A stretch of 64,000 nt of DNA from an uncultured Gelidibacter sp. GTDB lineage: Bacteria; Bacteroidota; Bacteroidia; Flavobacteriales; Flavobacteriaceae. Position numbers and translations under genes: made by a program. Below the pieces are notes generated by a model, which saw only the letters and a list, made by a program, of their open reading frames with translations, searched no databases and had not been told where the DNA came from. Shown one piece after another: positions 1 through 64,000 of the stretch; the stretch's first letter is position 1, and each line of letters begins with the position of its first letter. Location: the NCBI RefSeq assembly GCF_947500795.1, contig NZ_CANMTE010000006.1, positions 62,001 through 126,000 on the forward strand, read 5' to 3'.

Positions 1-348
1 CCGTTAGTACAACATGCATTGGTTGCTATGATTGAAGCGTATCACAACGGTAAAATCAGTTTAGAAAAAATTGCTGAGAAAATGTGTCATAATCCTGCCA
101 TTTTATTTCAGGTTGAAAAACGCGGCTATGTGAAACCAGGATATTACGCTGACTTGGCTATTGTAGATATTAACAGTCCTTGGACCGTAAAAAAAGACAA
201 TATTCTCTATAAATGTGGCTGGTCTCCATTTGAGAACACGTTGTTTAAATCGAGAATTACCCACACTTTTGTAAACGGAGCATTAGTATATAAGAATTTC
301 AAGTTTTTAGATGTTAAAGCCGGAAAACGACTAACTTTTAACCGATGA
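1..348 (+). CDS. pyrC: Dihydroorotase, C-terminal part (5' end outside window)
   Basis: The reading frame is open from the first base and ends at 348, so only the last 115 residues or so are present. The C-terminal metal-dependent amidohydrolase features are clear: a short helical stretch, the segment GYYADLAIVD and the motif KCGWSPFEN, which is typical of flavobacterial dihydroorotases of pyrimidine biosynthesis. The catalytic histidines lie outside the window. It overlaps the next gene by four bases (ATGA), which suggests an operon. Family assignment is fairly sure; an allantoinase-like relative cannot be excluded from the C-terminus alone. Confidence 0.8.
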   Translation, partial: PLVQHALVAMIEAYHNGKISLEKIAEKMCHNPAILFQVEKRGYVKPGYYADLAIVDINSPWTVKKDNILYKCGWSPFENTLFKSRITHTFVNGALVYKNFKFLDVKAGKRLTFNR

Positions 349-779
349 AATATTTTAGTTACATAATAATTCTGATGTTGTTATTGGGGTGTAATGGTAT
401 TGATAAACCAAAAAAGCCTAAAAATTTAATCGGGAAGGAGAAAATGTCAGAGATCATGTATGATTTGTACATTTTAAATGCGGCCAAAGGTGTCAATAGG
501 AAAATGTTGGAGGCGAACGCAATCATGCCGTTAGAATATCTCTATAAGAAATACGATATTGACAGTTTACAATTTGCCGAAAGCAACACTTATTATGCGT
601 ATGACACGGAAGGTTATTTAGCAATCATAGAAACTGTAAAAAAGAAACTAGAAAAAAATAAGGACTTCTACGAAAAACTGAATGTAAAGGAGCAAAATGT
701 AAAGGATTCCATCAATGCCGCCAAAAAGAAGAAGAATGATTCCCTTATAGGGTTAGATGCTCCTTTACCGCAGCAATAA
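345..779 (+). CDS. DUF4296 lipoprotein
   Basis: This is a 144-residue protein with a lipoprotein signal peptide whose lipobox ends LLLGC (Cys16), followed by a compact helical domain. The pattern of a conserved MYDLYILNAAKG segment and a later YYAYDTEGY stretch fits DUF4296, a small lipoprotein family common in Flavobacteriia. The function of the family is unknown. The tail is rich in Lys and Asp. The start overlaps the dihydroorotase stop (ATGA), so translation is probably coupled. Confidence 0.8.
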   Translation: MKYFSYIIILMLLLGCNGIDKPKKPKNLIGKEKMSEIMYDLYILNAAKGVNRKMLEANAIMPLEYLYKKYDIDSLQFAESNTYYAYDTEGYLAIIETVKKKLEKNKDFYEKLNVKEQNVKDSINAAKKKKNDSLIGLDAPLPQQ

Positions 780-781
780 GA

Positions 782-1801
782 CTACTTTTCTAAATCTCGT
801 AGAAATAAGTCGGCGGTCTCCTTTATGGAAGTAGCCATTGGCTTGAATTGAAAATCCAACGCATTTTTTAATTTTGAAGCATCATATTTTTTGATGCTTT
901 TTGCGCTATTGGTCACTTGTTTTGAAAGTCTACGGCGTTTGCCCGTAAACAGATGTTGTAACCAATCCAATCGCCAACCTATTGCCAGAATAAAAGCTGT
1001 AGCTTGTTTTGATGGCGGCTTTACTTTAAGCGCTATGGCTGTTTGCTGTAGAAAATCCTTAAACGATAGGTTCTCGGAAATAACAATAAAGCGCTCATTT
1101 TTTATATCGCTTTGCATCAATAAAATCATGGCTTTTACGACATCATCCACATCTACATAAGCAGTAATTCCGTTGGTGTAATAAGGCATGCCTTTATAAA
1201 CTTTTTTAATCAGACTGCTACTGCCACCACTGTTCCAGAATCCTGGCCCGATAATAATTCCCGGATTAACAATCACTACATCAACGCCCTCTTGAGAACC
1301 ACGCCAAACTTCCGTTTCGGCACCATATTTAGTAATGGCATAAATACTGTTGTCATCCTCTTGACTCCAATACGTCTCTTCGGTAATGAGTTGCTCCGGA
1401 TTTTGATGATGGCCAATGGTAGCTATAGAACTGACATAGCACAGTTTTTTGATGCGGTTTGAAATACAAAGATTCACCACATTTGCAGTGCCTTCAATAT
1501 TGATTTTGCGGAGTTCTAAATATTTATTTGGTTCAAAACTCACAAAAGCGGCACAGTGATAAACATAATCTACACCGTTAAAAGCCTCCTGCAAAGCGGG
1601 TATGTCAGTAATGTCAGCTTCTATCCATTCTATTTTGTTGTAAAGGGACTCAACGTCTTCAGTGTAGTATGAAAAGACATTTTTTACCAAATCTAATTTC
1701 TGCTCCCTTCTGTAAATTGCTTTTACTTTAGTATTGGTTTCCAATATTTTATAAAGCAAGTGGGAACCCACCAATCCTGTACCTCCTGTAACTAATATCA
1801 T
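782..1801 (-). CDS. NAD-dependent epimerase/dehydratase family protein
   Basis: A 339-residue extended short-chain dehydrogenase. The N-terminal Rossmann nucleotide-binding motif reads VTGGTGLVGSHLL (residues 4-16), and the catalytic YxxxK appears as YAITK near residue 155 with an upstream Ser-rich VSSIATIG strand. Such proteins act on nucleotide sugars or on small carbonyl compounds, and the substrate cannot be told from sequence. It converges on the upstream lipoprotein gene with only two bases between the stops. It is divergent from tyrS. Confidence 0.85.
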   Translation of the reverse strand: MILVTGGTGLVGSHLLYKILETNTKVKAIYRREQKLDLVKNVFSYYTEDVESLYNKIEWIEADITDIPALQEAFNGVDYVYHCAAFVSFEPNKYLELRKINIEGTANVVNLCISNRIKKLCYVSSIATIGHHQNPEQLITEETYWSQEDDNSIYAITKYGAETEVWRGSQEGVDVVIVNPGIIIGPGFWNSGGSSSLIKKVYKGMPYYTNGITAYVDVDDVVKAMILLMQSDIKNERFIVISENLSFKDFLQQTAIALKVKPPSKQATAFILAIGWRLDWLQHLFTGKRRRLSKQVTNSAKSIKKYDASKLKNALDFQFKPMATSIKETADLFLRDLEK

Positions 1802-1854
1802 GAGACTAAAATAAAGAATTATTAGATATTAATTCCTAATTCTCTAGTGATGTT

Positions 1855-1862
1855 TATCTTTG
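1855..1862 (+). promoter_or_regulatory. Probable -7 promoter element of tyrS
   Basis: TATCTTTG fits the Bacteroidota -7 consensus TAnnTTTG and lies 31 bases before the tyrS start codon. I see no clear TTTG box at the usual spacing upstream, so only half of the promoter is supported. Confidence 0.4.
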
Positions 1863-1892
1863 CCGAATTAGAAAAAATTAATAAAAAAACTC

Positions 1893-3203
1893 ATGACAAA
1901 CGCATTTGTAGAAGATTTAAGATGGAGAGGGATGGTCCACGATATCATGCCTGGAACGGAAGAGCAACTCAATAATGGAATGACAAGTGCATATATAGGC
2001 TTTGATCCAACTTCTGATTCTTTACATATTGGGAGCTTGGTTCCTATTATTCTTTTGGTGCATTTGGAAAAAGCGGGCCATAAACCTTATGCATTGGTTG
2101 GTGGTGCAACGGGAATGATTGGTGATCCTTCTGGTAAAAGCGATGAGCGTAACTTGCTTGATGAGGTCGCATTGGCGAAAAATGTAGCGGGAATAAAGTC
2201 GGTTTTATCACGATTTTTAGATTTCAATTCCAGCGAAAAAAACGCACCAGTTTTAGTGAATAATTATGATTGGATGAAAAATTTCTCATTCATAGATTTC
2301 GCTAGAGATGTTGGTAAACGTATTACGGTCAACTATATGATGTCTAAGGATTCCGTTAAAAAACGTTTCTCAGGAGAAGAGGGAAGTGTGGGAATGTCCT
2401 TTACGGAATTTACATACCAACTGATTCAAGGATACGATTTTTACCATTTACACAAGCACCATAATGTTGCTTTGCAAATGGGAGGAAGTGACCAATGGGG
2501 AAATATCACGACCGGAACTGAGTTGGTTAGACGTATGAATGTTGGTGAAGAAGCAAAAGCTTACGCCATGACCTGTCCGTTAATTACAAAAGCAGATGGC
2601 TCTAAATTTGGTAAGAGTGAAGGTGGGAATATTTGGTTGGATGCTGATAAAACCTCAGTTTATAAATTCTACCAATTTTGGTTGAATACAAGCGATGAAG
2701 ATGCTGAGAAATACATTAAGATTTTCACTTTTTTAGATAGAGAAACTATTGAGAGCTTAATTGCTGAACATAAAGAAGCGCCACATTTACGTATTTTACA
2801 AAAACGATTGGCTGAGGAAGTGACCACCTTTGTGCACTCAAAAGAAGATTTTGAAAATGCTGAAAGAGCTTCGAACATTTTATTTAGCAGCAGTTTTAAG
2901 CAAGATATTAAAACTTTGAATGAATCCATGTTCTTAGAAGTTTTTGAAGGTGTCCCTTCGGCGGAAATTTCAAAAGCGGAATTTGATGCAGGTGTGGATA
3001 TGATTGCGGCATTGGCAGCCAAAACGAACTTCCTGAATTCTAATGGTGAAGCGCGTCGTGCATTAAAAGAAAATTCAATTTCCGTGAATAAAGAAAAGGT
3101 AGGCGAAGATTATATATTGTCTTCTGATGATTTAATTAATGATACCTATATCATTCTTAACAAAGGGAAGAAAAATACCTACATTATAAAAGTGACTGCT
3201 TAA
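1893..3203 (+). CDS. tyrS: Tyrosyl-tRNA synthetase
   Basis: A 436-residue class I aminoacyl-tRNA synthetase that charges tRNA-Tyr in the cytoplasm. The HIGH signature appears as HIGS at residues 45-48 and the KMSKS loop as KFGKS near residues 239-243. The C-terminal region (RRALKENSISVNKEKV) is the S4-like RNA-binding domain. The length is normal for bacterial TyrS. The gene stands alone between the divergent epimerase gene and a convergent acyltransferase gene. Confidence 0.97.
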   Translation: MTNAFVEDLRWRGMVHDIMPGTEEQLNNGMTSAYIGFDPTSDSLHIGSLVPIILLVHLEKAGHKPYALVGGATGMIGDPSGKSDERNLLDEVALAKNVAGIKSVLSRFLDFNSSEKNAPVLVNNYDWMKNFSFIDFARDVGKRITVNYMMSKDSVKKRFSGEEGSVGMSFTEFTYQLIQGYDFYHLHKHHNVALQMGGSDQWGNITTGTELVRRMNVGEEAKAYAMTCPLITKADGSKFGKSEGGNIWLDADKTSVYKFYQFWLNTSDEDAEKYIKIFTFLDRETIESLIAEHKEAPHLRILQKRLAEEVTTFVHSKEDFENAERASNILFSSSFKQDIKTLNESMFLEVFEGVPSAEISKAEFDAGVDMIAALAAKTNFLNSNGEARRALKENSISVNKEKVGEDYILSSDDLINDTYIILNKGKKNTYIIKVTA

Positions 3204-3252
3204 GATCAAGTTCACAGAAGGGATTTTATCCTAAAAATCTCGGTTATATAAA

Positions 3253-3287
3253 AAACGCCTGATGAAGAAAACTTCAATCAGGCGTTT
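3253..3287 (-). terminator. Hairpin terminator between convergent genes
   Basis: AAACGCCTGA at 3253-3262 pairs with TCAGGCGTTT at 3278-3287, and the stem is extended inside by GAAG/CTTC around an AAAA loop. The A tract before it becomes a U tract on the minus strand, so it fits best as the terminator of the 3425-4405 gene. It may also stop tyrS transcripts. Confidence 0.75.
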
Positions 3288-3424
3288 AAAAAACCAACTA
3301 ATCAACTTAAAAACTTCTCTTTTTCTTATAGAATACTTTCTTTGGTTTCCTAACCAAGAGTCAGCCTTTTAACTATTGGGTCAGTCGGTTAACGTACTTT
3401 TTCATTACAGACTTTAACACAGAA

Positions 3425-4405
3425 TTATAATACCATGAGGTTACAACCTCTGATGTCTGAGTTATCGAAACGTCCTATGATTTCGAAGCGATTATCAGGT
3501 AGTAATTTTCCTAAATCTTGAGTGGCGATAAATGCACAAGAATTGATATTTGCCAAATCAATTACATTAATACCGCCAGTTTTATTTTTTGGAAGAATGG
3601 TGAGTGCATCTTCAGGATCCCTTGTTATGATCTGCATCCATTTAGGGCACTCAAAAACACCATGGCCTTTAGAGTAAGCTTGACTGAGAAGTTCTGTCAT
3701 TCCATATTCGCTATGGATTGCTTTTACACCAAAACCTTCTTGCAAAATGGCATGAAGTTCTTCCCTGACTAATTCTTTTCGTCTGCCTTTCATACCACCA
3801 GTTTCCATAATGATGGTGTTTTTTAGCTGAAATTGATGCGTTTCTACTAAATCTAAAAGCGCGAATGAGACGCTAATAAGCAACACCTTTTTGCCTTGAG
3901 CATCTAACGAGGTTACTATATCTTTTAGTTCGTCAAGATTATGAAGATAAAAACCGCTCTCCGGATGTTGAGAGTGTTTAATCAAATCTTCAACCATATA
4001 AATCAATGAAGAGCCTTCGCGCTCCAAATAGGAAGGCAACAAAGCTAAAACCACATACTCTTCAATAGCGCCATAAAAATGGGAGAACGCACGCCTAAAG
4101 CTTTCTTCATATATAGAAACATCTGTTACTTGATGTTTGCTTGTCAGCGCTCCTGTAGTTCCTGAACTGGTAAAAATTTGTTTAACCGGCTCAGTACTGC
4201 TTAAAACATCATGCGATTTAAAAAATTGAATCGGTAAAAACGGGATGTCCTCAATTCGTTTTACATCACTCGGATGAATGTATAGCAAGTCGCAGAATGA
4301 ACGGTACACGGGATTGTTTTTAAACTGAAAATTGAAAACCTCCAAACTTGCCAATTCAAATTCGGCTTGTGTTTGAATATTAAAAATAGTGCTCATCCTA
4401 ATCAT
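3425..4405 (-). CDS. LuxE/PaaK-like acyl-protein synthetase or acyltransferase
   Basis: A 326-residue protein of the LuxE acyl-protein synthetase family, related to adenylate-forming enzymes. The Ser/Thr/Gly-rich phosphate-binding loop IFTSSGTTG is at about residues 77-85, and the conserved EYGMTE motif is near residue 238. In flavobacteria this gene is usually annotated as acyl transferase and its substrate is unknown. A -7-like element (CAAAAATA on the plus strand, 4411-4418) lies so close to the first ATG that the second ATG at 4396 (protein starting MSTIF) may be the true start. Confidence 0.75.
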   Translation of the reverse strand: MIRMSTIFNIQTQAEFELASLEVFNFQFKNNPVYRSFCDLLYIHPSDVKRIEDIPFLPIQFFKSHDVLSSTEPVKQIFTSSGTTGALTSKHQVTDVSIYEESFRRAFSHFYGAIEEYVVLALLPSYLEREGSSLIYMVEDLIKHSQHPESGFYLHNLDELKDIVTSLDAQGKKVLLISVSFALLDLVETHQFQLKNTIIMETGGMKGRRKELVREELHAILQEGFGVKAIHSEYGMTELLSQAYSKGHGVFECPKWMQIITRDPEDALTILPKNKTGGINVIDLANINSCAFIATQDLGKLLPDNRFEIIGRFDNSDIRGCNLMVL

Positions 4406-4427
4406 ACCGCAAAAATATAGAAAATAA

Positions 4428-4464
4428 AAAAAGCGCTATTCAATTAAGAGAGCACTTTTCGATT
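4428..4464 (-). terminator. Terminator of the sorting-domain gene
   Basis: On the minus strand AAAAGTGCT pairs with AGCGCTTTT (one G-U pair) across a 13-base loop. A T-rich run follows, as expected for an intrinsic terminator 66 bases after the stop of the 4530-4865 gene. Confidence 0.6.
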
Positions 4465-4529
4465 ATTTTTATAATGTAGTTATGTTATCACTGATTTCTT
4501 TGAAAGAGCAAGCCGTTTGTGGAGTCAAA

Positions 4530-4865
4530 CTATCGTACTACCAGTTTTCGAGTGGCCGTATTATTGCCTTCTTTTATTCTTAAAATATAAATGCCTGGTG
4601 TCAATTTTGAAATGTTTAATTCTTTTCCAAAAAGATAATTGGAGAGGATTTTTTTGCCCAAAACATCATAGATTTCTACTTGTTTCGTTTGATTTTTATT
4701 TGAGGTGATAGTGATTTTCCCATTACTTACAGGGTTTGGATATATTGCTAAATCCACAATATCATTTGAAGCGCCCATTTTTGAAGGTGTACTTTGGGCA
4801 ACACTACTTAAGCCAAAGCCAAGGCCAATCATCAATAAAAGAAAATAAAAGTAGTTTTTCATCAA
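4530..4865 (-). CDS. Small secreted protein consisting of a T9SS type A sorting domain
   Basis: A 111-residue protein with a signal peptide (about residues 1-23, ending SSVAQ) and then almost nothing but a type IX secretion C-terminal sorting domain. The usual features are present: YPNPVSNGKITI, IYDVLGK and LTPGIYILRI, ending in a basic KLVVR tail. Sorting domains normally sit behind a large cargo domain that they carry across the outer membrane, and here only some 10 linker residues precede it. No frame upstream restores a longer protein. It could be a genuine small secreted protein or the remnant of a larger one. Confidence 0.8.
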   Translation of the reverse strand: MMKNYFYFLLLMIGLGFGLSSVAQSTPSKMGASNDIVDLAIYPNPVSNGKITITSNKNQTKQVEIYDVLGKKILSNYLFGKELNISKLTPGIYILRIKEGNNTATRKLVVR

Positions 4866-5049
4866 ATAAAAGCTTTTAATAAAAGTAATAAATTATTACA
4901 AAACCCGTACCATAAATTTGTTAAACAATTATTTTTTGCCTAAAAATTAATCAATTGTTTCCTTTGGGTTAACATAACGTTACCAATGTTTAAGTTTTTT
5001 CAAGTATCTGTTAATAATATTATCTTTACCTTATAATTGAATAACACAC

Positions 5050-5733
5050 ATGAAAAATAAGGACATAAAAATACTGTTGGTTGACGATGAGCCAGATATT
5101 TTAGAAATAATAGGTTATAACCTTTCCGCGGAAGGTTATCAAATCATCACTGCAGAAAATGGTGTCCAAGCCGTTAAAAGGGCGAAAAAGGAACGGCCGC
5201 AGCTTATCATTTTGGATGTTATGATGCCTGAAATGGACGGTATTGAAGCATGCGAGCAAATTCGTAAAATTCCAGAATTAAGCAATACCATCATCACCTT
5301 TTTGACCGCGAGAAGTGAGGATTACTCACAAATGGCAGGATTTGATGTTGGTGCTGACGATTATATTACCAAACCTATTAAGCCGAAAGTGTTAACGAGT
5401 AAGGTAAAGGCGTTACTTAGGCGTATAAAGGAGGAGGAAACTTCAGAAGCGATTTTGAAAATCGGGAAATTGATTATCAACCGTGAGGAGTATAAAATCT
5501 CTAATAAAGGTGAAGAGATAATTCTGCCAAGAAAGGAATTCGAATTGCTATCTTTGTTAGCAACCAAGCCTAATAAAGTATTTAAACGCGAAGAGATCTT
5601 AGAAAAAGTATGGGGCAACGAGGTTGTTGTTGGTGGAAGAACCATTGATGTGCATATCCGAAAGTTGCGCGAAAAAATTGGCGATGACTGCTTTAAGACT
5701 GTAAAAGGTGTCGGCTACAAGTTTGTTGACTAA
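5050..5733 (+). CDS. OmpR/PhoB-family response regulator
   Basis: A 227-residue response regulator. The receiver domain has the acidic pair in VDDEPD (residues 11-16), the phosphoacceptor Asp56 in ILDVMMPEMDG and the conserved Lys in DYITKP. The C-terminal winged-helix DNA-binding domain ends in the typical RKLREKIG and VRGVGY-like (VKGVGYKF) segments. The stop codon region overlaps the start of the histidine kinase gene by one base, so the two form a two-component operon. Confidence 0.92.
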   Translation: MKNKDIKILLVDDEPDILEIIGYNLSAEGYQIITAENGVQAVKRAKKERPQLIILDVMMPEMDGIEACEQIRKIPELSNTIITFLTARSEDYSQMAGFDVGADDYITKPIKPKVLTSKVKALLRRIKEEETSEAILKIGKLIINREEYKISNKGEEIILPRKEFELLSLLATKPNKVFKREEILEKVWGNEVVVGGRTIDVHIRKLREKIGDDCFKTVKGVGYKFVD

Positions 5734-6776
5734 TGAAAGAACCCGTAAAGAAGTCCTATAAATTTGCCACAAAAACAGCGCTCTATATAACCATAGTGGT
5801 AACCTTACTTATGGCTGTTGCGCTTTTGGTCTCGCAAGCGTTTAACCTGTGGATTTTATTGGGTTTTTCTGCATTAGTGTATATCACCTCATTCTTCATT
5901 ATCCAATATCGTGTAGAACGTTTTATTTACCGACGGGTCAAGAAAATCTATGACGATTTGACTCTGTTGGAGTCTGCTTCATTACGTAAACAGCCCATCA
6001 CTACAGATATGGCGACGCTTACGCAAGAAATTGATAAGTTCGCTAAAGATAAAAAGCTCGAAATTGAGACCCTTAAAGTTAGGGAAGAGTACCGTAAAGA
6101 ATTTTTAGGAAATGTATCCCACGAGTTAAAAACACCATTATTTACTGTGCAAGGTTACATCCTGACGTTGTTGGATGGCGCCATGAATAATGAAAAACTG
6201 AGAGAAAAATATCTCGAGAGAGCTAATAAGGGCGTAGAACGATTGATATATATTGTTCAGGATTTGGACATGATTACCAAGTTGGAGGTAGGTGATTTAA
6301 GTTTGAATGTCGAAACCTTTGATATAGTTGAATTGGTAGCCAGCGTTTTTGAATTATTGGAAATGAAGTCTGCCAAGAAAAAAATCACGCTTACTTTTGA
6401 TATGACCTATCCTAACCCTATCATGGTAAAAGCGGACAAAGAACGTATCCGTCAGGTGTTGACCAACCTTGTGGTTAATTCCATTAAGTACGGGAGGATA
6501 AAAGGGACTACTGAAATTAGTATCGAGAATTTAATCAAAAATAAAGTGATTGTCAGAGTTACTGATAATGGCGAAGGCATCTCAAAAGCTAATATTCCAC
6601 GACTTTTTGAACGGTTTTATAGAGTCGATAAAAGTGGTTCGCGTAAAGAAGGCGGTTCAGGTTTAGGATTGGCCATTGTGAAGCACATTATTGAAGCGCA
6701 CGATGAAAAAATCTATATTGAAAGTGAACTTAGTGTAGGGAGCGAATTCTCATTCACGCTCGAAAAGGCGAAATAA
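5733..6776 (+). CDS. Sensor histidine kinase (PhoR-like)
   Basis: A 347-residue membrane histidine kinase. Two membrane helices (about 15-33 and 38-58) leave almost no periplasmic loop, which suggests the signal is sensed in the membrane or by a partner. The H box NVSHELKTPL places the phosphorylated His at 130. The N box (NLVVNSIKYG) and G boxes (DNGEGI, GSGLGLAI) are intact. It is paired with the response regulator immediately upstream. The 3' end overlaps the convergent glycosyltransferase gene by 27 bases. Confidence 0.92.
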   Translation: MKEPVKKSYKFATKTALYITIVVTLLMAVALLVSQAFNLWILLGFSALVYITSFFIIQYRVERFIYRRVKKIYDDLTLLESASLRKQPITTDMATLTQEIDKFAKDKKLEIETLKVREEYRKEFLGNVSHELKTPLFTVQGYILTLLDGAMNNEKLREKYLERANKGVERLIYIVQDLDMITKLEVGDLSLNVETFDIVELVASVFELLEMKSAKKKITLTFDMTYPNPIMVKADKERIRQVLTNLVVNSIKYGRIKGTTEISIENLIKNKVIVRVTDNGEGISKANIPRLFERFYRVDKSGSRKEGGSGLGLAIVKHIIEAHDEKIYIESELSVGSEFSFTLEKAK

Positions 6777-7811
6777 GGTCTTATAGTTTATCTCTTCGTC
6801 CATCAGTTCAAACCCATTAAAATCATGTATACTTTTTAGTTTCTCTAGACTAAACTCCTGCTGGTTACAACTCGGAGCCCAATTGTTTTCAGTCATTGTC
6901 TTGGCTAAATATTCTTGTTCAAATTGACCTGGAGTCGGAATGAAAAAAGCTTTTTTCCCCAACTTCGCTAAATCCATAAGCGTCGTGTATCCGGATCGTG
7001 CTATAATCAAATTACTAGTGTTAAGAGATTTTTCGAGCATTTCTGTGGTCATGAAATTATAAACCGTCATATTATTAGAAGTATGGCAGGATTGTTCAGT
7101 TCCCATGACACCTCTGACGAAAAGGACTTTACCGTTATAATCCTTGAATGTTGTGAGCAATTTTTTCTCCAAAATTTCCCGCTGAGGTTCAGGGCCAGAT
7201 AAAAGAACCATAATTTCATACTCAGTAGGAGCGGCCGATTTTTGAAATCTGCTTAACGGACCGATATAGGTGATATTTAACTCTGCATTTTCGATATGTC
7301 CCATGGTTCCGCTCAAATTGGGCTCGCCCGCATAGTCAGGAACCCAACACACATCAAACTTTTTGATGATTCTTTGGTGAATTGCTGTACTCAACCTAGT
7401 CGTATTTCCACTCAGCACTTTTAATTGATGCGTTATAAAAACAGACGGAATATCCTTGTGAAACACTCCAAACCTATTATCGGAGATAATTCCGTCAATG
7501 GCATGCGTTTTTACAATACGTTCAATTGCGAGTTGTTCCAATCGGATAGTTTTAATAATCCTGGGAGTGTGCATCAAAAGTTTCAACTTTAAAAAGTCGC
7601 CATTTTTGGAATACCTGATATTATAAGAGGGCAATTCAACCGATTCCAATTCGGGGAACTCTTTCTTTAAAAGTGATAATGCAGCGCCATCGCTGGCAAT
7701 AATCGGCGTGAAATTATGTGTGAGAAGTGCGTTAATTATGGGAATACATCGCGCTGCATGACCCAATCCCCAATTGAGAGGCGCAATTAATATCCTTTTT
7801 TTTATCTTCAA
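6750..7811 (-). CDS. Glycosyltransferase, GT-B fold (MurG-like)
   Basis: A 353-residue protein. The N-terminal loop APLNWGLGHAARCIPI resembles the glycine-rich acceptor loop of MurG and related GT-B enzymes. The C-terminal half has LIIARSGYTTLMDLAKLGK and FIPTPGQFEQEYLA, the usual donor-binding region of this superfamily. The donor and acceptor cannot be told from sequence. Its 3' end overlaps that of the histidine kinase gene by 27 bases in opposite orientation. Confidence 0.75.
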   Translation of the reverse strand: MKIKKRILIAPLNWGLGHAARCIPIINALLTHNFTPIIASDGAALSLLKKEFPELESVELPSYNIRYSKNGDFLKLKLLMHTPRIIKTIRLEQLAIERIVKTHAIDGIISDNRFGVFHKDIPSVFITHQLKVLSGNTTRLSTAIHQRIIKKFDVCWVPDYAGEPNLSGTMGHIENAELNITYIGPLSRFQKSAAPTEYEIMVLLSGPEPQREILEKKLLTTFKDYNGKVLFVRGVMGTEQSCHTSNNMTVYNFMTTEMLEKSLNTSNLIIARSGYTTLMDLAKLGKKAFFIPTPGQFEQEYLAKTMTENNWAPSCNQQEFSLEKLKSIHDFNGFELMDEEINYKTLFRLFERE

Positions 7812-7966
7812 TTTAGGCGCGAATCTGTATTTTACAAATCTGTAGGTTTGTTAATTTGACACGTTTTACAAAGGAACTATTACAACCTATCACCTAAATT
7901 GAAATACCCTTGAAAACTTCTCATAACATTCAAAGATAAGAATATAATGGCTTCCATATATTTCCT

Positions 7967-7974
7967 TAATTTTG
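7967..7974 (+). promoter_or_regulatory. Probable -7 promoter element of the trmB operon
   Basis: TAATTTTG matches TAnnTTTG, 73 bases before the trmB start. No convincing TTTG -33 box is seen at 19-21 bases upstream. Confidence 0.35.
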
Positions 7975-8047
7975 CCAAATCTTAAAGGAATGTACGTTTG
8001 GACGTAATCAAACTTCAATTTTAAATAAGAAATCAAACAATAAGACA

Positions 8048-8722
8048 GTGGGAAGTAAAAATAAACTCAAAAGATTTAGAGAAAATGAGACGTTTTCGAA
8101 CGTTTATCAGCCAACACGAGATGAACTAGTTGATGGTGAATTTCAATTAAAAGGGAAGTGGAATAAGGAAGTGTTCAAAAACGAACACCCTTTAGTCCTT
8201 GAATTAGGCTGTGGAAAAGGTGAGTACACTGTGGAATTAGCGAAGCGATATCCTAACAAAAACTTTATTGGTATTGATATTAAAGGCGCTCGTTTTTGGA
8301 GAGGTGCTAAAACGGCGATTGAAGACGGCATTCCTAACGCTGCTTTTTTAAGAACGCAAATAGAGCTTATTGATCATGCATTTGGTGAAAATGAAGTGGA
8401 TGAAATTTGGATCACATTCCCAGATCCGCAGATAAAATACAAACGTACCAAACATCGTATGACCAATGCTACATTTTTGGCACGTTACAAATCCATCCTT
8501 AAACCGGAAGGTGTGGTCCACTTAAAAACGGACAGCGAATTCATGCACGGCTATACGTTGGGCTTATTGCACGGAGCGGGACATGAGGTGCTTTACGCAA
8601 ACCATAATGTGTACAAGCAAGAAGGTAGCCCTGCTGAGGTTACTGAGATACAGACCTACTATGAAGGTCAGTATTTAGAAAAGAATAAAGCAATTACCTA
8701 TATTAGATTTAAAATTAAATAA
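8048..8722 (+). CDS. trmB: tRNA (guanine-N7-)-methyltransferase
   Basis: A 224-residue SAM-dependent enzyme that methylates G46 of tRNA. The SAM-binding motif reads LELGCGKGEYTVEL (about residues 51-64), and the TrmB signature WITFPDPQIKYKRTKHR follows near residue 121. The start is GTG at 8048, supported by the usual MGSKNKLKRF N-terminus of flavobacterial TrmB. It heads an operon with the LysE-family gene (two-base gap) and the alkyltransferase-like gene. Confidence 0.93.
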   Translation: MGSKNKLKRFRENETFSNVYQPTRDELVDGEFQLKGKWNKEVFKNEHPLVLELGCGKGEYTVELAKRYPNKNFIGIDIKGARFWRGAKTAIEDGIPNAAFLRTQIELIDHAFGENEVDEIWITFPDPQIKYKRTKHRMTNATFLARYKSILKPEGVVHLKTDSEFMHGYTLGLLHGAGHEVLYANHNVYKQEGSPAEVTEIQTYYEGQYLEKNKAITYIRFKIK

Positions 8723-8724
8723 CC

Positions 8725-9354
8725 TTGAATATTACGGTCATATTTTTTCTCGGGATGATTATCGCCCTTGTAGGTGTTATTCCACCCGGATTGTTGAATA
8801 TGACAGCTGCAAAAATAAGTCTTAAAGAAGGCCACGTAAGAGGGATTATGTTCTCCATTGGCGTTTGTGTCATTGTGTTTTTGCAAACCTATATTGCCGC
8901 TATGTTTGCGCGGTATTTAACCAATCACCCAGATGTAGTTAAGGTGTTACAACGGGTTGCATTGGTTATATTTGTGCTGATTACGGTGTATTATCTGCTG
9001 ATTGCGAAGGCAACTTCCAAGACCGAAATTGACCCACAATCTAAAAGTAAACACAGCCGGTTTTTCCACGGCGTATTTCTATCTGCCATCAATGTATTTC
9101 CTATTCCTTACCAAGCCTATATGACCATTACTTTGGCGTCGTTTGGTTGGTTGGAATTCAATAAAAGCATGATCATATCTTATGTTTCCGGAGCGGTATG
9201 TGGAACGTTTGTGATGTTGTACATGTATATTTTCTTTTTTGATAAAATCAAAAACAAGAATCTGACTTCGCAGAAAAACATGAATTACATTATAGGATCC
9301 ATAACGGGCATCATCGCCGTTGTGACATTAGTCAATATTTTAAGGGAATTATGA
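8725..9354 (+). CDS. LysE family transporter
   Basis: A 209-residue membrane protein of the LysE/RhtB exporter superfamily with about six membrane helices. The N-terminal signature VGVIPPGLLNMTAAKISL matches the GPxxxxxxxxxxxxG-type motif region of the family. The start is TTG at 8725, two bases after the trmB stop. The end overlaps the next gene by four bases (ATGA). The substrate, probably an amino acid or small metabolite, is not inferable. Confidence 0.8.
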   Translation: MNITVIFFLGMIIALVGVIPPGLLNMTAAKISLKEGHVRGIMFSIGVCVIVFLQTYIAAMFARYLTNHPDVVKVLQRVALVIFVLITVYYLLIAKATSKTEIDPQSKSKHSRFFHGVFLSAINVFPIPYQAYMTITLASFGWLEFNKSMIISYVSGAVCGTFVMLYMYIFFFDKIKNKNLTSQKNMNYIIGSITGIIAVVTLVNILREL

Positions 9355-9695
9355 AACCGGAAACGCTCAATTTTTTTGATAAAGTGTACGCGGTGGCAAA
9401 ACTGATTCCTTATGGCCGGGTCACAAATTATGGTGCCATTGCCAATTATTTAGGAGCGGCAAGAAGTGCCAGAATGGTGGGTTATGCATTAAATGGTTCG
9501 GTAGTAAAAAATGTTCCTGCCCATCGGGTGGTCAATAGAAAGGGCTTGCTTACAGGAAAGCATCATTTTGAAGGCACCAATTTAATGCAACAGTTATTGG
9601 AAAGTGAAGGGATCATTGTTAAGGACAATCAAGTTCAGGATTTCGACAAAGTGTTTTGGGATCCAAGTGAGTCTCTTGAAGATTTTCAGCACTAA
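9351..9695 (+). CDS. Alkyltransferase-like protein (MGMT fold without the active Cys)
   Basis: A 114-residue protein with the DNA-binding core of O6-alkylguanine-DNA alkyltransferases (IPYGRVTNYGAIA, helix-turn-helix). The active-site motif PCHRV is PAHRV here (near residues 57-61), so the methyl-accepting cysteine is missing. This is the hallmark of alkyltransferase-like (ATL) proteins, which flip and bind damaged guanine and hand it to nucleotide excision repair. It is the last gene of the trmB-lysE-atl operon. Confidence 0.88.
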   Translation: MKPETLNFFDKVYAVAKLIPYGRVTNYGAIANYLGAARSARMVGYALNGSVVKNVPAHRVVNRKGLLTGKHHFEGTNLMQQLLESEGIIVKDNQVQDFDKVFWDPSESLEDFQH

Positions 9696-9802
9696 GTTCA
9701 GATGAAAATCACGGGAAGTTATCTATTTGTATTCCATAGAATTCCTCAATCTTACCATAGAAATCTTCGTGCTTCCGGCTTCCTTCTTCCATCTATATTA
9801 AT

Positions 9803-9810
9803 TATATTTG
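9803..9810 (+). promoter_or_regulatory. Probable -7 promoter element of mrp
   Basis: TATATTTG matches TAnnTTTG, 96 bases upstream of the mrp start. The matching -33 box is not evident. Confidence 0.4.
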
Positions 9811-9905
9811 CACTTTAGAATGATTCTTAATTAATTCATTGAATGAATATTAAATCGACTTCATAAAATCGTATTTGGTATTTAATTTTTAGCATCTCAA
9901 AACAC

Positions 9906-11042
9906 ATGAAATTACATAAACAAGATATCTATAAAGCGCTCGAAAGCATATCTGCTCCTGGTGAAGGACAAAATATGGTTGAAAGTGGTGCCGTGAAAAA
10001 TGTGGTAACGTTTGCAGACGAAGTTATCGTTGATATTACCATAAACAATCCTAGTCTACAGGCTAAAAAGAAAACTGAAGTTGAAATCATGAAAGCCATT
10101 CATGATAAGGTGTATGAAAAGGCAAAAATTACGGTCAATGTAAAAGTTGAGGCGCCTGCAAAATCTTTGGCAAACAGCATTAAAGGGAAAGCGATTCCTG
10201 GAATTCAAAATATTGTCGCAGTAGCATCTGGTAAAGGTGGTGTTGGTAAATCTACAGTAACAGCAAACTTGGCGGTTACCTTAGCTCAAATGGGTTTTAA
10301 AGTAGGAATTCTTGATGCTGATATTTACGGACCTTCTGTGCCGATCATGTTTGATGTAGAACAAGAGCGTCCATTGGCGGTTAACATCGACGGAAAATCT
10401 AAAATGAAACCTGTAGAAAACTATGGCGTTAAGATTTTATCCATCGGATTTTTTACACAACCAAACCAAGCCGTAGTATGGCGTGGACCAATGGCGGCAA
10501 AAGCTCTAAATCAGATGATTTTCGATGCACATTGGGGCGAGTTAGATTTTATGCTTATCGATTTACCTCCAGGAACCGGAGATATTCATTTGAGCATTAT
10601 GCAATCCTTACCTATAACGGGTGCCGTTATTGTGAGTACGCCACAAAACGTTGCTTTGGCTGATGCTAGAAAAGGTGTAGCGATGTTCCAACAGGAAAGC
10701 ATTAACGTACCAGTGTTAGGAATCATTGAAAATATGGCCTATTTTACACCTGAAGAATTACCGGAAAACAAGTATTATATTTTCGGAAAAGAGGGTGCTA
10801 AAAACTTAGCTGAAGATTTAAAAGTACCATTTTTAGGGCAACTACCTTTAGTACAAAGCATTCGTGAGGCTGGTGATGTTGGGCGTCCTGCAGCAATGCA
10901 AACCGCAACACCATTACAAGCGGCTTTTGAGAAAATTACTCAAAATGTAGTGCAGGAAGTTGTGAGACGTAATGACGACTTACCGCCTACAGAAGCGATA
11001 AAAATAACTACAATGGCTGGTTGTTCAGCTGTAAAGAAATAA
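9906..11042 (+). CDS. mrp: Mrp/NBP35-family iron-sulfur cluster carrier ATPase
   Basis: A 378-residue protein with an N-terminal MIP18 (DUF59) domain (residues 1-80) and a deviant-Walker P-loop ATPase domain whose motif SGKGGVGKST lies near residues 108-117. The family carries or inserts Fe-S clusters. The CxxC pair that many Mrp proteins use for the bridging cluster is not present after ENMAYF, where the sequence reads TPEELPENKYY instead. The only C-terminal cysteine is in MAGCSAVKK. The NifU-like gene follows 38 bases later. Confidence 0.9.
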   Translation: MKLHKQDIYKALESISAPGEGQNMVESGAVKNVVTFADEVIVDITINNPSLQAKKKTEVEIMKAIHDKVYEKAKITVNVKVEAPAKSLANSIKGKAIPGIQNIVAVASGKGGVGKSTVTANLAVTLAQMGFKVGILDADIYGPSVPIMFDVEQERPLAVNIDGKSKMKPVENYGVKILSIGFFTQPNQAVVWRGPMAAKALNQMIFDAHWGELDFMLIDLPPGTGDIHLSIMQSLPITGAVIVSTPQNVALADARKGVAMFQQESINVPVLGIIENMAYFTPEELPENKYYIFGKEGAKNLAEDLKVPFLGQLPLVQSIREAGDVGRPAAMQTATPLQAAFEKITQNVVQEVVRRNDDLPPTEAIKITTMAGCSAVKK

Positions 11043-11080
11043 GCGAAAACACGTTATAATAGTTTCGTTAATACCTTAAA

Positions 11081-11332
11081 ATGATAAAGATGACATCTGA
11101 AGAATTGAGATTAAATGTTGAAAAAGCACTTGATGAAATACGTCCATTTCTTCAAAGTGATGGAGGCGATATTGCGTTGTTATCCATTGAAGATGATAAA
11201 TTAGTACGTGTGCAATTGGAAGGTGCTTGTGTAGGATGTTCCGTCAATCAAATGACGTTAAAGTCTGGTGTTGAAATGACCATCAAAAAATACGCACCGC
11301 AAATTGAACACGTCATTAATGTTGAAGCTTAA
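11081..11332 (+). CDS. NifU-like Fe-S scaffold protein
   Basis: An 83-residue protein equal to the C-terminal domain of NifU. The cluster-binding CxxC is in EGACVGCSVNQ (Cys50 and Cys53). Such proteins hold or transfer Fe-S clusters. The start may be the second ATG at 11090 (MTSEELRL), since the family is usually about 80 residues long. It directly follows mrp and precedes a ferredoxin reductase and a ferredoxin, which gives a coherent iron-sulfur neighbourhood. Confidence 0.9.
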   Translation: MIKMTSEELRLNVEKALDEIRPFLQSDGGDIALLSIEDDKLVRVQLEGACVGCSVNQMTLKSGVEMTIKKYAPQIEHVINVEA

Positions 11333-11488
11333 TTTCTGTCATTAACAAAGAAAAATTAGAGTAGGATATGCAATTCCGCAGGGTTTTAAATATGATGAAT
11401 ATCATAAAATTTAAGCCCTATAAATTGGATTTTTGCGTATAAAAATGAAGTTGAATTAAATGAGTCACCCGTTTTTTTGGGTCTATAT

Positions 11489-12550
11489 ATGATTAAAACA
11501 GATATACTTATTATTGGTGCCGGACCAACAGGATTATTTGCTGTTTTTGAAGCCGGATTATTAAAATTAAAATGCCATCTGATTGACGCCTTACCACAAA
11601 TAGGTGGTCAGTGTTCCGAAATTTATCCTAAAAAACCGATTTACGATATTCCTGGTTTTCCTGAAGTATTGGCGGGAGATTTGACGGATAATCTCATGGA
11701 ACAATGTAAGCAGTTTGAACCTGGATTTACATTAGGAGAACGCGCAGAAACTATCGAAAAACAAGAGGACGGTAGCTTTATTGTTACCACCAATAAGGGT
11801 ACAAAACATCAGGCGCCTGTGGTTGCAATTGCGGGTGGATTAGGAAGTTTTGAGCCTCGTAAACCTCTCATAGATAATATCGCTTATTTTGAAGATAAAG
11901 GCGTTGAATATTTTATCAAGGATCCTGAAATGTATCGCAATAAACGTGTGGTTATTTCTGGAGGTGGCGATTCTGCTTTAGACTGGAGTATTTACCTATC
12001 CAATATCGCTTCAAAAGTGACTTTAATCCATAGACGTAATGAGTTTAGAGGTGCATTAGATTCTGTGGACAAGGTTCAAGAATTGAAGAACCAAGGTAAA
12101 ATAGATCTTATTACGCCTGCTGAGGTTATTAATGTTGTAGGAGATCATAAGGTGGACGCAGTGGTTGTTGCGCAGTCTAAAAACATCGAAAGAGAGTTTG
12201 AAGTGGAGTGTGATCATTTTATTCCATTATTCGGATTGTCTCCTAAACTGGGGCCTATTGCCAATTGGGGACTTGAAATTGAAAAGAACGCGATTGTGGT
12301 GAACAACGCTTTAGATTATCAAACGAATATTCCTGGGATTTTTGCCATTGGTGACGTAAACACCTATCCAGGGAAATTGAAATTGATTTTGTGTGGGTTC
12401 CATGAGGCAACTTTAATGTGTCAGGCAGCCTATCAGATTATCAATCCAGGTAAGAAATATGTCCTAAAATATACTACAGTTAGTGGTGTTAATGGCTTTG
12501 ATGGGACTCGCAAAGAAGCACCAAAGCAAGTGGTTAAAGCAATCGATTAA
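11489..12550 (+). CDS. Ferredoxin-NADP reductase, thioredoxin-reductase-like type
   Basis: A 353-residue flavoprotein. The FAD-binding motif IIGAGPTGLFAV is at the N-terminus, the NAD(P)-binding motif VVISGGGDSALDW is near residue 158, and the C-terminal GDVNTYPGKLKLI motif binds FAD. It lacks the CxxC redox pair of true thioredoxin reductases, which is typical of the FNR type found in Bacteroidota and Firmicutes. I chose the ATG at 11489; a TTG 12 bases upstream adds only MGLY. The ferredoxin gene follows two bases after the stop and is the likely electron partner. Confidence 0.88.
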   Translation: MIKTDILIIGAGPTGLFAVFEAGLLKLKCHLIDALPQIGGQCSEIYPKKPIYDIPGFPEVLAGDLTDNLMEQCKQFEPGFTLGERAETIEKQEDGSFIVTTNKGTKHQAPVVAIAGGLGSFEPRKPLIDNIAYFEDKGVEYFIKDPEMYRNKRVVISGGGDSALDWSIYLSNIASKVTLIHRRNEFRGALDSVDKVQELKNQGKIDLITPAEVINVVGDHKVDAVVVAQSKNIEREFEVECDHFIPLFGLSPKLGPIANWGLEIEKNAIVVNNALDYQTNIPGIFAIGDVNTYPGKLKLILCGFHEATLMCQAAYQIINPGKKYVLKYTTVSGVNGFDGTRKEAPKQVVKAID

Positions 12551-12552
12551 TA

Positions 12553-12885
12553 ATGGAACAAGATATTACCATAAAAATTACCGATAGAGAAGGTGTGTTA
12601 CATACTGTGTTAGCGCCAACTGATATGGCTATGAACCTTATGGAGGTGGTTAGGAGTTATGAATTGGCTCCTGAAGGCACAATTGGTGTGTGCGGCGGAA
12701 TGGCCATGTGCGCATCTTGTCAATGTTATGTAGTGAGCGATACGGAACTTCCTGAAATGCAAGACGACGAAGAAGCAATGCTCTCTGAAGCGTTTTATGT
12801 GAAGGACAATTCGAGATTGGGGTGTCAGATTCAAATAACTCCTGAAATGGAAGGTTTGGAAGTGGAATTAGCGCCTGAATCATAA
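12553..12885 (+). CDS. 2Fe-2S ferredoxin (adrenodoxin-like)
   Basis: A 110-residue acidic 2Fe-2S ferredoxin. The four ligands follow the adrenodoxin pattern: Cys47, Cys53 and Cys56 in VCGGMAMCASC, then Cys91 in RLGCQI. It lies two bases behind the ferredoxin reductase gene, so the two probably act together in electron delivery, perhaps to Fe-S assembly, given mrp and the NifU-like gene upstream. Confidence 0.9.
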   Translation: MEQDITIKITDREGVLHTVLAPTDMAMNLMEVVRSYELAPEGTIGVCGGMAMCASCQCYVVSDTELPEMQDDEEAMLSEAFYVKDNSRLGCQIQITPEMEGLEVELAPES

Positions 12886-12933
12886 GAATTCATTGAGAAT
12901 TTAAAACCTTTCTGTTTTCATATTTAAATAAAA

Positions 12934-12961
12934 AAAATGCTTCTCTGATGAGAAGCATTTT
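12934..12961 (+). terminator. Strong hairpin terminator after the ferredoxin gene
   Basis: AAAATGCTTCTC pairs perfectly with GAGAAGCATTTT around the loop TGAT, with A and T runs on the two sides. It can work in both directions and separates the ferredoxin gene from the convergent acyl-CoA dehydrogenase gene. Confidence 0.85.
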
Positions 12962-13017
12962 TAGTTTTATAAAAAGTGAGTTTAATTAAATCACTTGATT
13001 TCTGAATGAACTGTCTG

Positions 13018-14196
13018 TTATTTAAAAGCGTTCAGACCAGTGATATCCAAGCCTGTAATCAATAGGTGGATGTCGTGAGTACCTTCATAAGTGATCACGC
13101 TTTCCAGGTTCATAGAGTGGCGCATAATGCTATATTCGCCAGTAATTCCCATTCCGCCTAACATTTGACGTGCTTCACGGGCAATGTTGATGGCCATATC
13201 CACATTATTACGTTTCGCCATAGATATTTGTGCAGAAGTTGCTGTTCCGTTTTCTCTCATTACACCTAATCTCCATGCTAATAATTGTGCTTTGGTGATT
13301 TCAGTAATCATTTCAGCCAATTTCTTTTGTTGCAATTGGAACTGCCCAATTGGCTTTCCAAATTGCATACGTTCCTTACTGTATCTTAAAGCAGTATCAT
13401 AGCAGTCCATTGCAGCGCCAATTGCTCCCCAAGCAATACCATAACGCGCAGAATCTAAGCAGCCAAGTGGTGCGCCTAAACCGGATTTGTTTGGTAATAA
13501 ATTTTCTTTAGGAACTTTTACATTATCAAAAATAAGCTCTCCTGTTGCAGAAGCTCTTAATGACCATTTGTTGTGTGTTTCTGGGGTTGTAAAACCTTCC
13601 ATACCACGTTCTACAATTAATCCGTGGATACGCCCAGTTTCATCTTTCGCCCAAACTACAGCTACTTGACAGAAAGGCGCATTAGAAATCCACATTTTTG
13701 CACCATTTAAAAGATAATGGTCGCCCATATCTTTAAAATTGGTGGTCATTCCTGCAGGGTTACTTCCATGGTCAGGCTCGGTAAGTCCAAAACTTCCCAT
13801 CCATTCACCGCTTGCAAGTTTTGGTAAATATTTTTGACGTTGTGCTTCGTTACCGTATTTCCAAATAGGATACATCACTAATGACGACTGCACTGAAGCG
13901 GTGCTTCTAACGCCAGAATCGCCACGCTCAATTTCTTGCATGATCAATCCGTAAGAAATTTGGTCAAGTCCTGCACCACCATATTCAGCAGGAATATAAG
14001 GTCCGAAGGCGCCAATTTCAGCAAGTCCGTTTATGATTTGTTTTGGGAATTCTGCTTTTTGGGCATACTCCTCAATTATTGGTGATACTTCACGTTTTAC
14101 CCATTCTCTTGCGGCATCACGTACTAAACGGTGTTCGTCATTTAGCAACTCATCAATATTGTAATAATCTGGTGCTTGGAACAAATCTGGCTTCAT
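13018..14196 (-). CDS. Acyl-CoA dehydrogenase, glutaryl-CoA dehydrogenase-like
   Basis: A 392-residue flavoprotein of the acyl-CoA dehydrogenase family. The segments FGLTEPDHGSNP and WISNAP are the FAD and substrate contact regions. The catalytic base is Glu in ITYEGTHDIH near the C-terminus. The RSTASVQSSLVM segment with its Arg is typical of glutaryl-CoA dehydrogenases (lysine and tryptophan breakdown). I start it at the ATG at 14196 (MKPDLFQAP). A further in-frame start at 14226 would lie inside the promoter region. Confidence 0.9.
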   Translation of the reverse strand: MKPDLFQAPDYYNIDELLNDEHRLVRDAAREWVKREVSPIIEEYAQKAEFPKQIINGLAEIGAFGPYIPAEYGGAGLDQISYGLIMQEIERGDSGVRSTASVQSSLVMYPIWKYGNEAQRQKYLPKLASGEWMGSFGLTEPDHGSNPAGMTTNFKDMGDHYLLNGAKMWISNAPFCQVAVVWAKDETGRIHGLIVERGMEGFTTPETHNKWSLRASATGELIFDNVKVPKENLLPNKSGLGAPLGCLDSARYGIAWGAIGAAMDCYDTALRYSKERMQFGKPIGQFQLQQKKLAEMITEITKAQLLAWRLGVMRENGTATSAQISMAKRNNVDMAINIAREARQMLGGMGITGEYSIMRHSMNLESVITYEGTHDIHLLITGLDITGLNAFK

Positions 14197-14223
14197 GCTT
14201 TTGAATTTAATTTTAGTCAAACA

Positions 14224-14254
14224 CAAAAGTAACGAAATCGTTATCAGTTCACAA
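14224..14254 (-). promoter_or_regulatory. Probable promoter of the acyl-CoA dehydrogenase gene
   Basis: Read on the minus strand, TACTTTTG (plus 14224-14231) fits TAnnTTTG and is preceded after 20 bases by TTG (plus 14252-14254). It lies 28 bases before the chosen ATG. Confidence 0.5.
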
Positions 14255-14262
14255 TTTTAAAA

Positions 14263-14994
14263 TTACATTTTGAGATAGAAGTCTTTGGTAAGTGCAATAT
14301 AAGCGTCAGTGTATTGATGTCTAGCGGTTTCGATAATCAATTCCTGCGGTTCTAATTCAGTTTCAAGAAATGAAAATTCAATTAAACTGCGTTTTATTTC
14401 TGAATCCGGAGTGCCTTTAACTCTTAAAATCCGCTTAGGATAAAGATGCTCTTTGGAAGCTAAAACGATAAAATCTTTCTCTTCTGAAAATGGAATGATC
14501 ACCGAAAACACGCCTTTTTTGCAAAGTAATTTCGAAACACTTTCAATCAATTCTCGGAAAGGCAAGGCGTCAGCAAATCGCGCCAAATCGCGCTGCTCAT
14601 TCTCACTTTTATAATCGTCCGTATAGAACGGCGGATTGGAGATAATTAAATCGTAGGTGTCTTCCATGCCCGATTCTTCATCATAGAATTCTTCCACAAA
14701 CTCATCTAACGCCGCATGGTAACAAAAGAGTCGGTCGGCCCACGGCGATTGCTCAAAATTTTCGACGCATTGTTCGTAAGCTGCATCATCTATTTCAATG
14801 GCATCAATAAGTTCGGCATTACTGCGCTGCGCCATCATCAGGGACAAGACTCCAGTGCCGCCGCCAATATCCAATATGGAGAAGGGGTTTGCATCTACAG
14901 ACGTCCAAGCGCCCAACAATACTGAATCTGTACCAATTTTCATGGCACATCGATCTTGGTTTACAGCGAAATGTTTGAATTGAAAAGGTTTCAT
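14263..14994 (-). CDS. trmN: tRNA1(Val) (adenine(37)-N6)-methyltransferase
   Basis: A 243-residue class I methyltransferase. The SAM-binding motif is ILDIGGGTGVLSL and the adenine-N6 motif is SNPPFY, as in E. coli YfiC/TrmN. The start is taken as the ATG at 14994 (MKPFQFKHF), because the sequence from there matches the usual beginning of the family. The upstream in-frame extension overlaps rimM and is unlikely. It follows rimM closely, probably in one transcript. Confidence 0.87.
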   Translation of the reverse strand: MKPFQFKHFAVNQDRCAMKIGTDSVLLGAWTSVDANPFSILDIGGGTGVLSLMMAQRSNAELIDAIEIDDAAYEQCVENFEQSPWADRLFCYHAALDEFVEEFYDEESGMEDTYDLIISNPPFYTDDYKSENEQRDLARFADALPFRELIESVSKLLCKKGVFSVIIPFSEEKDFIVLASKEHLYPKRILRVKGTPDSEIKRSLIEFSFLETELEPQELIIETARHQYTDAYIALTKDFYLKM

Positions 14995-15007
14995 AAGCTG
15001 CGGCGAA

Positions 15008-15535
15008 TTATTGTAGGTACAGATCAATCAAGCCTTCAGGCGTATCCACCACAATCACTTTGTTCTTTTTGTCTACATTCTTGATAAATGCATCATTTAG
15101 CGGGATTAAAATTTCGACGCCATCACGGTCAATTTCAAAAAGTGCCTGGGCAGTAGAATCGTTAACCGATTTTACAATCCCGACGGTTCCAAAGTTGACA
15201 TCCTCTACGGTAAAACCAATAATCTCGTGAAAGTAAAACTTATTGCCATCTAGCTTAGGAAGGAATTCTAAAGGAAGATAAATATCACACTTTAAAAGTG
15301 CATCCGCATCTTGTTCTGTATCGACATCTTCAAATTTTACACGTAACAATTCAGATTTATGAAATTGAGAGGATTCGATAAAAAAGGGCACCAAATTATT
15401 GCGAAGTTCTATAAATACAGAATCCAAATCTTCATAAATCTCTGGTTCATCGGTGTCCAACTTTATCAATAATTCACCTTTAAAACTGTATTTTTTTACA
15501 ATTTTACCAACGTAGAAGCAGTCTTTTTTTAACAT
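15008..15535 (-). CDS. rimM: Ribosome maturation factor RimM
   Basis: A 175-residue protein with the N-terminal RimM domain (YVGKIVKKYSFKGELLIKL) and a C-terminal PRC-barrel (FYFHEIIGFTVED, then a VEILIPLND segment). It binds S19 and helps mature the 16S rRNA 3' domain. It lies downstream of rpsP, as in many bacteria, but is separated from it by a terminator-like hairpin and has its own -7-like element. Confidence 0.93.
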   Translation of the reverse strand: MLKKDCFYVGKIVKKYSFKGELLIKLDTDEPEIYEDLDSVFIELRNNLVPFFIESSQFHKSELLRVKFEDVDTEQDADALLKCDIYLPLEFLPKLDGNKFYFHEIIGFTVEDVNFGTVGIVKSVNDSTAQALFEIDRDGVEILIPLNDAFIKNVDKKNKVIVVDTPEGLIDLYLQ

Positions 15536-15566
15536 GGAATTTTTTTTTATTGCCTTTTAGCTTTTG

Positions 15567-15598
15567 CAAAGATAACTTTTGGTGCAACTATTTAACAA
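15567..15598 (-). promoter_or_regulatory. Probable promoter of rimM
   Basis: On the minus strand TATCTTTG (plus 15567-15574) fits TAnnTTTG, and TTG lies 21 bases upstream (plus 15596-15598). This would let rimM-trmN be transcribed apart from rpsP. Confidence 0.5.
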
Positions 15599-15676
15599 GT
15601 AATCTTGAGGATTCCTTTGTAAGAAGTATTAAGTTGAGGGATTCTTTAAATTTGATGAGGATACTATTTAAAACAA

Positions 15677-15704
15677 AAAACTCCGATAGGTCATATCGGA
15701 GTTT
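15677..15704 (-). terminator. Terminator/attenuator between rpsP and rimM
   Basis: AAAACTCCGATA pairs with TATCGGAGTTTT around a GGTCA-type loop. It is 24 bases downstream of the rpsP stop on the minus strand and ends in a T run. Confidence 0.8.
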
Positions 15705-15727
15705 TAAAAGTATAAAAAATAAATTCT

Positions 15728-16261
15728 TTATTCTTCTGTTTTTGTTTCAGCATCTTCAGCTGGAGCTTCTTCAGAAGTAGCTTCAACTTCAGTAGCTTCT
15801 GCCTCAGCAGCTAACTTTGCAGCCTCAGCTTCACGCTTAGCGTTTACTTCTTTTTCAGCTTCAAGAGCTTTTGCTTTAGCTTCTGCTTGCGCTTTAGATA
15901 AACCATCTTTCTTAGCGTCAATTTTGCTTGCTTTTTCATCCAACCAAGCTGCGAATTTCGCTTCTGCTTGCTCTTCAGTTAAAGCACCTTTTCTAACACC
16001 ACCTGCAAGATGATTTTTCAACATGGCACCTTTGTAAGACAAAATTGCTCTTGCCGTATCAGTAGGTTGTGCACCATTTTGAAGCCATTTAACAGCATCA
16101 TCAACGTTTAATTCGATAGTTGCTGGGTTTGTGGTTGGGTTGTAAGCTCCGATTTTCTCTAAGAATTTACCATCTCTTTTTGAACGTGCATCAGCTGCAA
16201 CAATCCAGAAATAAGGTTTCCCTTTTTTACCACGTCTTTGTAATCTAATTTTAACTGCCAT
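15728..16261 (-). CDS. rpsP: 30S ribosomal protein S16 with long C-terminal tail
   Basis: A 177-residue S16. The conserved core is at residues 1-80 (VKIRLQRRGKKGKPYFWIV, GAYNPTT). The remaining half is an Ala/Glu/Lys-rich tail of low complexity, typical of Bacteroidota S16 and probably extended from the ribosome surface. A short GC-rich hairpin (16277-16291) lies in its leader. Confidence 0.95.
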   Translation of the reverse strand: MAVKIRLQRRGKKGKPYFWIVAADARSKRDGKFLEKIGAYNPTTNPATIELNVDDAVKWLQNGAQPTDTARAILSYKGAMLKNHLAGGVRKGALTEEQAEAKFAAWLDEKASKIDAKKDGLSKAQAEAKAKALEAEKEVNAKREAEAAKLAAEAEATEVEATSEEAPAEDAETKTEE

Positions 16262-16308
16262 AAAAAATTAATTAGTGAGGTTCGCGACCTCTATTATTAA
16301 TAAGTGGG

Positions 16309-16316
16309 CAAAGATA
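16309..16316 (-). promoter_or_regulatory. Probable -7 promoter element of rpsP
   Basis: CAAAGATA on the plus strand reads TATCTTTG on the minus strand and matches TAnnTTTG, 48 bases before the rpsP start. A clear -33 box is not seen. Confidence 0.4.
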
Positions 16317-16883
16317 CTATAAAATTTGTATTCGTGGATATTTTATTGTAAATAAAGTAGTCTTTTTATGATTTTCTTGATTGGCCTAAATGTGATTTAT
16401 TTACATTTATAGGTGTCTTTAAATTAGTGTGTTATATGAATTTGTGGGCGATTTGATATTTCTTTTTTGACGAATATATTCGTGTTAATTGAGGATAAGA
16501 ATGTGTTTGAAATCAAATTATGTCTAACTTTTTGAAACTCCACTGACTATGTCGTTGTGATGTATTAAATCTTAATTAATGGATTTAAAAGCTAGGCACA
16601 AGTATTTCACACTGTTTATAACTTATGTTTCAAAAAGCGTTAATAATGTGTAATTTTAAAAACTTTTCTTTTGAAAAAAATCATATTTTAACGATTTGAT
16701 AATCAGTAGTGTCGGTTTTTGGTCAATACAAGCCGAAATGCTAGCAGCTACTGAAAAGTGCGTTCCTTTGAATGCAGAGGAATAAGCACGACCCACAGAG
16801 ATCAAAATTGATCTAAAGTGCAAGATTTTATAGAAAGAAACGACAATGTTATTTAATAACTCACAACTTACAGATTACAAAGC
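16317..16883. other. Intergenic stretch before dnaE, nothing recognised
   Basis: About 570 bases of A/T-rich sequence between the divergent rpsP and dnaE genes. I see no gene, tRNA or strong hairpin. A short plus-strand frame at 16698-16784 looks somewhat protein-like but has no start, no recognisable family and ends after about 29 codons. Confidence 0.5.
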
Positions 16884-19800
16884 ATGTATTTAATTTTCGA
16901 TACTGAAACCACAGGATTACCAAAACGTTGGGATGCACCCATTAGTGATACTGACAATTGGCCAAGATGCATTCAAATTGCATGGCAATTGCATGATGCT
17001 ATGGGTAATTGCATTGAGCATCAAGATTATTTGGTGAAACCTGAAGGCTTTAATATCCCTTATGATGCTGAAAAGATTCACGGTATTTCTACTGAACTTG
17101 CCCAACAACAAGGAGTTCCATTAGCGGAAGTATTAGAGAAATTTAATGCTGCCTTAGCAAAAACCAAGTTTGTGGTAGGTCAGAATGTCGGGTTCGACTT
17201 GAACATCATGGGCGCCGAATTCTATCGTGAAAATGTTGCAAATGTTTTACAGGAACTTCCTGTTTTAGATACCTGTACGGAGCATACCGCCACCTTATGT
17301 CAACTTCCTGGTGGGCGTTATGGTAAATTTAAATTGCCAACCTTAACGGAGTTGCATCAGTATCTTTTTAATCAGCCGTTCGCAGAAGCGCATAATGCTA
17401 CTGCCGATGTTGAAGCCACTACGCGTTGTTTTTTAGAGTTGGTGAGACGTGAAGAATATACGGTGGAGCAGTTGGATGCGCCATCGGATTATTTTGAAAA
17501 TTTCAAAAGGGAAAACCCTGCAACGATTCAGCTGATTGGCCTAAAGCATATCAATCTTAAGGCGGAAAGTGCCAAAATCAAAAAACAGATTGAAGCCCTG
17601 CAGGAAGCTGATGAGCCTTCAAAAACTGAGATTGCTCAAAATATAAAAGAATTAAAAGAGGTTGAGTTTGCGCATTTGCACAATCACTCTCAGTTTTCCG
17701 TACTCCAATCTACCATTAGTATTCCTGATTTAGTGGCGGCAGCGGCAGAACATAATATGCCAGCGGTAGCACTTACGGATCACGCTAACATGATGGGTGC
17801 TTTTCACTTTGCCAAAGCGGTAAGTAACCATAATAGAGGTGTTGAAGCCAGAAATAAAACCGCTGTAGAACGCGGTGAAACTCCAAAGGAAAAAATTATT
17901 AAACCTATTTTGGGGTGTGAGTTTTTTGTGTGTGAAGACCACAAGGATAAAAGCAGAAAAGATAACGGCTATCAAATTGTATTACTTGCAAAGAACAAGA
18001 AAGGCTACCATAATCTAGCAAAATTGTCCTCTCATGCCTTTGTGGATGGGTTTTACTATTTGCCGAGAATTGATAAAAAACTGATTCAGCAGTATAAAGA
18101 AGATCTGATTGTCCTTACGGGAAACCTCTATGGAGAGGTTCCAAGTAAGATTTTGAACGTTGGTGAAAATCAAGCGGAAGAAGCTTTGCTTTGGTGGAAA
18201 GCCGAGTTTGGCGATGATCTTTATATTGAGTTAATGCGCCATAACCAGGAAGATGAAAATCGTGTGAACCCTGTATTGGTAGACTTTGCTCGAAAACATG
18301 ATATCAAGTTGGTGGCTACCAACAACACCTATTACTGTAAGAAAGAAGATGCGAATGCACATGATATTTTATTGTGTGTTAAGGATGGTGAAAAACAGTC
18401 AACGCCAATAGGGCGTGGCCGTGGCTACCGTTACGGAATGCCAAACCAAGAATATTATTTTAAGTCGTCCGAAGAGATGAAAAGGATCTTCAAGGACTTG
18501 CCGGATGCTATTTCCAATATTCAGGAGGTGGTTGACAAAATTGAGGCTTATGAGTTGGCGCGAGACGTTTTATTACCTGCCTTTGATATTCCTGACGAGT
18601 TTAAGCATGAAGAAGATTTAATTGATAAAGGGAAGCGAGGGGAAAACGCTTATTTACGTCACCTTACTTATGAAGGTGCTAAAAAACGCTATGTAGAACT
18701 TACAGATGAAATTAAAGAACGTCTCGACTTCGAGTTGAGCGTTATTGAAAACACCGGTTATCCGGGGTATTTCCTTATTGTTGAAGATTTTATCAGGGAA
18801 GCACGAAATATGGATGTTTCTGTGGGACCAGGTCGTGGTTCAGCAGCAGGGTCCGTAGTTGCGTACTGTTTGAAAATTACCAATATTGATCCCTTAAAGT
18901 ACAATCTGCTTTTTGAGCGTTTCTTAAATCCTGATCGTGTCAGCATGCCTGATATCGATATCGATTTTGATGATGAAGGCCGAAGTAGAGTCATGGATTA
19001 TGTCATCAAAAAGTATGGTAGTAGCCAGGTGGCACAAATCATCACCTATGGAACAATGGCGGCTAAATCGTCCATTAGAGATACCGCGAGGGTTTTAGAT
19101 TTACCACTTTTTGATGCGGATAGAATTGCGAAGTTGATCCCAACCATGTCCAAATTGGGCAAAATATTTGGGTATGATGAAAAGCAACTGAGTAAAGCTT
19201 TTAGAGCTGAAGATTTAGAAAAAGTAAACGAGCTTCTCAATATTGCTGAAGGTTCAGGATTGGAATCTGAAACCGTTAATTTGGCGCGAATGCTGGAAGG
19301 TTCGGTGCGTAATACGGGGATTCATGCCTGTGGGGTGATTATCACGCCAGATGATATTACGAAGTTCGTTCCGGTGGCAACAGCTAAGGATTCTGACTTG
19401 TATGTCACCCAATTTGACAACTCTGTGGTGGAGGATGCCGGATTGCTGAAAATGGACTTCTTGGGATTAAAAACCTTGACGCTTATTAAGGACACCGTAA
19501 AAATCGTGAAAGCAAAACACGATATTTTACTCGATCCGGATACCTTTCCGTTAGATGACGAACTTACTTACGAGTTGTTCCAAAAAGGTGAAACTGTTGG
19601 AGTATTCCAATATGAATCGCCGGGGATGCAAAAACACCTTAAGGAATTAAAACCTACTGTTTTTGAGGATTTAATTGCGATGAACGCCTTGTACCGACCA
19701 GGTCCGATGGAGTATATCCCAAGTTTTACAAGACGTAAACATGGGGAGGAAGAAATAGAATATGACCTTCCTGCAATGGAGGAGTATCTTAAGGAAACCT

Positions 19801-21272
19801 ACGGAATTACGGTTTATCAAGAGCAGGTGATGTTGCTGTCGCAAAAATTAGCTGGGTTTACCAAAGGTGAAGCCGACGTTTTGCGTAAGGCAATGGGTAA
19901 AAAGCAGATTGCGGTTTTGGACAAGATGAAACCTCAATTTATTACCCAAGCAGCTGCAAAAGGTCATGACGCTAAAAAATTAGAGAAAATCTGGAAAGAC
20001 TGGGAAGCATTTGCGAGTTACGCCTTTAACAAATCGCATTCTACGTGTTATGCGTGGATTGCCTATCAAACTGCCTATTTAAAAGCGCATTATCCAGCAG
20101 AGTATATGGCTGCGGTATTGAGTAATAATATGAACGACATCAAACAGGTGACGTTCTTTATGGAGGAATGTAAACGTATGAAGCTAAATGTACTTGGGCC
20201 AGACGTTAATGAATCCTATTATAAATTCTCCGTAAATCAAGATAATGCCGTTCGGTTTGGAATGGGAGCTATTAAAGGTGTGGGACAAGGTGCTGTAATG
20301 ACTATCGTGGAAAACCGTAGAAAAGATGGGCATTACAAATCGATTTTTGATTTTGCAAAGCGTGTTGATTTAAGAGCGGCCAATAAGAAGGCTTTTGAAA
20401 ATCTCGCTTTGGCTGGTGGATTTGATTGTTTTACGGATACCCATAGAGCGCAGTATTTTCAGGATGAAGGTGATGGCATTACCTTTTTGGAGAAAGCGAT
20501 TAAGTATGGTAGTAAACATCAAGAAAATGAAAATTCTGCTCAGGTAAGTTTATTTGGAGATGCCAGTAATGTGCAAATTGCAGAGCCATTGGTGCCACCA
20601 TGTGAAGAATGGGGAACGATGGAAAAATTAGCTCAAGAACGCGAAGTGGTGGGGATTTATATTTCCGGACATCCACTGGACGATTTTAAAATTGAGATGA
20701 AAACCTTCTGTAATGCGGCATTAGCGCTCTTTTCAGATCTTGAGCCTTATGTGAATAGAGAATTGACTTTTGGCGGTGTGGTTACTGATGTGCAGCATCG
20801 TGTCAGCAAGCAGGGCAAGGGTTGGGCCATGTTTACGATAGAAGATTATACAGATAGTTTTGAATTTCGAATTTTTGGAGAAGAGTATCTGAGGTTCAGA
20901 CATTTTTTGGTGAGAAGTTCTTTTGTGTATGTAAAAGTGTATGTAAAAGAAGGGTGGACCAATAAAGATACGGGCAAGAAGAGTGAGCCGAGATTGCAGT
21001 TTACAAGTTTCCAATTGCTTCATGATGTGATGGATACCTATGCGAAGAAGTTGTCCGTTCAATTAGATATTAAAGAACTGAAAGAAAGTAAGATTAAGGC
21101 GCTTGATGAAATTTTCAGAATGCATGAAGGCAACCACGCGTTGAATTTTGTGGTTTATGATAATGAGGAGAAAATGAAACTGCACATGCCAAGTAGAAGG
21201 CAAAAGGTGAAAATTTCTCAGGAATTATTAGATGAATTGAATAATCTGGATGTGTATTATAAGTTGAATTAA
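16884..21272 (+). CDS. dnaE: DNA polymerase III alpha subunit with fused N-terminal proofreading exonuclease
   Basis: A 1462-residue replicative polymerase. Residues 1-185 or so are a DnaQ-like 3'-5' exonuclease with FDTETTG (Asp6, Glu8), VGQNVGFD (Asp105) and AHNATADVE (His170, Asp175). A PHP domain starts near 262 (HLHNHSQFS). The C-family polymerase core follows, with the catalytic MPDIDIDF motif near residues 687-694 and the PGPMEYIP and FNKSHS segments further on. An OB-fold domain (GWAMFTIEDYTDSFEFRIF) lies near the C-terminus. Proofreading and synthesis are thus on one chain instead of separate alpha and epsilon subunits. All exonuclease residues appear intact. Confidence 0.95.
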   Translation: MYLIFDTETTGLPKRWDAPISDTDNWPRCIQIAWQLHDAMGNCIEHQDYLVKPEGFNIPYDAEKIHGISTELAQQQGVPLAEVLEKFNAALAKTKFVVGQNVGFDLNIMGAEFYRENVANVLQELPVLDTCTEHTATLCQLPGGRYGKFKLPTLTELHQYLFNQPFAEAHNATADVEATTRCFLELVRREEYTVEQLDAPSDYFENFKRENPATIQLIGLKHINLKAESAKIKKQIEALQEADEPSKTEIAQNIKELKEVEFAHLHNHSQFSVLQSTISIPDLVAAAAEHNMPAVALTDHANMMGAFHFAKAVSNHNRGVEARNKTAVERGETPKEKIIKPILGCEFFVCEDHKDKSRKDNGYQIVLLAKNKKGYHNLAKLSSHAFVDGFYYLPRIDKKLIQQYKEDLIVLTGNLYGEVPSKILNVGENQAEEALLWWKAEFGDDLYIELMRHNQEDENRVNPVLVDFARKHDIKLVATNNTYYCKKEDANAHDILLCVKDGEKQSTPIGRGRGYRYGMPNQEYYFKSSEEMKRIFKDLPDAISNIQEVVDKIEAYELARDVLLPAFDIPDEFKHEEDLIDKGKRGENAYLRHLTYEGAKKRYVELTDEIKERLDFELSVIENTGYPGYFLIVEDFIREARNMDVSVGPGRGSAAGSVVAYCLKITNIDPLKYNLLFERFLNPDRVSMPDIDIDFDDEGRSRVMDYVIKKYGSSQVAQIITYGTMAAKSSIRDTARVLDLPLFDADRIAKLIPTMSKLGKIFGYDEKQLSKAFRAEDLEKVNELLNIAEGSGLESETVNLARMLEGSVRNTGIHACGVIITPDDITKFVPVATAKDSDLYVTQFDNSVVEDAGLLKMDFLGLKTLTLIKDTVKIVKAKHDILLDPDTFPLDDELTYELFQKGETVGVFQYESPGMQKHLKELKPTVFEDLIAMNALYRPGPMEYIPSFTRRKHGEEEIEYDLPAMEEYLKETYGITVYQEQVMLLSQKLAGFTKGEADVLRKAMGKKQIAVLDKMKPQFITQAAAKGHDAKKLEKIWKDWEAFASYAFNKSHSTCYAWIAYQTAYLKAHYPAEYMAAVLSNNMNDIKQVTFFMEECKRMKLNVLGPDVNESYYKFSVNQDNAVRFGMGAIKGVGQGAVMTIVENRRKDGHYKSIFDFAKRVDLRAANKKAFENLALAGGFDCFTDTHRAQYFQDEGDGITFLEKAIKYGSKHQENENSAQVSLFGDASNVQIAEPLVPPCEEWGTMEKLAQEREVVGIYISGHPLDDFKIEMKTFCNAALALFSDLEPYVNRELTFGGVVTDVQHRVSKQGKGWAMFTIEDYTDSFEFRIFGEEYLRFRHFLVRSSFVYVKVYVKEGWTNKDTGKKSEPRLQFTSFQLLHDVMDTYAKKLSVQLDIKELKESKIKALDEIFRMHEGNHALNFVVYDNEEKMKLHMPSRRQKVKISQELLDELNNLDVYYKLN

Positions 21273-21476
21273 GGTATCTTGGTGGGGAATTTGCTTAAGG
21301 GATTGCAATGGCATTCTTTTTGTTGCATGTTTTATCAGCAAAATTACCCGAATTAGCAGACGGACAGGTTTGATGGAAAGTCTAGTAAATACGCTCAAAA
21401 AGTTGTCATAACTAGCACACATCCAACGATAACCAAAACAAATGTTAAGCGTGTAAGGATTGCTAAAATTTTTGAC

Positions 21477-21484
21477 TAATTTTG
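21477..21484 (+). promoter_or_regulatory. Probable -7 promoter element of trxA
   Basis: TAATTTTG matches TAnnTTTG, 41 bases upstream of the thioredoxin start codon. The -33 box is not clear. Confidence 0.4.
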
Positions 21485-21524
21485 TACATTAAACTAAAGT
21501 AAAACAAATTAAAGTATAGAAAAT

Positions 21525-21842
21525 ATGGCATTAGAAATAACAGATGCAAACTTCGAAGAATTGGTTTTAAAAAGTGATAAACCAGTAATGGTAGATTTCT
21601 GGGCTGCTTGGTGTGGACCTTGTAGAATGGTTGGACCAATCATTGACCAAATCAGTGAAGAATATGACGGCAAAGCTATTGTTGGTAAAGTTGACGTTGA
21701 TGCAAATCAGGAGTTTGCTGCCAAATATGGTGTGCGTAACATTCCAACTGTATTGGTATTCCAAAACGGAGAAGTTGTAGGAAGACAAGTAGGTGTAGCA
21801 CCTAAAAATGCTTACACTGACGCTATTGACGGCCTTTTATAG
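21525..21842 (+). CDS. trxA: Thioredoxin
   Basis: A 105-residue classical thioredoxin with the active site FWAAWCGPCRM (the redox pair CGPC) and the cis-Pro loop RNIPTVLVF. It is a cytoplasmic disulfide reductase. Length and all key residues are normal. A terminator hairpin follows about 110 bases later. Confidence 0.97.
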   Translation: MALEITDANFEELVLKSDKPVMVDFWAAWCGPCRMVGPIIDQISEEYDGKAIVGKVDVDANQEFAAKYGVRNIPTVLVFQNGEVVGRQVGVAPKNAYTDAIDGLL

Positions 21843-21951
21843 ATCGTTTTTAACAGTATAAAGCATCTGACTTAAGCCATAATTGAATGTGCATTAGTTG
21901 ACTATGATGTTTTGACTGTTAGTAAAAAATAGAATAATCAGATAAAATGAT

Positions 21952-21983
21952 AAAAGGTTTGCTGTAATGGTAAACCTTTTTTT
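21952..21983 (+). terminator. Terminator after trxA
   Basis: AAAAGGTTT (21952-21960) pairs with AAACCTTTT (21972-21980) and is followed by a T run. It lies just before clpP. Confidence 0.7.
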
Positions 21984-22007
21984 AATTTAGATAAAAAATC
22001 AAGAATA

Positions 22008-22553
22008 ATGAGCGATAAAAAGAAAATACAAGATGCTATTGATAGCAAGTTGATAGAAGAGCGTAAAGTGTTCCTTTGGGGGCAAGTGGATGACAAGTCT
22101 GCAAAACATGTCATTGACCGTTTGATGTATTTGGATGCTTTAGACACTAAAGACATTCATTTATATATTAATAGTCCAGGCGGTTATGTTACTTCAGGGT
22201 TTGCTATTTATGACTGTATGAAATCTCTAAAAAGTGACGTTTCTACTATCTGTACCGGATTCGCAGCATCAATGGGATCCATTTTATTGTCGGCAGGAGA
22301 AAAAGGCAAGCGTTTTATTCAGCCGCACGCACGTGTTATGATTCACCAGCCAAGTGGTGGTGCACGTGGACCTGCGAGTGATATTGAAATTACTGCTCAG
22401 GAAATCCTAAAAACTAAAGAATTAAGTGCGCGTTTATTAGCGGAAAACTGTGGACAGGCCTTAGAAAAAGTCATGAAAGATTTTAACCGTGACCATTGGA
22501 TGGGCGCTGAAGAATCTGTGGCGTACGGTATTGTGGATAAAGTTTTGAAATAA
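22008..22553 (+). CDS. clpP: ATP-dependent Clp protease proteolytic subunit (ClpP-like)
   Basis: A 181-residue ClpP. The serine-protease triad is intact: Ser88 in AASMGS, His113 in MIHQPSGG and Asp162 in FNRDHWM. The residue spacing equals that of E. coli ClpP (Ser111, His136, Asp185). The N-terminus is shorter than in most ClpP, with no obvious propeptide. It stands alone without clpX or tig, so it may be one of two ClpP paralogues in this genome. Confidence 0.9.
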   Translation: MSDKKKIQDAIDSKLIEERKVFLWGQVDDKSAKHVIDRLMYLDALDTKDIHLYINSPGGYVTSGFAIYDCMKSLKSDVSTICTGFAASMGSILLSAGEKGKRFIQPHARVMIHQPSGGARGPASDIEITAQEILKTKELSARLLAENCGQALEKVMKDFNRDHWMGAEESVAYGIVDKVLK

Positions 22554-22640
22554 TAGCTATTGGAGTGTTTGTTTTGTAATGAACCATATGAAACATATAT
22601 CGAGAATCTTGAGACAACAATTAAAGGTTCTCGATATATT

Positions 22641-22674
22641 TTTAAATACCCTGCCAAATAGCAGGGTATTTAAA
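22641..22674 (+). terminator. Terminator after clpP
   Basis: TTTAAATACCCTGC pairs with GCAGGGTATTTAAA around the loop CAAATA, a 14-bp perfect stem about 90 bases after the clpP stop. Confidence 0.75.
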
Positions 22675-22829
22675 AACACTCGAACTGACATTTCTTTATA
22701 ATTAGTGACGTGAAATGCTGTCCGAACACATTGGATCAGCTAATTGTGGATTAAGAACGAAACATCGATTTCTTAATCCATAATCTTAATACTTAATACT
22801 AAAAGCAAAGCGGTCTCATATCTAATTCA

Positions 22830-23759
22830 ATGAATTTACAGGCAGAACTCAATAAAACAGGAGGTTTTAAAAACCTCGAACTTCTCGCCAAGCAGGTCGT
22901 GGAAGGTTTTATTGCGGGGATGCATAAAAGTCCGTTTCATGGGTTTTCGGCGGAATTTGCTGAGCATAAAATTTACAATCAAGGGGAAAGTACCAAGCAT
23001 ATCGATTGGAAATTGTATGCTAAAACTGATAAGCTTTTTACCAAACGGTATGATGAGGAAACCAATTTGCGTTGCCATTTGATTATCGATAATAGCAGTT
23101 CCATGCATTATCCGGAAATGAAGTCGTTTACGATTGATCATTTGAACAAAATTGCGTTTTCGGCCTTGGCATCCGCGAGTTTGATGCACATTCTTAAAAA
23201 GCAGCGTGATGCTGTAGGGATGAGTATTTATAGTGATGCTTATGAGTATTATGCTCCAGAGAAGGGTAGTGAGCGCCACCATCAGATGTTATTGAGCGAA
23301 TTGAGTAAAACAGTAACCGTTAAACCTATAAACAGGCAGACGGAGACCTATGCGTATTTGCATCAAATTGCAGAAAAGATCCATCGCAGATCTTTGATTT
23401 TCTTTTTTACGGACATGTTCCAAACCACTACTGATGAGACTAAATTGTTTGAAGCGCTTCGGCATTTAAAGCATAAAAAGCACGAAGTGGTCTTGTTTCA
23501 TGTGTTTGATAAGGAAAAAGAAGTGACGTTCGATTTTGATAACACGCCAAAGAAATTTGTAGATGTTGAAACAGGTGCGCACATAAATATGTATCCTGAA
23601 AACGTAAAAGAGGCTTATGAAAAGGCTGTGAGTTCCTATTTTGAAGCTTTGCGACTTAAATGTGGGCAATATCAGATTAAATATGTTGAGGCAGATATTA
23701 ATAAAAATTTTGATAAGATCCTGACAACATACATGGTAGAGCGTGGAAAGTTTAAGTGA
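22830..23759 (+). CDS. DUF58 domain protein (vWA-like)
   Basis: A 309-residue DUF58 protein. The family signature is STKHIDWKLYAKTDKLFTKRY, followed by a von Willebrand A-like segment with the metal-site sequence IIDNSSSMHYP. In many bacteria DUF58 genes neighbour MoxR ATPases and BatA/BatB genes, but no such partners are here, only tRNA-Asp and then the integrated island. If a moxR partner lay further downstream, the islands would have separated them. Confidence 0.85.
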   Translation: MNLQAELNKTGGFKNLELLAKQVVEGFIAGMHKSPFHGFSAEFAEHKIYNQGESTKHIDWKLYAKTDKLFTKRYDEETNLRCHLIIDNSSSMHYPEMKSFTIDHLNKIAFSALASASLMHILKKQRDAVGMSIYSDAYEYYAPEKGSERHHQMLLSELSKTVTVKPINRQTETYAYLHQIAEKIHRRSLIFFFTDMFQTTTDETKLFEALRHLKHKKHEVVLFHVFDKEKEVTFDFDNTPKKFVDVETGAHINMYPENVKEAYEKAVSSYFEALRLKCGQYQIKYVEADINKNFDKILTTYMVERGKFK

Positions 23760-23791
23760 TGAAAAATATTTGCAAAAAATCGCAAAAAATA

Positions 23792-23822
23792 TTTGTGAAA
23801 TTGAAAATGCAGTGTATATTTG
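23792..23822 (+). promoter_or_regulatory. Promoter of tRNA-Asp
   Basis: TTTG at 23792-23795, a 19-base spacer and TATATTTG at 23815-23822 form a full Bacteroidota consensus promoter (TTTG-N19-TAnnTTTG), 18 bases before the tRNA. Confidence 0.8.
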
Positions 23823-23840
23823 CACTCGCATTAACGCAAC

Positions 23841-23914
23841 GGTCTGGTAGTTCAGCTGGTTAGAATGCCGCCCTGTCACGGCGGAGGTCGCGGGTTCGAG
23901 TCCCGTCCAGACCG
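23841..23914 (+). tRNA. tRNA-Asp (GTC anticodon)
   Basis: A 74-base cloverleaf. The acceptor stem GGTCTGG/CCAGACC, D arm with GTTCAGCTGGTTAGAATG, anticodon stem CCGCC/GGCGG with loop CTGTCAC (anticodon GTC) and T arm GCGGGTTCGAGTCCCGT are all present. CCA is not encoded. Its last bases form the attachment site of the genomic island that follows. Confidence 0.97.
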
Positions 23915-23915
23915 C
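23902..23915 (+). repeat. Left attachment site (attL) within tRNA-Asp
   Basis: CCCGTCCAGACCGC, the 3' end of tRNA-Asp, is repeated exactly and in the same orientation at 38867-38880. The tRNA stays intact at this end. An integrase gene lies 325 bases further in. Confidence 0.85.
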
Positions 23916-23927
23916 AATAATGCTAGG

Positions 23928-23956
23928 AAGCTCTAAAGAAATTTGGAGCTTTTTTT
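23928..23956 (+). terminator. Terminator after tRNA-Asp
   Basis: AAGCTC (23928-23933) pairs with GAGCTT (23946-23951), extended inwards by a T-G pair and AAA/TTT around the loop GAAA, then a T run. It lies inside the island, 14 bases past the tRNA. Confidence 0.75.
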
Positions 23957-24240
23957 GGCGCTTTAAAGAAGTTGTGTTGTTTTATCTAAATGAAAGTTTA
24001 GGTAAACGTAGTGATACCAAAGCAATTTGGTATTCCGATGAGAAGCTTTCCTTTTCTGTTTATAACAGAATCGGGATGCTTTTTTGTTTTAGGGGTGGTT
24101 TGTGAATTCTTCAGAAAAATCATCAATAAGCCATCAAAAAGGGGTATAATTCGGGGACACTCCAAAATTCAAAAGGGGACAACGTATTTGTCTCAAAATC
24201 AACAAAATAGAATATTTAAAATTTATAAAAACTAATACTT

Positions 24241-25452
24241 ATGCAAGTAAATAGGGTGACCATTTTATATGTCATATATAAGAGCAGAAAAAGGAAAGAT
24301 GGTTGTACTTCTCTTAATTGTAGAATTACCTATCAAAACAAAAGAAAAGAGTTTGCTACAGGATATTATTTAAAAGCCCAAAATTGGGATAATAAAAACC
24401 AAGTAGTTAAGCCAACAGAAACAGAACACAACTTTTTAAATACACAGTTAAGCCTGATTAAGACACAAATTAATCAGGCTTTTTTATTGCTACAGGTTAA
24501 TGAAATTACTTTTGATGTAGATGATATCTTTAGGAAATATACAGGAGAGGAGGTTAAGCCTGATGTTGGGATTTATGAGGTGTACACATTATTCTTGAAG
24601 TATTTACAGAAATTAATTAATAAGGAGTTGAATGAAGACACGTATCTGAAATATGTTACATATGGTAAACATCTAAAAGAATTTATCAAATGGAAATATA
24701 ACTCTAGGGATGTAAAAATATCATCTGTTAAAAGTAGTTTTATTGAGCATTACGAGTATTATCTCAAGACAGAGAAGGGTTTTGCTCAGGTAACCTTGAA
24801 TAAGGTTATTCAGAGGTTCAGAAGGTCTATTAAATATGCAATTTCTGAGGATTACTTAACTAAAGACCCATTCATGTTATACAAGGCGAGAAGAGTGAAG
24901 AAAGAGGTTGTATATCTGTCACAAGCAGAACTTTTAAAGTTAGAGAATCAGACCTTTGATATTAACAGAATACAACAGATTAAAGACATGTTTGTATTTT
25001 GTTGTTATACTGGTTTAGCCTTTAAGGAAATGATTGGATTGACTAAGAAGGATGTTATATTGGAATTTGATGGTAATCTATGGATTAATGTGCATAGAGT
25101 CAAAACTTCAAGAAGTTATAAAGTGCCTTTAATGCCACAGGCAAAGAATATTATGGGGAGTTACCATAATGATGATTCAGACTTTGTTTTTCCGAGGATA
25201 TCAAATCCTAAATTCAATGCCTACTTAAAGGAGATTGCAGATGTTGTTGGGATTAAAATAAACCTTACACATCATATTGCTAGAAAAACCTTTGCTACAA
25301 CTGTACTTCTTTATAATGATGTTCCTATGGAAGTTGTTTCTAAGCTTCTTGGACATAGTAAAATGCAAACTACGCAAGAGCATTATGGAGAGATAGTGCA
25401 AAGGAAGATAAGTGAAGAGATGATTAAATTAAATAATAAGTTTAGGAAATAG
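24241..25452 (+). CDS. Tyrosine recombinase/integrase of island 1
   Basis: A 403-residue phage-integrase-family recombinase of the Bacteroidota conjugative-transposon type. It has an N-terminal arm-binding domain (1-95), a SAM-like core-binding domain and a C-terminal catalytic domain. The catalytic HxxR is in HHIARKTFATT (near 345), the GHSK box follows, and the nucleophile Tyr is in QEHYGEI (about 382). The first catalytic Arg position (CYTGLAFKEM) holds no Arg, as in IntDOT. Its place next to attL makes it the likely enzyme for insertion into tRNA-Asp. Confidence 0.92.
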   Translation: MQVNRVTILYVIYKSRKRKDGCTSLNCRITYQNKRKEFATGYYLKAQNWDNKNQVVKPTETEHNFLNTQLSLIKTQINQAFLLLQVNEITFDVDDIFRKYTGEEVKPDVGIYEVYTLFLKYLQKLINKELNEDTYLKYVTYGKHLKEFIKWKYNSRDVKISSVKSSFIEHYEYYLKTEKGFAQVTLNKVIQRFRRSIKYAISEDYLTKDPFMLYKARRVKKEVVYLSQAELLKLENQTFDINRIQQIKDMFVFCCYTGLAFKEMIGLTKKDVILEFDGNLWINVHRVKTSRSYKVPLMPQAKNIMGSYHNDDSDFVFPRISNPKFNAYLKEIADVVGIKINLTHHIARKTFATTVLLYNDVPMEVVSKLLGHSKMQTTQEHYGEIVQRKISEEMIKLNNKFRK

Positions 25453-25459
25453 ATGTAAG

Positions 25460-25500
25460 AATTAACTGTGTTATAGTATTTTTATAGCACAGTTAATTTT
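25460..25500 (+). terminator. Terminator after the island 1 integrase
   Basis: AATTAACTGTG pairs with CACAGTTAATT, with an inner TATA/TATA pairing, followed by TTTT. It ends only seven bases before the next start codon, so the helicase gene may be read by run-through or from a promoter within this stretch. Confidence 0.75.
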
Positions 25501-25506
25501 AATCAT

Positions 25507-27999
25507 ATGGATTTACCAAACGAATATTTTAGAGATTTCCCAATTGAATTTAAACAAATAAATCCAGAAGATTTTCCTGAATTTGATGTTGCAGAAAAGG
25601 TTAAGCTTGAACATGAAAATGGATTTATTGGAGAGTCGTTTATTAACAACATTAATATTCATGAGTCTAATACAGTGGTTCTTAATTGTGGCGTTGGTAG
25701 TGGAAAGACAACTGCTATTATAAAAGCTGTTAAACAGTTCTATGACAATGATGAGTATGTTATTTTTATTGCATCACCTTTTGTTAGCTTAGTCCAACAG
25801 TATTTTTTAGATGTACAAGAAAAAGCGCATATTCCCCAGAATCAAATTTACAGGAATGAATGGATTGGAGAGCGTTCTGATATAGAATATATTGACAAAA
25901 GAGTACATATTGTCACAATCAATACTTTATTGGGTAATCCTGGAGAGGACAGCATAGTTAACTCTAGTTCTAAAAGAAAATATCTAAACGAAATGGTTGA
26001 TTACTGTGAAATAAATGGTAAGAAAGTTGTATTTATTTTTGATGAAATCCATGATTCAATTCATAATTTTAAAGAGAAGTTTATCTTTAACTTATGGAAA
26101 TGGCATAATGTTATTCACAAGAATTTTGTGATAAGTGCTACCTATAGCGAGGCATCGAAAGTTGTCATAGAATATTTGGCAGAGCTTACTCACAACAAAA
26201 TTAGAATTCTTGAGTCAGAAAGAACGAGAATACCAGAAAGGTTGAGTGAATTGCATCTGTACTATGATAATGCTAAAAAGTATACCAATGATAATGGGAA
26301 TTTAGTCGATATAGTAGAAGATGTTTTAAGTAGAGGTCTAGAAATTGATATACTGTGTTTTTCCAAGAAGTTATGTGATGGAATTGTTTCAAATAAAGAG
26401 GAAGGTGCAGGCAAATTACTATTTAATAAGTACGGGGAAGATATTAATAATTGCACTTCTGGATTGGATGATAATACTAGAGTGAATCGAGATGTCCATG
26501 AAAATAGGTATAATAAAGATAAATGTAATATTGGCACAAATTTCAAGTCAGGTGTTAGTATTGAGAATGACAATCATGCTTTTATTTTAATTTTCCCTCC
26601 TATTTCAGCTAGAGGAGATTTTAGAAATTCATATGGTATTTTTAGCGGAGGTATCAACAGTATTGTACAATCTCTAGCAAGAAAAAGGAAAAAAGGAGAA
26701 ATTCATATTTTGCTACCTAAACCAACCAAGTTTAATTTTAATTCCTTCCCATTTAATGAATCTCAGAAATTGGTTTTTAAGAGATATTTTGAACCTATTG
26801 AATATCAAAAAGTCAAAGCGAGTTCAGGCAATGGAATAAGAGATAATAAAACTATTGATTATGTGCCTTTGGAACATCAAAATGAACTCATAAGTAAATT
26901 TTATTATGATGAGTTTAAAGCGAATGTTCAAAGTAGTATTTCTCATATACAAAGCATAAAGGAATCAAGGCTTAATAAAACTAGGTTAGAGTTTCCAGAA
27001 TTTAAATTATTCAAACTTGAAGATGGAGAAAAGTATCTTGCAGATAATTATAAATTCTTCGGTTCAGACCTATCTGGTTATTTAAGTTATGGTGCAGTTA
27101 CGAATCAATTTGTAAATTGTGATTTGGTATCAACAAATTGGAAGCCCACTCAGAGCTTCAAAATTGATAAGATGCAATATGGTTTTGAAAAGTTCTATAA
27201 AAATTACTTTAATGAAGATTGGTTTTACTCGTTAAAAAACAATGTGTCTGATTTATATATTTATCATGAAATTAGAAATGAAATTTTCAATAACTATAAT
27301 ATAAAGCTCTGTGACGCAGAAGGTAATAGCAAATTTGTAAAACCTTTCCAAGACAAACTGTTTGAACAACAATTGATTGCCTTCGCCCAAAGAAAATTAT
27401 TTAGTAACAATACGGGTTTTGTGAACCGATTTAAAGATAATGGTTATGTAATAGATGACGAATATTCTAGAGGAGATTATTTTCTGTCATGTATAGCAAC
27501 TGCGCATTCATTAAATGATAGGGTGGATTTAGATGAGGATACCAGACTTTTAGTCGAGGCATATCTCAGTCTTGATTATTTCCGACTCAAATTGATTAAT
27601 AACATTTTAATTACTGAAGTAAAAAAACAGGAAATAAAATATATCCCTGTTTCAAATGAGAGTTTTTTAATGGATGAAGATATCCTAAGATTTATCTCTA
27701 TGTTGACCAATTTAATTAATAAAGACATTCTGATTAAGAATGATATTTTTAATTTCAAAAGAAGCTTTTCGGAGGGAGCTTCTGGAATGACCCAGTTGAA
27801 TTCATTTTATAAGTATTTGACCAATGATTTTTTCGTAACAAAAAATCGAAAAATTAATCGCGAGGGTTTGAAAGGGAATTTTAAAGTAATCATTAAAATA
27901 AAAGAGTTACCCAATGCGAATGATGTATTAGATTTTTTGACAAAGGCAACAATACTGTTGCCTGATGATTATATGCAAGCTGTAAATTGTATAGAATAA
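25507..27999 (+). CDS. Superfamily 2 helicase-like protein
   Basis: An 830-residue protein with helicase motifs in the first half: Walker A GVGSGKTT (62-69), Walker B/DEIH (179-182), SAT-like motif III (ISATYS, 209-214) and a motif VI-like QSLARKRKKG (388-397). The C-terminal half (about 430-830) has no motif I can name. The order and A/T-rich coding suggest an element-encoded replication or origin-unwinding protein, but that is inference. It precedes the Sak4-like and DUF3871 genes, and a terminator separates it from the integrase. Confidence 0.7.
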   Translation: MDLPNEYFRDFPIEFKQINPEDFPEFDVAEKVKLEHENGFIGESFINNINIHESNTVVLNCGVGSGKTTAIIKAVKQFYDNDEYVIFIASPFVSLVQQYFLDVQEKAHIPQNQIYRNEWIGERSDIEYIDKRVHIVTINTLLGNPGEDSIVNSSSKRKYLNEMVDYCEINGKKVVFIFDEIHDSIHNFKEKFIFNLWKWHNVIHKNFVISATYSEASKVVIEYLAELTHNKIRILESERTRIPERLSELHLYYDNAKKYTNDNGNLVDIVEDVLSRGLEIDILCFSKKLCDGIVSNKEEGAGKLLFNKYGEDINNCTSGLDDNTRVNRDVHENRYNKDKCNIGTNFKSGVSIENDNHAFILIFPPISARGDFRNSYGIFSGGINSIVQSLARKRKKGEIHILLPKPTKFNFNSFPFNESQKLVFKRYFEPIEYQKVKASSGNGIRDNKTIDYVPLEHQNELISKFYYDEFKANVQSSISHIQSIKESRLNKTRLEFPEFKLFKLEDGEKYLADNYKFFGSDLSGYLSYGAVTNQFVNCDLVSTNWKPTQSFKIDKMQYGFEKFYKNYFNEDWFYSLKNNVSDLYIYHEIRNEIFNNYNIKLCDAEGNSKFVKPFQDKLFEQQLIAFAQRKLFSNNTGFVNRFKDNGYVIDDEYSRGDYFLSCIATAHSLNDRVDLDEDTRLLVEAYLSLDYFRLKLINNILITEVKKQEIKYIPVSNESFLMDEDILRFISMLTNLINKDILIKNDIFNFKRSFSEGASGMTQLNSFYKYLTNDFFVTKNRKINREGLKGNFKVIIKIKELPNANDVLDFLTKATILLPDDYMQAVNCIE

Positions 28000-28082
28000 C
28001 AAAGTTAGGAATAGAGGATATTACATAGACTTCCAGTTTATGTAATTTACCTTATATAGACAGCCACATAAAGTGGAATTCA

Positions 28083-28113
28083 GGCTATGCTCAATTTGAG
28101 TGTAGCCTTTTTT
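28083..28113 (+). terminator. Terminator after the helicase-like gene
   Basis: GGCTA-TG-CTCAA pairs with TTGAG-TG-TAGCC around a single-base loop apex region (28083-28107), then TTTTTT. Confidence 0.7.
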
Positions 28114-28158
28114 ATTGGAATTGATTCAAACACATATTAACCTTAAAATTTATAAATA

Positions 28159-29028
28159 ATGAAATTAAGACAATCAGAACGTAAAAGAGCTAAGATAAAA
28201 TTAGCCTTACAAGGAAGTGCTGGAAGTGGTAAAACATATTCCAGTTTAATGTTGGCACAAGGACTTACAGGTAAGGACTTAACTAAAGTGGCTATAATAG
28301 ATACTGAAAATGGTTCAGCAGATTTGTATGCTCACTTAGGGCAATACAACGTGCTCACTTTAGAGCCTCCATTTACACCAGAAAAGTACATTCAAGCAAT
28401 TGATGTGTGTTTGAGGGCAAACATGGAGGTAATTATATTAGATTCTATATCTCAAGTATGGGATGAACTATTGGATTTTCACTCCAAATTGCCAGGTAAT
28501 AGTTTTACCAACTGGAATAAAGTAACTCCAAGGCAAAAAGCTTTCATGGATAAGATACTTCAAGCTCCTGCCCATATTATTGCAACCATGAGAACCAAAC
28601 AGGATTACGTGCTTCAACAAAAGGATGGAAAGTTTATACCTGAGAAAGTTGGACTTAAAGCCATTCAAAGAGATGGAGTAGATTATGAGTTTACTATAGT
28701 GTTTGACATAGATATCAAACATTTTGCTGTAGCAAGTAAGGACAGGACAAATCTGTTTTCTGGTAAACCTGAATTTACAATTAACACGTCAACAGGAAGA
28801 AAAATCTTGGATTGGTGTAACAGTGGTTCTAATCTGGAAGAAGCTAGAGTAAAGATTAAGGAATGCAAGGAATTGGAATCCTTAAGACAGCTTTATGCCC
28901 ATTATGGAAATTGGCGTGAAGAACTTGAATATGATTTCAAGATTCAAAAAGATACCATTGTATCAAAACAAACATTGTTAAACCCTAAAACCTTTAGTAC
29001 AAATGGAACTACAAGTCATAATGCCTAG
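28159..29028 (+). CDS. Sak4-like (RecA-related) phage-type ATPase
   Basis: A 289-residue ATP-binding protein. The Walker A is GSAGSGKT (19-26), preceded by a basic segment, and the Walker B is VIILDSISQVWDEL (near 94-107). IIATMRTKQDYV and a later GVDYEFTIVFDID stretch match the phage nucleotide-binding protein/Sak4 family, RecA-fold ATPases that promote single-strand annealing. It overlaps the DUF3871 gene by 26 bases, so they are co-translated. Confidence 0.78.
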   Translation: MKLRQSERKRAKIKLALQGSAGSGKTYSSLMLAQGLTGKDLTKVAIIDTENGSADLYAHLGQYNVLTLEPPFTPEKYIQAIDVCLRANMEVIILDSISQVWDELLDFHSKLPGNSFTNWNKVTPRQKAFMDKILQAPAHIIATMRTKQDYVLQQKDGKFIPEKVGLKAIQRDGVDYEFTIVFDIDIKHFAVASKDRTNLFSGKPEFTINTSTGRKILDWCNSGSNLEEARVKIKECKELESLRQLYAHYGNWREELEYDFKIQKDTIVSKQTLLNPKTFSTNGTTSHNA

Positions 29029-30025
29029 GCAAGAATTACAATTAAGTCAAGTATCTCTAGATGTGAGAAAGGATAGTGCTTTTAACCTGTCTCAGAAGCC
29101 TTTATTCAAGCTTAAACCATTTATAGAAGCTAATACTATTGATATAGAGATACAGCATCTAAAACAGGATTGTGTCATTCCAGTTTTCTCAAAAGATAAT
29201 GAGAGGACTATAGCCCACCAAGAATTTATAGAATTAGCACAAGAATGTGCATATGAGGTATTTCCTAATCACATTTTTGATGCTCCAGAGATTAGGGTAA
29301 GTCATCAGATTAAAGGTAGGACTCCTTCTGCCATTAATAAATCTGTAAAAGAGCTTTTGGACCATGAGAAGACCATCTATTACGAAAGGATGGCTTTTAT
29401 TATGCGTATTCCAAGTATTACAGAAACAATAAATGGCAATGAGATAGCTTTGACCATTGGGGGAGTAAGGGCTTATAATCAAGAGAACTTATACTCAAAA
29501 AAGTCCTTTGAAAAGTTCAAGTTCTTTATAGGTTTTCAAAATTTGGTATGTTGTAATATGTGTGTTTCAAGTGATGGGTATGTGGAGGACTTGCGTGCTG
29601 ATAGTTATATTGGGATGAGGGCAAAACTATTAGAGGTTCTATATGCTTATCAAGCTGAAAACCATTTCAATAGTTTAAAGCAATTATCTTATGAAAATCT
29701 AACAGAACATCAATTTGCTCAGCTTATTGGAAAGTCAAGACTTTATAATTACTTACCTAAGAAGGATAAACTTGAAATTCCAGAATTGTTACTTAATGAT
29801 GGGCAGATTACCACTGTTGCCAAGGACTATTACCATGATGAAAGCTTTTGTAGAAATGATAATGGAGATATTAATCTATGGAGTGTTTTTAACCTGTTTA
29901 CACAAGCCAATAAGAGTTCTTATATAGATACCTTCTTGGATAGAAATGTCAACGCATTTGAGTTCTCAAGTGGGTTGGCTAAAACTCTCAATGGTGGTGG
30001 AGACTATCATTGGTTTTTGAGTTGA
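29003..30025 (+). CDS. DUF3871 family protein
   Basis: A 340-residue protein matching DUF3871, found on Bacteroidota mobile elements and of unknown function. Recognisable stretches are HQIKGRTPSAINK, the LTIGGVRAYNQENL segment and VCCNMCVSSDGY, which resemble phage-type DUF932 proteins. The first ATG (29003) overlaps the Sak4-like gene; a second at 29021 (MPRQELQL) is an equally good start. It ends the replication/recombination block of the island. Confidence 0.75.
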   Translation: MELQVIMPRQELQLSQVSLDVRKDSAFNLSQKPLFKLKPFIEANTIDIEIQHLKQDCVIPVFSKDNERTIAHQEFIELAQECAYEVFPNHIFDAPEIRVSHQIKGRTPSAINKSVKELLDHEKTIYYERMAFIMRIPSITETINGNEIALTIGGVRAYNQENLYSKKSFEKFKFFIGFQNLVCCNMCVSSDGYVEDLRADSYIGMRAKLLEVLYAYQAENHFNSLKQLSYENLTEHQFAQLIGKSRLYNYLPKKDKLEIPELLLNDGQITTVAKDYYHDESFCRNDNGDINLWSVFNLFTQANKSSYIDTFLDRNVNAFEFSSGLAKTLNGGGDYHWFLS

Positions 30026-30032
30026 GTGAAGC

Positions 30033-30068
30033 CCAATCTCTATTTAATTAGAGGTTGGTTTTTTTTTA
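30033..30068 (+). terminator. Terminator after the DUF3871 gene
   Basis: CCAATCTCT (30033-30041) pairs with AGAGGTTGG (30050-30058, one G-U pair), followed by a run of nine T. It overlaps the 3' end of the convergent membrane-protein gene. Confidence 0.75.
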
Positions 30069-30637
30069 TTATCAATAATTATAGAAATTAAGGCAATCCC
30101 TACAAGTCCTCCTACTAAATAGTACCAGTTGCTCTTTAACCATGAAATTATGATGTCTCCAAATAGGTAGTCAATAATGATGCATATTATCAGGGATACT
30201 GCTAATAGGATTAGAGATTTTTTTATGGTTAAGTCAATGGTTTTAAGTGCTTTTTCAAAAAACGCAATGAGGATTCCATAAAGTATAAAAGTGCCAACAA
30301 TAATTCTTAGTAGGGCTAAGGAAACAGATTCAATTTCGTCACTATAGAGAGACATGAAATAATAGAGAGCATAAATTATTGAACCATAAACTATAATTGC
30401 TAAAATTGTTACTGCCCCATCTTTCTCACTCTCATCTAATCCGATAGTTAGCCATTTTTTTGTCATTAGAAAAAGATAGTAAGATACGAGCGAGGCAATA
30501 AATAGGAAGAATAGAAAAGATAGGATGCTAAATATTGAACTAACTACAATTTCAAAATAATCACTAAAAAAGATAAGCCAAATTATAGAACCTACAACTA
30601 TAATTGACGTTAGAGATGCGAATATTTTATTTTTCAT
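30044..30637 (-). CDS. Six-helix membrane protein of unknown function
   Basis: A 197-residue very hydrophobic protein with about six membrane helices (roughly 7-24, 31-58, 77-97, 105-127, 140-162, 172-190) and a short basic C-terminus (NKKKPTSN). I recognise no family. It is transcribed in the same direction as the restriction-modification block, 157 bases behind it, and could be part of it or an independent cargo gene. Confidence 0.6.
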   Translation of the reverse strand: MKNKIFASLTSIIVVGSIIWLIFFSDYFEIVVSSIFSILSFLFFLFIASLVSYYLFLMTKKWLTIGLDESEKDGAVTILAIIVYGSIIYALYYFMSLYSDEIESVSLALLRIIVGTFILYGILIAFFEKALKTIDLTIKKSLILLAVSLIICIIIDYLFGDIIISWLKSNWYYLVGGLVGIALISIIIDNKKKPTSN

Positions 30638-30794
30638 TTTATTTCTTCACGTTTAAGTCCTGGGTGTTTAAGTGCCAAGAAATTATGGCTTTCATTTTTA
30701 TGAGTTTGGTGAAGCAAAAGTTTTTAAATTAAAAGAGATACTGGATTTTTTTGTTCTTATCTCTCACAATAAATAAGGTAGTTTTTATGTCTAT

Positions 30795-31775
30795 TCAAAA
30801 CATATTGTATTGACCCTCATCTGCCTCTTTTTGTTGTCTAATTTTCTTTCCTTCACCTGTTTCTATTGATTTATCATGTTCAAAATAACTGTTGACCCTT
30901 AAAACACTGTATGATTCTATTCTTTCATTTCCTTCATTGTCTATGACTTTAATAATATCAAGAAGACAATTAATTGAAGAACCATTTTTAAATTCAACTT
31001 TACCTGTTTGAACTAAAGTTTTAAACTCATTTGACTTCATGAAAAATGAAATGGGTTTAGAATTGTATAGACCTTTCCATTTGTATTTTCCTTTTTTTAA
31101 AACTGGTGAAATTATTTCAATAACTGCATCATCAATGGGTTCAGTGTCAATTTTGTCAGTCTCTAAAACATGCTTGTTGAAATCTTGTCTGATTACTATT
31201 AATTCTTTTGAAATAGGTTTCTTATTTATGTCCTCTAATAAAAAAGAAACACTGTGTACTTGATTATCTTTTCTTAATTCTTCATAGAAATTGGATTTTC
31301 TTTTTTTTATTTTATAGTTGTCTTCAACTTCCTGTATTTTAACAGTTAACTCTATTTTTTTTAATTTAATGTTTAGAGCTTTTTCTTCGTTACTTAGCTT
31401 TACCCCTTCAAGTTCTAACTGTTCTATCTGCTTCTTAATATCATCCTCAAATATTTTTTCAATTAAGATTTCAGTTGACTTAGTTAATAATACTGTAAGT
31501 GGAGTTGTTACTACCGCTGTAATTAGTGAAATACAAATCGCAGTTGAGTAAGTTAAATTCTTTCTTTCGTCTTTTCTGGTAAGCTTAAACCACCTTCTAA
31601 TGCCTCCTTCTGCTAAAGCTTCTGTTTCAATTATAATATTTATATTTAAAACATCACATATTTCTTTTATGAGGTAAAGAATCTCTGCTTCACTTTTGTT
31701 TTGTACTAGTGCATTCATTGAATGCGAATTATCATCTAAATAATAGTGTAACTCCAAAAAGTTAGTTTCTCTCAT
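30795..31775 (-). CDS. Membrane-anchored coiled-coil protein coupled to the restriction-modification enzyme
   Basis: A 326-residue protein I cannot name. It has a small alpha/beta N-terminal domain (about 5-62, with HYYLDDNSHSMNALVQNKSE and an EALAEGGIRRWF end), one membrane helix (74-97), a charged coiled coil (107-168) and a beta-rich C-terminal domain (170-300). The start is only two bases behind the stop of the type IIG-like enzyme, so the two are almost certainly translated together. An effector or regulator role in defence is inference. Confidence 0.65.
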   Translation of the reverse strand: MRETNFLELHYYLDDNSHSMNALVQNKSEAEILYLIKEICDVLNINIIIETEALAEGGIRRWFKLTRKDERKNLTYSTAICISLITAVVTTPLTVLLTKSTEILIEKIFEDDIKKQIEQLELEGVKLSNEEKALNIKLKKIELTVKIQEVEDNYKIKKRKSNFYEELRKDNQVHSVSFLLEDINKKPISKELIVIRQDFNKHVLETDKIDTEPIDDAVIEIISPVLKKGKYKWKGLYNSKPISFFMKSNEFKTLVQTGKVEFKNGSSINCLLDIIKVIDNEGNERIESYSVLRVNSYFEHDKSIETGEGKKIRQQKEADEGQYNMF

Positions 31776-31777
31776 AA

Positions 31778-34700
31778 TTAATTATTTTCTATAATAGTAA
31801 TTTCTTCTTTAGAGAGGTTATATAGCCCATAAACCATTTGGTCTATTTCTGAATCTGTTTGGTTTATTTGAGTTTGTAATGCAACAGCTTTTTGTTGCTC
31901 TACCAAAAAGTAATCTTCCCATTCTGCTTTTTGAGATAGAGAAAGGACTATTTTCTTCTTTTTGAGTTCTTTAAGGAAATCAGCATAGGTTAGTTCATAC
32001 CAGTTTTCCAATTTTTTACTTAGCTTATCAAGTTGTTCAAATTCTCTTTGAAGTGTTCTTTGGAATTTTTGTATTATAGAGAATAAAATCTTAGTTTGAT
32101 GCTGTTGTTTTTTTGAAATATTTTCAAAATTATAGCTACCCATTTTTTCAACAGGAATCCCAAAAGGTTCTAAATATTTTGTTTTAAAATAAAAATAACC
32201 CCCGCCATATTCTGAACTTGTATTTTTAATAAAATACCATAATAGTTTACTATTAAGTATTGGCAAAATAGAATTTGAAGTAAATCCTTCTTTTAATAAC
32301 ACTAAATACCCACCAGCATCAGCATATACATCTGTTTCTTTTTTTGTAAAACTTGGTAAGTTTTGTAATTGAGGTGTAATTATATAATCTTTTTCAAATA
32401 AATTTATTTCCCTTGCTCGATGTAAGGAATACCAAAAAGTAGGATTTGTTTTATACCTAACTTTTTTCTCCACTAAACTTTCTTTAAAATTTAAAAGATA
32501 ATCATTAGTTAAAGGAAATTTATCTCTAAATTCATCTGGTTCTAGTGGTACTGTTTTGTTTTTGCTATTTATTTTATGTGGATAGATTACATATTTATTA
32601 GATTTTAACGGTAGGTATCTTTTTATATCTTGCCCTTTTAATACTTCTTTTAAAATTGAAGATTCTAAAATTACATTTTCATTTAATTCTTTTGAAAATC
32701 CATAAAACAAATTATCTTTTATTTCTCCCTCCAGCATAAAAATGTCATCTCCTGTAGTAATAAGTCCCTGATAAATGCCCTCACAAATTTCTTTTAACTT
32801 TGTGCTATTGCTTATTTTGTCCATAATAGATTTACCTTCTACATTTTTTAAAATCCAAGGTTCTTTTGATAAGCTTTTATAATCTATTGTTTTAAATAAA
32901 ATCTCCTCTAAAATTTGTGTAGGGTCTATTTCAATAAATTTTATATTTTCATTTTCCTTTTTAAGATTTATAATACAAGTATATGTCGATGCATCATTAA
33001 ATACTATTTTTGAACCGAAATGTACTATTGAATCTACTGATTTATTTTTAACAAAGAACTCTCTAATTCCTACTCCAAACTCTGCAATTAAGAATTTATG
33101 AGGAAGAATGTATGAGACAACTCCATCTTCATTTATTAAATCATATGATTTTTCCATAAACAAAGCGTACAAATCATATTTTCCTGTAGCCGAGAGATAT
33201 TTTTTTTCTAAAAATATAGTCTGTTCAAAGTAAAACTCCTTTAAACTCTGAACCCTTACATAAGGCGGATTCCCAATAATCACATCAAAACCACCTTTAG
33301 CAAATATTTGAGGAAATTCTTGTTCCCAATTGAAAGCACTATCTCCTGCTACACTTACATCATCAATTAAGGAGTTTCCACATTTTATATTATCACTCAA
33401 ATCATTTAGCTTCCTATTGGGCTGGGCTGTTCTTAACCACAGGGATAATTTTGCTATCTGCACAGACTCTTCATTTAGGTCAACCCCAAAAAGGTTGTTT
33501 TCTAAGATGCTATTTTCAACATCACTTAATACAAAGGCATCTTTGTTATACTTGGCAGAGAGTTCATCAATGTATCTGTGTTCATTGATTAGAAAGTCAA
33601 GTGCTTGGTTTAAGAATGCTCCAGAACCACATGCAGGGTCACATATAGTTAGTTGTAACAGCCAATCTTTATAAAGGCTGAGATTATCCAATCTTTTTCT
33701 ACTTCTTTGCTTTGCTGGTTGGTATACTTCATCTGTAATGTCAAGTTCTACTTTCTTTTCCTCACAAAGTTTTCCAATTGTGTTTTCAACTATGTATTTG
33801 GTGATGTATTTAGGAGTATAAAACACACCATCTTTCTTTCTTTTAGTGTCTGCTTTATTAATAGTTTTTCCTTCTAATTGGGCTGTGATTTCATCCAATT
33901 CATTTAAGGAATTCTCAAAAATATGACCAAGGATATTTACATCTACTTCACTTTCAAAATCATACTCTGAAAGCTGATAGGAATGTTTGTAGAGTAGGTC
34001 ATCATCTATTTGAATGGTATCTAAAATTTCATCTGGTTTAAAGAGCCCGCCATTGTATGGAAAAACATTATATTGCTTTCCTTTAAACCCAGTGTTCAGA
34101 TACCCAAAGTATTTTTTAAACCTGTCATACAATGGAGTATAAGCATCAAGTTCTTTTAACTGTTTCCATTGTTTAAGAATTACTCTGACAGAATTGGGAG
34201 GTAACAGACTTCTATCTTCTGCAAAGAATAAAAACAAAAATCTATCTAAAAGCTTTTGAGATTTTTTGAAAAGCTCCAATGGCTCGAACTGAGGGTTTAG
34301 GACACAGAGATTTTGGAATAATTCTCTTTTAAATAGGGAATAGTCTTTATAGAGTTGTTTAGTGATTAATTCTTCCTGACTTAATGATTCTTCTTTGAGC
34401 TTTTTAGGAATGTTATTCTTTATGTTCTCATAGCCTAAACACAAATAGAGCAATTTGAAATCTTGCTCAGAAATTGTAAATAAGTTGAACTCTATATGTT
34501 CAATGGCATTATCAATATAAAATCTCAGCTTTTCAAAGTTAGAAGTAATAACATAAATGCATCCAGCTTGATTGTTCTTATATCCAAAAGCTTGTTCCTC
34601 TATTTTGCCTAAATCTGTTGTTCTAGTTCCTTTGAGTTCAATAACCCCAATAACCTTGTTCTTAACAATTATTCCTCCATCAGCTTTTTTGCTGTCTTTT

Positions 34701-34942
34701 ACATTTTTGAGTTCCGTGGTAAGATTAAAGTTAGGCTGTGGATTCAAAGTATAACCCAATATTTTCACAAAGAGCTCTCTTAAAAAGCCTTCTTGAAACT
34801 GCTCTTCTTTACTATTTCTTATGTTTTCCTGTATCTCTAGGTTATGGAAATATGCTTTAAATAATTCCCATTTTGACTCTATTTCTACTTTATCCTGAGA
34901 TTGGAGATACTTTGTTACAACTGTGTTTTGGAATAATGGCAT
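31778..34942 (-). CDS. Type IIG-like restriction-modification enzyme (Eco57I class)
   Basis: A 1054-residue single chain. A PD-(D/E)xK nuclease domain is at the N-terminus (Asp88 in KADGG, Glu102 and Lys104 in IELKG). An N6-adenine methyltransferase domain follows, with motif X GVFYTPKYIT (372-381), motif I DPACGSGAF (435-443) and motif IV NPPY (558-561). A TaqI-like specificity region and coiled-coil C-terminus complete it. Such enzymes cut and methylate with one target-recognition domain. The nuclease and methylase motifs look intact, so both activities are likely. The membrane coiled-coil gene follows with a two-base gap. Confidence 0.88.
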   Translation of the reverse strand: MPLFQNTVVTKYLQSQDKVEIESKWELFKAYFHNLEIQENIRNSKEEQFQEGFLRELFVKILGYTLNPQPNFNLTTELKNVKDSKKADGGIIVKNKVIGVIELKGTRTTDLGKIEEQAFGYKNNQAGCIYVITSNFEKLRFYIDNAIEHIEFNLFTISEQDFKLLYLCLGYENIKNNIPKKLKEESLSQEELITKQLYKDYSLFKRELFQNLCVLNPQFEPLELFKKSQKLLDRFLFLFFAEDRSLLPPNSVRVILKQWKQLKELDAYTPLYDRFKKYFGYLNTGFKGKQYNVFPYNGGLFKPDEILDTIQIDDDLLYKHSYQLSEYDFESEVDVNILGHIFENSLNELDEITAQLEGKTINKADTKRKKDGVFYTPKYITKYIVENTIGKLCEEKKVELDITDEVYQPAKQRSRKRLDNLSLYKDWLLQLTICDPACGSGAFLNQALDFLINEHRYIDELSAKYNKDAFVLSDVENSILENNLFGVDLNEESVQIAKLSLWLRTAQPNRKLNDLSDNIKCGNSLIDDVSVAGDSAFNWEQEFPQIFAKGGFDVIIGNPPYVRVQSLKEFYFEQTIFLEKKYLSATGKYDLYALFMEKSYDLINEDGVVSYILPHKFLIAEFGVGIREFFVKNKSVDSIVHFGSKIVFNDASTYTCIINLKKENENIKFIEIDPTQILEEILFKTIDYKSLSKEPWILKNVEGKSIMDKISNSTKLKEICEGIYQGLITTGDDIFMLEGEIKDNLFYGFSKELNENVILESSILKEVLKGQDIKRYLPLKSNKYVIYPHKINSKNKTVPLEPDEFRDKFPLTNDYLLNFKESLVEKKVRYKTNPTFWYSLHRAREINLFEKDYIITPQLQNLPSFTKKETDVYADAGGYLVLLKEGFTSNSILPILNSKLLWYFIKNTSSEYGGGYFYFKTKYLEPFGIPVEKMGSYNFENISKKQQHQTKILFSIIQKFQRTLQREFEQLDKLSKKLENWYELTYADFLKELKKKKIVLSLSQKAEWEDYFLVEQQKAVALQTQINQTDSEIDQMVYGLYNLSKEEITIIENN

Positions 34943-35237
34943 TAATGATTGTTTAGTTTGGACTCTAAATATACAAATGCCAAATGATTAAAGCTAAACA
35001 TAATAAACTATGAAAAATTTCTTTCAAAAAATTTCTAACATTGCAATATCACCCCCACGCACCCCTCCTCAAAGATATACCCCCACTTATTCTTGGTGGA
35101 AAGATTCCCCCGAGCCTATTTTAAAGAAATTTATTTTTTTGCGCACAGATTAGATTCAAGTTGATAGCTGTAGTCTTTTCCTGCGTAGAGATTGATTTCT
35201 TAAGTGGGTTCTTATCTCAACTCAAAAATTATATTTT

Positions 35238-35633
35238 ATGGTACGTATTATTAACTACAAAGAAAGAAAAGTAGAAGATGGTAGAATCTTCTTTGTCTTA
35301 GAACTACAAGGTGGTGTTGAAATGGTAAAAAGCCAACAGACCAACCAGTTTTATGCAACAGCTAAGAAAGCATTCATTACTTCAACATTTGATGAAGAAA
35401 CTTGTAAGGCTTTAATGGGAACTTCAATGCCTGGAAAGATTGAAAAAGAAGAATGCGAGGCATTTGAATACACAGTTAAAGAGACTGGGGAGGTTATAGT
35501 CCTTAATCACAGATATGTGTATATGCCAGAAACTCAAACTTCTTCTGATGAGGACAGAGCTATTCAGAACCTTTTTGCGGGAGAACATAGCTTTTCTCAA
35601 AATGGAGTTCATAAAGGAGAGCTTGTTGATTAA
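35238..35633 (+). CDS. Conserved element protein of unknown function
   Basis: A 131-residue acidic protein without a signal peptide or recognised motif. It begins MVRIINYKERK, is probably alpha/beta, and ends in a charged tail. It is divergent from the restriction-modification gene and precedes the RadC-like gene, a position small proteins of this kind often hold in Bacteroidota elements. The codon use is A/T-rich like that of its neighbours. Confidence 0.6.
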   Translation: MVRIINYKERKVEDGRIFFVLELQGGVEMVKSQQTNQFYATAKKAFITSTFDEETCKALMGTSMPGKIEKEECEAFEYTVKETGEVIVLNHRYVYMPETQTSSDEDRAIQNLFAGEHSFSQNGVHKGELVD

Positions 35634-35637
35634 TTAA

Positions 35638-35697
35638 AAACACGTCCTGAATTGTATTGTTACTTATATAGTATATCTGCAAAACGGGACGTGTTTA
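35638..35697 (+). promoter_or_regulatory. Long-loop inverted repeat between the unknown gene and the RadC-like gene
   Basis: AAACACGTCC (35638-35647) pairs exactly with GGACGTGTTT (35687-35696), separated by about 39 A/T-rich bases. It may be a terminator with a long loop or a protein-binding site. It is the only strong structure between these genes. Confidence 0.45.
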
Positions 35698-35710
35698 AAA
35701 TAAGACTATT

Positions 35711-36145
35711 ATGAAAGTATCAGAAATTAGAGTTTCCTATTCCAATGAGAATTCTGACAAAGTGAAAATACATGACAGTAATAGTGTTTATGACTTAGTA
35801 AAGTATCATTGGGATTACAATTTAATTGAACTTCAGGAGGAAGTGAAAGTTGTCCTACTTAACAGAGCTAATGTTGTCATTGGGATTTACGAACTTTCAA
35901 GAGGTGGACTTACAGCTAGTGTAGTGGATATAAAACTTATTTTAAGTGTAGCACTAAAAGCCCTTGCTTCAAGTATCGTGTTAATTCATAATCACCCTAG
36001 TGGGAACTTAAAAGCAAGTGAAGCTGATAAGAGTATTACTTCAAGGTTGAAGAAGGCTTGTGATATAGTAGATATAAGTTTACTTGACCATTTAATTATT
36101 TCAAAAGATGGCTATTTAAGCTTTAAGGATGAGGGATTGATTTGA
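35711..36145 (+). CDS. RadC-like JAB/MPN domain protein
   Basis: A 144-residue protein of the RadC family, common on Bacteroidota mobile elements. The JAMM metal site is complete: Glu in LQEEVKVV (about 43-44), His-x-His in LIHNHPSG (93-98) and Asp106 in ASEADKS. It lacks the helix-hairpin-helix N-terminal domain of chromosomal RadC. The function of the element-borne form, despite the name, is unsettled. Confidence 0.85.
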   Translation: MKVSEIRVSYSNENSDKVKIHDSNSVYDLVKYHWDYNLIELQEEVKVVLLNRANVVIGIYELSRGGLTASVVDIKLILSVALKALASSIVLIHNHPSGNLKASEADKSITSRLKKACDIVDISLLDHLIISKDGYLSFKDEGLI

Positions 36146-36439
36146 CCTTGCATTTTGGTGTTGTTACTATAGAGTAATCATGCCAATCTGTAAGGTTAGT
36201 CCCTTACTTCTTTTCCTAATATGGTAGAAATTTTTAAAATGCATCTACATGTGAGTGAGACCTTATTTCACATTTCAAAGGCTCTAGGTGTTTAGAAATT
36301 ATTATGGAGATATAATATTATAGCTAAATTGTGATGTTTTGGGTGCTTAAATTAAGGTTATATAAAGAGTTGCCTTTGATATATTCTTAAACCTAGAGAT
36401 ATAGCAGGTTTCAAACTCTAACTCATTAATAGCTAAATG

Positions 36440-36679
36440 TTACTCTTCTGAAATGTCTAAAAGTTCAGATAGTGAAATTTCAAGGGCTTCAGCTATTCTG
36501 TGTAAATTGTATAATGTGGGGTTGGTTCTGCCAGATTCAAGTCTTGATACATTGGTAGTATCAAAAACACCCTCAATTTTACCAGCTAAGTCAACTTGTG
36601 TAAAGCCTCTTTCTTCACGTAATTTCTGAATTCGTGCTCCCACAATTTTTTGTAAATCTGACTTTTCCAAACTTGGCAT
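36440..36679 (-). CDS. XRE-family helix-turn-helix regulator
   Basis: A 79-residue Cro/CI-type repressor. The helix-turn-helix runs from IQKLREERGFTQVDLAGKI to VSRLESGRTNPT, followed by a LHRIAEALEIS helix. I start it at the ATG at 36679; a TTG nine bases upstream is in frame but weaker. Two palindromes lie in front of it (36682-36693 and 36721-36734), so self-regulation and control of the divergent lipoprotein gene are likely. Confidence 0.85.
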   Translation of the reverse strand: MPSLEKSDLQKIVGARIQKLREERGFTQVDLAGKIEGVFDTTNVSRLESGRTNPTLYNLHRIAEALEISLSELLDISEE

Positions 36680-36681
36680 AT

Positions 36682-36693
36682 TTGACAAGTCAA
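36682..36693. promoter_or_regulatory. Palindrome at the start of the XRE gene
   Basis: TTGACAAGTCAA, an inverted repeat of TTGAC/GTCAA around AA, sits 3-14 bases upstream of the chosen ATG, where bound repressor would block initiation. Confidence 0.4.
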
Positions 36694-36720
36694 GGAAAGG
36701 TTTATATTTACGTTTTTTAA

Positions 36721-36734
36721 TGCCATATATGGCA
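36721..36734. promoter_or_regulatory. Perfect palindrome in the divergent XRE/lipoprotein region
   Basis: TGCCATATATGGCA is a perfect 14-base palindrome 42 bases from the XRE start and 35 bases from the lipoprotein start. Its size and place fit an operator for the adjacent XRE dimer. Confidence 0.5.
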
Positions 36735-36768
36735 AGTGTTAAAATATAAATTTTGAATGGTTTTTCAA

Positions 36769-37626
36769 ATGGAAAAAGTTATAATAATTCTAATTTTTTT
36801 AGTGACAGCTACAAGTTGTGTAAACAAGGATGGCATAAATGATTTAAAAGAATTGAATCTAAAAGGGAGAGTAAAATCAGTAGTGGAGATTCCCTACAAT
36901 GTGAAAGATAGTTTTGGGGAAATCACTAAAGGAAAAATAGCCCAAGGTTTTTTAGACCATAATATTGGCAGGACATTTAATCACAATGGCTATTTAATAG
37001 AACATAATAAATATAATGATTTAGGAGGAATTTACTACAGGACTATTTATTTGTATGATAAAAATTCGAATATAAATGAGTTAAATAGATATGATTCAGA
37101 TGGGAAACTTATTTTTAAATACAAATATATATATGATAATTATGGAAATGAAATAGAAGAAGCCCGTTATAATAATGAGGGTATTTTGATAAGTAAGTAT
37201 AAGCATGAATATGTTTATGATAAGAAAGGTAATAAAACAGAAATGCTTTTTTATGATAAAAAAGGAGTGTTTAAGAGTAAAGATGTCTTCTCGTATGATG
37301 ATAATGGGAATTTAATTGAATTTATTGAAGATTTTGAAGAAGGAAGTTTTAAGACTAAAAACTCATATAAATATAACGATAAAGGAAATCAGATAGAGTG
37401 GGTTAGCTATAAAGATGGAGGAGTTTTTGATTTTAAGTACATCAATAAATATGATTCGCATAGTAATATAATTAAGTCTACCTTATCAGAATATGATACA
37501 ATTCAAAAAACAGATTTTTCATATAAATATATCTTTGATGAAAAAAATAATTGGATTAGAGAAACTCAATACACAAATGGTTTTCCAAAAAAAATAACAG
37601 AAAGGACCATTGAATACTATGATTAA
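36769..37626 (+). CDS. Lipoprotein with YD-like repeats
   Basis: A 285-residue predicted lipoprotein. The signal peptide ends in the lipobox TATSC, and the body holds about six imperfect repeats of 25-30 residues with the pattern Y(D/N)xxGNxIE (YDNYGNEIE, YDKKGNKTE, YDDNGNLIE, YNDKGNQIE, YDSHSNIIK). This is the YD pattern of RHS-type beta folds. I use the ATG at 36769, since the one 12 bases upstream only adds MVFQ before the signal peptide. No RHS core or toxin domain is present. Function unknown. Confidence 0.7.
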   Translation: MEKVIIILIFLVTATSCVNKDGINDLKELNLKGRVKSVVEIPYNVKDSFGEITKGKIAQGFLDHNIGRTFNHNGYLIEHNKYNDLGGIYYRTIYLYDKNSNINELNRYDSDGKLIFKYKYIYDNYGNEIEEARYNNEGILISKYKHEYVYDKKGNKTEMLFYDKKGVFKSKDVFSYDDNGNLIEFIEDFEEGSFKTKNSYKYNDKGNQIEWVSYKDGGVFDFKYINKYDSHSNIIKSTLSEYDTIQKTDFSYKYIFDEKNNWIRETQYTNGFPKKITERTIEYYD

Positions 37627-37718
37627 AGAAATTATAGGGAAATCTACAAGTTAGATTGAACTAAAATACTAGGAAGAAATAGTTTTAAAAAATGAAAAGT
37701 TTATAAGGAAGAATTTTA

Positions 37719-38252
37719 ATGTCAAACAAGGAATATTATAAAGAACTAGCTTCTGAAGACTGCAAACCAATGAGTATCCACCATATCAATTGGTGGCTAT
37801 TGAAATATGAGGATTATTTTTATAAGGCTATATCAGAGTCTGAATGTGGTAAATGGAGCAAATGGATAAAGGACAATTCCATTCATGTATTTCCATGTGC
37901 CTGTGCTATTAGAGAACAAGACTGTATTTTCATTGAGCTATATCATCAGCTGTTAGAGGTTTCAGAATTAAATAAGAGAGAAGAGTTTTATTCAGAACAG
38001 TTGATTAGGTTCTCCAGTCATAAATTAAAGAAGGAATCTGTAATTGAATGGGTAAGAGACAATAGGTCTTATTATCAAGAAATCAGATATAAGCTAGAGT
38101 TTGATTCTGTTGGTATCGTAATAGATGTGAGAGTAAGTAATCATGATGACACATATAAAGTTATGCTAGTCAAGATAGATAAACATGATTTTATGCATGC
38201 AATAGAGTTCAAGAGGATTTTTGAGGAGATGGAATATTTGGACTTTATATAA
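37719..38252 (+). CDS. Unknown protein of island 1
   Basis: A 177-residue soluble protein with many aromatic and acidic residues and a HVFPCACAIREQDC stretch holding three cysteines. I recognise no family. It has a good terminator behind it (38318-38343), A/T-rich coding like its neighbours, and lies among the last genes before the right attachment site, a common place for variable cargo. Confidence 0.55.
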   Translation: MSNKEYYKELASEDCKPMSIHHINWWLLKYEDYFYKAISESECGKWSKWIKDNSIHVFPCACAIREQDCIFIELYHQLLEVSELNKREEFYSEQLIRFSSHKLKKESVIEWVRDNRSYYQEIRYKLEFDSVGIVIDVRVSNHDDTYKVMLVKIDKHDFMHAIEFKRIFEEMEYLDFI

Positions 38253-38317
38253 AGTTTATTATTCCAATTACAATGCATAGAGATATAATAGATGCGTTAC
38301 TAAGGTTTAACAGTTTG

Positions 38318-38343
38318 AACCACCTTTATCAAGGTGGTTTTTT
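38318..38343 (+). terminator. Terminator after the 37719-38252 gene
   Basis: AACCACCTT pairs with AAGGTGGTT around TATC and is followed by six T. Confidence 0.85.
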
Positions 38344-38357
38344 AATACCCAATAGTT

Positions 38358-38798
38358 ATGAAAAAAGATGAAATACCTTTTAAGATTGGGATGCAATATG
38401 AGAATTGGGAATTTTCCCTAGACATACTTCCAGACAGAATAAAGGGACTTGATAGTTATTTGAATGTTGATGAAACCTTAAATAGATTTCTTAATTTTAA
38501 TACAGATAGAACTGAACTAATATTTAGTTTAGATATTCTTGAAGGAGTAATACTCACTTTTGAAAATTGCAATACATCATTTTACAATAATTTAAAACAT
38601 AAGATTTTTTTATATGTAGAGTTATTTGAAGGTCTCAGTGAGGTGTTTTCTTCTGTATGTGAAGATTATTCAAATAGACTTGCACATTGTATCTTATATA
38701 TGAATAAAACTGTTTGTATATTGTATTGTAATAGGCTGATATTTCAAGCTTTGTTAGGTTCTCTAATTGGAAATAATAATATAAAAAGTGAGAAATAA
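38358..38798 (+). CDS. Unknown protein next to the right end of island 1
   Basis: A 146-residue protein with no recognised motif, no signal peptide and a hydrophobic C-terminal third (LYCNRLIFQALLGSLIG). It starts 15 bases behind a terminator and ends 69 bases before the attachment site. Likely a real but accessory gene. Confidence 0.5.
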   Translation: MKKDEIPFKIGMQYENWEFSLDILPDRIKGLDSYLNVDETLNRFLNFNTDRTELIFSLDILEGVILTFENCNTSFYNNLKHKIFLYVELFEGLSEVFSSVCEDYSNRLAHCILYMNKTVCILYCNRLIFQALLGSLIGNNNIKSEK

Positions 38799-38866
38799 GG
38801 GGGTGCAATAAAACAATTTTCATCTAAATGCCTGATAGATAATGGAGTGTAGAGTTTAAGATTAAA

Positions 38867-38880
38867 CCCGTCCAGACCGC
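38867..38880 (+). repeat. Right attachment site of island 1 / junction with element 2
   Basis: CCCGTCCAGACCGC is an exact copy of the tRNA-Asp 3' end. The sequence on either side differs from that at 23902, as expected for a junction. A second integrase gene starts 228 bases further on. Confidence 0.85.
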
Positions 38881-38907
38881 GGAAGAGGTAATCAAAAGCC
38901 TTCAAGA

Positions 38908-38937
38908 CCCTGTAAATCTTATGATTTACAGGGTTTT
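38908..38937 (+). terminator. Hairpin just inside element 2
   Basis: CCCTGTAAATC pairs perfectly with GATTTACAGGG around TTAT and is followed by TTTT. It probably shields the integrase from outside transcription. Confidence 0.8.
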
Positions 38938-38994
38938 ATGTTTTTAAGACTATCATAGAATTTGGTTCTATTTGATTCTGAAAGGTCACAAATC

Positions 38995-39051
38995 GTCAAC
39001 ATCTTTGATTATCGTAAACTATGTTGACAGAATGGTGTATCTTAACACCAT
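38995..39051. promoter_or_regulatory. Two inverted repeats upstream of the element 2 integrase
   Basis: GTCAACAT (38995-39002) faces ATGTTGAC (39021-39028), and ATGGTGT (39032-39038) faces ACACCAT (39045-39051). Both lie between the attachment site and the integrase start and could bind recombination or regulatory proteins. Confidence 0.4.
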
Positions 39052-39107
39052 ATTCTAGTTGATTTGACTTTCGTCTATACAATGTTTAACCATTAAAGAC
39101 GACAACT

Positions 39108-40328
39108 ATGAGATCTTCTTCAACATTTTCAGTACTGTTTTGGGCATACGGTAAACGCGCCGTAAATGACAAAGCAAACATTTACGTACGTATTACTTCA
39201 AATGGCCAACGTGTCAACATAAGTCTTAAAAAGAAAATCAATATTGCTACATGGGATGAAAAATCTCAAAGAGCAAAAGGGAAAGATAAGGATTCGCGAA
39301 TTTTAAATTTATATTTGAATGAAGTGCAATCAAAAATCTATCGGATTTATGAAGAACTAAAAACATCAGACAAACCATTTACCTCACAAATGATTAAGGC
39401 TAAATTTCTGGGAGAGGATAAAACGCACTTTACCTTTCGAGGTCTTATTGATTATTATAATAATAAGATGCAGCACAAACTGCACATAAATACGAGAGGC
39501 CAATATAAAACTAGCCAACAGTATATGTTACTGTATATTTCTGATGAATATAAGTTAACTGACTTGCCTCTTTCAGATTTGGATTATGGTTTTATAATTG
39601 GTTTTGAAAATTTCCTTCGTTCCTATACTCCAAAGATTGGCCAACCCAGAATCGGAAACAATACAGCAATGAAGCATATTAAGCGTTTACGAAGGATGGT
39701 CACGCTTGCCTACCGCATGGAATGGATTGATAGAGATCCGTTTGTCAATTTTAAAATGAAGATTGAAAAGAAAGAACGAAGCTTCCTTACAAAAGCAGAA
39801 CTACAAGCTGTTGAAGATTTACATTCCTCAATTGAACGTTTGGTTATTGTTCGAGATTTATTTGTTTTCAGTTGTTACACGGGCATATCCTATAGCGATA
39901 TCATAGAGTTGACAAGCAAAAACATTGTGGGTGGAATAGATGGTAATCCTTGGATAATGGCTACGAGAATAAAAACTGGCACTCCGTTTAAAATCCCGTT
40001 ATTAGCAAAGGCTGGATGTTTAATTGATAAATACAGTGAGCACGTAAGGACATGTGAAAGTGATAACCTTTTACCCAAATTGTCGAATCAAAAATTGAAC
40101 AGCTATCTGAAGGAGATAGCAGATCTCTGTGGCATCAAAAAGAATCTTACCTTTCACATGGCTCGACACACTTTTGCCACGACCGTGACCTTAAGTAATG
40201 GAGTTCCGATTGAAACAGTGTCTAAATTATTAGGCCACACAAAATTGGCAACAACCCAAATTTATGCACAAGTAGTGGAAAAAAAGGTAAGTCAGGATAT
40301 GGAGAAATTGAAATTGATACTGGGGTGA
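39108..40328 (+). CDS. Tyrosine recombinase/integrase of element 2
   Basis: A 406-residue integrase of the same class as that of island 1, with arm-binding, SAM-like and catalytic domains. The catalytic HxxR is in FHMARHTFATT (near 350), the GHTKLATTQIYAQV box carries the nucleophile Tyr (about 385), and the first Arg position (CYTGISYSDI) is again without Arg. It is clearly distinct in sequence from the island 1 enzyme. Its position beside a tRNA-Asp-derived repeat suggests it uses the same target. Confidence 0.92.
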   Translation: MRSSSTFSVLFWAYGKRAVNDKANIYVRITSNGQRVNISLKKKINIATWDEKSQRAKGKDKDSRILNLYLNEVQSKIYRIYEELKTSDKPFTSQMIKAKFLGEDKTHFTFRGLIDYYNNKMQHKLHINTRGQYKTSQQYMLLYISDEYKLTDLPLSDLDYGFIIGFENFLRSYTPKIGQPRIGNNTAMKHIKRLRRMVTLAYRMEWIDRDPFVNFKMKIEKKERSFLTKAELQAVEDLHSSIERLVIVRDLFVFSCYTGISYSDIIELTSKNIVGGIDGNPWIMATRIKTGTPFKIPLLAKAGCLIDKYSEHVRTCESDNLLPKLSNQKLNSYLKEIADLCGIKKNLTFHMARHTFATTVTLSNGVPIETVSKLLGHTKLATTQIYAQVVEKKVSQDMEKLKLILG

Positions 40329-40366
40329 ACATTAAAATTAAATTGATTCATGAACTGAATGGGGTG

Positions 40367-41134
40367 TTAATGTTCGGCAGGTGAATAAAGTTCTTTTTTC
40401 CCTCGCTTCATCATCACACCTAAGGCATCTCCAGGTTTTGAATTTGCGGCCCAAGCAGATGCTGGTCCTTCATCGCCGTGAACCACAAAATCAATCCAGA
40501 TTTCCTTTTTTTCCAAGTCAATTCCGCGGTGGGTATATGTACGTATGATGGGTTTTGAATACGTACGGGGATATTCCCAAGATCGAGTTTCAGAATTCAT
40601 TTTTGGCATTGTGAAATTTTATGTCCCAGCCGGAGGAATGATTATTTTATTGTTAATCCCTACCGTGGTATCCGCGATTTCAGTCACACTTTCACCTGTT
40701 AAGAAAATTCTCAGGTAGTGCGGTGTAATATATTCTTTGCGCACTACAGTAAAGGGAGCGGCAATAAAGGGATTTGCCGAAGGGATGGTGCTGTCTTTCA
40801 TATTTTCTTCTATAATATTTATGCGTGAAGTATTTGAAAATGAACCGAGGACTACAACTTTAGACCAATCTATTTCATCATTCATTTTGCTTATTCTGCA
40901 GTTTTCAAACGTATCATTTGGTTCCTGAAAAAAAGTAGCATTCGCCCAAGTGCCACTTACACGTACATGAGCAGGTGCAAGTCCTTTTGCCAAATTCATC
41001 AACCTTTTATCGGTAAGATTAATGGGCGACAGTTTTCGGTACAGCGCCTCGTCCTTTTGAGAAATGTCATACGATGAAACGTCTGCCAATTGAGGCAAGC
41101 TGTCCATCAGATCATATGGTTCCGTCAGCCCCAC
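40367..41134 (-). pseudogene. Broken siderophore-interacting protein fused to a GH79-like fragment
   Basis: On the minus strand, the frame from 41134 to 40619 first reads a fragment resembling the start of family 79 glycoside hydrolases (LAPAHVRVSGTWANATFFQ). It then changes to the FAD domain of a siderophore-interacting ferric reductase (RKEYITPHYLRIFLTGE). A TAA at 40619-40621 interrupts it. The same frame continues at 40609 with RTYTHRGIDL and DEGPASAWAANSKPGD, and stops early at LYSPAEH without the NAD-binding half. So two unrelated gene pieces were joined and then decayed. There is no convincing start codon at the 5' end. Confidence 0.7.
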
Positions 41135-41487
41135 TATTGTAAATACGATATTGGCGGTTCGGCTTTTTAATATTTTATTCCTTGTTGTGGCAGTTAGTTT
41201 ATTGTCAATTTGAAGTGTTTATTAGATCTAATATAAAAACAAAGTCCTTAAAAGTAATGACGTTTGCCTTTGAGGACTATTTAAATTGATTTGTGATTAA
41301 ATCAAGTAGTCGACCAATAAAAATGCAAAATATTATGCTGGAAACGCAACGTTGCTACTTGCTGTTTTGTCCGCGAATACCTTTCACGTTCTCATGTTTT
41401 TGTTTGCCGCTGATTTTTATACTCGTATTATAAACGGATACACTAATAATTTCATGTATATAAATCTGTAAATAAATCCTTTATCTT

Positions 41488-43731
41488 TTAAAAATTTAAA
41501 GAATAACCTATGTTAAAACTGGCTGAAATATTATTATTTATATCATTATACATAAAAATAGCTTCTAGTGGCCCGATAAAGGATCTATAACCTGCAGCCA
41601 ATGCAATACCCCAAACTGTACTGTCCGTCTGATTCTCGTCATTGATAAAATTAGATGTGATAAAATCGTATTTCAAAAAGCTTGACGCTCCGGTTAGAAC
41701 AAGTTTTTTGGTCACAGAATAATGAAATCCTACCTGTGGAGCAATCACGCTGGAGCTGAAAATGGAATTGGCACGAAAACCCGGAAATAAAATCTGATTC
41801 CGTATGACCAAAGCGTTGCCTCCAACAATAAAATCGTTGAGAAAAGGTTGCTTATTTCCAAAATGCATGCCTGAATGTAATTTAAAAAATAGGGAATGTT
41901 TATGAATAGGCAAATAGTGAGCTGAATAATAATGTATCGAATAATATGCTTTTTTACTGAATAAGGGAGAAGGTTGTGGCGATCCTGAACTTCCATCATC
42001 ATAAGTAAAATCGGGATGTTGATTGAAGTTTACGCCAGCTTCAAAATCAATAATATTACCGCTGTTTGGATAGGAAGGACTGTTTAAGTTGTTAAAATGT
42101 AAATCAACAAATCCGGTAAGGAAATTGGTTTTCCCATAAGCCCTTGGGAATGTTTCAATCTCGGGTGAGTATTTTAGATGTTCATACCGTGAACCTATTC
42201 CTATAGTAAAATTTCCCGTAATAAGATTGTTGGCGTTTACCTCAAATGCAAAATGTTTATGATTATATAAACCTGATTTTTTGAGGTTCTCATTATATAC
42301 GGATATGTCGGTATATTCTGCTTTTACAGTAGATTCCAGATACCAGTTTCTTTTGTTATTAAAGAAATACAGATTCCGTATATTAAACTGTGGATTCTCA
42401 CCGATCGCAATTTCGGCAGAGGTTTCAGAAAATGGATTAGAATACCCCAATACCGTATAACCAAGTATCAAGGCAATCCCCCGCTCTGAATTATAGTTCA
42501 ACCCCGTTTTAATAAGATGCTGCGGTTCTTTTTCAAAATTAATAGTTACCGTTACACTGTCACTTTCATTGTTTGGTACAGCCTCATAATTTATTTTTCT
42601 GAAATTTCCCGAACCAAAAACTTCCCTGATCCTATCGGAGAATACATCCGAAGAATAACTTTTATTATCTTGAAAATCCATCATATTCATAAAAAAATCG
42701 GCTTCTCTTTTACTGAGTCCGTTGGCATGAACTTTTGAAACAAACAATTCATTTGTCATTTTACGCTTCTCATTGTGTACGGGTTCTTTGCCATAAATTG
42801 CATCAAGCGAATCCTTGAACCGCTTCAACTGAGGATATGTTTCTTTTCCTCTCTTGATCCCTAGGCTAATGATTTCATTTGAGGACGAAAAACTTGATGC
42901 ATTGAATTTTTCAATGGGATAATCAACAAAGATATCTGTAGATTTTACTTGTTGCTGAAAATCCTTATTCTCCTTATAGAATGCAAGTTGAGAAATCAAT
43001 TGAAATGGATTATCGATATCCTTTCTTTGCAATAAAATACCCGAAACGGAACTTCCAATAACAAAATCCGCGCCCATATCCTTGACTTCTGACACTGGAA
43101 AATTCATGGCGATACCGCCGTCAATAAGGGTTTTTTCATCAATTTCGACGGGAGTAAAGGCGACTGGAATTGCCATACTTGCACGAATAGCTTTAACGAT
43201 ATTACCGTTTTTAAGAACTACGGCATCTCCATTTTCAATGTCTGCTGCAACACAGCGAAATCCTTTTTGGAATTTACTAAAATCCGCGGTTGTCAGGTAG
43301 GGAAAAAACAATTCATTGAGCGTCAACCAAAGTTCATTGGATTCCAAAGCTCCTTTTCGGAAAGAAATTTTACCATCTATCAGAGGAATTTCAAGATATT
43401 TTCCCATGTTATTTTTCTTTGGGAGTATCAGTAAATCATAGGGTGATCTATTTGTGAGTATCTTATCCCAATCTATTCTGCGCGCCATATCTACTATTTC
43501 TTGGCCGCTGTAACCCACAGCATAAAGTCCGCCAACAATAGCGCCCATACTCGTTCCTGTGACATAATCCACTTTAACTCCGGCCGAATCAATAGCCTGT
43601 AACAATCCTATGTGAGCAAGCCCTTTAGCACCACCGCCACTCAGGGTAAGCCCAATTTTGGGACGTTCGCTTTCTTGGGAAAAAGCAATTGAACACATTA
43701 AACAAAAAAGGATCAGGAAATATTTTTTCAT
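41488..43731 (-). CDS. Patatin-like phospholipase with BamA-like barrel
   Basis: A 747-residue secreted/outer-membrane protein. The signal peptide (1-19) is followed by a patatin domain with the oxyanion loop SGGGAKG (31-37), nucleophile Ser61 in GTSMG and Asp204 in DGG. The C-terminal half (about 390-747) is a beta-barrel of the surface-antigen/BamA type ending in Phe, as in PlpD-type type Vd secreted lipases. It is the last gene of a long minus-strand block, nine bases behind the kinase-like gene. Confidence 0.88.
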   Translation of the reverse strand: MKKYFLILFCLMCSIAFSQESERPKIGLTLSGGGAKGLAHIGLLQAIDSAGVKVDYVTGTSMGAIVGGLYAVGYSGQEIVDMARRIDWDKILTNRSPYDLLILPKKNNMGKYLEIPLIDGKISFRKGALESNELWLTLNELFFPYLTTADFSKFQKGFRCVAADIENGDAVVLKNGNIVKAIRASMAIPVAFTPVEIDEKTLIDGGIAMNFPVSEVKDMGADFVIGSSVSGILLQRKDIDNPFQLISQLAFYKENKDFQQQVKSTDIFVDYPIEKFNASSFSSSNEIISLGIKRGKETYPQLKRFKDSLDAIYGKEPVHNEKRKMTNELFVSKVHANGLSKREADFFMNMMDFQDNKSYSSDVFSDRIREVFGSGNFRKINYEAVPNNESDSVTVTINFEKEPQHLIKTGLNYNSERGIALILGYTVLGYSNPFSETSAEIAIGENPQFNIRNLYFFNNKRNWYLESTVKAEYTDISVYNENLKKSGLYNHKHFAFEVNANNLITGNFTIGIGSRYEHLKYSPEIETFPRAYGKTNFLTGFVDLHFNNLNSPSYPNSGNIIDFEAGVNFNQHPDFTYDDGSSGSPQPSPLFSKKAYYSIHYYSAHYLPIHKHSLFFKLHSGMHFGNKQPFLNDFIVGGNALVIRNQILFPGFRANSIFSSSVIAPQVGFHYSVTKKLVLTGASSFLKYDFITSNFINDENQTDSTVWGIALAAGYRSFIGPLEAIFMYNDINNNISASFNIGYSLNF

Positions 43732-43740
43732 AGTAAAAGT

Positions 43741-44532
43741 TTAGTCAATCGCTTCTTTGTGCGTGTTTCTACTTATTACAGGTGCCACATATTTTTTATA
43801 TAAATCTTTATACAGGATTTTTAATCGTTTGAAAACCTGATATTTTTTTCTTTGATATAATTGTTTGTGAGCAAATGAGAAAACATCGAACTCAGCCATC
43901 TCTGCATATTTTGAGATAAGGATTGAATATTGTTCAAAGGGCAGAAAGAGTCGATTCAAATTCTTGACCCTTCTCTGTTGAGTCGGCTTTTTGAACTTTA
44001 ATCGATTAATGTCAACCAAGGAGAAATCAAAATTCCCTTTATGATCCTTTGTCGTTAATATATTAGATGTGTGTAAATCAAAATGAAATACTTCTTTTTT
44101 ATGAAGATTATATAAAAACGCTCCCATAGCTTCTAAAAAAGGTGCATCAGGACGCTCCGTTAGATATCTATCGGCTGTTTCATGTTCCATAAAACAACTT
44201 ATAAAATAAGAGTTCTTTAAGAATAATCCAGAGCTCTCTTCCACATAAGCAACGGGAAAAGGTGTACCTATTTTGAGATCCAATAATCTAAGGGCATTTT
44301 CATACGAGCGTCTGGCTTTAGATTTTCTAAGAAATTTGTAAATAATCCTATTGGCTATGGTAATCTTTTTAAAAGATTTTACAACAAACTTATTCGTTTG
44401 GTATTCAAAAATCTTAATTTCATTTCTATGGTTTTGAATAATATGTCCTTGTGTAGCAAAATTGTCAATAGTGTCTGCTATAAATCCATTTAGATGTAAG
44501 TAATCTAAATGGATTTTCATCTTTCTCTTCAT
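43741..44532 (-). CDS. Lipopolysaccharide (Kdo/InaA-type) kinase-like protein
   Basis: A 263-residue protein with the protein-kinase-like fold of the LPS kinase family. The catalytic loop is HFDLHTSN (150-157; Asp152, Asn157) and the metal-binding Asp is in LVDINR (about 174). It is expected to phosphorylate a core sugar of lipopolysaccharide or lipo-oligosaccharide on the cytoplasmic face. It sits between the efflux genes and the patatin gene. The alternative start MKIHLDYL at 44520 is possible. Confidence 0.75.
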   Translation of the reverse strand: MKRKMKIHLDYLHLNGFIADTIDNFATQGHIIQNHRNEIKIFEYQTNKFVVKSFKKITIANRIIYKFLRKSKARRSYENALRLLDLKIGTPFPVAYVEESSGLFLKNSYFISCFMEHETADRYLTERPDAPFLEAMGAFLYNLHKKEVFHFDLHTSNILTTKDHKGNFDFSLVDINRLKFKKPTQQRRVKNLNRLFLPFEQYSILISKYAEMAEFDVFSFAHKQLYQRKKYQVFKRLKILYKDLYKKYVAPVISRNTHKEAID

Positions 44533-44566
44533 TTCTCATCAATTTTTCCATTATTAAATTTCGTAA

Positions 44567-44818
44567 CTAATCAGTTCTAACAAGAAATTCTATCCCTTTA
44601 GGGTTAAGGTTAAAACAAGTGCATTTCGAAATAGATTGATTAAATTTCTTTTTTCTGCTAACATCTGACCGTGTTTCGCTAGTCAGTTCCAGGGTTATTA
44701 GAGCTTGCTCTATTTTTCTATTTTCCAAGAACTCATAATATTCTTCACGTAGATCTTCGATTTTTTCCTTTAGTTCTTTAGTGATTTTAAAAAAGGTAGC
44801 CATAGTCTTAGATTTCAT
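44567..44818 (-). CDS. Small helical protein coupled to the MFS gene
   Basis: An 83-residue charged, mostly helical protein (KELKEKIEDLREEYYEFLENRK) with a CTC motif near the C-terminus. I recognise no family. Its start overlaps the stop of the MFS transporter gene by four bases (ATGA on the minus strand), so it is part of the same transcript. A start at MATFFKI (44803) is also possible. Confidence 0.5.
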   Translation of the reverse strand: MKSKTMATFFKITKELKEKIEDLREEYYEFLENRKIEQALITLELTSETRSDVSRKKKFNQSISKCTCFNLNPKGIEFLVRTD

Positions 44819-46374
44819 GTTAATTGATTACTGAATTTATAACCCTTAATGCTATTGCCTCTGATTACTTTTCTGAATAAAATCAGTCTTCTGTAATTGA
44901 ACTGTCCGTAATGGTGGGTTAGTACGAAAACAAGTATGGGTATAATAAACCAGCACAAAGCGCCTAAGACTATTTTTAAAGAAGCCAGCATCGCATTGAT
45001 CTGCGTTGTTCCATAGATGCTCATACCGTTGGCAAAATATCCCGCATCCAGATGCATAGAAATATTGTTCAGGCTCTGCCATTGACCTTGATAAGTCGCC
45101 CAACCGATGATAACTCCGCCAAAAGCGGTTGCAAGAAAGGTCCGTACCATCAGCAGAATACCGATAATACCGAGCATATCGTTCATTTCTAAATCCAGCG
45201 AGGCGTAAAACCAAATGCCTATAAAGAGAATACCCATTCCCGCACCTTTGAAGATCATGGGAATGTAGAAATATTCGATATTCATCTGTGGTTGTATAAG
45301 CAGGTAGAGCATCAGGGTATGCAGAAAGAATGCTATAAAGCCCGAAGCTATATAGTATTTCAGGTTCCACTTGTTTTTAAAGCTATAAAAAGCAAAAACT
45401 CCTCCGATAACGATACCCGGGATCATCCATAAATTCAGTTTAGCGTTAATCAGGTTATTGTAACCTAAAACACCTACGGTATATTGAACAAAAATGCTTG
45501 TACTTGCAAGATAAACACCCAAATACATCAGTAAGATAAGGCTATGCGAAATGTTTACTTTTTTGAGTATAAAATCAAACTTTATCAGTTTCCGCTTACG
45601 TGTTTTTTGTATTAATATAGTCGCCAATAACAATACTATACCTAATAACAGCGTCCATATAATTAAAGGCGAACTGAACCAACCCTGCTGGCGCATAAAG
45701 GTAAGGCCTACGTTAAAGCACATGGCAGAAACAGCCAACAATCCCAAGGATAACCAGTCAATCTGGTACAGGGGCATTTTGAAAGAGAATCGTTGGTTGT
45801 GCTGAAATATTAAAGATAAAGCAGCAATAACAAGCATCAATGCAGACATAATGAAATAAGGAGCTTGCCAGCTGCTGGTAAAGACCAGATTCGACATTAG
45901 ATAAGCAGATAATTGCCCGATGCCTATTGTCAAAGGATAGAATATTGCGTAGAATTTTCCTCTGTCTCCCGAAGGAGATAAAATAAACATAACGGGCAAT
46001 ATCATCTCAATCATTGGAAACATTTTAAAGAAGCCAATAAAAAAACTTGCTGTAACTACCACCAACGGATTGTCTGTTGTTCCGATCACAAAAGAAAGTA
46101 TGGCCAATATAATAGCACTGCCGGTAATTATTTCTTTTGAACGGAAACGCATTTTTACACGTAAGACGATCATAACAGCGATAGCCATACCGATTGTGGT
46201 GGCGTTGTTTGCCAGCGAAATATATTCCGAATAGGTTGCCAGTGCTCCCGCAATATCTGTCGTATTGCTGGTATAAACCCCCATCACCGCTAACATCGGA
46301 AACAGGAATATAATAATTAGCAGCAACATGAGCGGTTTAGGAACCCAATCGGCAAACGGACCTTTATTGTACAT
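44815..46374 (-). CDS. MFS efflux transporter, DHA2/EmrB-like
   Basis: A 519-residue inner-membrane protein with about 14 hydrophobic helices, the number typical of the DHA2 drug:proton antiporters. It is followed upstream in the operon by an HlyD adaptor and a TolC channel, as in EmrAB-TolC systems. Sequence motifs of classical EmrB (motif C) are weak, which fits the divergent Bacteroidota branch. Substrate unknown. Confidence 0.85.
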   Translation of the reverse strand: MYNKGPFADWVPKPLMLLLIIIFLFPMLAVMGVYTSNTTDIAGALATYSEYISLANNATTIGMAIAVMIVLRVKMRFRSKEIITGSAIILAILSFVIGTTDNPLVVVTASFFIGFFKMFPMIEMILPVMFILSPSGDRGKFYAIFYPLTIGIGQLSAYLMSNLVFTSSWQAPYFIMSALMLVIAALSLIFQHNQRFSFKMPLYQIDWLSLGLLAVSAMCFNVGLTFMRQQGWFSSPLIIWTLLLGIVLLLATILIQKTRKRKLIKFDFILKKVNISHSLILLMYLGVYLASTSIFVQYTVGVLGYNNLINAKLNLWMIPGIVIGGVFAFYSFKNKWNLKYYIASGFIAFFLHTLMLYLLIQPQMNIEYFYIPMIFKGAGMGILFIGIWFYASLDLEMNDMLGIIGILLMVRTFLATAFGGVIIGWATYQGQWQSLNNISMHLDAGYFANGMSIYGTTQINAMLASLKIVLGALCWFIIPILVFVLTHHYGQFNYRRLILFRKVIRGNSIKGYKFSNQLT

Positions 46375-46381
46375 AATGTTG

Positions 46382-47530
46382 TTACTTTAGGGTTACTTCT
46401 ACATTCATTCCTGTTCGTAGCAATTTCACTTCCTCTGGCTTATTGTTTACTGTAAATTCAATCCGAACCGGGATACGCTGTTGTACTTTTACAAAATTTC
46501 CCGTCGAATTGTCCACAGGCACAGCCGCATATCTAGCTCCTGTAGCTCCTGAAATAGCCGTTACCTTTCCTTCAAATTCTTTCCCGCCCAAAGCATCTAC
46601 TTTTATTTTTGCCAATCCATCGATAGTTACTTTTTCCATCTGTTTTTCACGGTAATTAGCTGTAATCCAAACATTGTTATCATCTACAATCGTAGCCACC
46701 TGTTGGCCTGGACTTAACAACTGCCCGATATTTATGGTTCTTCTTCCCATAATTCCATCATGCGGGGCAGTAATTACCGTGTAGGAAAGATTGAGCTTTG
46801 CCATTTCAAGTGCATTTTCGGCACGTTTTATTTCGGCATCGTTCATTCCCAATCTGGATTGTACCTCGTTTACAGACAATTCACTGGTTGTTTTGGAATT
46901 GATAACAGATTGATATTGCGAAACCTGAGCTTCCAACTGGGCCTTTTGAGCATCATAGTCCGTTTTTACCTGGTCGAATTGCTGGCGTGTTACCGCTTCA
47001 TCTTTTAGCAGGTTTTGATAACGGTTAAAATTTTGTTCCGCATTCCACAGCCGCGCTTTTGCCACTTCAATGTTTGCTTTCGCTGCGGCAACATTTGCGC
47101 CTACGGTATTCACATTATTGCTTGCTGTTATTACGGAGGTAGCTGTGGCATTTCTGGAAGCCAGTGCAGCCATATAAGCAGCTTCCGCCTGTCCCAGCTG
47201 AGTCTGTATTTCCCTGTCGTCCAAAATAACGAGCGTATCTCCTTTTTTGACATACTGATGGTCTACAAACCTTATTTCGTTTATATAAGCCGAAACACGC
47301 GTGTTGATAGGGTTGATGAACGATTCGACCTGAGCGGAATTGGTATAACGTTCATTTCCTACGTTAAAATAGGATTTTACGACCCAATACAGACCAATGA
47401 GGACAAATACCAGAATCACCATATTGATGACCTTTCCCTTAACATTATTATGGTTTGATTTTCTTGGATTTTCGGCATCTTTCTGTGCAGGTTGCTGCGC
47501 TGTACTTTCTTGTGTTTTATCTTGTGACAT
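46382..47530 (-). CDS. HlyD-family membrane fusion protein (EmrA-like)
   Basis: A 382-residue periplasmic adaptor. It has a cytoplasmic charged N-terminus, one membrane helix (34-51), a barrel-sandwich hybrid domain whose first half is near 70-105 (VSAYINEIRFVDHQYVKKGD), a long coiled-coil hairpin (about 110-235) and the second half YTVITAPHDGIMGRRTINIGQ. It links the MFS pump to the outer-membrane channel. The MFS gene follows seven bases later. Confidence 0.92.
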   Translation of the reverse strand: MSQDKTQESTAQQPAQKDAENPRKSNHNNVKGKVINMVILVFVLIGLYWVVKSYFNVGNERYTNSAQVESFINPINTRVSAYINEIRFVDHQYVKKGDTLVILDDREIQTQLGQAEAAYMAALASRNATATSVITASNNVNTVGANVAAAKANIEVAKARLWNAEQNFNRYQNLLKDEAVTRQQFDQVKTDYDAQKAQLEAQVSQYQSVINSKTTSELSVNEVQSRLGMNDAEIKRAENALEMAKLNLSYTVITAPHDGIMGRRTINIGQLLSPGQQVATIVDDNNVWITANYREKQMEKVTIDGLAKIKVDALGGKEFEGKVTAISGATGARYAAVPVDNSTGNFVKVQQRIPVRIEFTVNNKPEEVKLLRTGMNVEVTLK

Positions 47531-47573
47531 TACTTTATTTATTTGAATTTGAAAAAATGGATAAGGGAGGTAA

Positions 47574-48893
47574 TTATAGCTTTCCGCTTTCTTTTAAAAG
47601 TTTGTAATAAGCGAAAATGATGTTTATATCAGAGTTTGTGTATTGTAATTCCGCATCTAATTTTGCATTACTTGCATCTATCATATCAAGCAAAATTGCC
47701 AACTGATTATTGTATTTACTTTCCATGATCCGGTAATTTTCATCCGCTAATTCTTGGTTTTTCTCTAGGGTTTTATTTTGGGTGATGGTCTCTTTGTATT
47801 TAATATAAGCGGCATTTACGGCAACGCCGATCATTTGTTCGGTTTCATAAGCTTGGGCTTCGGCTCTTTCCACTTCATATTTATTTAGCCGGATTTCTTT
47901 TGAAGTTTTATAGAGAGAACCGATATCATAACTAAGTGATAATCCCACATTCCAGCCGTTGGAATACATATCCAGAACCGGAGATGAAGTCGTGATCGGA
48001 CGTTGAAGACTGTTTCCTGCAAAAGCGACCAAAGCGGGCATACGCGCTGATTTGGTTATTTTTTCAGAAGTTTCATAGATTTCTACTGATTTTCGAGCCA
48101 TTAATAGAGAAGGATGACTTTGTATATCGTTCTGGTTTATCTCTAAAAGGGACATTTCCCGATGCTCTCTTAAAGCCGAATCATCGGCTACAATCTGGGT
48201 TTCTGGGGGCAAGCCCATCGCTACCGTAAGCTGTTTATTTAAGATCTGTATGTTGTTCTCAATAACCTGTAAAGTGAGATTTAGATTGGAAATCTGTAGC
48301 TCACCCCGAATAACATCATTCCGAGTCACCATTCCTTGCTCATAGAAACGGTTGATATTCTCTATACGTTGCTGAGCAAGTGCTATATTCTGGCGGTAAA
48401 CATCGGCCTGATTTTGCAGTTTATATAAGTCCAAATAGTATCCTAAAGCAAGTAGTTTGATATTTTGCTCATTAGAGAGATGACTAAGAGATGCTAAATC
48501 TTCCTGAAGCGATTTTACCTGAATCGTATTTCGCACGATATTTCCCTTCCAAATCAATTGTGTTGCTTCTAAGGATAGGGTGTTTCCGAAGTGTGGCATA
48601 TCGATTTTTGTTGCGTTGGAAAAGTCTTTGTCTAAAATAGTTGCATCTCCAATATATAAGGCGTTAGCACTAATATTAAGATCAGGAAGCTGCATATTCC
48701 TAGCGACTTTGACATCTTGTTCGGCGATTTTGAAATTTGCTTTAGAGACGGATAAAGACGGATTGTTTTCTAAAGTCAGCGAGAAAAGCTCCGCAATAGT
48801 AATCTTTTTCTCCAAGTTTTTTTGGGCAAATAAAGAACCCGAAAAAGACACACAGATTATCAAAAACAGATAACTGATTGGTTTTGTTTTCAT
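47574..48893 (-). CDS. TolC-family outer membrane efflux channel
   Basis: A 439-residue protein with a signal peptide (1-23, ending SLFAQ) and two long helical repeats of the outer membrane efflux protein type (residues about 35-230 and 240-435). It completes the tripartite pump with the HlyD and MFS proteins directly downstream, 43 bases away. Confidence 0.92.
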   Translation of the reverse strand: MKTKPISYLFLIICVSFSGSLFAQKNLEKKITIAELFSLTLENNPSLSVSKANFKIAEQDVKVARNMQLPDLNISANALYIGDATILDKDFSNATKIDMPHFGNTLSLEATQLIWKGNIVRNTIQVKSLQEDLASLSHLSNEQNIKLLALGYYLDLYKLQNQADVYRQNIALAQQRIENINRFYEQGMVTRNDVIRGELQISNLNLTLQVIENNIQILNKQLTVAMGLPPETQIVADDSALREHREMSLLEINQNDIQSHPSLLMARKSVEIYETSEKITKSARMPALVAFAGNSLQRPITTSSPVLDMYSNGWNVGLSLSYDIGSLYKTSKEIRLNKYEVERAEAQAYETEQMIGVAVNAAYIKYKETITQNKTLEKNQELADENYRIMESKYNNQLAILLDMIDASNAKLDAELQYTNSDINIIFAYYKLLKESGKL

Positions 48894-48977
48894 TGTATTC
48901 TACGTTTATAAATTCTACGGTGCAAAATTCGAAATAATCGTAGTTTTTAAAAAGGTTGAGAAAACAGGGAAAGAGGT

Positions 48978-49820
48978 TCAAATGGTATTTGCTGAAGCGA
49001 TATTTTTTCTATAGTTGCGAGGACTTAATCCAGTATGTTTCTTAAAAAATTTTCCAAAGGCATATTGATCCGAAAAATTAAGCTGGTCTGCTATAATGGA
49101 AATATTCAGCTCGGTATTGATCAGCTTCAGTTTTGCCTCATCCAAAAGTGTGTTTGCAATTAAGACTCGAGGTGCAATTCCAGTGACCTCTTTAACACAA
49201 ACCGACAGGTATTTAATGGATATAAAAAGCTTGTCTGCATAAAACTTCAATTCTCTTTCTCTAGTGAAATGACTGGAGAGCAGATCTAAAAAATTTATTA
49301 CAATAGCTTCTTTTCTAGTGTTCTGAGCTACATTCAGAGGAGTAGTTTTCATTATGGCATCCACAACCATATAAACAATAACAGTAAAATTATGAATAAC
49401 AACTTGCTCGTTAAACTTTGAATATTCAGGATTTTTCAAGTAAAAATCCAACTGCTTAGCGATATTCCAAAAATGGTTAAATGCCTCTTTAGATAGTGAA
49501 TATGAAACCTTACTTTGCTCCATATTCATAAGTTGAATCACGGAAAATTTATTGAAGCTTACATTGATTCGCTCTTTTAAAGCTTCCTTCTTATATAAAA
49601 TAAAATATGCTTTGAGGTGTTCTGAACAATGAATGAGTTTATACATTTTCATCGGGGAGAACAAGATCAATTCTGATCTTTGATAAGTCGTTTGCACACT
49701 ATTCACTTCAAGCTCAATAGTGCCTTTTTGAATTAAAAGAAAACAAGACTGTGAAGGCCGAACGAGTTCTCCTTCAACTACTTTATCATTTATGATTCTT
49801 TCATCAAATATTTTAAGCAT
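48978..49820 (-). CDS. AraC-family transcriptional regulator
   Basis: A 280-residue regulator. The N-terminal part is a cupin-like sensing domain. The C-terminal part is a double helix-turn-helix, with NISIIADQLNFSDQYAFGKF and the family signature GLSPRNYRK at the end. It is 84 bases upstream of the tolC-like gene in the same direction and is probably the regulator of the efflux block. Confidence 0.9.
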   Translation of the reverse strand: MLKIFDERIINDKVVEGELVRPSQSCFLLIQKGTIELEVNSVQTTYQRSELILFSPMKMYKLIHCSEHLKAYFILYKKEALKERINVSFNKFSVIQLMNMEQSKVSYSLSKEAFNHFWNIAKQLDFYLKNPEYSKFNEQVVIHNFTVIVYMVVDAIMKTTPLNVAQNTRKEAIVINFLDLLSSHFTRERELKFYADKLFISIKYLSVCVKEVTGIAPRVLIANTLLDEAKLKLINTELNISIIADQLNFSDQYAFGKFFKKHTGLSPRNYRKNIASANTI

Positions 49821-50529
49821 TTATTATATTGAAGTGTTTACAGTTTTTTTCAAATATAAAGATTTATAAGCGACCTTAAGAACACCATAGACAATCTTAC
49901 AAATCGACATTTCTGTCAAAATAAATAAAGGTACTTTATAGCGCAATTGTAGCGTATTATACAGCGGATTATCCAGAATTGCTATTTCAATAAAAATTCC
50001 TATGGTTAGATTCAGCACATAAGCAAATTTGGTTGGGTTTGATCAGTTGGCAGTATGACTTCACGGTAAACGGGAAGATTTCCTTTTCACAAAATAACTA
50101 AAAACACAAGTTGGCTTGGGAAAATAAAGAGTGTAAACTGACTCTGTCTGATTAGAAATTTTATTTACTTTTAATCAGGGCATCAATGCCATTTCTTGAA
50201 TAATTGGCTTTATTGTGATTGCCATTGGCATTGAGCTTATTATTTCTTCGGTAGTAAATGTTTTTTTACGGTGTAAAGGAAAGAGACCACAAAGGTTTAT
50301 ATTAAACGATTTTTCAAGTTAATTTCCAGACCGAGCGAGCCAAACTCTGTCGAGGGTCTTCGTTAAACGCATTATCAAATTAACCCTCTCCAACCATTTC
50401 CGATCTTCTATCAGTAACCGATCGATCTTCGGCCACACCGGATTTCCAATAGGAATAGGCATAAAGTTCCTCCCGCTCCCAATTCTGCTCTTTGCGTAAA
50501 TAGTTCCGGATTTCCTTTACGGTCGAAAA
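49821..50529. other. Gene-free, probably decayed stretch
   Basis: No intact gene. Minus-strand frames hold scattered protein-like pieces broken by stops, for example a stretch at 50360-50550 reading KEIRNYLRKEQNWEREELY and one near 50160-50260 with NHNKANYSRNGIDAL. I cannot name the parent genes. Confidence 0.4.
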
Positions 50530-51762
50530 TTCGGCCTGCCGTCAGAATTTGTAAGCACTGATGGCACCGAAAAGGAATATTTGGCCCAGATAGATTATGT
50601 GCTGCCTATTGGAGAAAATGCCCAATTTGAGGCTGGGTATCGCGGCAATTTTGAGGAAACAGTGACCGATTATGAGCTTACCGAACAAATGACACCCAAT
50701 GGAAATTTTGTGCGAAATGACAGCCTTTCCAATAGTTTTACCTACAATGAAAATGTCAATGCCGTATATACGCAATACGGAAACAAGATTGGTAAATTCT
50801 CTTTCCTGGTGGGATTACGATTTGAAAACACCCAGTTAAAAGGACAGGTAGATGCAAAAGAAGTTGAAAATACCGGAAACGGACAGCTGAACATCAATTT
50901 TGACAAATCGTATGCAGGTCTATTTCCAACGCTCAATTTGACCTATCAATTAAATGACCGGGAAGATGTTACATTGGGCTATAACAGACGTATCAACAGA
51001 CCTCGTGGCTATTACATCAATCCATTCCCGTCGCGTTCAAGTGAAGCCAATATATTTCAAGGTAACCCTAATTTAAATCCGGCGTACGCCAGTGCATTTG
51101 ATCTTGGCTATTTAAAACGATGGGAAAAAGTGACCCTATCTACTTCGGTTTATTACCAACATGAAACGGATGCCTTTGAACGGGTACAGGAAGATACAGG
51201 CGAAGTGACACCCAATGACATTCCGATTATCCGGACCATTCCCATTAATCTAAGCACAAATGACCGTATTGGTTTTGAGGCCGGATTGCTCTATAATCCT
51301 CAAAAATGGTTACGTCTTAATGGAAGTTTCAACCTGTTCAGATTTCAAACCGAAGGTGTATTTAACGGTGTGGACTATGGCGCAAAAAACCTTAGTTATT
51401 TTGCCCGTGGCAGTGCAAAGGTTACCCTTCCTTCCAATATTGACTGGCAGACAAATATGTTTTATCAGGGGCCGTCCAATAATTCCCAAACAGAAACAGA
51501 AGGGATGTTGTCGGTAGATTTAGCTTTGAGCAAAGATGTTTTTAACACGAACGGAACGATAGGACTTAGAATAAGTGATCTGTTCAATTCCCGCAAAAGA
51601 GCGTCCTTAACTTCAACGGATACCTTTGTTAGCGAAAATGAATTTCAGTGGCGCAAACGTTCCATAAATGTCTCGTTTACCTACCGTTTTAACCAGAAAA
51701 AACCAGAACGTGAACAAAGAAACCGAAATACTAATGAAGAAGATGAGAATGGGGGATTTTAA
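50530..51762 (+). pseudogene. 5'-truncated TonB-dependent receptor (outer membrane beta-barrel family)
   Basis: The frame is open from 50500 but begins in mid-protein. The remaining 400 or so residues form a beta-barrel of the Bacteroidota outer-membrane-barrel type (YVLPIGENAQFEAGYRGNF, NRRINRPRGYYINPFPS, NPNLNPAYASAFDLGY) and end in a normal barrel end plus a charged tail (EEDENGGF). The signal peptide, carboxypeptidase-like domain and plug are absent, and no start codon with a signal peptide is in reach, so it cannot make a working receptor. Confidence 0.75.
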
Positions 51763-52089
51763 TGGACATTGTACCAAATCCATGTGGTAGTTGAAAATGA
51801 GTGGGTAGGATTCACTCAAGTTTTTTTTTAATGCGTGGTATTGAAAAGTTGCTCAAAGGAGAACTTGCTTATTTAGACTACAACGAACTATAACAGATGC
51901 AGTGAAGGGCTCGATCGCAATGGCTACTTAGCAAAAAATCAAAATAAGTTACGGTATAAAATTGTAATAATAATGGCGAAGGATGGTGAGATCTGATATA
52001 TTACATTGATCATCCTAAAGGAAAGAGTAATTACGGAAGAACTCCCTAAACAGACTTTCCGCAACAAGACTCAACGTGATATACAGGAT

Positions 52090-52300
52090 TAGCAAATTTG
52101 CTGAACCCATTAATTCGTGGTTGGAATTAATTTTACAGATAAGTCGCAGGAGTTTAAAACCAATCTTGTATTATCTGCACAATCGTGTATAATCCGATGG
52201 ATATTGAATAAGTACAAAAGCTTCAAGGAAAGCAAGATCAAAGCTAAAATAGCATCCATTCGTCACAAAGTTATATCTAAATCTGTTCTGTCATTGTAAA
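52090..52300 (+). pseudogene. Remnant of a group II intron maturase C-terminus
   Basis: Pieces of the maturase domain can be read with frame changes and stops: LLNPLIRGW at about 52099-52122, then IIRWILNKYKSFKESKIKAK in another frame up to about 52248, and finally an FCH-like end. These resemble the FNPxIRGWINYF...W...KYKR...LFAHW tail of group II intron reverse transcriptases. Confidence 0.5.
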
Positions 52301-52445
52301 TTGAGATAGAGACTAGTTTAATTACTATTTAAATCTTTACCGATTGTATAACAAGATCACTATAAGTCGGATGGTTCACGTAAGTTTCTGTGAGAGCTTT
52401 AGAGGTGAAATTCTTCTTTGCCTACTTGACTGGTTGTAGTTTTTG

Positions 52446-52976
52446 TTATTCAATGTCTTTAATTTTTTTCGCTGGGTTTCCTGCAAAAATGGAGTTTTTG
52501 GGAACGTCTTTTGTTACAACGGAACCCGAAGCTATAATAGAATTATCTCCAATCTTTATTCCGCCAATTATAACACAATGTCCGCCAATCCGAACATTAT
52601 TTCCAATTGATATCGGTTTGGCAAATCCCTTTTTGTGTCGGTCAATCGGGTTAATATCGTGCCCTGCTGTATAAATTCCAACATTTGGTGCGATTAGGCA
52701 ATTGTCACCAATCCTTATTTCCGCCATATCCAGAATAGTGCAATTATATCCTGCGTAAAAATTCACGCCAACATGTATGTTGTATCCTAAATCGCAATGG
52801 AAATTATGCTCTACCAAAATTCCGTTTCCTACTGTTCCAAAAAGTTCCGTCAGTATTTCAGTTTTCAATTGTTCATTTTCGTAGTTAGCCAAATTGAATA
52901 TTTGTAGAAGTTTTCCCGCTCGAACAAAGTCCTTTTTTAGGTTTTCGTCATTTCTTTTGTATTTGATTCTATTCAA
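52446..52976 (-). CDS. Maltose/galactoside O-acetyltransferase-like protein
   Basis: A 176-residue left-handed beta-helix acetyltransferase. Hexapeptide repeats run through residues about 55-160 (IHVGVNFYAGYNCTILDMAEIRIG, ISIGNNVRIGGHCVIIGG, KIGDNSIIASGSVV), with the active-site His in YTAGHDI and the end motif FAGNPAKKIK. It transfers acetyl from acetyl-CoA to a sugar or similar acceptor. The usual N-terminal MAT start (MLxGExY) is replaced by a shorter one. It seems intact although it lies among remnants. Confidence 0.85.
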   Translation of the reverse strand: MNRIKYKRNDENLKKDFVRAGKLLQIFNLANYENEQLKTEILTELFGTVGNGILVEHNFHCDLGYNIHVGVNFYAGYNCTILDMAEIRIGDNCLIAPNVGIYTAGHDINPIDRHKKGFAKPISIGNNVRIGGHCVIIGGIKIGDNSIIASGSVVTKDVPKNSIFAGNPAKKIKDIE

Positions 52977-53260
52977 ATTCTATTAATTTATGGGTTATTT
53001 TTTAAAATACAATCCACGGTCGTGGCTATGCGCAGTTGCATGCTCTAAGTTTGTTTCTTCCAAATATACACAAACCGCAGAAAATCCCGAGAGGAATCTA
53101 CGGATGAGCGATGACCTAGCAATCGCATATTGCTCCTGTGTGTGCCTTGAATGGAAAATACATTACAAAAAGGTATAGTGCAAGTCTACGATGAAGCCAT
53201 TGCAATCATTCCTTAGGACACCAGTACTAATAAAATAATAAGCTGCACAAACAAAAAATT

Positions 53261-53581
53261 GACGTTCCGCAAGGCTCTCCCTTAAGTCCGCTACTTTCAA
53301 CTATCCTTCTCAATGAGCTGGATAAAGAACACGAAGAAATTGGACATCGTTACGTGAGATATGCCGATAATTTTACCGTCTACGTCAAAAGCAAAAAAGC
53401 TGCAAAAGGAGTAGGTAATAGTATTTACAAGTTTCTGAGGGATAAACTCCAGCTTCCCATACACAGGGAGAAAAGCGGCATACGCAGATCTATGGATCTT
53501 CAAGTATTTGGGTTAGGTTTTGTTTTTCTCTACAGGAACGTGAAAAGGGAAATACCAATTAGTGGCGGAGAGTCAAAGTAG
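53261..53581 (+). pseudogene. Fragment of a group II intron reverse transcriptase
   Basis: An in-frame stretch of 106 codons holds the core of a group II intron-type reverse transcriptase: DVPQGSPLSPLLS, then HRYVRYADNF (catalytic YADD changed to YADN), and LQLPIHREKSGIR. The N-terminal fingers and the maturase domain are missing in this frame, so it is a dead remnant. Confidence 0.65.
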
Positions 53582-53649
53582 AGAAGATCCGTTGGGGATA
53601 TAAGTTCTAAGGCCTTTTGATAAGAAAATTCTGGCAAAATATCTCCTCA

Positions 53650-53842
53650 AACTAAAGATGGTTCACATCGTACGCACGTGCAATATGATGGGGCTTAGCA
53701 GAACAATGTGATATTACCAGACCAAAAGGGATGACAGCGAGATTAAAAGCAAGCTGAGCGAGCTGACCGAATTCAATCCGTGGCTTCGATGAGTATTATC
53801 TCAAGATCCGTCGTGAGGACCTTAAATGGAACCGAGAAAGTA
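53650..53842 (+). pseudogene. Remnant of an IS3-family transposase (OrfB)
   Basis: With two or three frame changes the sequence reads TCNMMGLSRTM, YYQTKRDDSEIKSKLSEL, then DEYYLKIRREDLKWNRE. This resembles the N-terminal part of IS3 OrfB (MGLSRSxYYYKSKKDD...GF...LRREGxxWNxKRV). No terminal repeats or DDE part were seen. Confidence 0.45.
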
Positions 53843-54058
53843 TGATGAAATTCCTGATAGACCCGATTTTCAATATTTGGGCATCCGGTGATTTCCATGA
53901 AAGATTGTATAACTCAACCATGTTCCATAGCCAGTTTGTTAGGTGATTTATCTCCTGCGCGAATAGTAAATATTTATTTTAACCATAGCGTCTTAAAAAG
54001 TTAAATCAGTTTTAAATTTTCCCGACTAGCACATACAGCTTATAAGTTACGCTCAACA

Positions 54059-54230
54059 CTCTACCCTAAATTTCGAAAAATTCTCTATGCTGGGAAAATT
54101 ATATTACGTCACAATCTTGGACCCAATACCAAAGTTTATGATGTCCATTCCACTTGCCCACCAATTCCAGGAAAATATCGATACGAGTTCGAATTCCGTT
54201 TTCATCCACAACCATGAAGCTAAATCCTTC
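54059..54230 (+). repeat. Copy A of a roughly 200-base dispersed repeat
   Basis: It shares stretches with three copies at 62.3-62.95 kb, for example CTACCCTAAATTTCG (compare CCTACATTTCGCG), AATCTTGGACCCAA, and TTCCATTCCACTTGCCC-like TCCATTCCACTTGCCC. This copy is the most diverged. It lies 71 bases before the end of the TVP38-family gene. Confidence 0.7.
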
Positions 54231-54300
54231 TTAGATTCTGATGCATAATTTCATTTTAGGGTTATTTATTGGTTCTATAGTAGTTACTGCAAAAGAAATT

Positions 54301-54999
54301 TTATTTGATTCGGTTTCTCTTTTTGTCCCACCAAATATATCCTCCAAAAATAATGAGACTACCAATTGAACCCCACAGCAGTCCAGTTTTCAATGAATCT
54401 GTGTTCTGCCCAGTAATTGCTATTAGTAATATCAACGGAGCAATTCCTAAAGCTGTTGCGCTAATGAATTTGAGATACTTCATTTTGAGAATCCCGGCAA
54501 CAAAGCTAATGGCATCGTTCGAAAGAAACGGATTGATTCGGGTTATTACAACCGCCCAAAAACCGTAATCATTAATAAATGACATAACTTTTTTGGTAGT
54601 TTTTTCGCCCAACAATCGCTCGATCAATGAGCTTCCCACATACTTGCCAATCATATAACCCACAGAAGAAGCAATAAGAACCGCAATAAAAATTATTATG
54701 CTTCCTCCTATAGGCCCATACGCTAAAATTGCTACGATCATTAATAAAATTGTGGGAATTACAAGCAAAAACATTTGAAGGATCATTGCCAAGACTATCA
54801 CAACGGGTCCAAGCCACCCAAAACCTTTAACCCATTTTTTGACCCTTGCCTCGTCATCACTGGTAAGCACGTTCCAAGCTTCATTGAAGAAATCATTGAC
54901 GGAGGGAATTGCAAAATAACATCCAACCAAAATTGCCACTAAGAGAAAGGAAAGATAAAGTGGCAACTTGCTTTTTTTTGAGGAAGATTTTTTATCCAT
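54301..54999 (-). CDS. TVP38/TMEM64 family (VTT domain) membrane protein
   Basis: A 232-residue inner-membrane protein of the DedA-related VTT group, with about six hydrophobic segments. Typical are FGWLGPVVIVLAMILQMF, a re-entrant-like YGPIGG region, and the conserved RINPFLSNDAISFVAGI segment with its Arg and Asn. The family is linked to lipid scrambling and envelope stress. It lies at the edge of the cargo block bounded by repeats. Confidence 0.85.
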   Translation of the reverse strand: MDKKSSSKKSKLPLYLSFLLVAILVGCYFAIPSVNDFFNEAWNVLTSDDEARVKKWVKGFGWLGPVVIVLAMILQMFLLVIPTILLMIVAILAYGPIGGSIIIFIAVLIASSVGYMIGKYVGSSLIERLLGEKTTKKVMSFINDYGFWAVVITRINPFLSNDAISFVAGILKMKYLKFISATALGIAPLILLIAITGQNTDSLKTGLLWGSIGSLIIFGGYIWWDKKRNRIK

Positions 55000-55067
55000 C
55001 AGGTGTGATTATGGTCTAATTTAGTGAGTATTGAGATGTCTTCTTTTGCTGTCATTACAATTTTATG

Positions 55068-55514
55068 TCAGTCCCAGTATTTAATGTCAGGTAATACTTT
55101 CCCCAAACTATCCACAACCAATTTTTTATCATTTAAAAAACTATCAAGCTCCAGTTGATAATAATCAAAACTCCCTTCGATAACATGTTCTGGATCCTCC
55201 CACTTTCTATTCGGATATTTATGTTGCAAAAAGGACTGCAGGTTCTTTGGAAGCCTATTTTTGTCAATTGCATATTTGTATTTTTGTAAATTTCCAGAGC
55301 TGTCCAGCAGCGCCTCATGGTCAACATTATTAACCTCAAAATTTACTTCATACGCGTTTTTTATATATTCCCACTCCACATCCATTGCCTTAGAAAAACG
55401 ATATTTGAATGTGTTTTTCACTATAGATGGGACTTGCGATGGTGCTAGGTCATTATCGCAGGCGACTATACTTAGCGCTATAAAAAGTAGTGTTAACCAA
55501 GAGAATCTAGACAT
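55068..55514 (-). CDS. PepSY-like lipoprotein
   Basis: A 148-residue lipoprotein (lipobox SIVAC) with two PepSY-like units. The second protein of this type at 57687-58124 has the same pattern (VPxxVKxxFxxxFxxAxDVEWExxxxxYEVxFE and a DHEAL segment). Such proteins often lie beside two-component systems in Bacteroidota and may act as periplasmic inhibitors or sensors. It is 74 bases behind the histidine kinase gene, in the same direction. Confidence 0.82.
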   Translation of the reverse strand: MSRFSWLTLLFIALSIVACDNDLAPSQVPSIVKNTFKYRFSKAMDVEWEYIKNAYEVNFEVNNVDHEALLDSSGNLQKYKYAIDKNRLPKNLQSFLQHKYPNRKWEDPEHVIEGSFDYYQLELDSFLNDKKLVVDSLGKVLPDIKYWD

Positions 55515-55587
55515 GTTTTGAAGCTGTTTAGTTCAAATATGTGACTTAAATCTGTAATGATTTAGGAAATATGTGTGGCCTTATAAT

Positions 55588-56856
55588 TCATTTGAAATTT
55601 ACTGTGAAAATATGCTGTCCATCTAAAAAACGATATTCCAAATTGAATCCAAATTTTTCTGCAATACTCTGGGCAATTGATAGTCCCAGTCCAGTAGAAT
55701 TTACATGGTCTCCTATTTTATGAAAACGTTCAAAGATTGGTTTATTTTGTAATGAATCAGTCTGTGAGTAATTGTTTATGATAAAGTTTTTATTGGTAAG
55801 TCTCATCGAAATAACGCTCCCCGGTTGACCGTGGGAAATTGCGTTTTTAATAAGATTTGAAAATAAAATATAAGTGAGATCTATATTGGTGTTTTTGATG
55901 ATTTTCTGTTGCGTATCGAGAATCAATCTTAGGTTTTTGTGAGCAGCCATTTCTGAAAAATCGGAAATGATTTGTTCTAAGATATCTTGGAAGTTAACAT
56001 TTTCACGACTTGGAAATTGATTATTTTCAATTTTAGAAATCAGCAGTAAAGAGCGGTTAAGTCTTGTTAGTCGTTCCAGATTCTCCAGTGTCTGTTGCAA
56101 TTGTTCGGCCTGTCTTTCAGACAATGATTCATCTTCAAACAAGAGCTCCAATTTATTGATTGCAATAGCGAGCGGTGTCTGTAGTTCGTGACTGGCATTT
56201 TCTATAAATTGCTTTTGGTTTGAATAGCTTTTTTGAGCTCTGTTTAATAGTTTTTCGATACTCTCGTTCAATAAAGCAAACTCTTCAATTTTAGTAGTCT
56301 TATAGTGGATGGTGTCTTTTTTTTCAAGTTGATAGTCTTTCAACTGATCCAATATTTTGTAAAATGGCTGCCAGATCCTTCTTAAAAACAAGTTATTTAA
56401 AAGAAGAATACTTGCTATAAGTGAGGCATATAATAGAATAGTGTATTTCAGCAAATTGTTAATTTGGTCGTCTTCTTCAACCATGGAAGTCATTACTACT
56501 ATTTTGTAATACTCCTCATCATTTTTGAAGACACTCTCCAGCAGACGCACAGGCTCATAGTCTTCTTCATTTACCATGTACATCACAGAATCCTTATAGG
56601 TATCCTTAAAAATACGGTGGTTGTTGTAGTCCACTCGATTTATGGTGAATAAATACTCGTCAAACTGAGGTTTATCCAAAAGACTCAAGTCTTTGCTGGC
56701 ACGCGCAATTAAAAGCATTTTGCGATGCTCCAAACCATCATCAATACTGTCATAAATTTCAACGAACATGGCATAATAAAAAACAACGGCCCAAATGGAA
56801 ATCAATACCAAAAGAATGATTGAGAAATAGGTTGACGTGTAATTGAGGAGTTTCAT
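55588..56856 (-). CDS. Sensor histidine kinase
   Basis: A 422-residue kinase with two membrane helices (about 10-30 and 138-158) framing a periplasmic sensor of about 107 residues that is rich in acidic and aromatic residues. The H box is NASHELQTPL (His223), the N box NLIKNAISH, and the G2 box STGLGLSI. The start overlaps the stop of the response regulator gene (ATGA). Confidence 0.92.
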   Translation of the reverse strand: MKLLNYTSTYFSIILLVLISIWAVVFYYAMFVEIYDSIDDGLEHRKMLLIARASKDLSLLDKPQFDEYLFTINRVDYNNHRIFKDTYKDSVMYMVNEEDYEPVRLLESVFKNDEEYYKIVVMTSMVEEDDQINNLLKYTILLYASLIASILLLNNLFLRRIWQPFYKILDQLKDYQLEKKDTIHYKTTKIEEFALLNESIEKLLNRAQKSYSNQKQFIENASHELQTPLAIAINKLELLFEDESLSERQAEQLQQTLENLERLTRLNRSLLLISKIENNQFPSRENVNFQDILEQIISDFSEMAAHKNLRLILDTQQKIIKNTNIDLTYILFSNLIKNAISHGQPGSVISMRLTNKNFIINNYSQTDSLQNKPIFERFHKIGDHVNSTGLGLSIAQSIAEKFGFNLEYRFLDGQHIFTVNFK

Positions 56857-57530
56857 TTATCCTGCAGTTTGTAGCCGATACCATACACTGCCTTAATGTC
56901 GATTTCGGCGTCGTGAGCATCCAATTTCTTACGTAAATTTTTTATTTGGGAATAAATAAAGTCAAAATTATCTGCCTGATCAATATGGTCGCCCCAGACG
57001 TGCTCTGCGAGTGCTGTTTTATTAGCTAATCTGTCTTTATTTGAAACTAAGTAGAGCAATACGTCATATTCCTTTCGATTGAGTTCCACTTCCTTCTTTT
57101 CTATAAAAACGGTTCGGTTTGAAATATTGATTGCCATATTTGCAATTCTAAGTTCATCCTGACCCTCAAAAATTTTTCTTCGTAATACCGCTTTTACACG
57201 GGCACGGAGTTCGGCCATATGAAAAGGTTTAGGGAGGTAATCATCGGCACCCAGATCAAGACCTTGCAATTTATCATCTAATGAATCCTTAGCGGAAACG
57301 ATAATTACGCCGTCTCCCAATCCCTTTTTCTTGATGATTTTCAGAAGTTCCAAGCCGTTGCCGTCGGGGAGATTGATATCAAGCAGGATACAGTCATAGT
57401 CATAAACGCCAATGCGATCTCGTGCCTGCGCGAAGGTTGCGGCACCTGTCACTAAGAATCCTTCAGCTTCGAGATTTTTGGACATATTCTCCAGCATTTG
57501 TGGTTCGTCTTCTACTATTAAAATTTTCAT
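56853..57530 (-). CDS. OmpR-family response regulator
   Basis: A 225-residue regulator. The receiver has the acidic VEDEPQ start, phosphoacceptor Asp51 in LLDINLPDGNG and the Lys of DYLPKPFH. The winged-helix domain (ELNRKEYDVLLYL, IYSQIKNLRKKL, VYGIGYKL) is complete. It is divergent from the PepSY-like gene at 57687; a pair of direct repeats in front of that gene may be its binding site. Confidence 0.92.
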   Translation of the reverse strand: MKILIVEDEPQMLENMSKNLEAEGFLVTGAATFAQARDRIGVYDYDCILLDINLPDGNGLELLKIIKKKGLGDGVIIVSAKDSLDDKLQGLDLGADDYLPKPFHMAELRARVKAVLRRKIFEGQDELRIANMAINISNRTVFIEKKEVELNRKEYDVLLYLVSNKDRLANKTALAEHVWGDHIDQADNFDFIYSQIKNLRKKLDAHDAEIDIKAVYGIGYKLQDK

Positions 57531-57634
57531 AAGGAAATTATTTCAGATAAAAATAAATTCTAATGTTGTAAAGATATGGGATAACGGTTTCTTTTTATAA
57601 ATCGGGTTCCAATGATTGCTAAACCGTTTCCAAA

Positions 57635-57667
57635 TTGTTTACAGATTCAATGGTTTACTTTGGTTTA
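57635..57667. promoter_or_regulatory. Direct repeats, possible response-regulator binding site
   Basis: TGGTTTA occurs at 57651-57657 and 57661-57667 (10-base spacing), with a related TTGTTTA at 57635-57641. Tandem half-sites at this spacing are typical of OmpR-family regulators. The nearby inverted repeat AACGGTTT (57583-57590) / AAACCGTT (57621-57628) may add to the site. Confidence 0.4.
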
Positions 57668-57686
57668 AACTTTTAAAAAAGATATT

Positions 57687-58124
57687 ATGAAAACTTTGAA
57701 AATTTTAGCTTTTACCCTATTAGCCTCAAGCGCGGTGATGGCTCAAGATCTTAGAATCGCAGATGTTCCTAACAATTTGAAGGAGGCTCTCGAAAAGGAA
57801 TACCCCAAGGCCATAGATGTGGAGTGGGAGAAGGAATTGGACAATTATAAAGTGGAATTCGAAATAAACAGACAAGATCACGAAATTTGGTATAACGCTT
57901 CAGCACAAATTTTAAAGAAGGAACAAGAAATCAGCGAGACTGAACTTCCTAAGGCCATTCGCGATGCAATTAAATCGAGTTATGCGGGTTACCGAGTGGA
58001 TGATGTAGAAAAAATTTGGCAGAATGATACTGTGACCTATGAAGTGGAACTTGAAAAAGGGCAGGAAGAACTACACCTCACTTTTGATGCCAATGCGAAA
58101 GTTTTAAATGAAAGAAAACATTAA
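57687..58124 (+). CDS. PepSY-like periplasmic protein
   Basis: A 145-residue protein with a cleavable signal peptide (1-19, ending VMAQ) and two PepSY-like units (VPNNLKEALEKEYPKAIDVE, LPKAIRDAIKSSYAGYRVDD). It is divergent from the response regulator and related to the lipoprotein on the other side of the two-component genes. Likely a target and perhaps feedback partner of that system. Confidence 0.85.
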   Translation: MKTLKILAFTLLASSAVMAQDLRIADVPNNLKEALEKEYPKAIDVEWEKELDNYKVEFEINRQDHEIWYNASAQILKKEQEISETELPKAIRDAIKSSYAGYRVDDVEKIWQNDTVTYEVELEKGQEELHLTFDANAKVLNERKH

Positions 58125-58148
58125 ATTTATAAGTGATCAAGATCAAAG

Positions 58149-58175
58149 AAATCCCGCACTGATGCGGGATTTTTT
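58149..58175 (+). terminator. Terminator after the PepSY-like gene
   Basis: AAATCCCGCA pairs with TGCGGGATTT around CTGA, followed by T residues. It may also serve the convergent terC-like gene. Confidence 0.85.
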
Positions 58176-58221
58176 ATAGACTAATGTATTGAACAAAGAA
58201 GGTCTTTTTGCCAAAAAAAGA

Positions 58222-59179
58222 TCATTCTTCAGACTGGTTTGTTACTTTTTCAGGAATGATCAAAGAAGCTACAACCCCTCCCAATAGTGCAACGGCTATT
58301 CCTGTTAACGACAACCATTCTGGAAGTTCCAGGTGATGGGAGAACAACATTTTCAATCCCACAAAAGCTAAGATAATTACCAAACTGTAATTGATAAACC
58401 TAAATTTCTCCAGCATTCTTGAAATCAAGAAATACATAGATCTTAATCCAAGTATCGCCAAAATATTGGAGCTAAATACAATAAACGGATCGGCAGTAAT
58501 GGCTAAGATCGCGGGAATGCTGTCCAAAGCGAACAATACGTCGGTCAATTCAATCATAACGAGCGCGACAAATAAAGGTGTTGCTGCGGTAACCCCCATT
58601 CGTTTTATGAAAAAATCATGACCATGCATGGAACTTGTTATGGGATAGACTTTTTTGATCTGTCTGAATACAAAAGAATTTTTGGGTTCAAATTCATGGT
58701 CGTTGCCTTTAAGCATTTTAAAAGCGGTATAGAGCAAGAAAACTCCAAAAACATAGATGATCCAATCAAATTTTGTTATCAGCGCCACACCGAATAAAAT
58801 CATGAGTCCGCGAAATACGATAGCTCCTAAAATTCCCCAAAAAAGCACCCGGTGTTGATAGAGCGCAGGCACCTTGAACGTCGAGAATATCACTGCAATG
58901 ACAAATACATTATCAATACTCAAGGACAGTTCTATCAAATAGCCCGTTATATATTTTAAAACGGCATTGTTGGGAGTGAGCCCCCGTAGGATTCTCAACA
59001 AGACCTGTGGAGAACAGCCAATAAATAACACCACTAAAACTAAGTGCAACCGTGATCCAGATGGCGGTCCATATACCCGCTTCCTTGGTTTTGATAACGT
59101 GATCGTTTTTGTGAAAAATACCTAGGTCTAAAGTCAGGAATATTGTAATCAATGCAATAAATAAAACCCATACCCACAT
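58222..59179 (-). pseudogene. TerC-family integral membrane protein, frameshifted
   Basis: The N-terminal part, starting MWVWVLFIALITIFLTLDLG at 59179, leaves the frame after ENPTG. The rest continues one frame away as LTPNNAVLKYITGYLIE and runs to 58222 with all expected features (SLSIDNVFV, LFWGILGAI, ELTDVLFALDSIPA). The break is at a run of five C (58981-58985); taking out one base would restore a single protein of about 318 residues. TerC proteins are membrane metal (Mn) exporters or tellurite-resistance-linked. Either a true frameshift or a sequencing error. Confidence 0.8.
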
Positions 59180-59239
59180 AATATACCTGTTTTTTTAAAC
59201 CTCCAGAACACCGCTCCAAAGCAGCTAAATATTATTTTA

Positions 59240-59490
59240 TTCAAAAACGTATCAAATAAATCACTTAAAAATGAACCTTTTTTTTTCTGCATAAATTCGT
59301 CTTCATGCCTAATATCTTGTATTGCCGAAACAATTAAAAGCTGTGCCTTGACCAATCTAGGAGGAACGTTCAATAATTTTATCAAGCTCTCCTCGGTTAA
59401 GCCATACGCTTCGACATTAAGGACAATAGTCGATTTCTACGTTACTACGGTCAGTAAGAATTAAATTCACCTTACAATTGGGACATTCAT
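59240..59490 (-). pseudogene. Decayed zinc-ribbon (TFIIB-type) protein
   Basis: On the minus strand the sequence reads ECPNCKVNLILTDRSNVEID, YCP, a TAA stop at 59417-59419, then CRSVWLNRGELDKIIERS, and after a further frame change HEDEFMQKKKGSFLSDLFD. This is the zf-TFIIB family (CPxC...YCPKCxGVWLDRGELDKII...KKKKSFLSDLFD) with a missing base at the ATG, a nonsense codon and a frameshift. Confidence 0.6.
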
Positions 59491-59492
59491 TT

Positions 59493-59789
59493 TTAATTAA
59501 TTATTTCTTTTAGTAATTCAAGCTTTCCTCCAACCATGGAATCTATTTTTGAAGAGGATTCAGTTACTACTGAATCAAGTTTCTTTATTTTGTCGCTTTC
59601 GAAGTTGATAAAACTATCGAAATTTTTGATATTATTCATTTCTCTATTGACCATGGAGTCCAAGCTCTCCGTTTTTAATTCGAGCTCATAAAGTTTATTT
59701 TCCAATTTTTTGTTAACGTCAGCGTCACACGATGCAAACAATCCGATGGTTACAATACATAATAGATTTTTCGTTATTTGTTCTTTCAT
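59493..59789 (-). CDS. Small coiled-coil lipoprotein
   Basis: A 98-residue predicted lipoprotein. The lipobox is LFASC (Cys21), and the rest is one charged helical stretch with heptad-like spacing (LENKLYELELKTESLDSMV, then MNNIKNFDSFINFESDKIKK). It resembles small envelope-spacing lipoproteins in build but no family can be named. Confidence 0.55.
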   Translation of the reverse strand: MKEQITKNLLCIVTIGLFASCDADVNKKLENKLYELELKTESLDSMVNREMNNIKNFDSFINFESDKIKKLDSVVTESSSKIDSMVGGKLELLKEIIN

Positions 59790-60333
59790 ATTTTTTATTT
59801 CTATATTGATTGAGCCATATTATCTGTTAGATGAATCATAGCATTTATTGAATTTAAAGCTGTCAACAATCGCCAATGTTCTGCAAAAAGTAAATCAATT
59901 ATTCTCACTAGATTCAGACCGAAAATTTTGAAAGGGCGAAAATATCTGTCGAATCTGGAATGAAATGGGAATTGCCCGTCTGAATCCCTAATATGTAGCT
60001 TAACAAATTATAAAGGAATACTATTTAAATAGATACCTTAAAAATATAATGTCCTTATACTCCCATTCCAATGGACGCTTGGCTTCAACCTATATTTTTT
60101 GTCACTGCTATTTGGCGTATTTTAATTTTTTTATGATGACTAGTCATCATATAATATTTCAAAAGGAGCGCTTTAAGGATTTCAAAATAAATTACTTGTA
60201 CCGATTGTATTTATAAAGAATTGGTGTTCATTTCTTCATATTCCTAATTTTTTACAGTATTCCATCTTTGTTTTGTCTGAAAATAGAATTACCGGATGCG
60301 CCAATTAACATCTCTGTTTTGCACAATTAAAAT
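59790..60333. other. Intergenic region with a 20-base palindrome
   Basis: About 540 A/T-rich bases between the small lipoprotein and the DUF2490 gene. Apart from the palindrome at 60132-60151 I see no gene or repeat. Confidence 0.5.
60132..60151. promoter_or_regulatory. Perfect 20-base palindrome, probable operator
   Basis: TATGATGACTAGTCATCATA is a perfect palindrome, 183 bases before the DUF2490 gene. Dimeric repressors such as TetR- or MarR-family proteins use sites of this kind. No such regulator is coded nearby in the window. Confidence 0.5.
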
Positions 60334-61011
60334 ATGAGAAACCTATTCTTTATCGTATTCGCTTTAACGAGCAATGTCTTATGTGTTGCTCAAGAAGCCT
60401 TTAAAGCATATTATGAACCATATATAAAATTGGGATATGACGTTACTGAAAACTATTCGCATGAATTTAAGGTTGAAGAGCGTATTATTTGGTACGATAA
60501 TGAATCTTTTAATGTGGATGTAAAACAGCTTGATGTATCTCATTTTTCTACACTCACATTAGATGACAAAAATGCTGTTGCAGTTGGAATTCAGTATCGT
60601 TTTGAAGAAAATTTTTCGACCAACGAAGAAAATGAACTAAGGCTTACAGAAGAATATATATTTTCCACACAGCCCAATGCTACTGAATTTGAACATCGAC
60701 TTAGGGCAGAACAGCGGATAACTTCATCATCAACATCACATAGGTTCAGATATAGTTTTGCCGTTACTCGTGCTCTCAACGGACCAGAAATCGATACGGG
60801 AGAATCTTATGTCATAGGAGATTTAGAAACTTTGTTGTCCTTAACTAGTGATGCCAAACCGGAATACGAGCAGCGGATAGGAGCTGGAATTGGTTGGGTT
60901 ATAAGTGATTTTCTAAAACTGGAGTTAGTAACAGAATATAGATTGGACGATTTCACGCAAAATTTGGGACATGAGTTGTTCCTTGTTACGGGAATGAAAG
61001 TCACGCTTTAA
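60334..61011 (+). CDS. DUF2490 outer-membrane beta-barrel protein
   Basis: A 225-residue protein with a signal peptide (about 1-20, ending CVAQ) and alternating amphipathic strands throughout (YRFEENFSTNEENELRLTEEY, FEHRLRAEQRI, HRFRYSFAVTRAL). The pattern fits DUF2490, a family predicted to form outer-membrane barrels in Bacteroidota. Function unknown. Confidence 0.7.
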   Translation: MRNLFFIVFALTSNVLCVAQEAFKAYYEPYIKLGYDVTENYSHEFKVEERIIWYDNESFNVDVKQLDVSHFSTLTLDDKNAVAVGIQYRFEENFSTNEENELRLTEEYIFSTQPNATEFEHRLRAEQRITSSSTSHRFRYSFAVTRALNGPEIDTGESYVIGDLETLLSLTSDAKPEYEQRIGAGIGWVISDFLKLELVTEYRLDDFTQNLGHELFLVTGMKVTL

Positions 61012-61090
61012 AACTGATATTGTATATCACAAGATTATAAATAAACACCAATGAAGATGGATGATTCGTCTTCGTCATTAAAATATAATT

Positions 61091-61579
61091 ATGATTTCTA
61101 CCATTTTTTTTAGTTTTATTCAAACAACGGAAAAAGTGTTGACCGGTATTGGAGAGACGCCTGATTTTACATTCAATCCGGATATTCTTTTCAAAATTCT
61201 ATTGGCTATTGGAGCAGGTCTGCTAATAGGCATGGAACGGGAATACAAAGGAAAGGATGCCGGTCTAAAAACCAATATGCTGGTTTCTGTTGGCGCATGT
61301 GCTTTTGTTATTTTATCCCTACAATATCAAGGAGGGAAATTTATTGATCTAACCCGAGTGCTTAGCCAAGTTGTAACCGGTATTGGCTTTTTGGGCGCGG
61401 GAGTTATCATTAAAAAAGGTGGTACTGTGCAGGGGCTTACAACTGCAGCTACTGTTTGGTGCAGTGCTGCGGCAGGATGCATAGCGGCACTTTATATGGT
61501 TGCAGATCTAATAATTTTCACCGGTGCCGTGGTGTTGGTAAACGTAATCTTCGGATTCATCGGCAAAAAAATGGCTTAA
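61091..61579 (+). CDS. MgtC/SapB family membrane protein
   Basis: A 162-residue protein with about five hydrophobic segments and the MgtC N-terminal domain signatures: GAGLLIGMEREYKGKDAGLKT, TGIGFLGAGVIIKKGG and GLTTAATVWCSAAAGCIAA. It lacks the C-terminal soluble domain of Salmonella MgtC. Members act in magnesium or acid stress and may control the F-ATPase or cation transport. It lies in a block rich in ion and envelope genes. Confidence 0.88.
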   Translation: MISTIFFSFIQTTEKVLTGIGETPDFTFNPDILFKILLAIGAGLLIGMEREYKGKDAGLKTNMLVSVGACAFVILSLQYQGGKFIDLTRVLSQVVTGIGFLGAGVIIKKGGTVQGLTTAATVWCSAAAGCIAALYMVADLIIFTGAVVLVNVIFGFIGKKMA

Positions 61580-61726
61580 GATGTAAAGCCATTTATTTTT
61601 AAGACTTTCATACAGATCTTGGCATAGGAAATAAAGCTTAATTTCCAATTATAATAATATTTTAAACACCTTCCGGAATGATGGATTATCCCAAGCGAAT
61701 TTTTCTATTACAGCTCATGCCACCCA

Positions 61727-62194
61727 ATGATTAAGGATTTGCTTATTGCGATACTCTGGAGTATTTCTCCTTTTGGGGAAGCAAAAGTTGGTATTCCTTA
61801 CGCGCTAATGAATGATGTCAATATTTATTTCGCCTTCATTTTTTGCTTTTTGGCCAATGTATTGATTTTTCCAATCATGATTTTCTTTTTAAGGGTTATA
61901 AACCGGTGTTTTTTTAAATGGTATTATTATAAAAAGGCTGCGCTTTTTGTGGCCCGACGCGCGAAAAATGGAGCTGGACAAAATGTTAAGAAATATGGTT
62001 TTTGGGGTTTAATTGTTTTTGTTATGATCCCTCTACCCGGAACCGGAGTTTACGCTGGTACCATTGCAAGCTATCTTTTTGGAATGGAAAAGAAACGAGC
62101 CTTTTTGGCGAATATTATAGGAATATTCTTCTCTTGCGTAATTATATGGGCAAGTACTTTACTTGCTATGGAAGGATTGAAACAAGACTTTTAA
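61727..62194 (+). CDS. Small multidrug export protein (COG2426 family)
   Basis: A 155-residue membrane protein with about four helices and the family segments SISPFGEAKVGIPYAL at the start and VMIPLPGTGVYAGTIASYLFGM in the second half. Annotated as putative small multidrug exporter, with little experimental support in general. The repeat cluster begins 110 bases after its stop. Confidence 0.78.
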   Translation: MIKDLLIAILWSISPFGEAKVGIPYALMNDVNIYFAFIFCFLANVLIFPIMIFFLRVINRCFFKWYYYKKAALFVARRAKNGAGQNVKKYGFWGLIVFVMIPLPGTGVYAGTIASYLFGMEKKRAFLANIIGIFFSCVIIWASTLLAMEGLKQDF

Positions 62195-62303
62195 AAATGA
62201 AATAAAGATCTTAGGTTTGAATGGAAAACCCTGTACTTTATCTATAACGTCAAAATGGCTTTACATCATTCCAAGAAATAAATTTAAATCTAATATTTCG
62301 TTC

Positions 62304-62510
62304 AGCACTTTCCCCTACATTTCGCGCAAAGCTCTATTGCAGGAAAAGCGCTTCCTAACAAAGATCTTGGACACAACTCCTAAGATTCCGATTTCCATTC
62401 CGCTTGCCCGCCTATTCCCGAGAATAAACGGGAAGTGTTCAAACTCAATTTCCATCTACATCTTTATAGTCAAGTCCGCTTTTAATCCTACTAAACATGA
62501 ATAATCAGAT
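62304..62510 (+). repeat. Copy B of the dispersed repeat
   Basis: Begins CCCCTACATTTCGCGCAAAG, then has GGAAAAGCGCTTC, GATCTTGGACACAACTCC and TTCCATTCCGCTTGCCCGC. It is the first of three head-to-tail copies. The inner hairpin is partly kept (TTCCCG/CGGGAA). Confidence 0.8.
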
Positions 62511-62519
62511 TTCGTAACC

Positions 62520-62730
62520 CATTCAGCCCATTGCCGCTCCATTCCGCGAAAAGCTCCATTACGGGCAAAGCGCTTCATTAAAAAATCTTGGACCCAACTC
62601 CAAAGTCTGCGGTTTCCATTCCACTTGCCCGCTGATTCCCGAAAAGAGTCGGGAAGCGGGCAAACTCCATTACAATCTCCGACTTTGAAGTCACGTCCGC
62701 TTAACCTCGGCTAAATGAGGTAAATCCATT
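62520..62730 (+). repeat. Copy C of the dispersed repeat, with strong hairpin
   Basis: Shares CGCGAAAAGCTCCATTACGG, GCAAAGCGCTTC, AATCTTGGACCCAACTCC and TTTCCATTCCACTTGCCCGC with the other copies. At 62625-62663 TTGCCCGC and TTCCCGA pair with TCGGGAA and GCGGGCAA (three-base bulge, six-base loop), giving a 15-bp GC-rich stem. Confidence 0.85.
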
Positions 62731-62738
62731 AAAACAAT

Positions 62739-62950
62739 ACGGGAAGCACATTCCCCTACATTGCGTGAAAAACTCCATTTCGGGAAAAGAGCTTCTCTTC
62801 TAAAGTCTTGGACACCATCCCCAATTTCTACTTTTCATTCCGCTAACCCGATCCGCTGCGCCGGAACGGAGAGCTTGTCCTGAGCGCGGTCGATGGGCTT
62901 CATTCTCATTCCGAAATTGAGGAGGAGTCCGCCAATTCGGAATTCCATGT
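62739..62950 (+). repeat. Copy D of the dispersed repeat
   Basis: Has CCCCTACATTGCGTGAAAAA, CTCCATTTCGGGAAAAG, AAGTCTTGGACACC and TTTTCATTCCGC in the same order as the other copies. The second half differs and ends near a GGAACGGAGAGCTTGTCCTG stretch. Confidence 0.75.
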
Positions 62951-63402
62951 CGTCATTTGGTGCCGCTTCCTATGTTTTTATATTTCACATAAGTCTTTAG
63001 AACTACATCCGCACCCTCGCTGCCCCAACCTTTTTTTGCCAGCAAAATACCAACATTTTGAACTTGAACGGACTGCATAAACCGCTCTCGCTGCGCTTCG
63101 CTTTTTATAAGTCCTTATCAATTCAAAATATTGAAACTGTATCAGCAACAAAAAAAGGTACAGCGAGGGCCTATGGGAAGTAAATCTAAAATGGAACTAA
63201 TGGAATCATACAAAAACATCAAAAGGAAAGCGGCACCAAAACAAACAAAAAAGGAAAACGCTCCAGATATAATAAGTAAATCATTTCAAAAAAATATAAC
63301 AATAAACTGTCTGAATGTTTACCCGACAATCAACATTGTCGGGGTTCGGATAGCATTTTAATTAACCTGCTTGCCATCAGGCAGGTCTTTAAATCTTCTA
63401 TT
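62951..63402. other. Non-coding stretch before ssb
   Basis: No convincing gene. It holds the hairpin CCCGACAAT/ATTGTCGGG (63322-63342) and a weaker ACCTGC/GCAGGT pairing just before ssb. A short frame at 63131-63361 has no family resemblance. Confidence 0.45.
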
Positions 63403-63747
63403 ATGAGAACTTTAAAAAATCACGTACAGTTAATTGGAAACGTTGGACAAGAGCCAACCATTGTAAACCTTGGAAGCGGTAAGAAAGTAGCCCGTTTTTC
63501 ACTCGCAACAAATGAGTATTACAAGGATGGCAAAGGTGAAAAGCAGACCGAAACTAATTGGCATACCGTTGTAGCTTGGGGTAAGACTGCCGAAATCATT
63601 GAAAAATATGTAGACAAAGGAAAGGAAGTAGGTGTTACGGGAAAATTGAAATCCCGAAGTTACGAGGACAAAGACGGCATCAAACGATACGTAACCGAAA
63701 TCGAAGCCCATGAGATTCTTTTACTTGGTATTAAAAATGATAAGTAA
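63403..63747 (+). CDS. ssb: Single-stranded DNA-binding protein
   Basis: A 114-residue SSB with the OB-fold features NHVQLIGNVGQEP, VARFSLATNEYY, TNWHTVVAWGKTAEI and a conserved GKEVGVTGKLKSRSYEDKDG. It lacks the long acidic C-terminal tail of chromosomal SSB, as is common for element-encoded copies. It likely coats the transferred strand during conjugation or replication of element 2. Confidence 0.93.
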   Translation: MRTLKNHVQLIGNVGQEPTIVNLGSGKKVARFSLATNEYYKDGKGEKQTETNWHTVVAWGKTAEIIEKYVDKGKEVGVTGKLKSRSYEDKDGIKRYVTEIEAHEILLLGIKNDK

Positions 63748-63760
63748 GGTTTAAAAATTA

Positions 63761-63794
63761 AAGAGGGCGTTCCGGTCGAAAGTTGCGCCCTCTT
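63761..63794 (+). terminator. Hairpin after ssb
   Basis: AAGAGGGCG pairs perfectly with CGCCCTCTT around a 16-base loop, 13 bases after the ssb stop. Confidence 0.7.
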
Positions 63795-63825
63795 AAAAAT
63801 AATTCACGAAATAAAAAAGAAAATT

Positions 63826-64000
63826 ATGAAAGCACAAGTTAACGAAATCAAAAAAGGATTGCAACATTTTCACGGCACGGAAATGTTCTATCAAATCCCA
63901 TTAATTGGAACACGTTTTACGGACGGTCTAAAATATTTGGCCGATGTAGCGGATTGTTTTTGGCTCATTACGGACACTTCGGTAATTGCAAAAATCCTGA
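63826..64000 (+). CDS. DUF6876-like protein (3' end outside window)
   Basis: The first 58 residues of a protein with HFHGTEMFYQIPLIGTRFTD followed by a DGLKYLADVADCFWLITD stretch. This is typical of DUF6876 proteins that follow ssb-like genes in Bacteroidota conjugative elements. Function unknown. The gene continues beyond the window. Confidence 0.75.
   Translation, partial: MKAQVNEIKKGLQHFHGTEMFYQIPLIGTRFTDGLKYLADVADCFWLITDTSVIAKIL

Follow-up and report, generated by a model that had tools for sequence, protein, structure and literature searches.

The locus described here raises the question of why the gene for a putative membrane protein should directly follow that of a type IIG restriction-modification enzyme. 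In the window, that is, the whole stretch of 64,000 nucleotides that was analyzed, three genes of interest lie on the reverse strand: those of a 1054-aa enzyme (positions 31778 to 34942), a 326-aa protein (30795 to 31775), and a 197-aa protein with six hydrophobic segments (30044 to 30637). The gap between the enzyme gene and the 326-aa gene is 2 bp, and that between the 326-aa and 197-aa genes is 157 bp. The tight spacing is limited to the first pair, and the 197-aa gene stands apart. The enzyme was recognized by PADLOC (REase_MTase_IIG, PDLC03609; E value, 1.4e-298) and by Pfam matches to Eco57I (1e-48), TaqI_C (2.4e-9), and N6_Mtase. It carries DPACGSGAFL at residue 435, NPPY at residue 558, and IELKGT at residue 101, which was read by eye as a PD-(D/E)xK-like nuclease motif. 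The predicted methyltransferase, recognition domain, and nuclease motif are all contained in this one chain, which assigns it to type IIG. Its target-recognition part was placed at residues 561 to 960 (32063 to 33262, reverse strand) from blastn junctions and windowed identity.

The 326-aa protein showed a full-length PADLOC match to the family PDC-S42 (PDLC05016; E value, 1.3e-101), in which residues 3 to 326 were aligned with positions 7 to 317 of the 320-position profile. PADLOC lists PDC-S42 as a single-gene phage defence candidate in a library entry without description, and such candidates are unvalidated as a class according to the available text of PMC12988326. A full-text literature search for 'PDC-S42' returned no paper. 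The present work adds to this family a tail that resembles clamp-binding peptides and, behind a type IIG enzyme, an exchange slot, both described below. The AlphaFold2 model of the protein (pLDDT, 91.8; pTM, 0.86) consists of an N-terminal beta-alpha-beta-beta domain, helices with breaks at residues 74 to 168, a beta-rich domain at residues 173 to 305, and a C-terminal helix at residues 307 to 325. The single hydrophobic segment, at residues 79 to 97 (31485 to 31541, reverse strand), has a counterpart with a KD19 value of at least 1.6 in 55 of the 72 family members. Thus, the enzyme, the 2-bp gap, and most of the domain layout given in the first-pass annotation were seen in the open reading frames and domains. 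The putative coiled coil, which formed part of that layout, corresponds to weak Pfam matches at residues 97 to 173, to families read by eye as coiled-coil-type; Pfam gave only three matches to the protein, with E values up to 1 and all below the cut-off.

Next, we compared the protein with known structures, domains, and viral sequences. Neither the single sequence nor a 72-row profile matched any solved structure at E values up to 10, and a Foldseek search of the PDB gave no match at an E value of ≤0.001; weak OB-fold and ferredoxin-like matches were set aside. Four viral models were matched by fold at an E value of ≤0.001. One is a DUF6575 protein (E value, 4.4e-7; TM-scores, 0.41 and 0.37; rmsd, 9.2), and the accessible part of PMC9519451 names the DUF6575 domain as a defence component, with one DUF6575 protein among anti-phage systems. 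Alignment by hhalign against four DUF6575 sequences gave a probability of 0.2% and there was no Pfam match, so the relation was kept as a lead only. Another match is from the phage Pipsqueaks, which serves only as a control in the text available from PMC6426596, and was set aside. The C-terminal beta domain is related to NCBIfam NF053583 (LAPAL, putative phage structural protein; E value, 3.3e-15; hhalign with one member, probability 63.5% and E value 6.8e-5), but the score of 56.3 bits lies below the curated cut-off of 60 and only residues 133 to 295 were matched. A full-text search for 'LAPAL motif' returned no paper. In tblastn searches of phage records, the 326-aa protein found no match, nor did a DUF6575 query or one from the LAPAL family. 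The single protein likewise had no match in viral contigs, where the alignment retrieved three relatives, and four matches came from plasmid records.

The family shares a nearly invariant motif in its C-terminal tail, which in the window protein ends in QYNMF (residues 322 to 326; 30798 to 30812, reverse strand), a candidate beta-clamp-binding motif. In an alignment of 72 tails including the window protein, from which incomplete, split, and suspect-start homologues and those from annotated plasmid records and further genomes were excluded, the glutamine is present in 70, the phenylalanine in 69, and a leucine before the phenylalanine in 56. Of the tails, 56 contain the motif in a five-residue form and another 12 in a six-residue form; 0 to 12 residues follow it in these 68. 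Shuffled tails gave the five-residue form in a mean of 0.68 and a maximum of 5 of 72, and among 1,046 control proteins of at least 150 aa from the same loci, 7 had the five-residue and 17 the six-residue form. The clamp-binding consensus is given as Q-phi-x-[L/M]-[F/L] or Q-phi-x-[L/M]-x-[F/L], best as QLxLF, in the part of PMC11139829 that we could consult, which also places the motif within the C-terminal tail of some known partners. According to our own patterns for this consensus, 37 of the 72 tails comply (34 in the five-residue and 3 in the six-residue form), 31 comply only in a looser sense, including QYNMF of the window protein, and 4 do not comply. A Pfam search found one DnaN gene in the host. 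The window also includes the gene for polymerase III alpha, identified by eye, with QVSLF at residue 1220. From this sequence pattern we consider it likely that the tail of the 326-aa protein is a sliding-clamp ligand. A tail resembling a clamp-docking peptide suggests that the protein targets DNA replication instead of functioning as a component of the restriction enzyme, of which it is probably not a subunit. Among the matches listed in a search of the clamp and phage-defence literature, no title named the PDC-S42 family. A precedent for a clamp-acting bacterial protein is RipA of Streptococcus pneumoniae, which, as described in the available portion of PMC12795458, targets the sliding clamp and thereby leads to replicative stress; RipA comes from a toxin-antitoxin system and is likened here by description.

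The predicted topology is a real objection to clamp binding. The mean net charge flanking the hydrophobic segment is +1.75 on the N-terminal side versus -1.08 on the other side (72 members), and among the 55 members with a strong segment, the N-terminal side is richer in lysine and arginine in 32 and poorer in 15. Because of this positive charge, a simple single-pass protein would place its C terminus outside, away from the clamp. The tail could then be a conserved capping helix of an external domain with a role in defence or in the envelope, not in replication. In addition to the charge asymmetry, the helix modeled confidently to residue 325 and the spacing to the motif, which is 16 residues in 60 of the 68 tails measured, favor this explanation, since a helical tail with constant spacing could reflect a structural role. 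However, charged or polar residues predominate between T306 and Q322 and most positions there vary, further residues may follow the motif, and 12 tails have the six-residue form, which like the five-residue form is documented for clamp peptides in the text seen of PMC11139829. We regard the capping helix as unlikely, although it is the strongest of the alternatives and is partly compatible with the others.

The genomic setting of the gene was examined in the island that carries it. Two 14-bp direct repeats on the forward strand, one at the 3' end of tRNA-Asp as a candidate attachment site (23902 to 23915) and the other at 38867 to 38880, bound about 15 kb, and a gene named by eye as a tyrosine-recombinase-like integrase (24241 to 25452, forward strand) lies at the left end. 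In another copy of the island from the same genus, the first 560 residues of the enzyme are kept (98% identity at residues 1 to 420 and 96% at 421 to 560), and the recognition domain is different (23% at residues 561 to 960). The place behind the enzyme is occupied in that copy by genes for ThsB-like (3.4e-77) and PDC-M50A-like (1.6e-32) proteins, as identified by PADLOC. Because both the recognition domain and the following genes differ, we read this place as a defence-gene exchange slot, whose content has been exchanged between the two copies. Positions 30044 to 30585, which make up most of the 197-aa gene, fall within a 93.5% block common to both copies, and the gene is broken in the other copy. 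The six-helix protein, which had been taken as a member of the module, therefore belongs to the island backbone.

We also examined whether type IIG enzymes generally carry such a partner. At 29 other type IIG loci in 25 other genomes, from a search that scored at most two candidates per genome listed, a homologue of the 326-aa protein was not found. A downstream open reading frame is present at 20 of these loci; that of L131 looks like the remainder of the enzyme, and a further two lie on the other strand. PADLOC was run on ten proteins (two each from L154, the copy in genome G008, and L121, and one each from L122, L123, L125, L127, L135, and L142). Six were matched, two of them weakly (L122 and L127), and four, namely both from L121 and those from L125 and L135, gave no match. 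Enzymes with unlike recognition parts can share the same follower, and a different follower occurs behind a 71%-identical enzyme whose recognition domain is 68% identical, so a fixed pairing of recognition domain and follower gene was rejected.

Homologues of the 326-aa protein were then viewed from their own side, in 88 independent loci (93 loci minus 5 repeats). The genome contigs were scanned for relatives with one peptide pattern, the best 80 of 146 relatives were kept, and neighboring genes were called by a simple longest-ORF choice. Restriction-modification-like genes are concentrated directly beside the homologues, with 10 of 65 genes at less than 100 bp, 2 of 151 at 100 to 1,000 bp, 10 of 249 at 1 to 3 kb, 3 of 344 at 3 to 6 kb, and 2 of 399 at 6 to 11 kb (5 of 743 at 3 to 11 kb), in a count that was seeded by the near restriction genes themselves and may miss far genes of unlike restriction families. 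Five of the ten nearest genes are type I specificity genes. A homologue lies directly behind an hsdS-cluster gene in L024, L025, L032, L043, and L063, and an hsdR-cluster gene is found within the next three genes in L024, L032, L043, and L063; Pfam confirms selected members. As a partly independent check, PADLOC was applied to 95 same-strand genes within 400 bp, where single type I or IIG families reached up to 7 members, and to 115 genes six positions away, where it found 3 members of mad2, 2 of mad3, and 1 of each type I family listed, with 25 families listed for each set and the sets unmatched for strand. A link between the homologues and restriction genes thus exists in part of the loci, and its complete absence, which would have spoken against the first-pass annotation, was not seen. 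A type IIG gene adjoins a homologue in only 2 of the 88 loci, and together with the empty result at the 29 other loci this speaks against a dedicated type IIG partnership. Of the proposed restriction-linked defence module, membership in a defence-candidate family and the enrichment near restriction genes hold, and the fixed pairing and the six-helix member find no support.

These counts also bear on two ways in which the 326-aa protein might serve restriction directly. According to the available text of PMC2610378, PrrC is an anticodon nuclease that contains ABC ATPase motifs; it shows genetic linkage to a type I restriction system, and an anti-restriction factor from a phage activates it. By likeness to this second protein of a type I system, the 326-aa protein could be a guard that is silent while the enzyme works and stops the cell when such a factor disables the enzyme. 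However, it has no Pfam match to an ABC ATPase or anticodon nuclease, and only 13 of the 88 loci (9 of the 64 in which four or more genes flank the homologue on each side) show a gene of the type I or IIG clusters within four genes. Together with followers that are not linked to the recognition part, this leaves no fixed silencing partner, and we consider a guard improbable. Somewhat less probable still is a helper that would use the clamp to recruit the enzyme to replication forks, either to methylate new DNA or to cut replicating foreign DNA. The clamp-like tail and the 2-bp gap, with similarly close spacing after hsdS and type IIG genes at other homologue loci, would suit such a helper, but the protein was not found at any of the 29 further type IIG loci (a downstream reading frame is present at 20), and 75 of the 88 homologue loci show none of the type I or IIG genes in question within four genes. 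Least probable is a clamp-associated protein, mobile or housekeeping, that has no part in defence and only travels with restriction-modification genes; several homologues do adjoin housekeeping genes (KamA/DUF2148, isocitrate dehydrogenase, glucose/sorbosone dehydrogenase, and fucosidase), but the concentration of restriction genes within 100 bp and the Thoeris-like genes in the same slot of the sister island argue against it.

Altogether, the reading that we prefer, with a probability of roughly 45%, is that the 326-aa gene is an exchangeable and self-standing defence gene behind the restriction enzyme, whose membrane-associated product would dock on the clamp and block replication. As interchangeable cargo on an integrative island, it would encode a protein that uses its C-terminal Q-x-x-[L/M]-F peptide to dock on the sliding clamp of the host (or of a phage) and competes with or captures the replication machinery. 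Once infection is sensed, phage replication or the whole cell would be stopped, and restriction would thereby be backed up. More tentatively, PDC-S42 as a family may consist of membrane-associated clamp-docking proteins that block or report phage replication and are carried as cargo behind the specificity part of type I or type IIG systems. If the tail binds the clamp, an unexplained family of catalogued defence candidates would gain a testable, replisome-directed mechanism, and the slot behind restriction specificity domains would be a place to seek defence genes that back up restriction.

Three minus-strand open reading frames of 1054, 326, and 197 aa are present at the locus, separated by 2 and 157 bp, and the first-pass annotation was correct in its observation of the sequence. 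The first gene (34942-31778, -) encodes a restriction-modification enzyme of type IIG, matching Pfam Eco57I (1e-48) and TaqI_C (2.4e-9) and PADLOC REase_MTase_IIG (1.4e-298). The 326-aa protein (31775-30795, -) matched the PADLOC single-gene candidate family PDC-S42 over its full length (1.3e-101); its weak likeness to the DUF6575 fold carries no weight in our verdict. PMC12988326 describes candidates of the PDC class as found by guilt-by-embedding and unvalidated. The 197-aa protein (30637-30044, -) has six hydrophobic segments and showed no convincing match in family searches including Pfam and PADLOC; it had been counted as a member of the module, and we judged it to lie outside.

The three genes lie in a stretch of low G+C content (0.29-0.34 across 24001-40000 in 2-kb steps, versus 0.35-0.41 elsewhere in the window). 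A 14-bp direct repeat flanks this stretch at 23902-23915, the 3' end of tRNA-Asp, and at 38867-38880, and an integrase-like gene, named by eye, is located just inside the left end. We read the repeat-bounded stretch, about 15 kb long, as an integrative island. Further genes in 25507-36145, recognized by eye only, encode an 830-aa helicase-like protein and RecA-like ATPase, DUF932-like, and RadC-like proteins. Immediately beyond the right repeat is a second integrase-like gene (39108-40328), adjoined by a putative siderophore-interacting-protein gene, named by eye, in two ORFs (40367-40609 and 40619-41134, -).

A genome of the same genus, G008, shares the backbone of the island at window positions 28132-30585 (93.5% identity), 33257-36735 (94.3%), and 37773-38346 (87.8%), with one 240-bp block (31820-32059, 74%) between. 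The two type IIG enzymes are 93 to 100% identical in residues 1-560 (80-residue windows), only 20 to 33% identical in residues 561-960, and 74% identical in residues 961-1040. In G008, the position that the 326-aa gene occupies in the window holds genes for one protein resembling ThsB (3.4e-77) and another resembling PDC-M50A (1.6e-32), the latter membrane-like by eye, and no 326-aa homologue was found in the G008 stretch compared. The slot directly behind the type IIG enzyme is thus exchangeable. Between these two island copies, the recognition domain and the follower gene change together (window 30586-33256), and the switch within the enzyme is abrupt, directly past the NPPY motif.

Among 20 other type IIG loci having a downstream ORF, 12 had a same-strand ORF within 50 bp. 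The scanned followers included PDC-S18 (L123, 74 bp from the enzyme), PDC-S54 (L142, 41 bp), and a weak match to a HEPN-like protein (L122), while both proteins of L121 and those of L125 and L135 had no PADLOC match. The recognition part of the L121 enzyme is 68% identical to that of the window, yet its follower is different; in L040 and L062, a homologue of the 326-aa protein, which L040 has as two ORFs, follows enzymes whose recognition parts are 21% and 25% identical to that of the window. In these cases, there is no fixed pairing of follower with specificity.

The PDC-S42 family is uncommon, with matches in 5 of 395 phylum-sample genomes and 6 of 98 relatives, host included; its profile also matches in the Bacillus subtilis control genome. 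A contig scan, from which the best 80 of 146 relatives were kept, gave 93 loci together with other loci and 88 after removal of five repeats. Of these 88 loci, 13 carried a gene of type I or type IIG within four genes of the homologue, and 9 carried one immediately adjacent. Restriction-modification-like genes accounted for 10/65 genes within 100 bp of homologues, 2/151 at 100-1000 bp, 10/249 at 1-3 kb, 3/344 at 3-6 kb, and 2/399 at 6-11 kb. In five loci (L024, L025, L032, L043, and L063), the homologue lies directly behind an hsdS-cluster gene (Pfam check of selected members). Further neighbours included CHAT, SbcC-like, AAA_15, and Schlafen-type genes, as well as ordinary housekeeping genes. 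One homologue, in a Candidatus Ferrigenium genome, has a MutS gene (L058, 7302-9935) 38 bp upstream of it. The distribution agrees with a self-standing gene embedded now and then in restriction loci. The proposal of a defence module holds in part: the restriction enzyme and its follower form a cassette in which the follower is exchangeable, not a dedicated pairing of enzyme and membrane protein.

The 326-aa protein ends in QYNMF (residues 322-326), a candidate beta-clamp-binding tail. Homologues in the same-genus genome G006 (contig C27) and in Gelidibacter maritimus (L084) share one tail and lie at identical contig coordinates. Across 72 aligned members of the family, Q322 was conserved in 70, F326 in 69, and L at position 325 in 56; residues 296-321 were less conserved (T306 in 65, G309 in 59, E305 in 57, others lower). 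Of the 72 tails, 56 carried the five-residue form Q-x-x-[LMIF]-F, 12 carried a six-residue form, and 4 carried neither; in shuffled tails, the five-residue form had a mean of 0.68/72 (maximum, 5/72). Other proteins of the same loci had these forms in 7/1046 and 17/1046 cases, respectively, and one of the two was kept in 47 of 51 representatives below 60% identity. PMC11139829 gives the clamp-binding motif as Q-phi-x-[L/M]-[F/L] or Q-phi-x-[L/M]-x-[F/L]; its strongest form is QLxLF, and position 2 tolerates variation. This strict motif was matched by 37/72 tails, and QYNMF fits only loosely. The polymerase III alpha gene of the window, recognized by eye, contains QVSLF. A LAPAL-family protein related in its C-terminal beta domain (L107, 1471-2388, -) ends in SQKELF, which is also clamp-motif-like.

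An objection to clamp binding comes from the hydrophobic segment. Most members have a strong one (KD19 of at least 1.6 in 55/72). Its mean net charge is +1.75 on the N side versus -1.08 on the other, and the positive N side would therefore place the tail outside if the protein is single-pass. This objection would fall away if the segment were a membrane-dipping or peripheral helix or if the protein were a soluble oligomer. Because the AlphaFold2 model predicts the tail as a confident helix, the tail may instead have a purely structural role. The clamp-like tail is the most useful new element, as it supplies the PDC-S42 family with a testable mechanism, candidate clamp binding.
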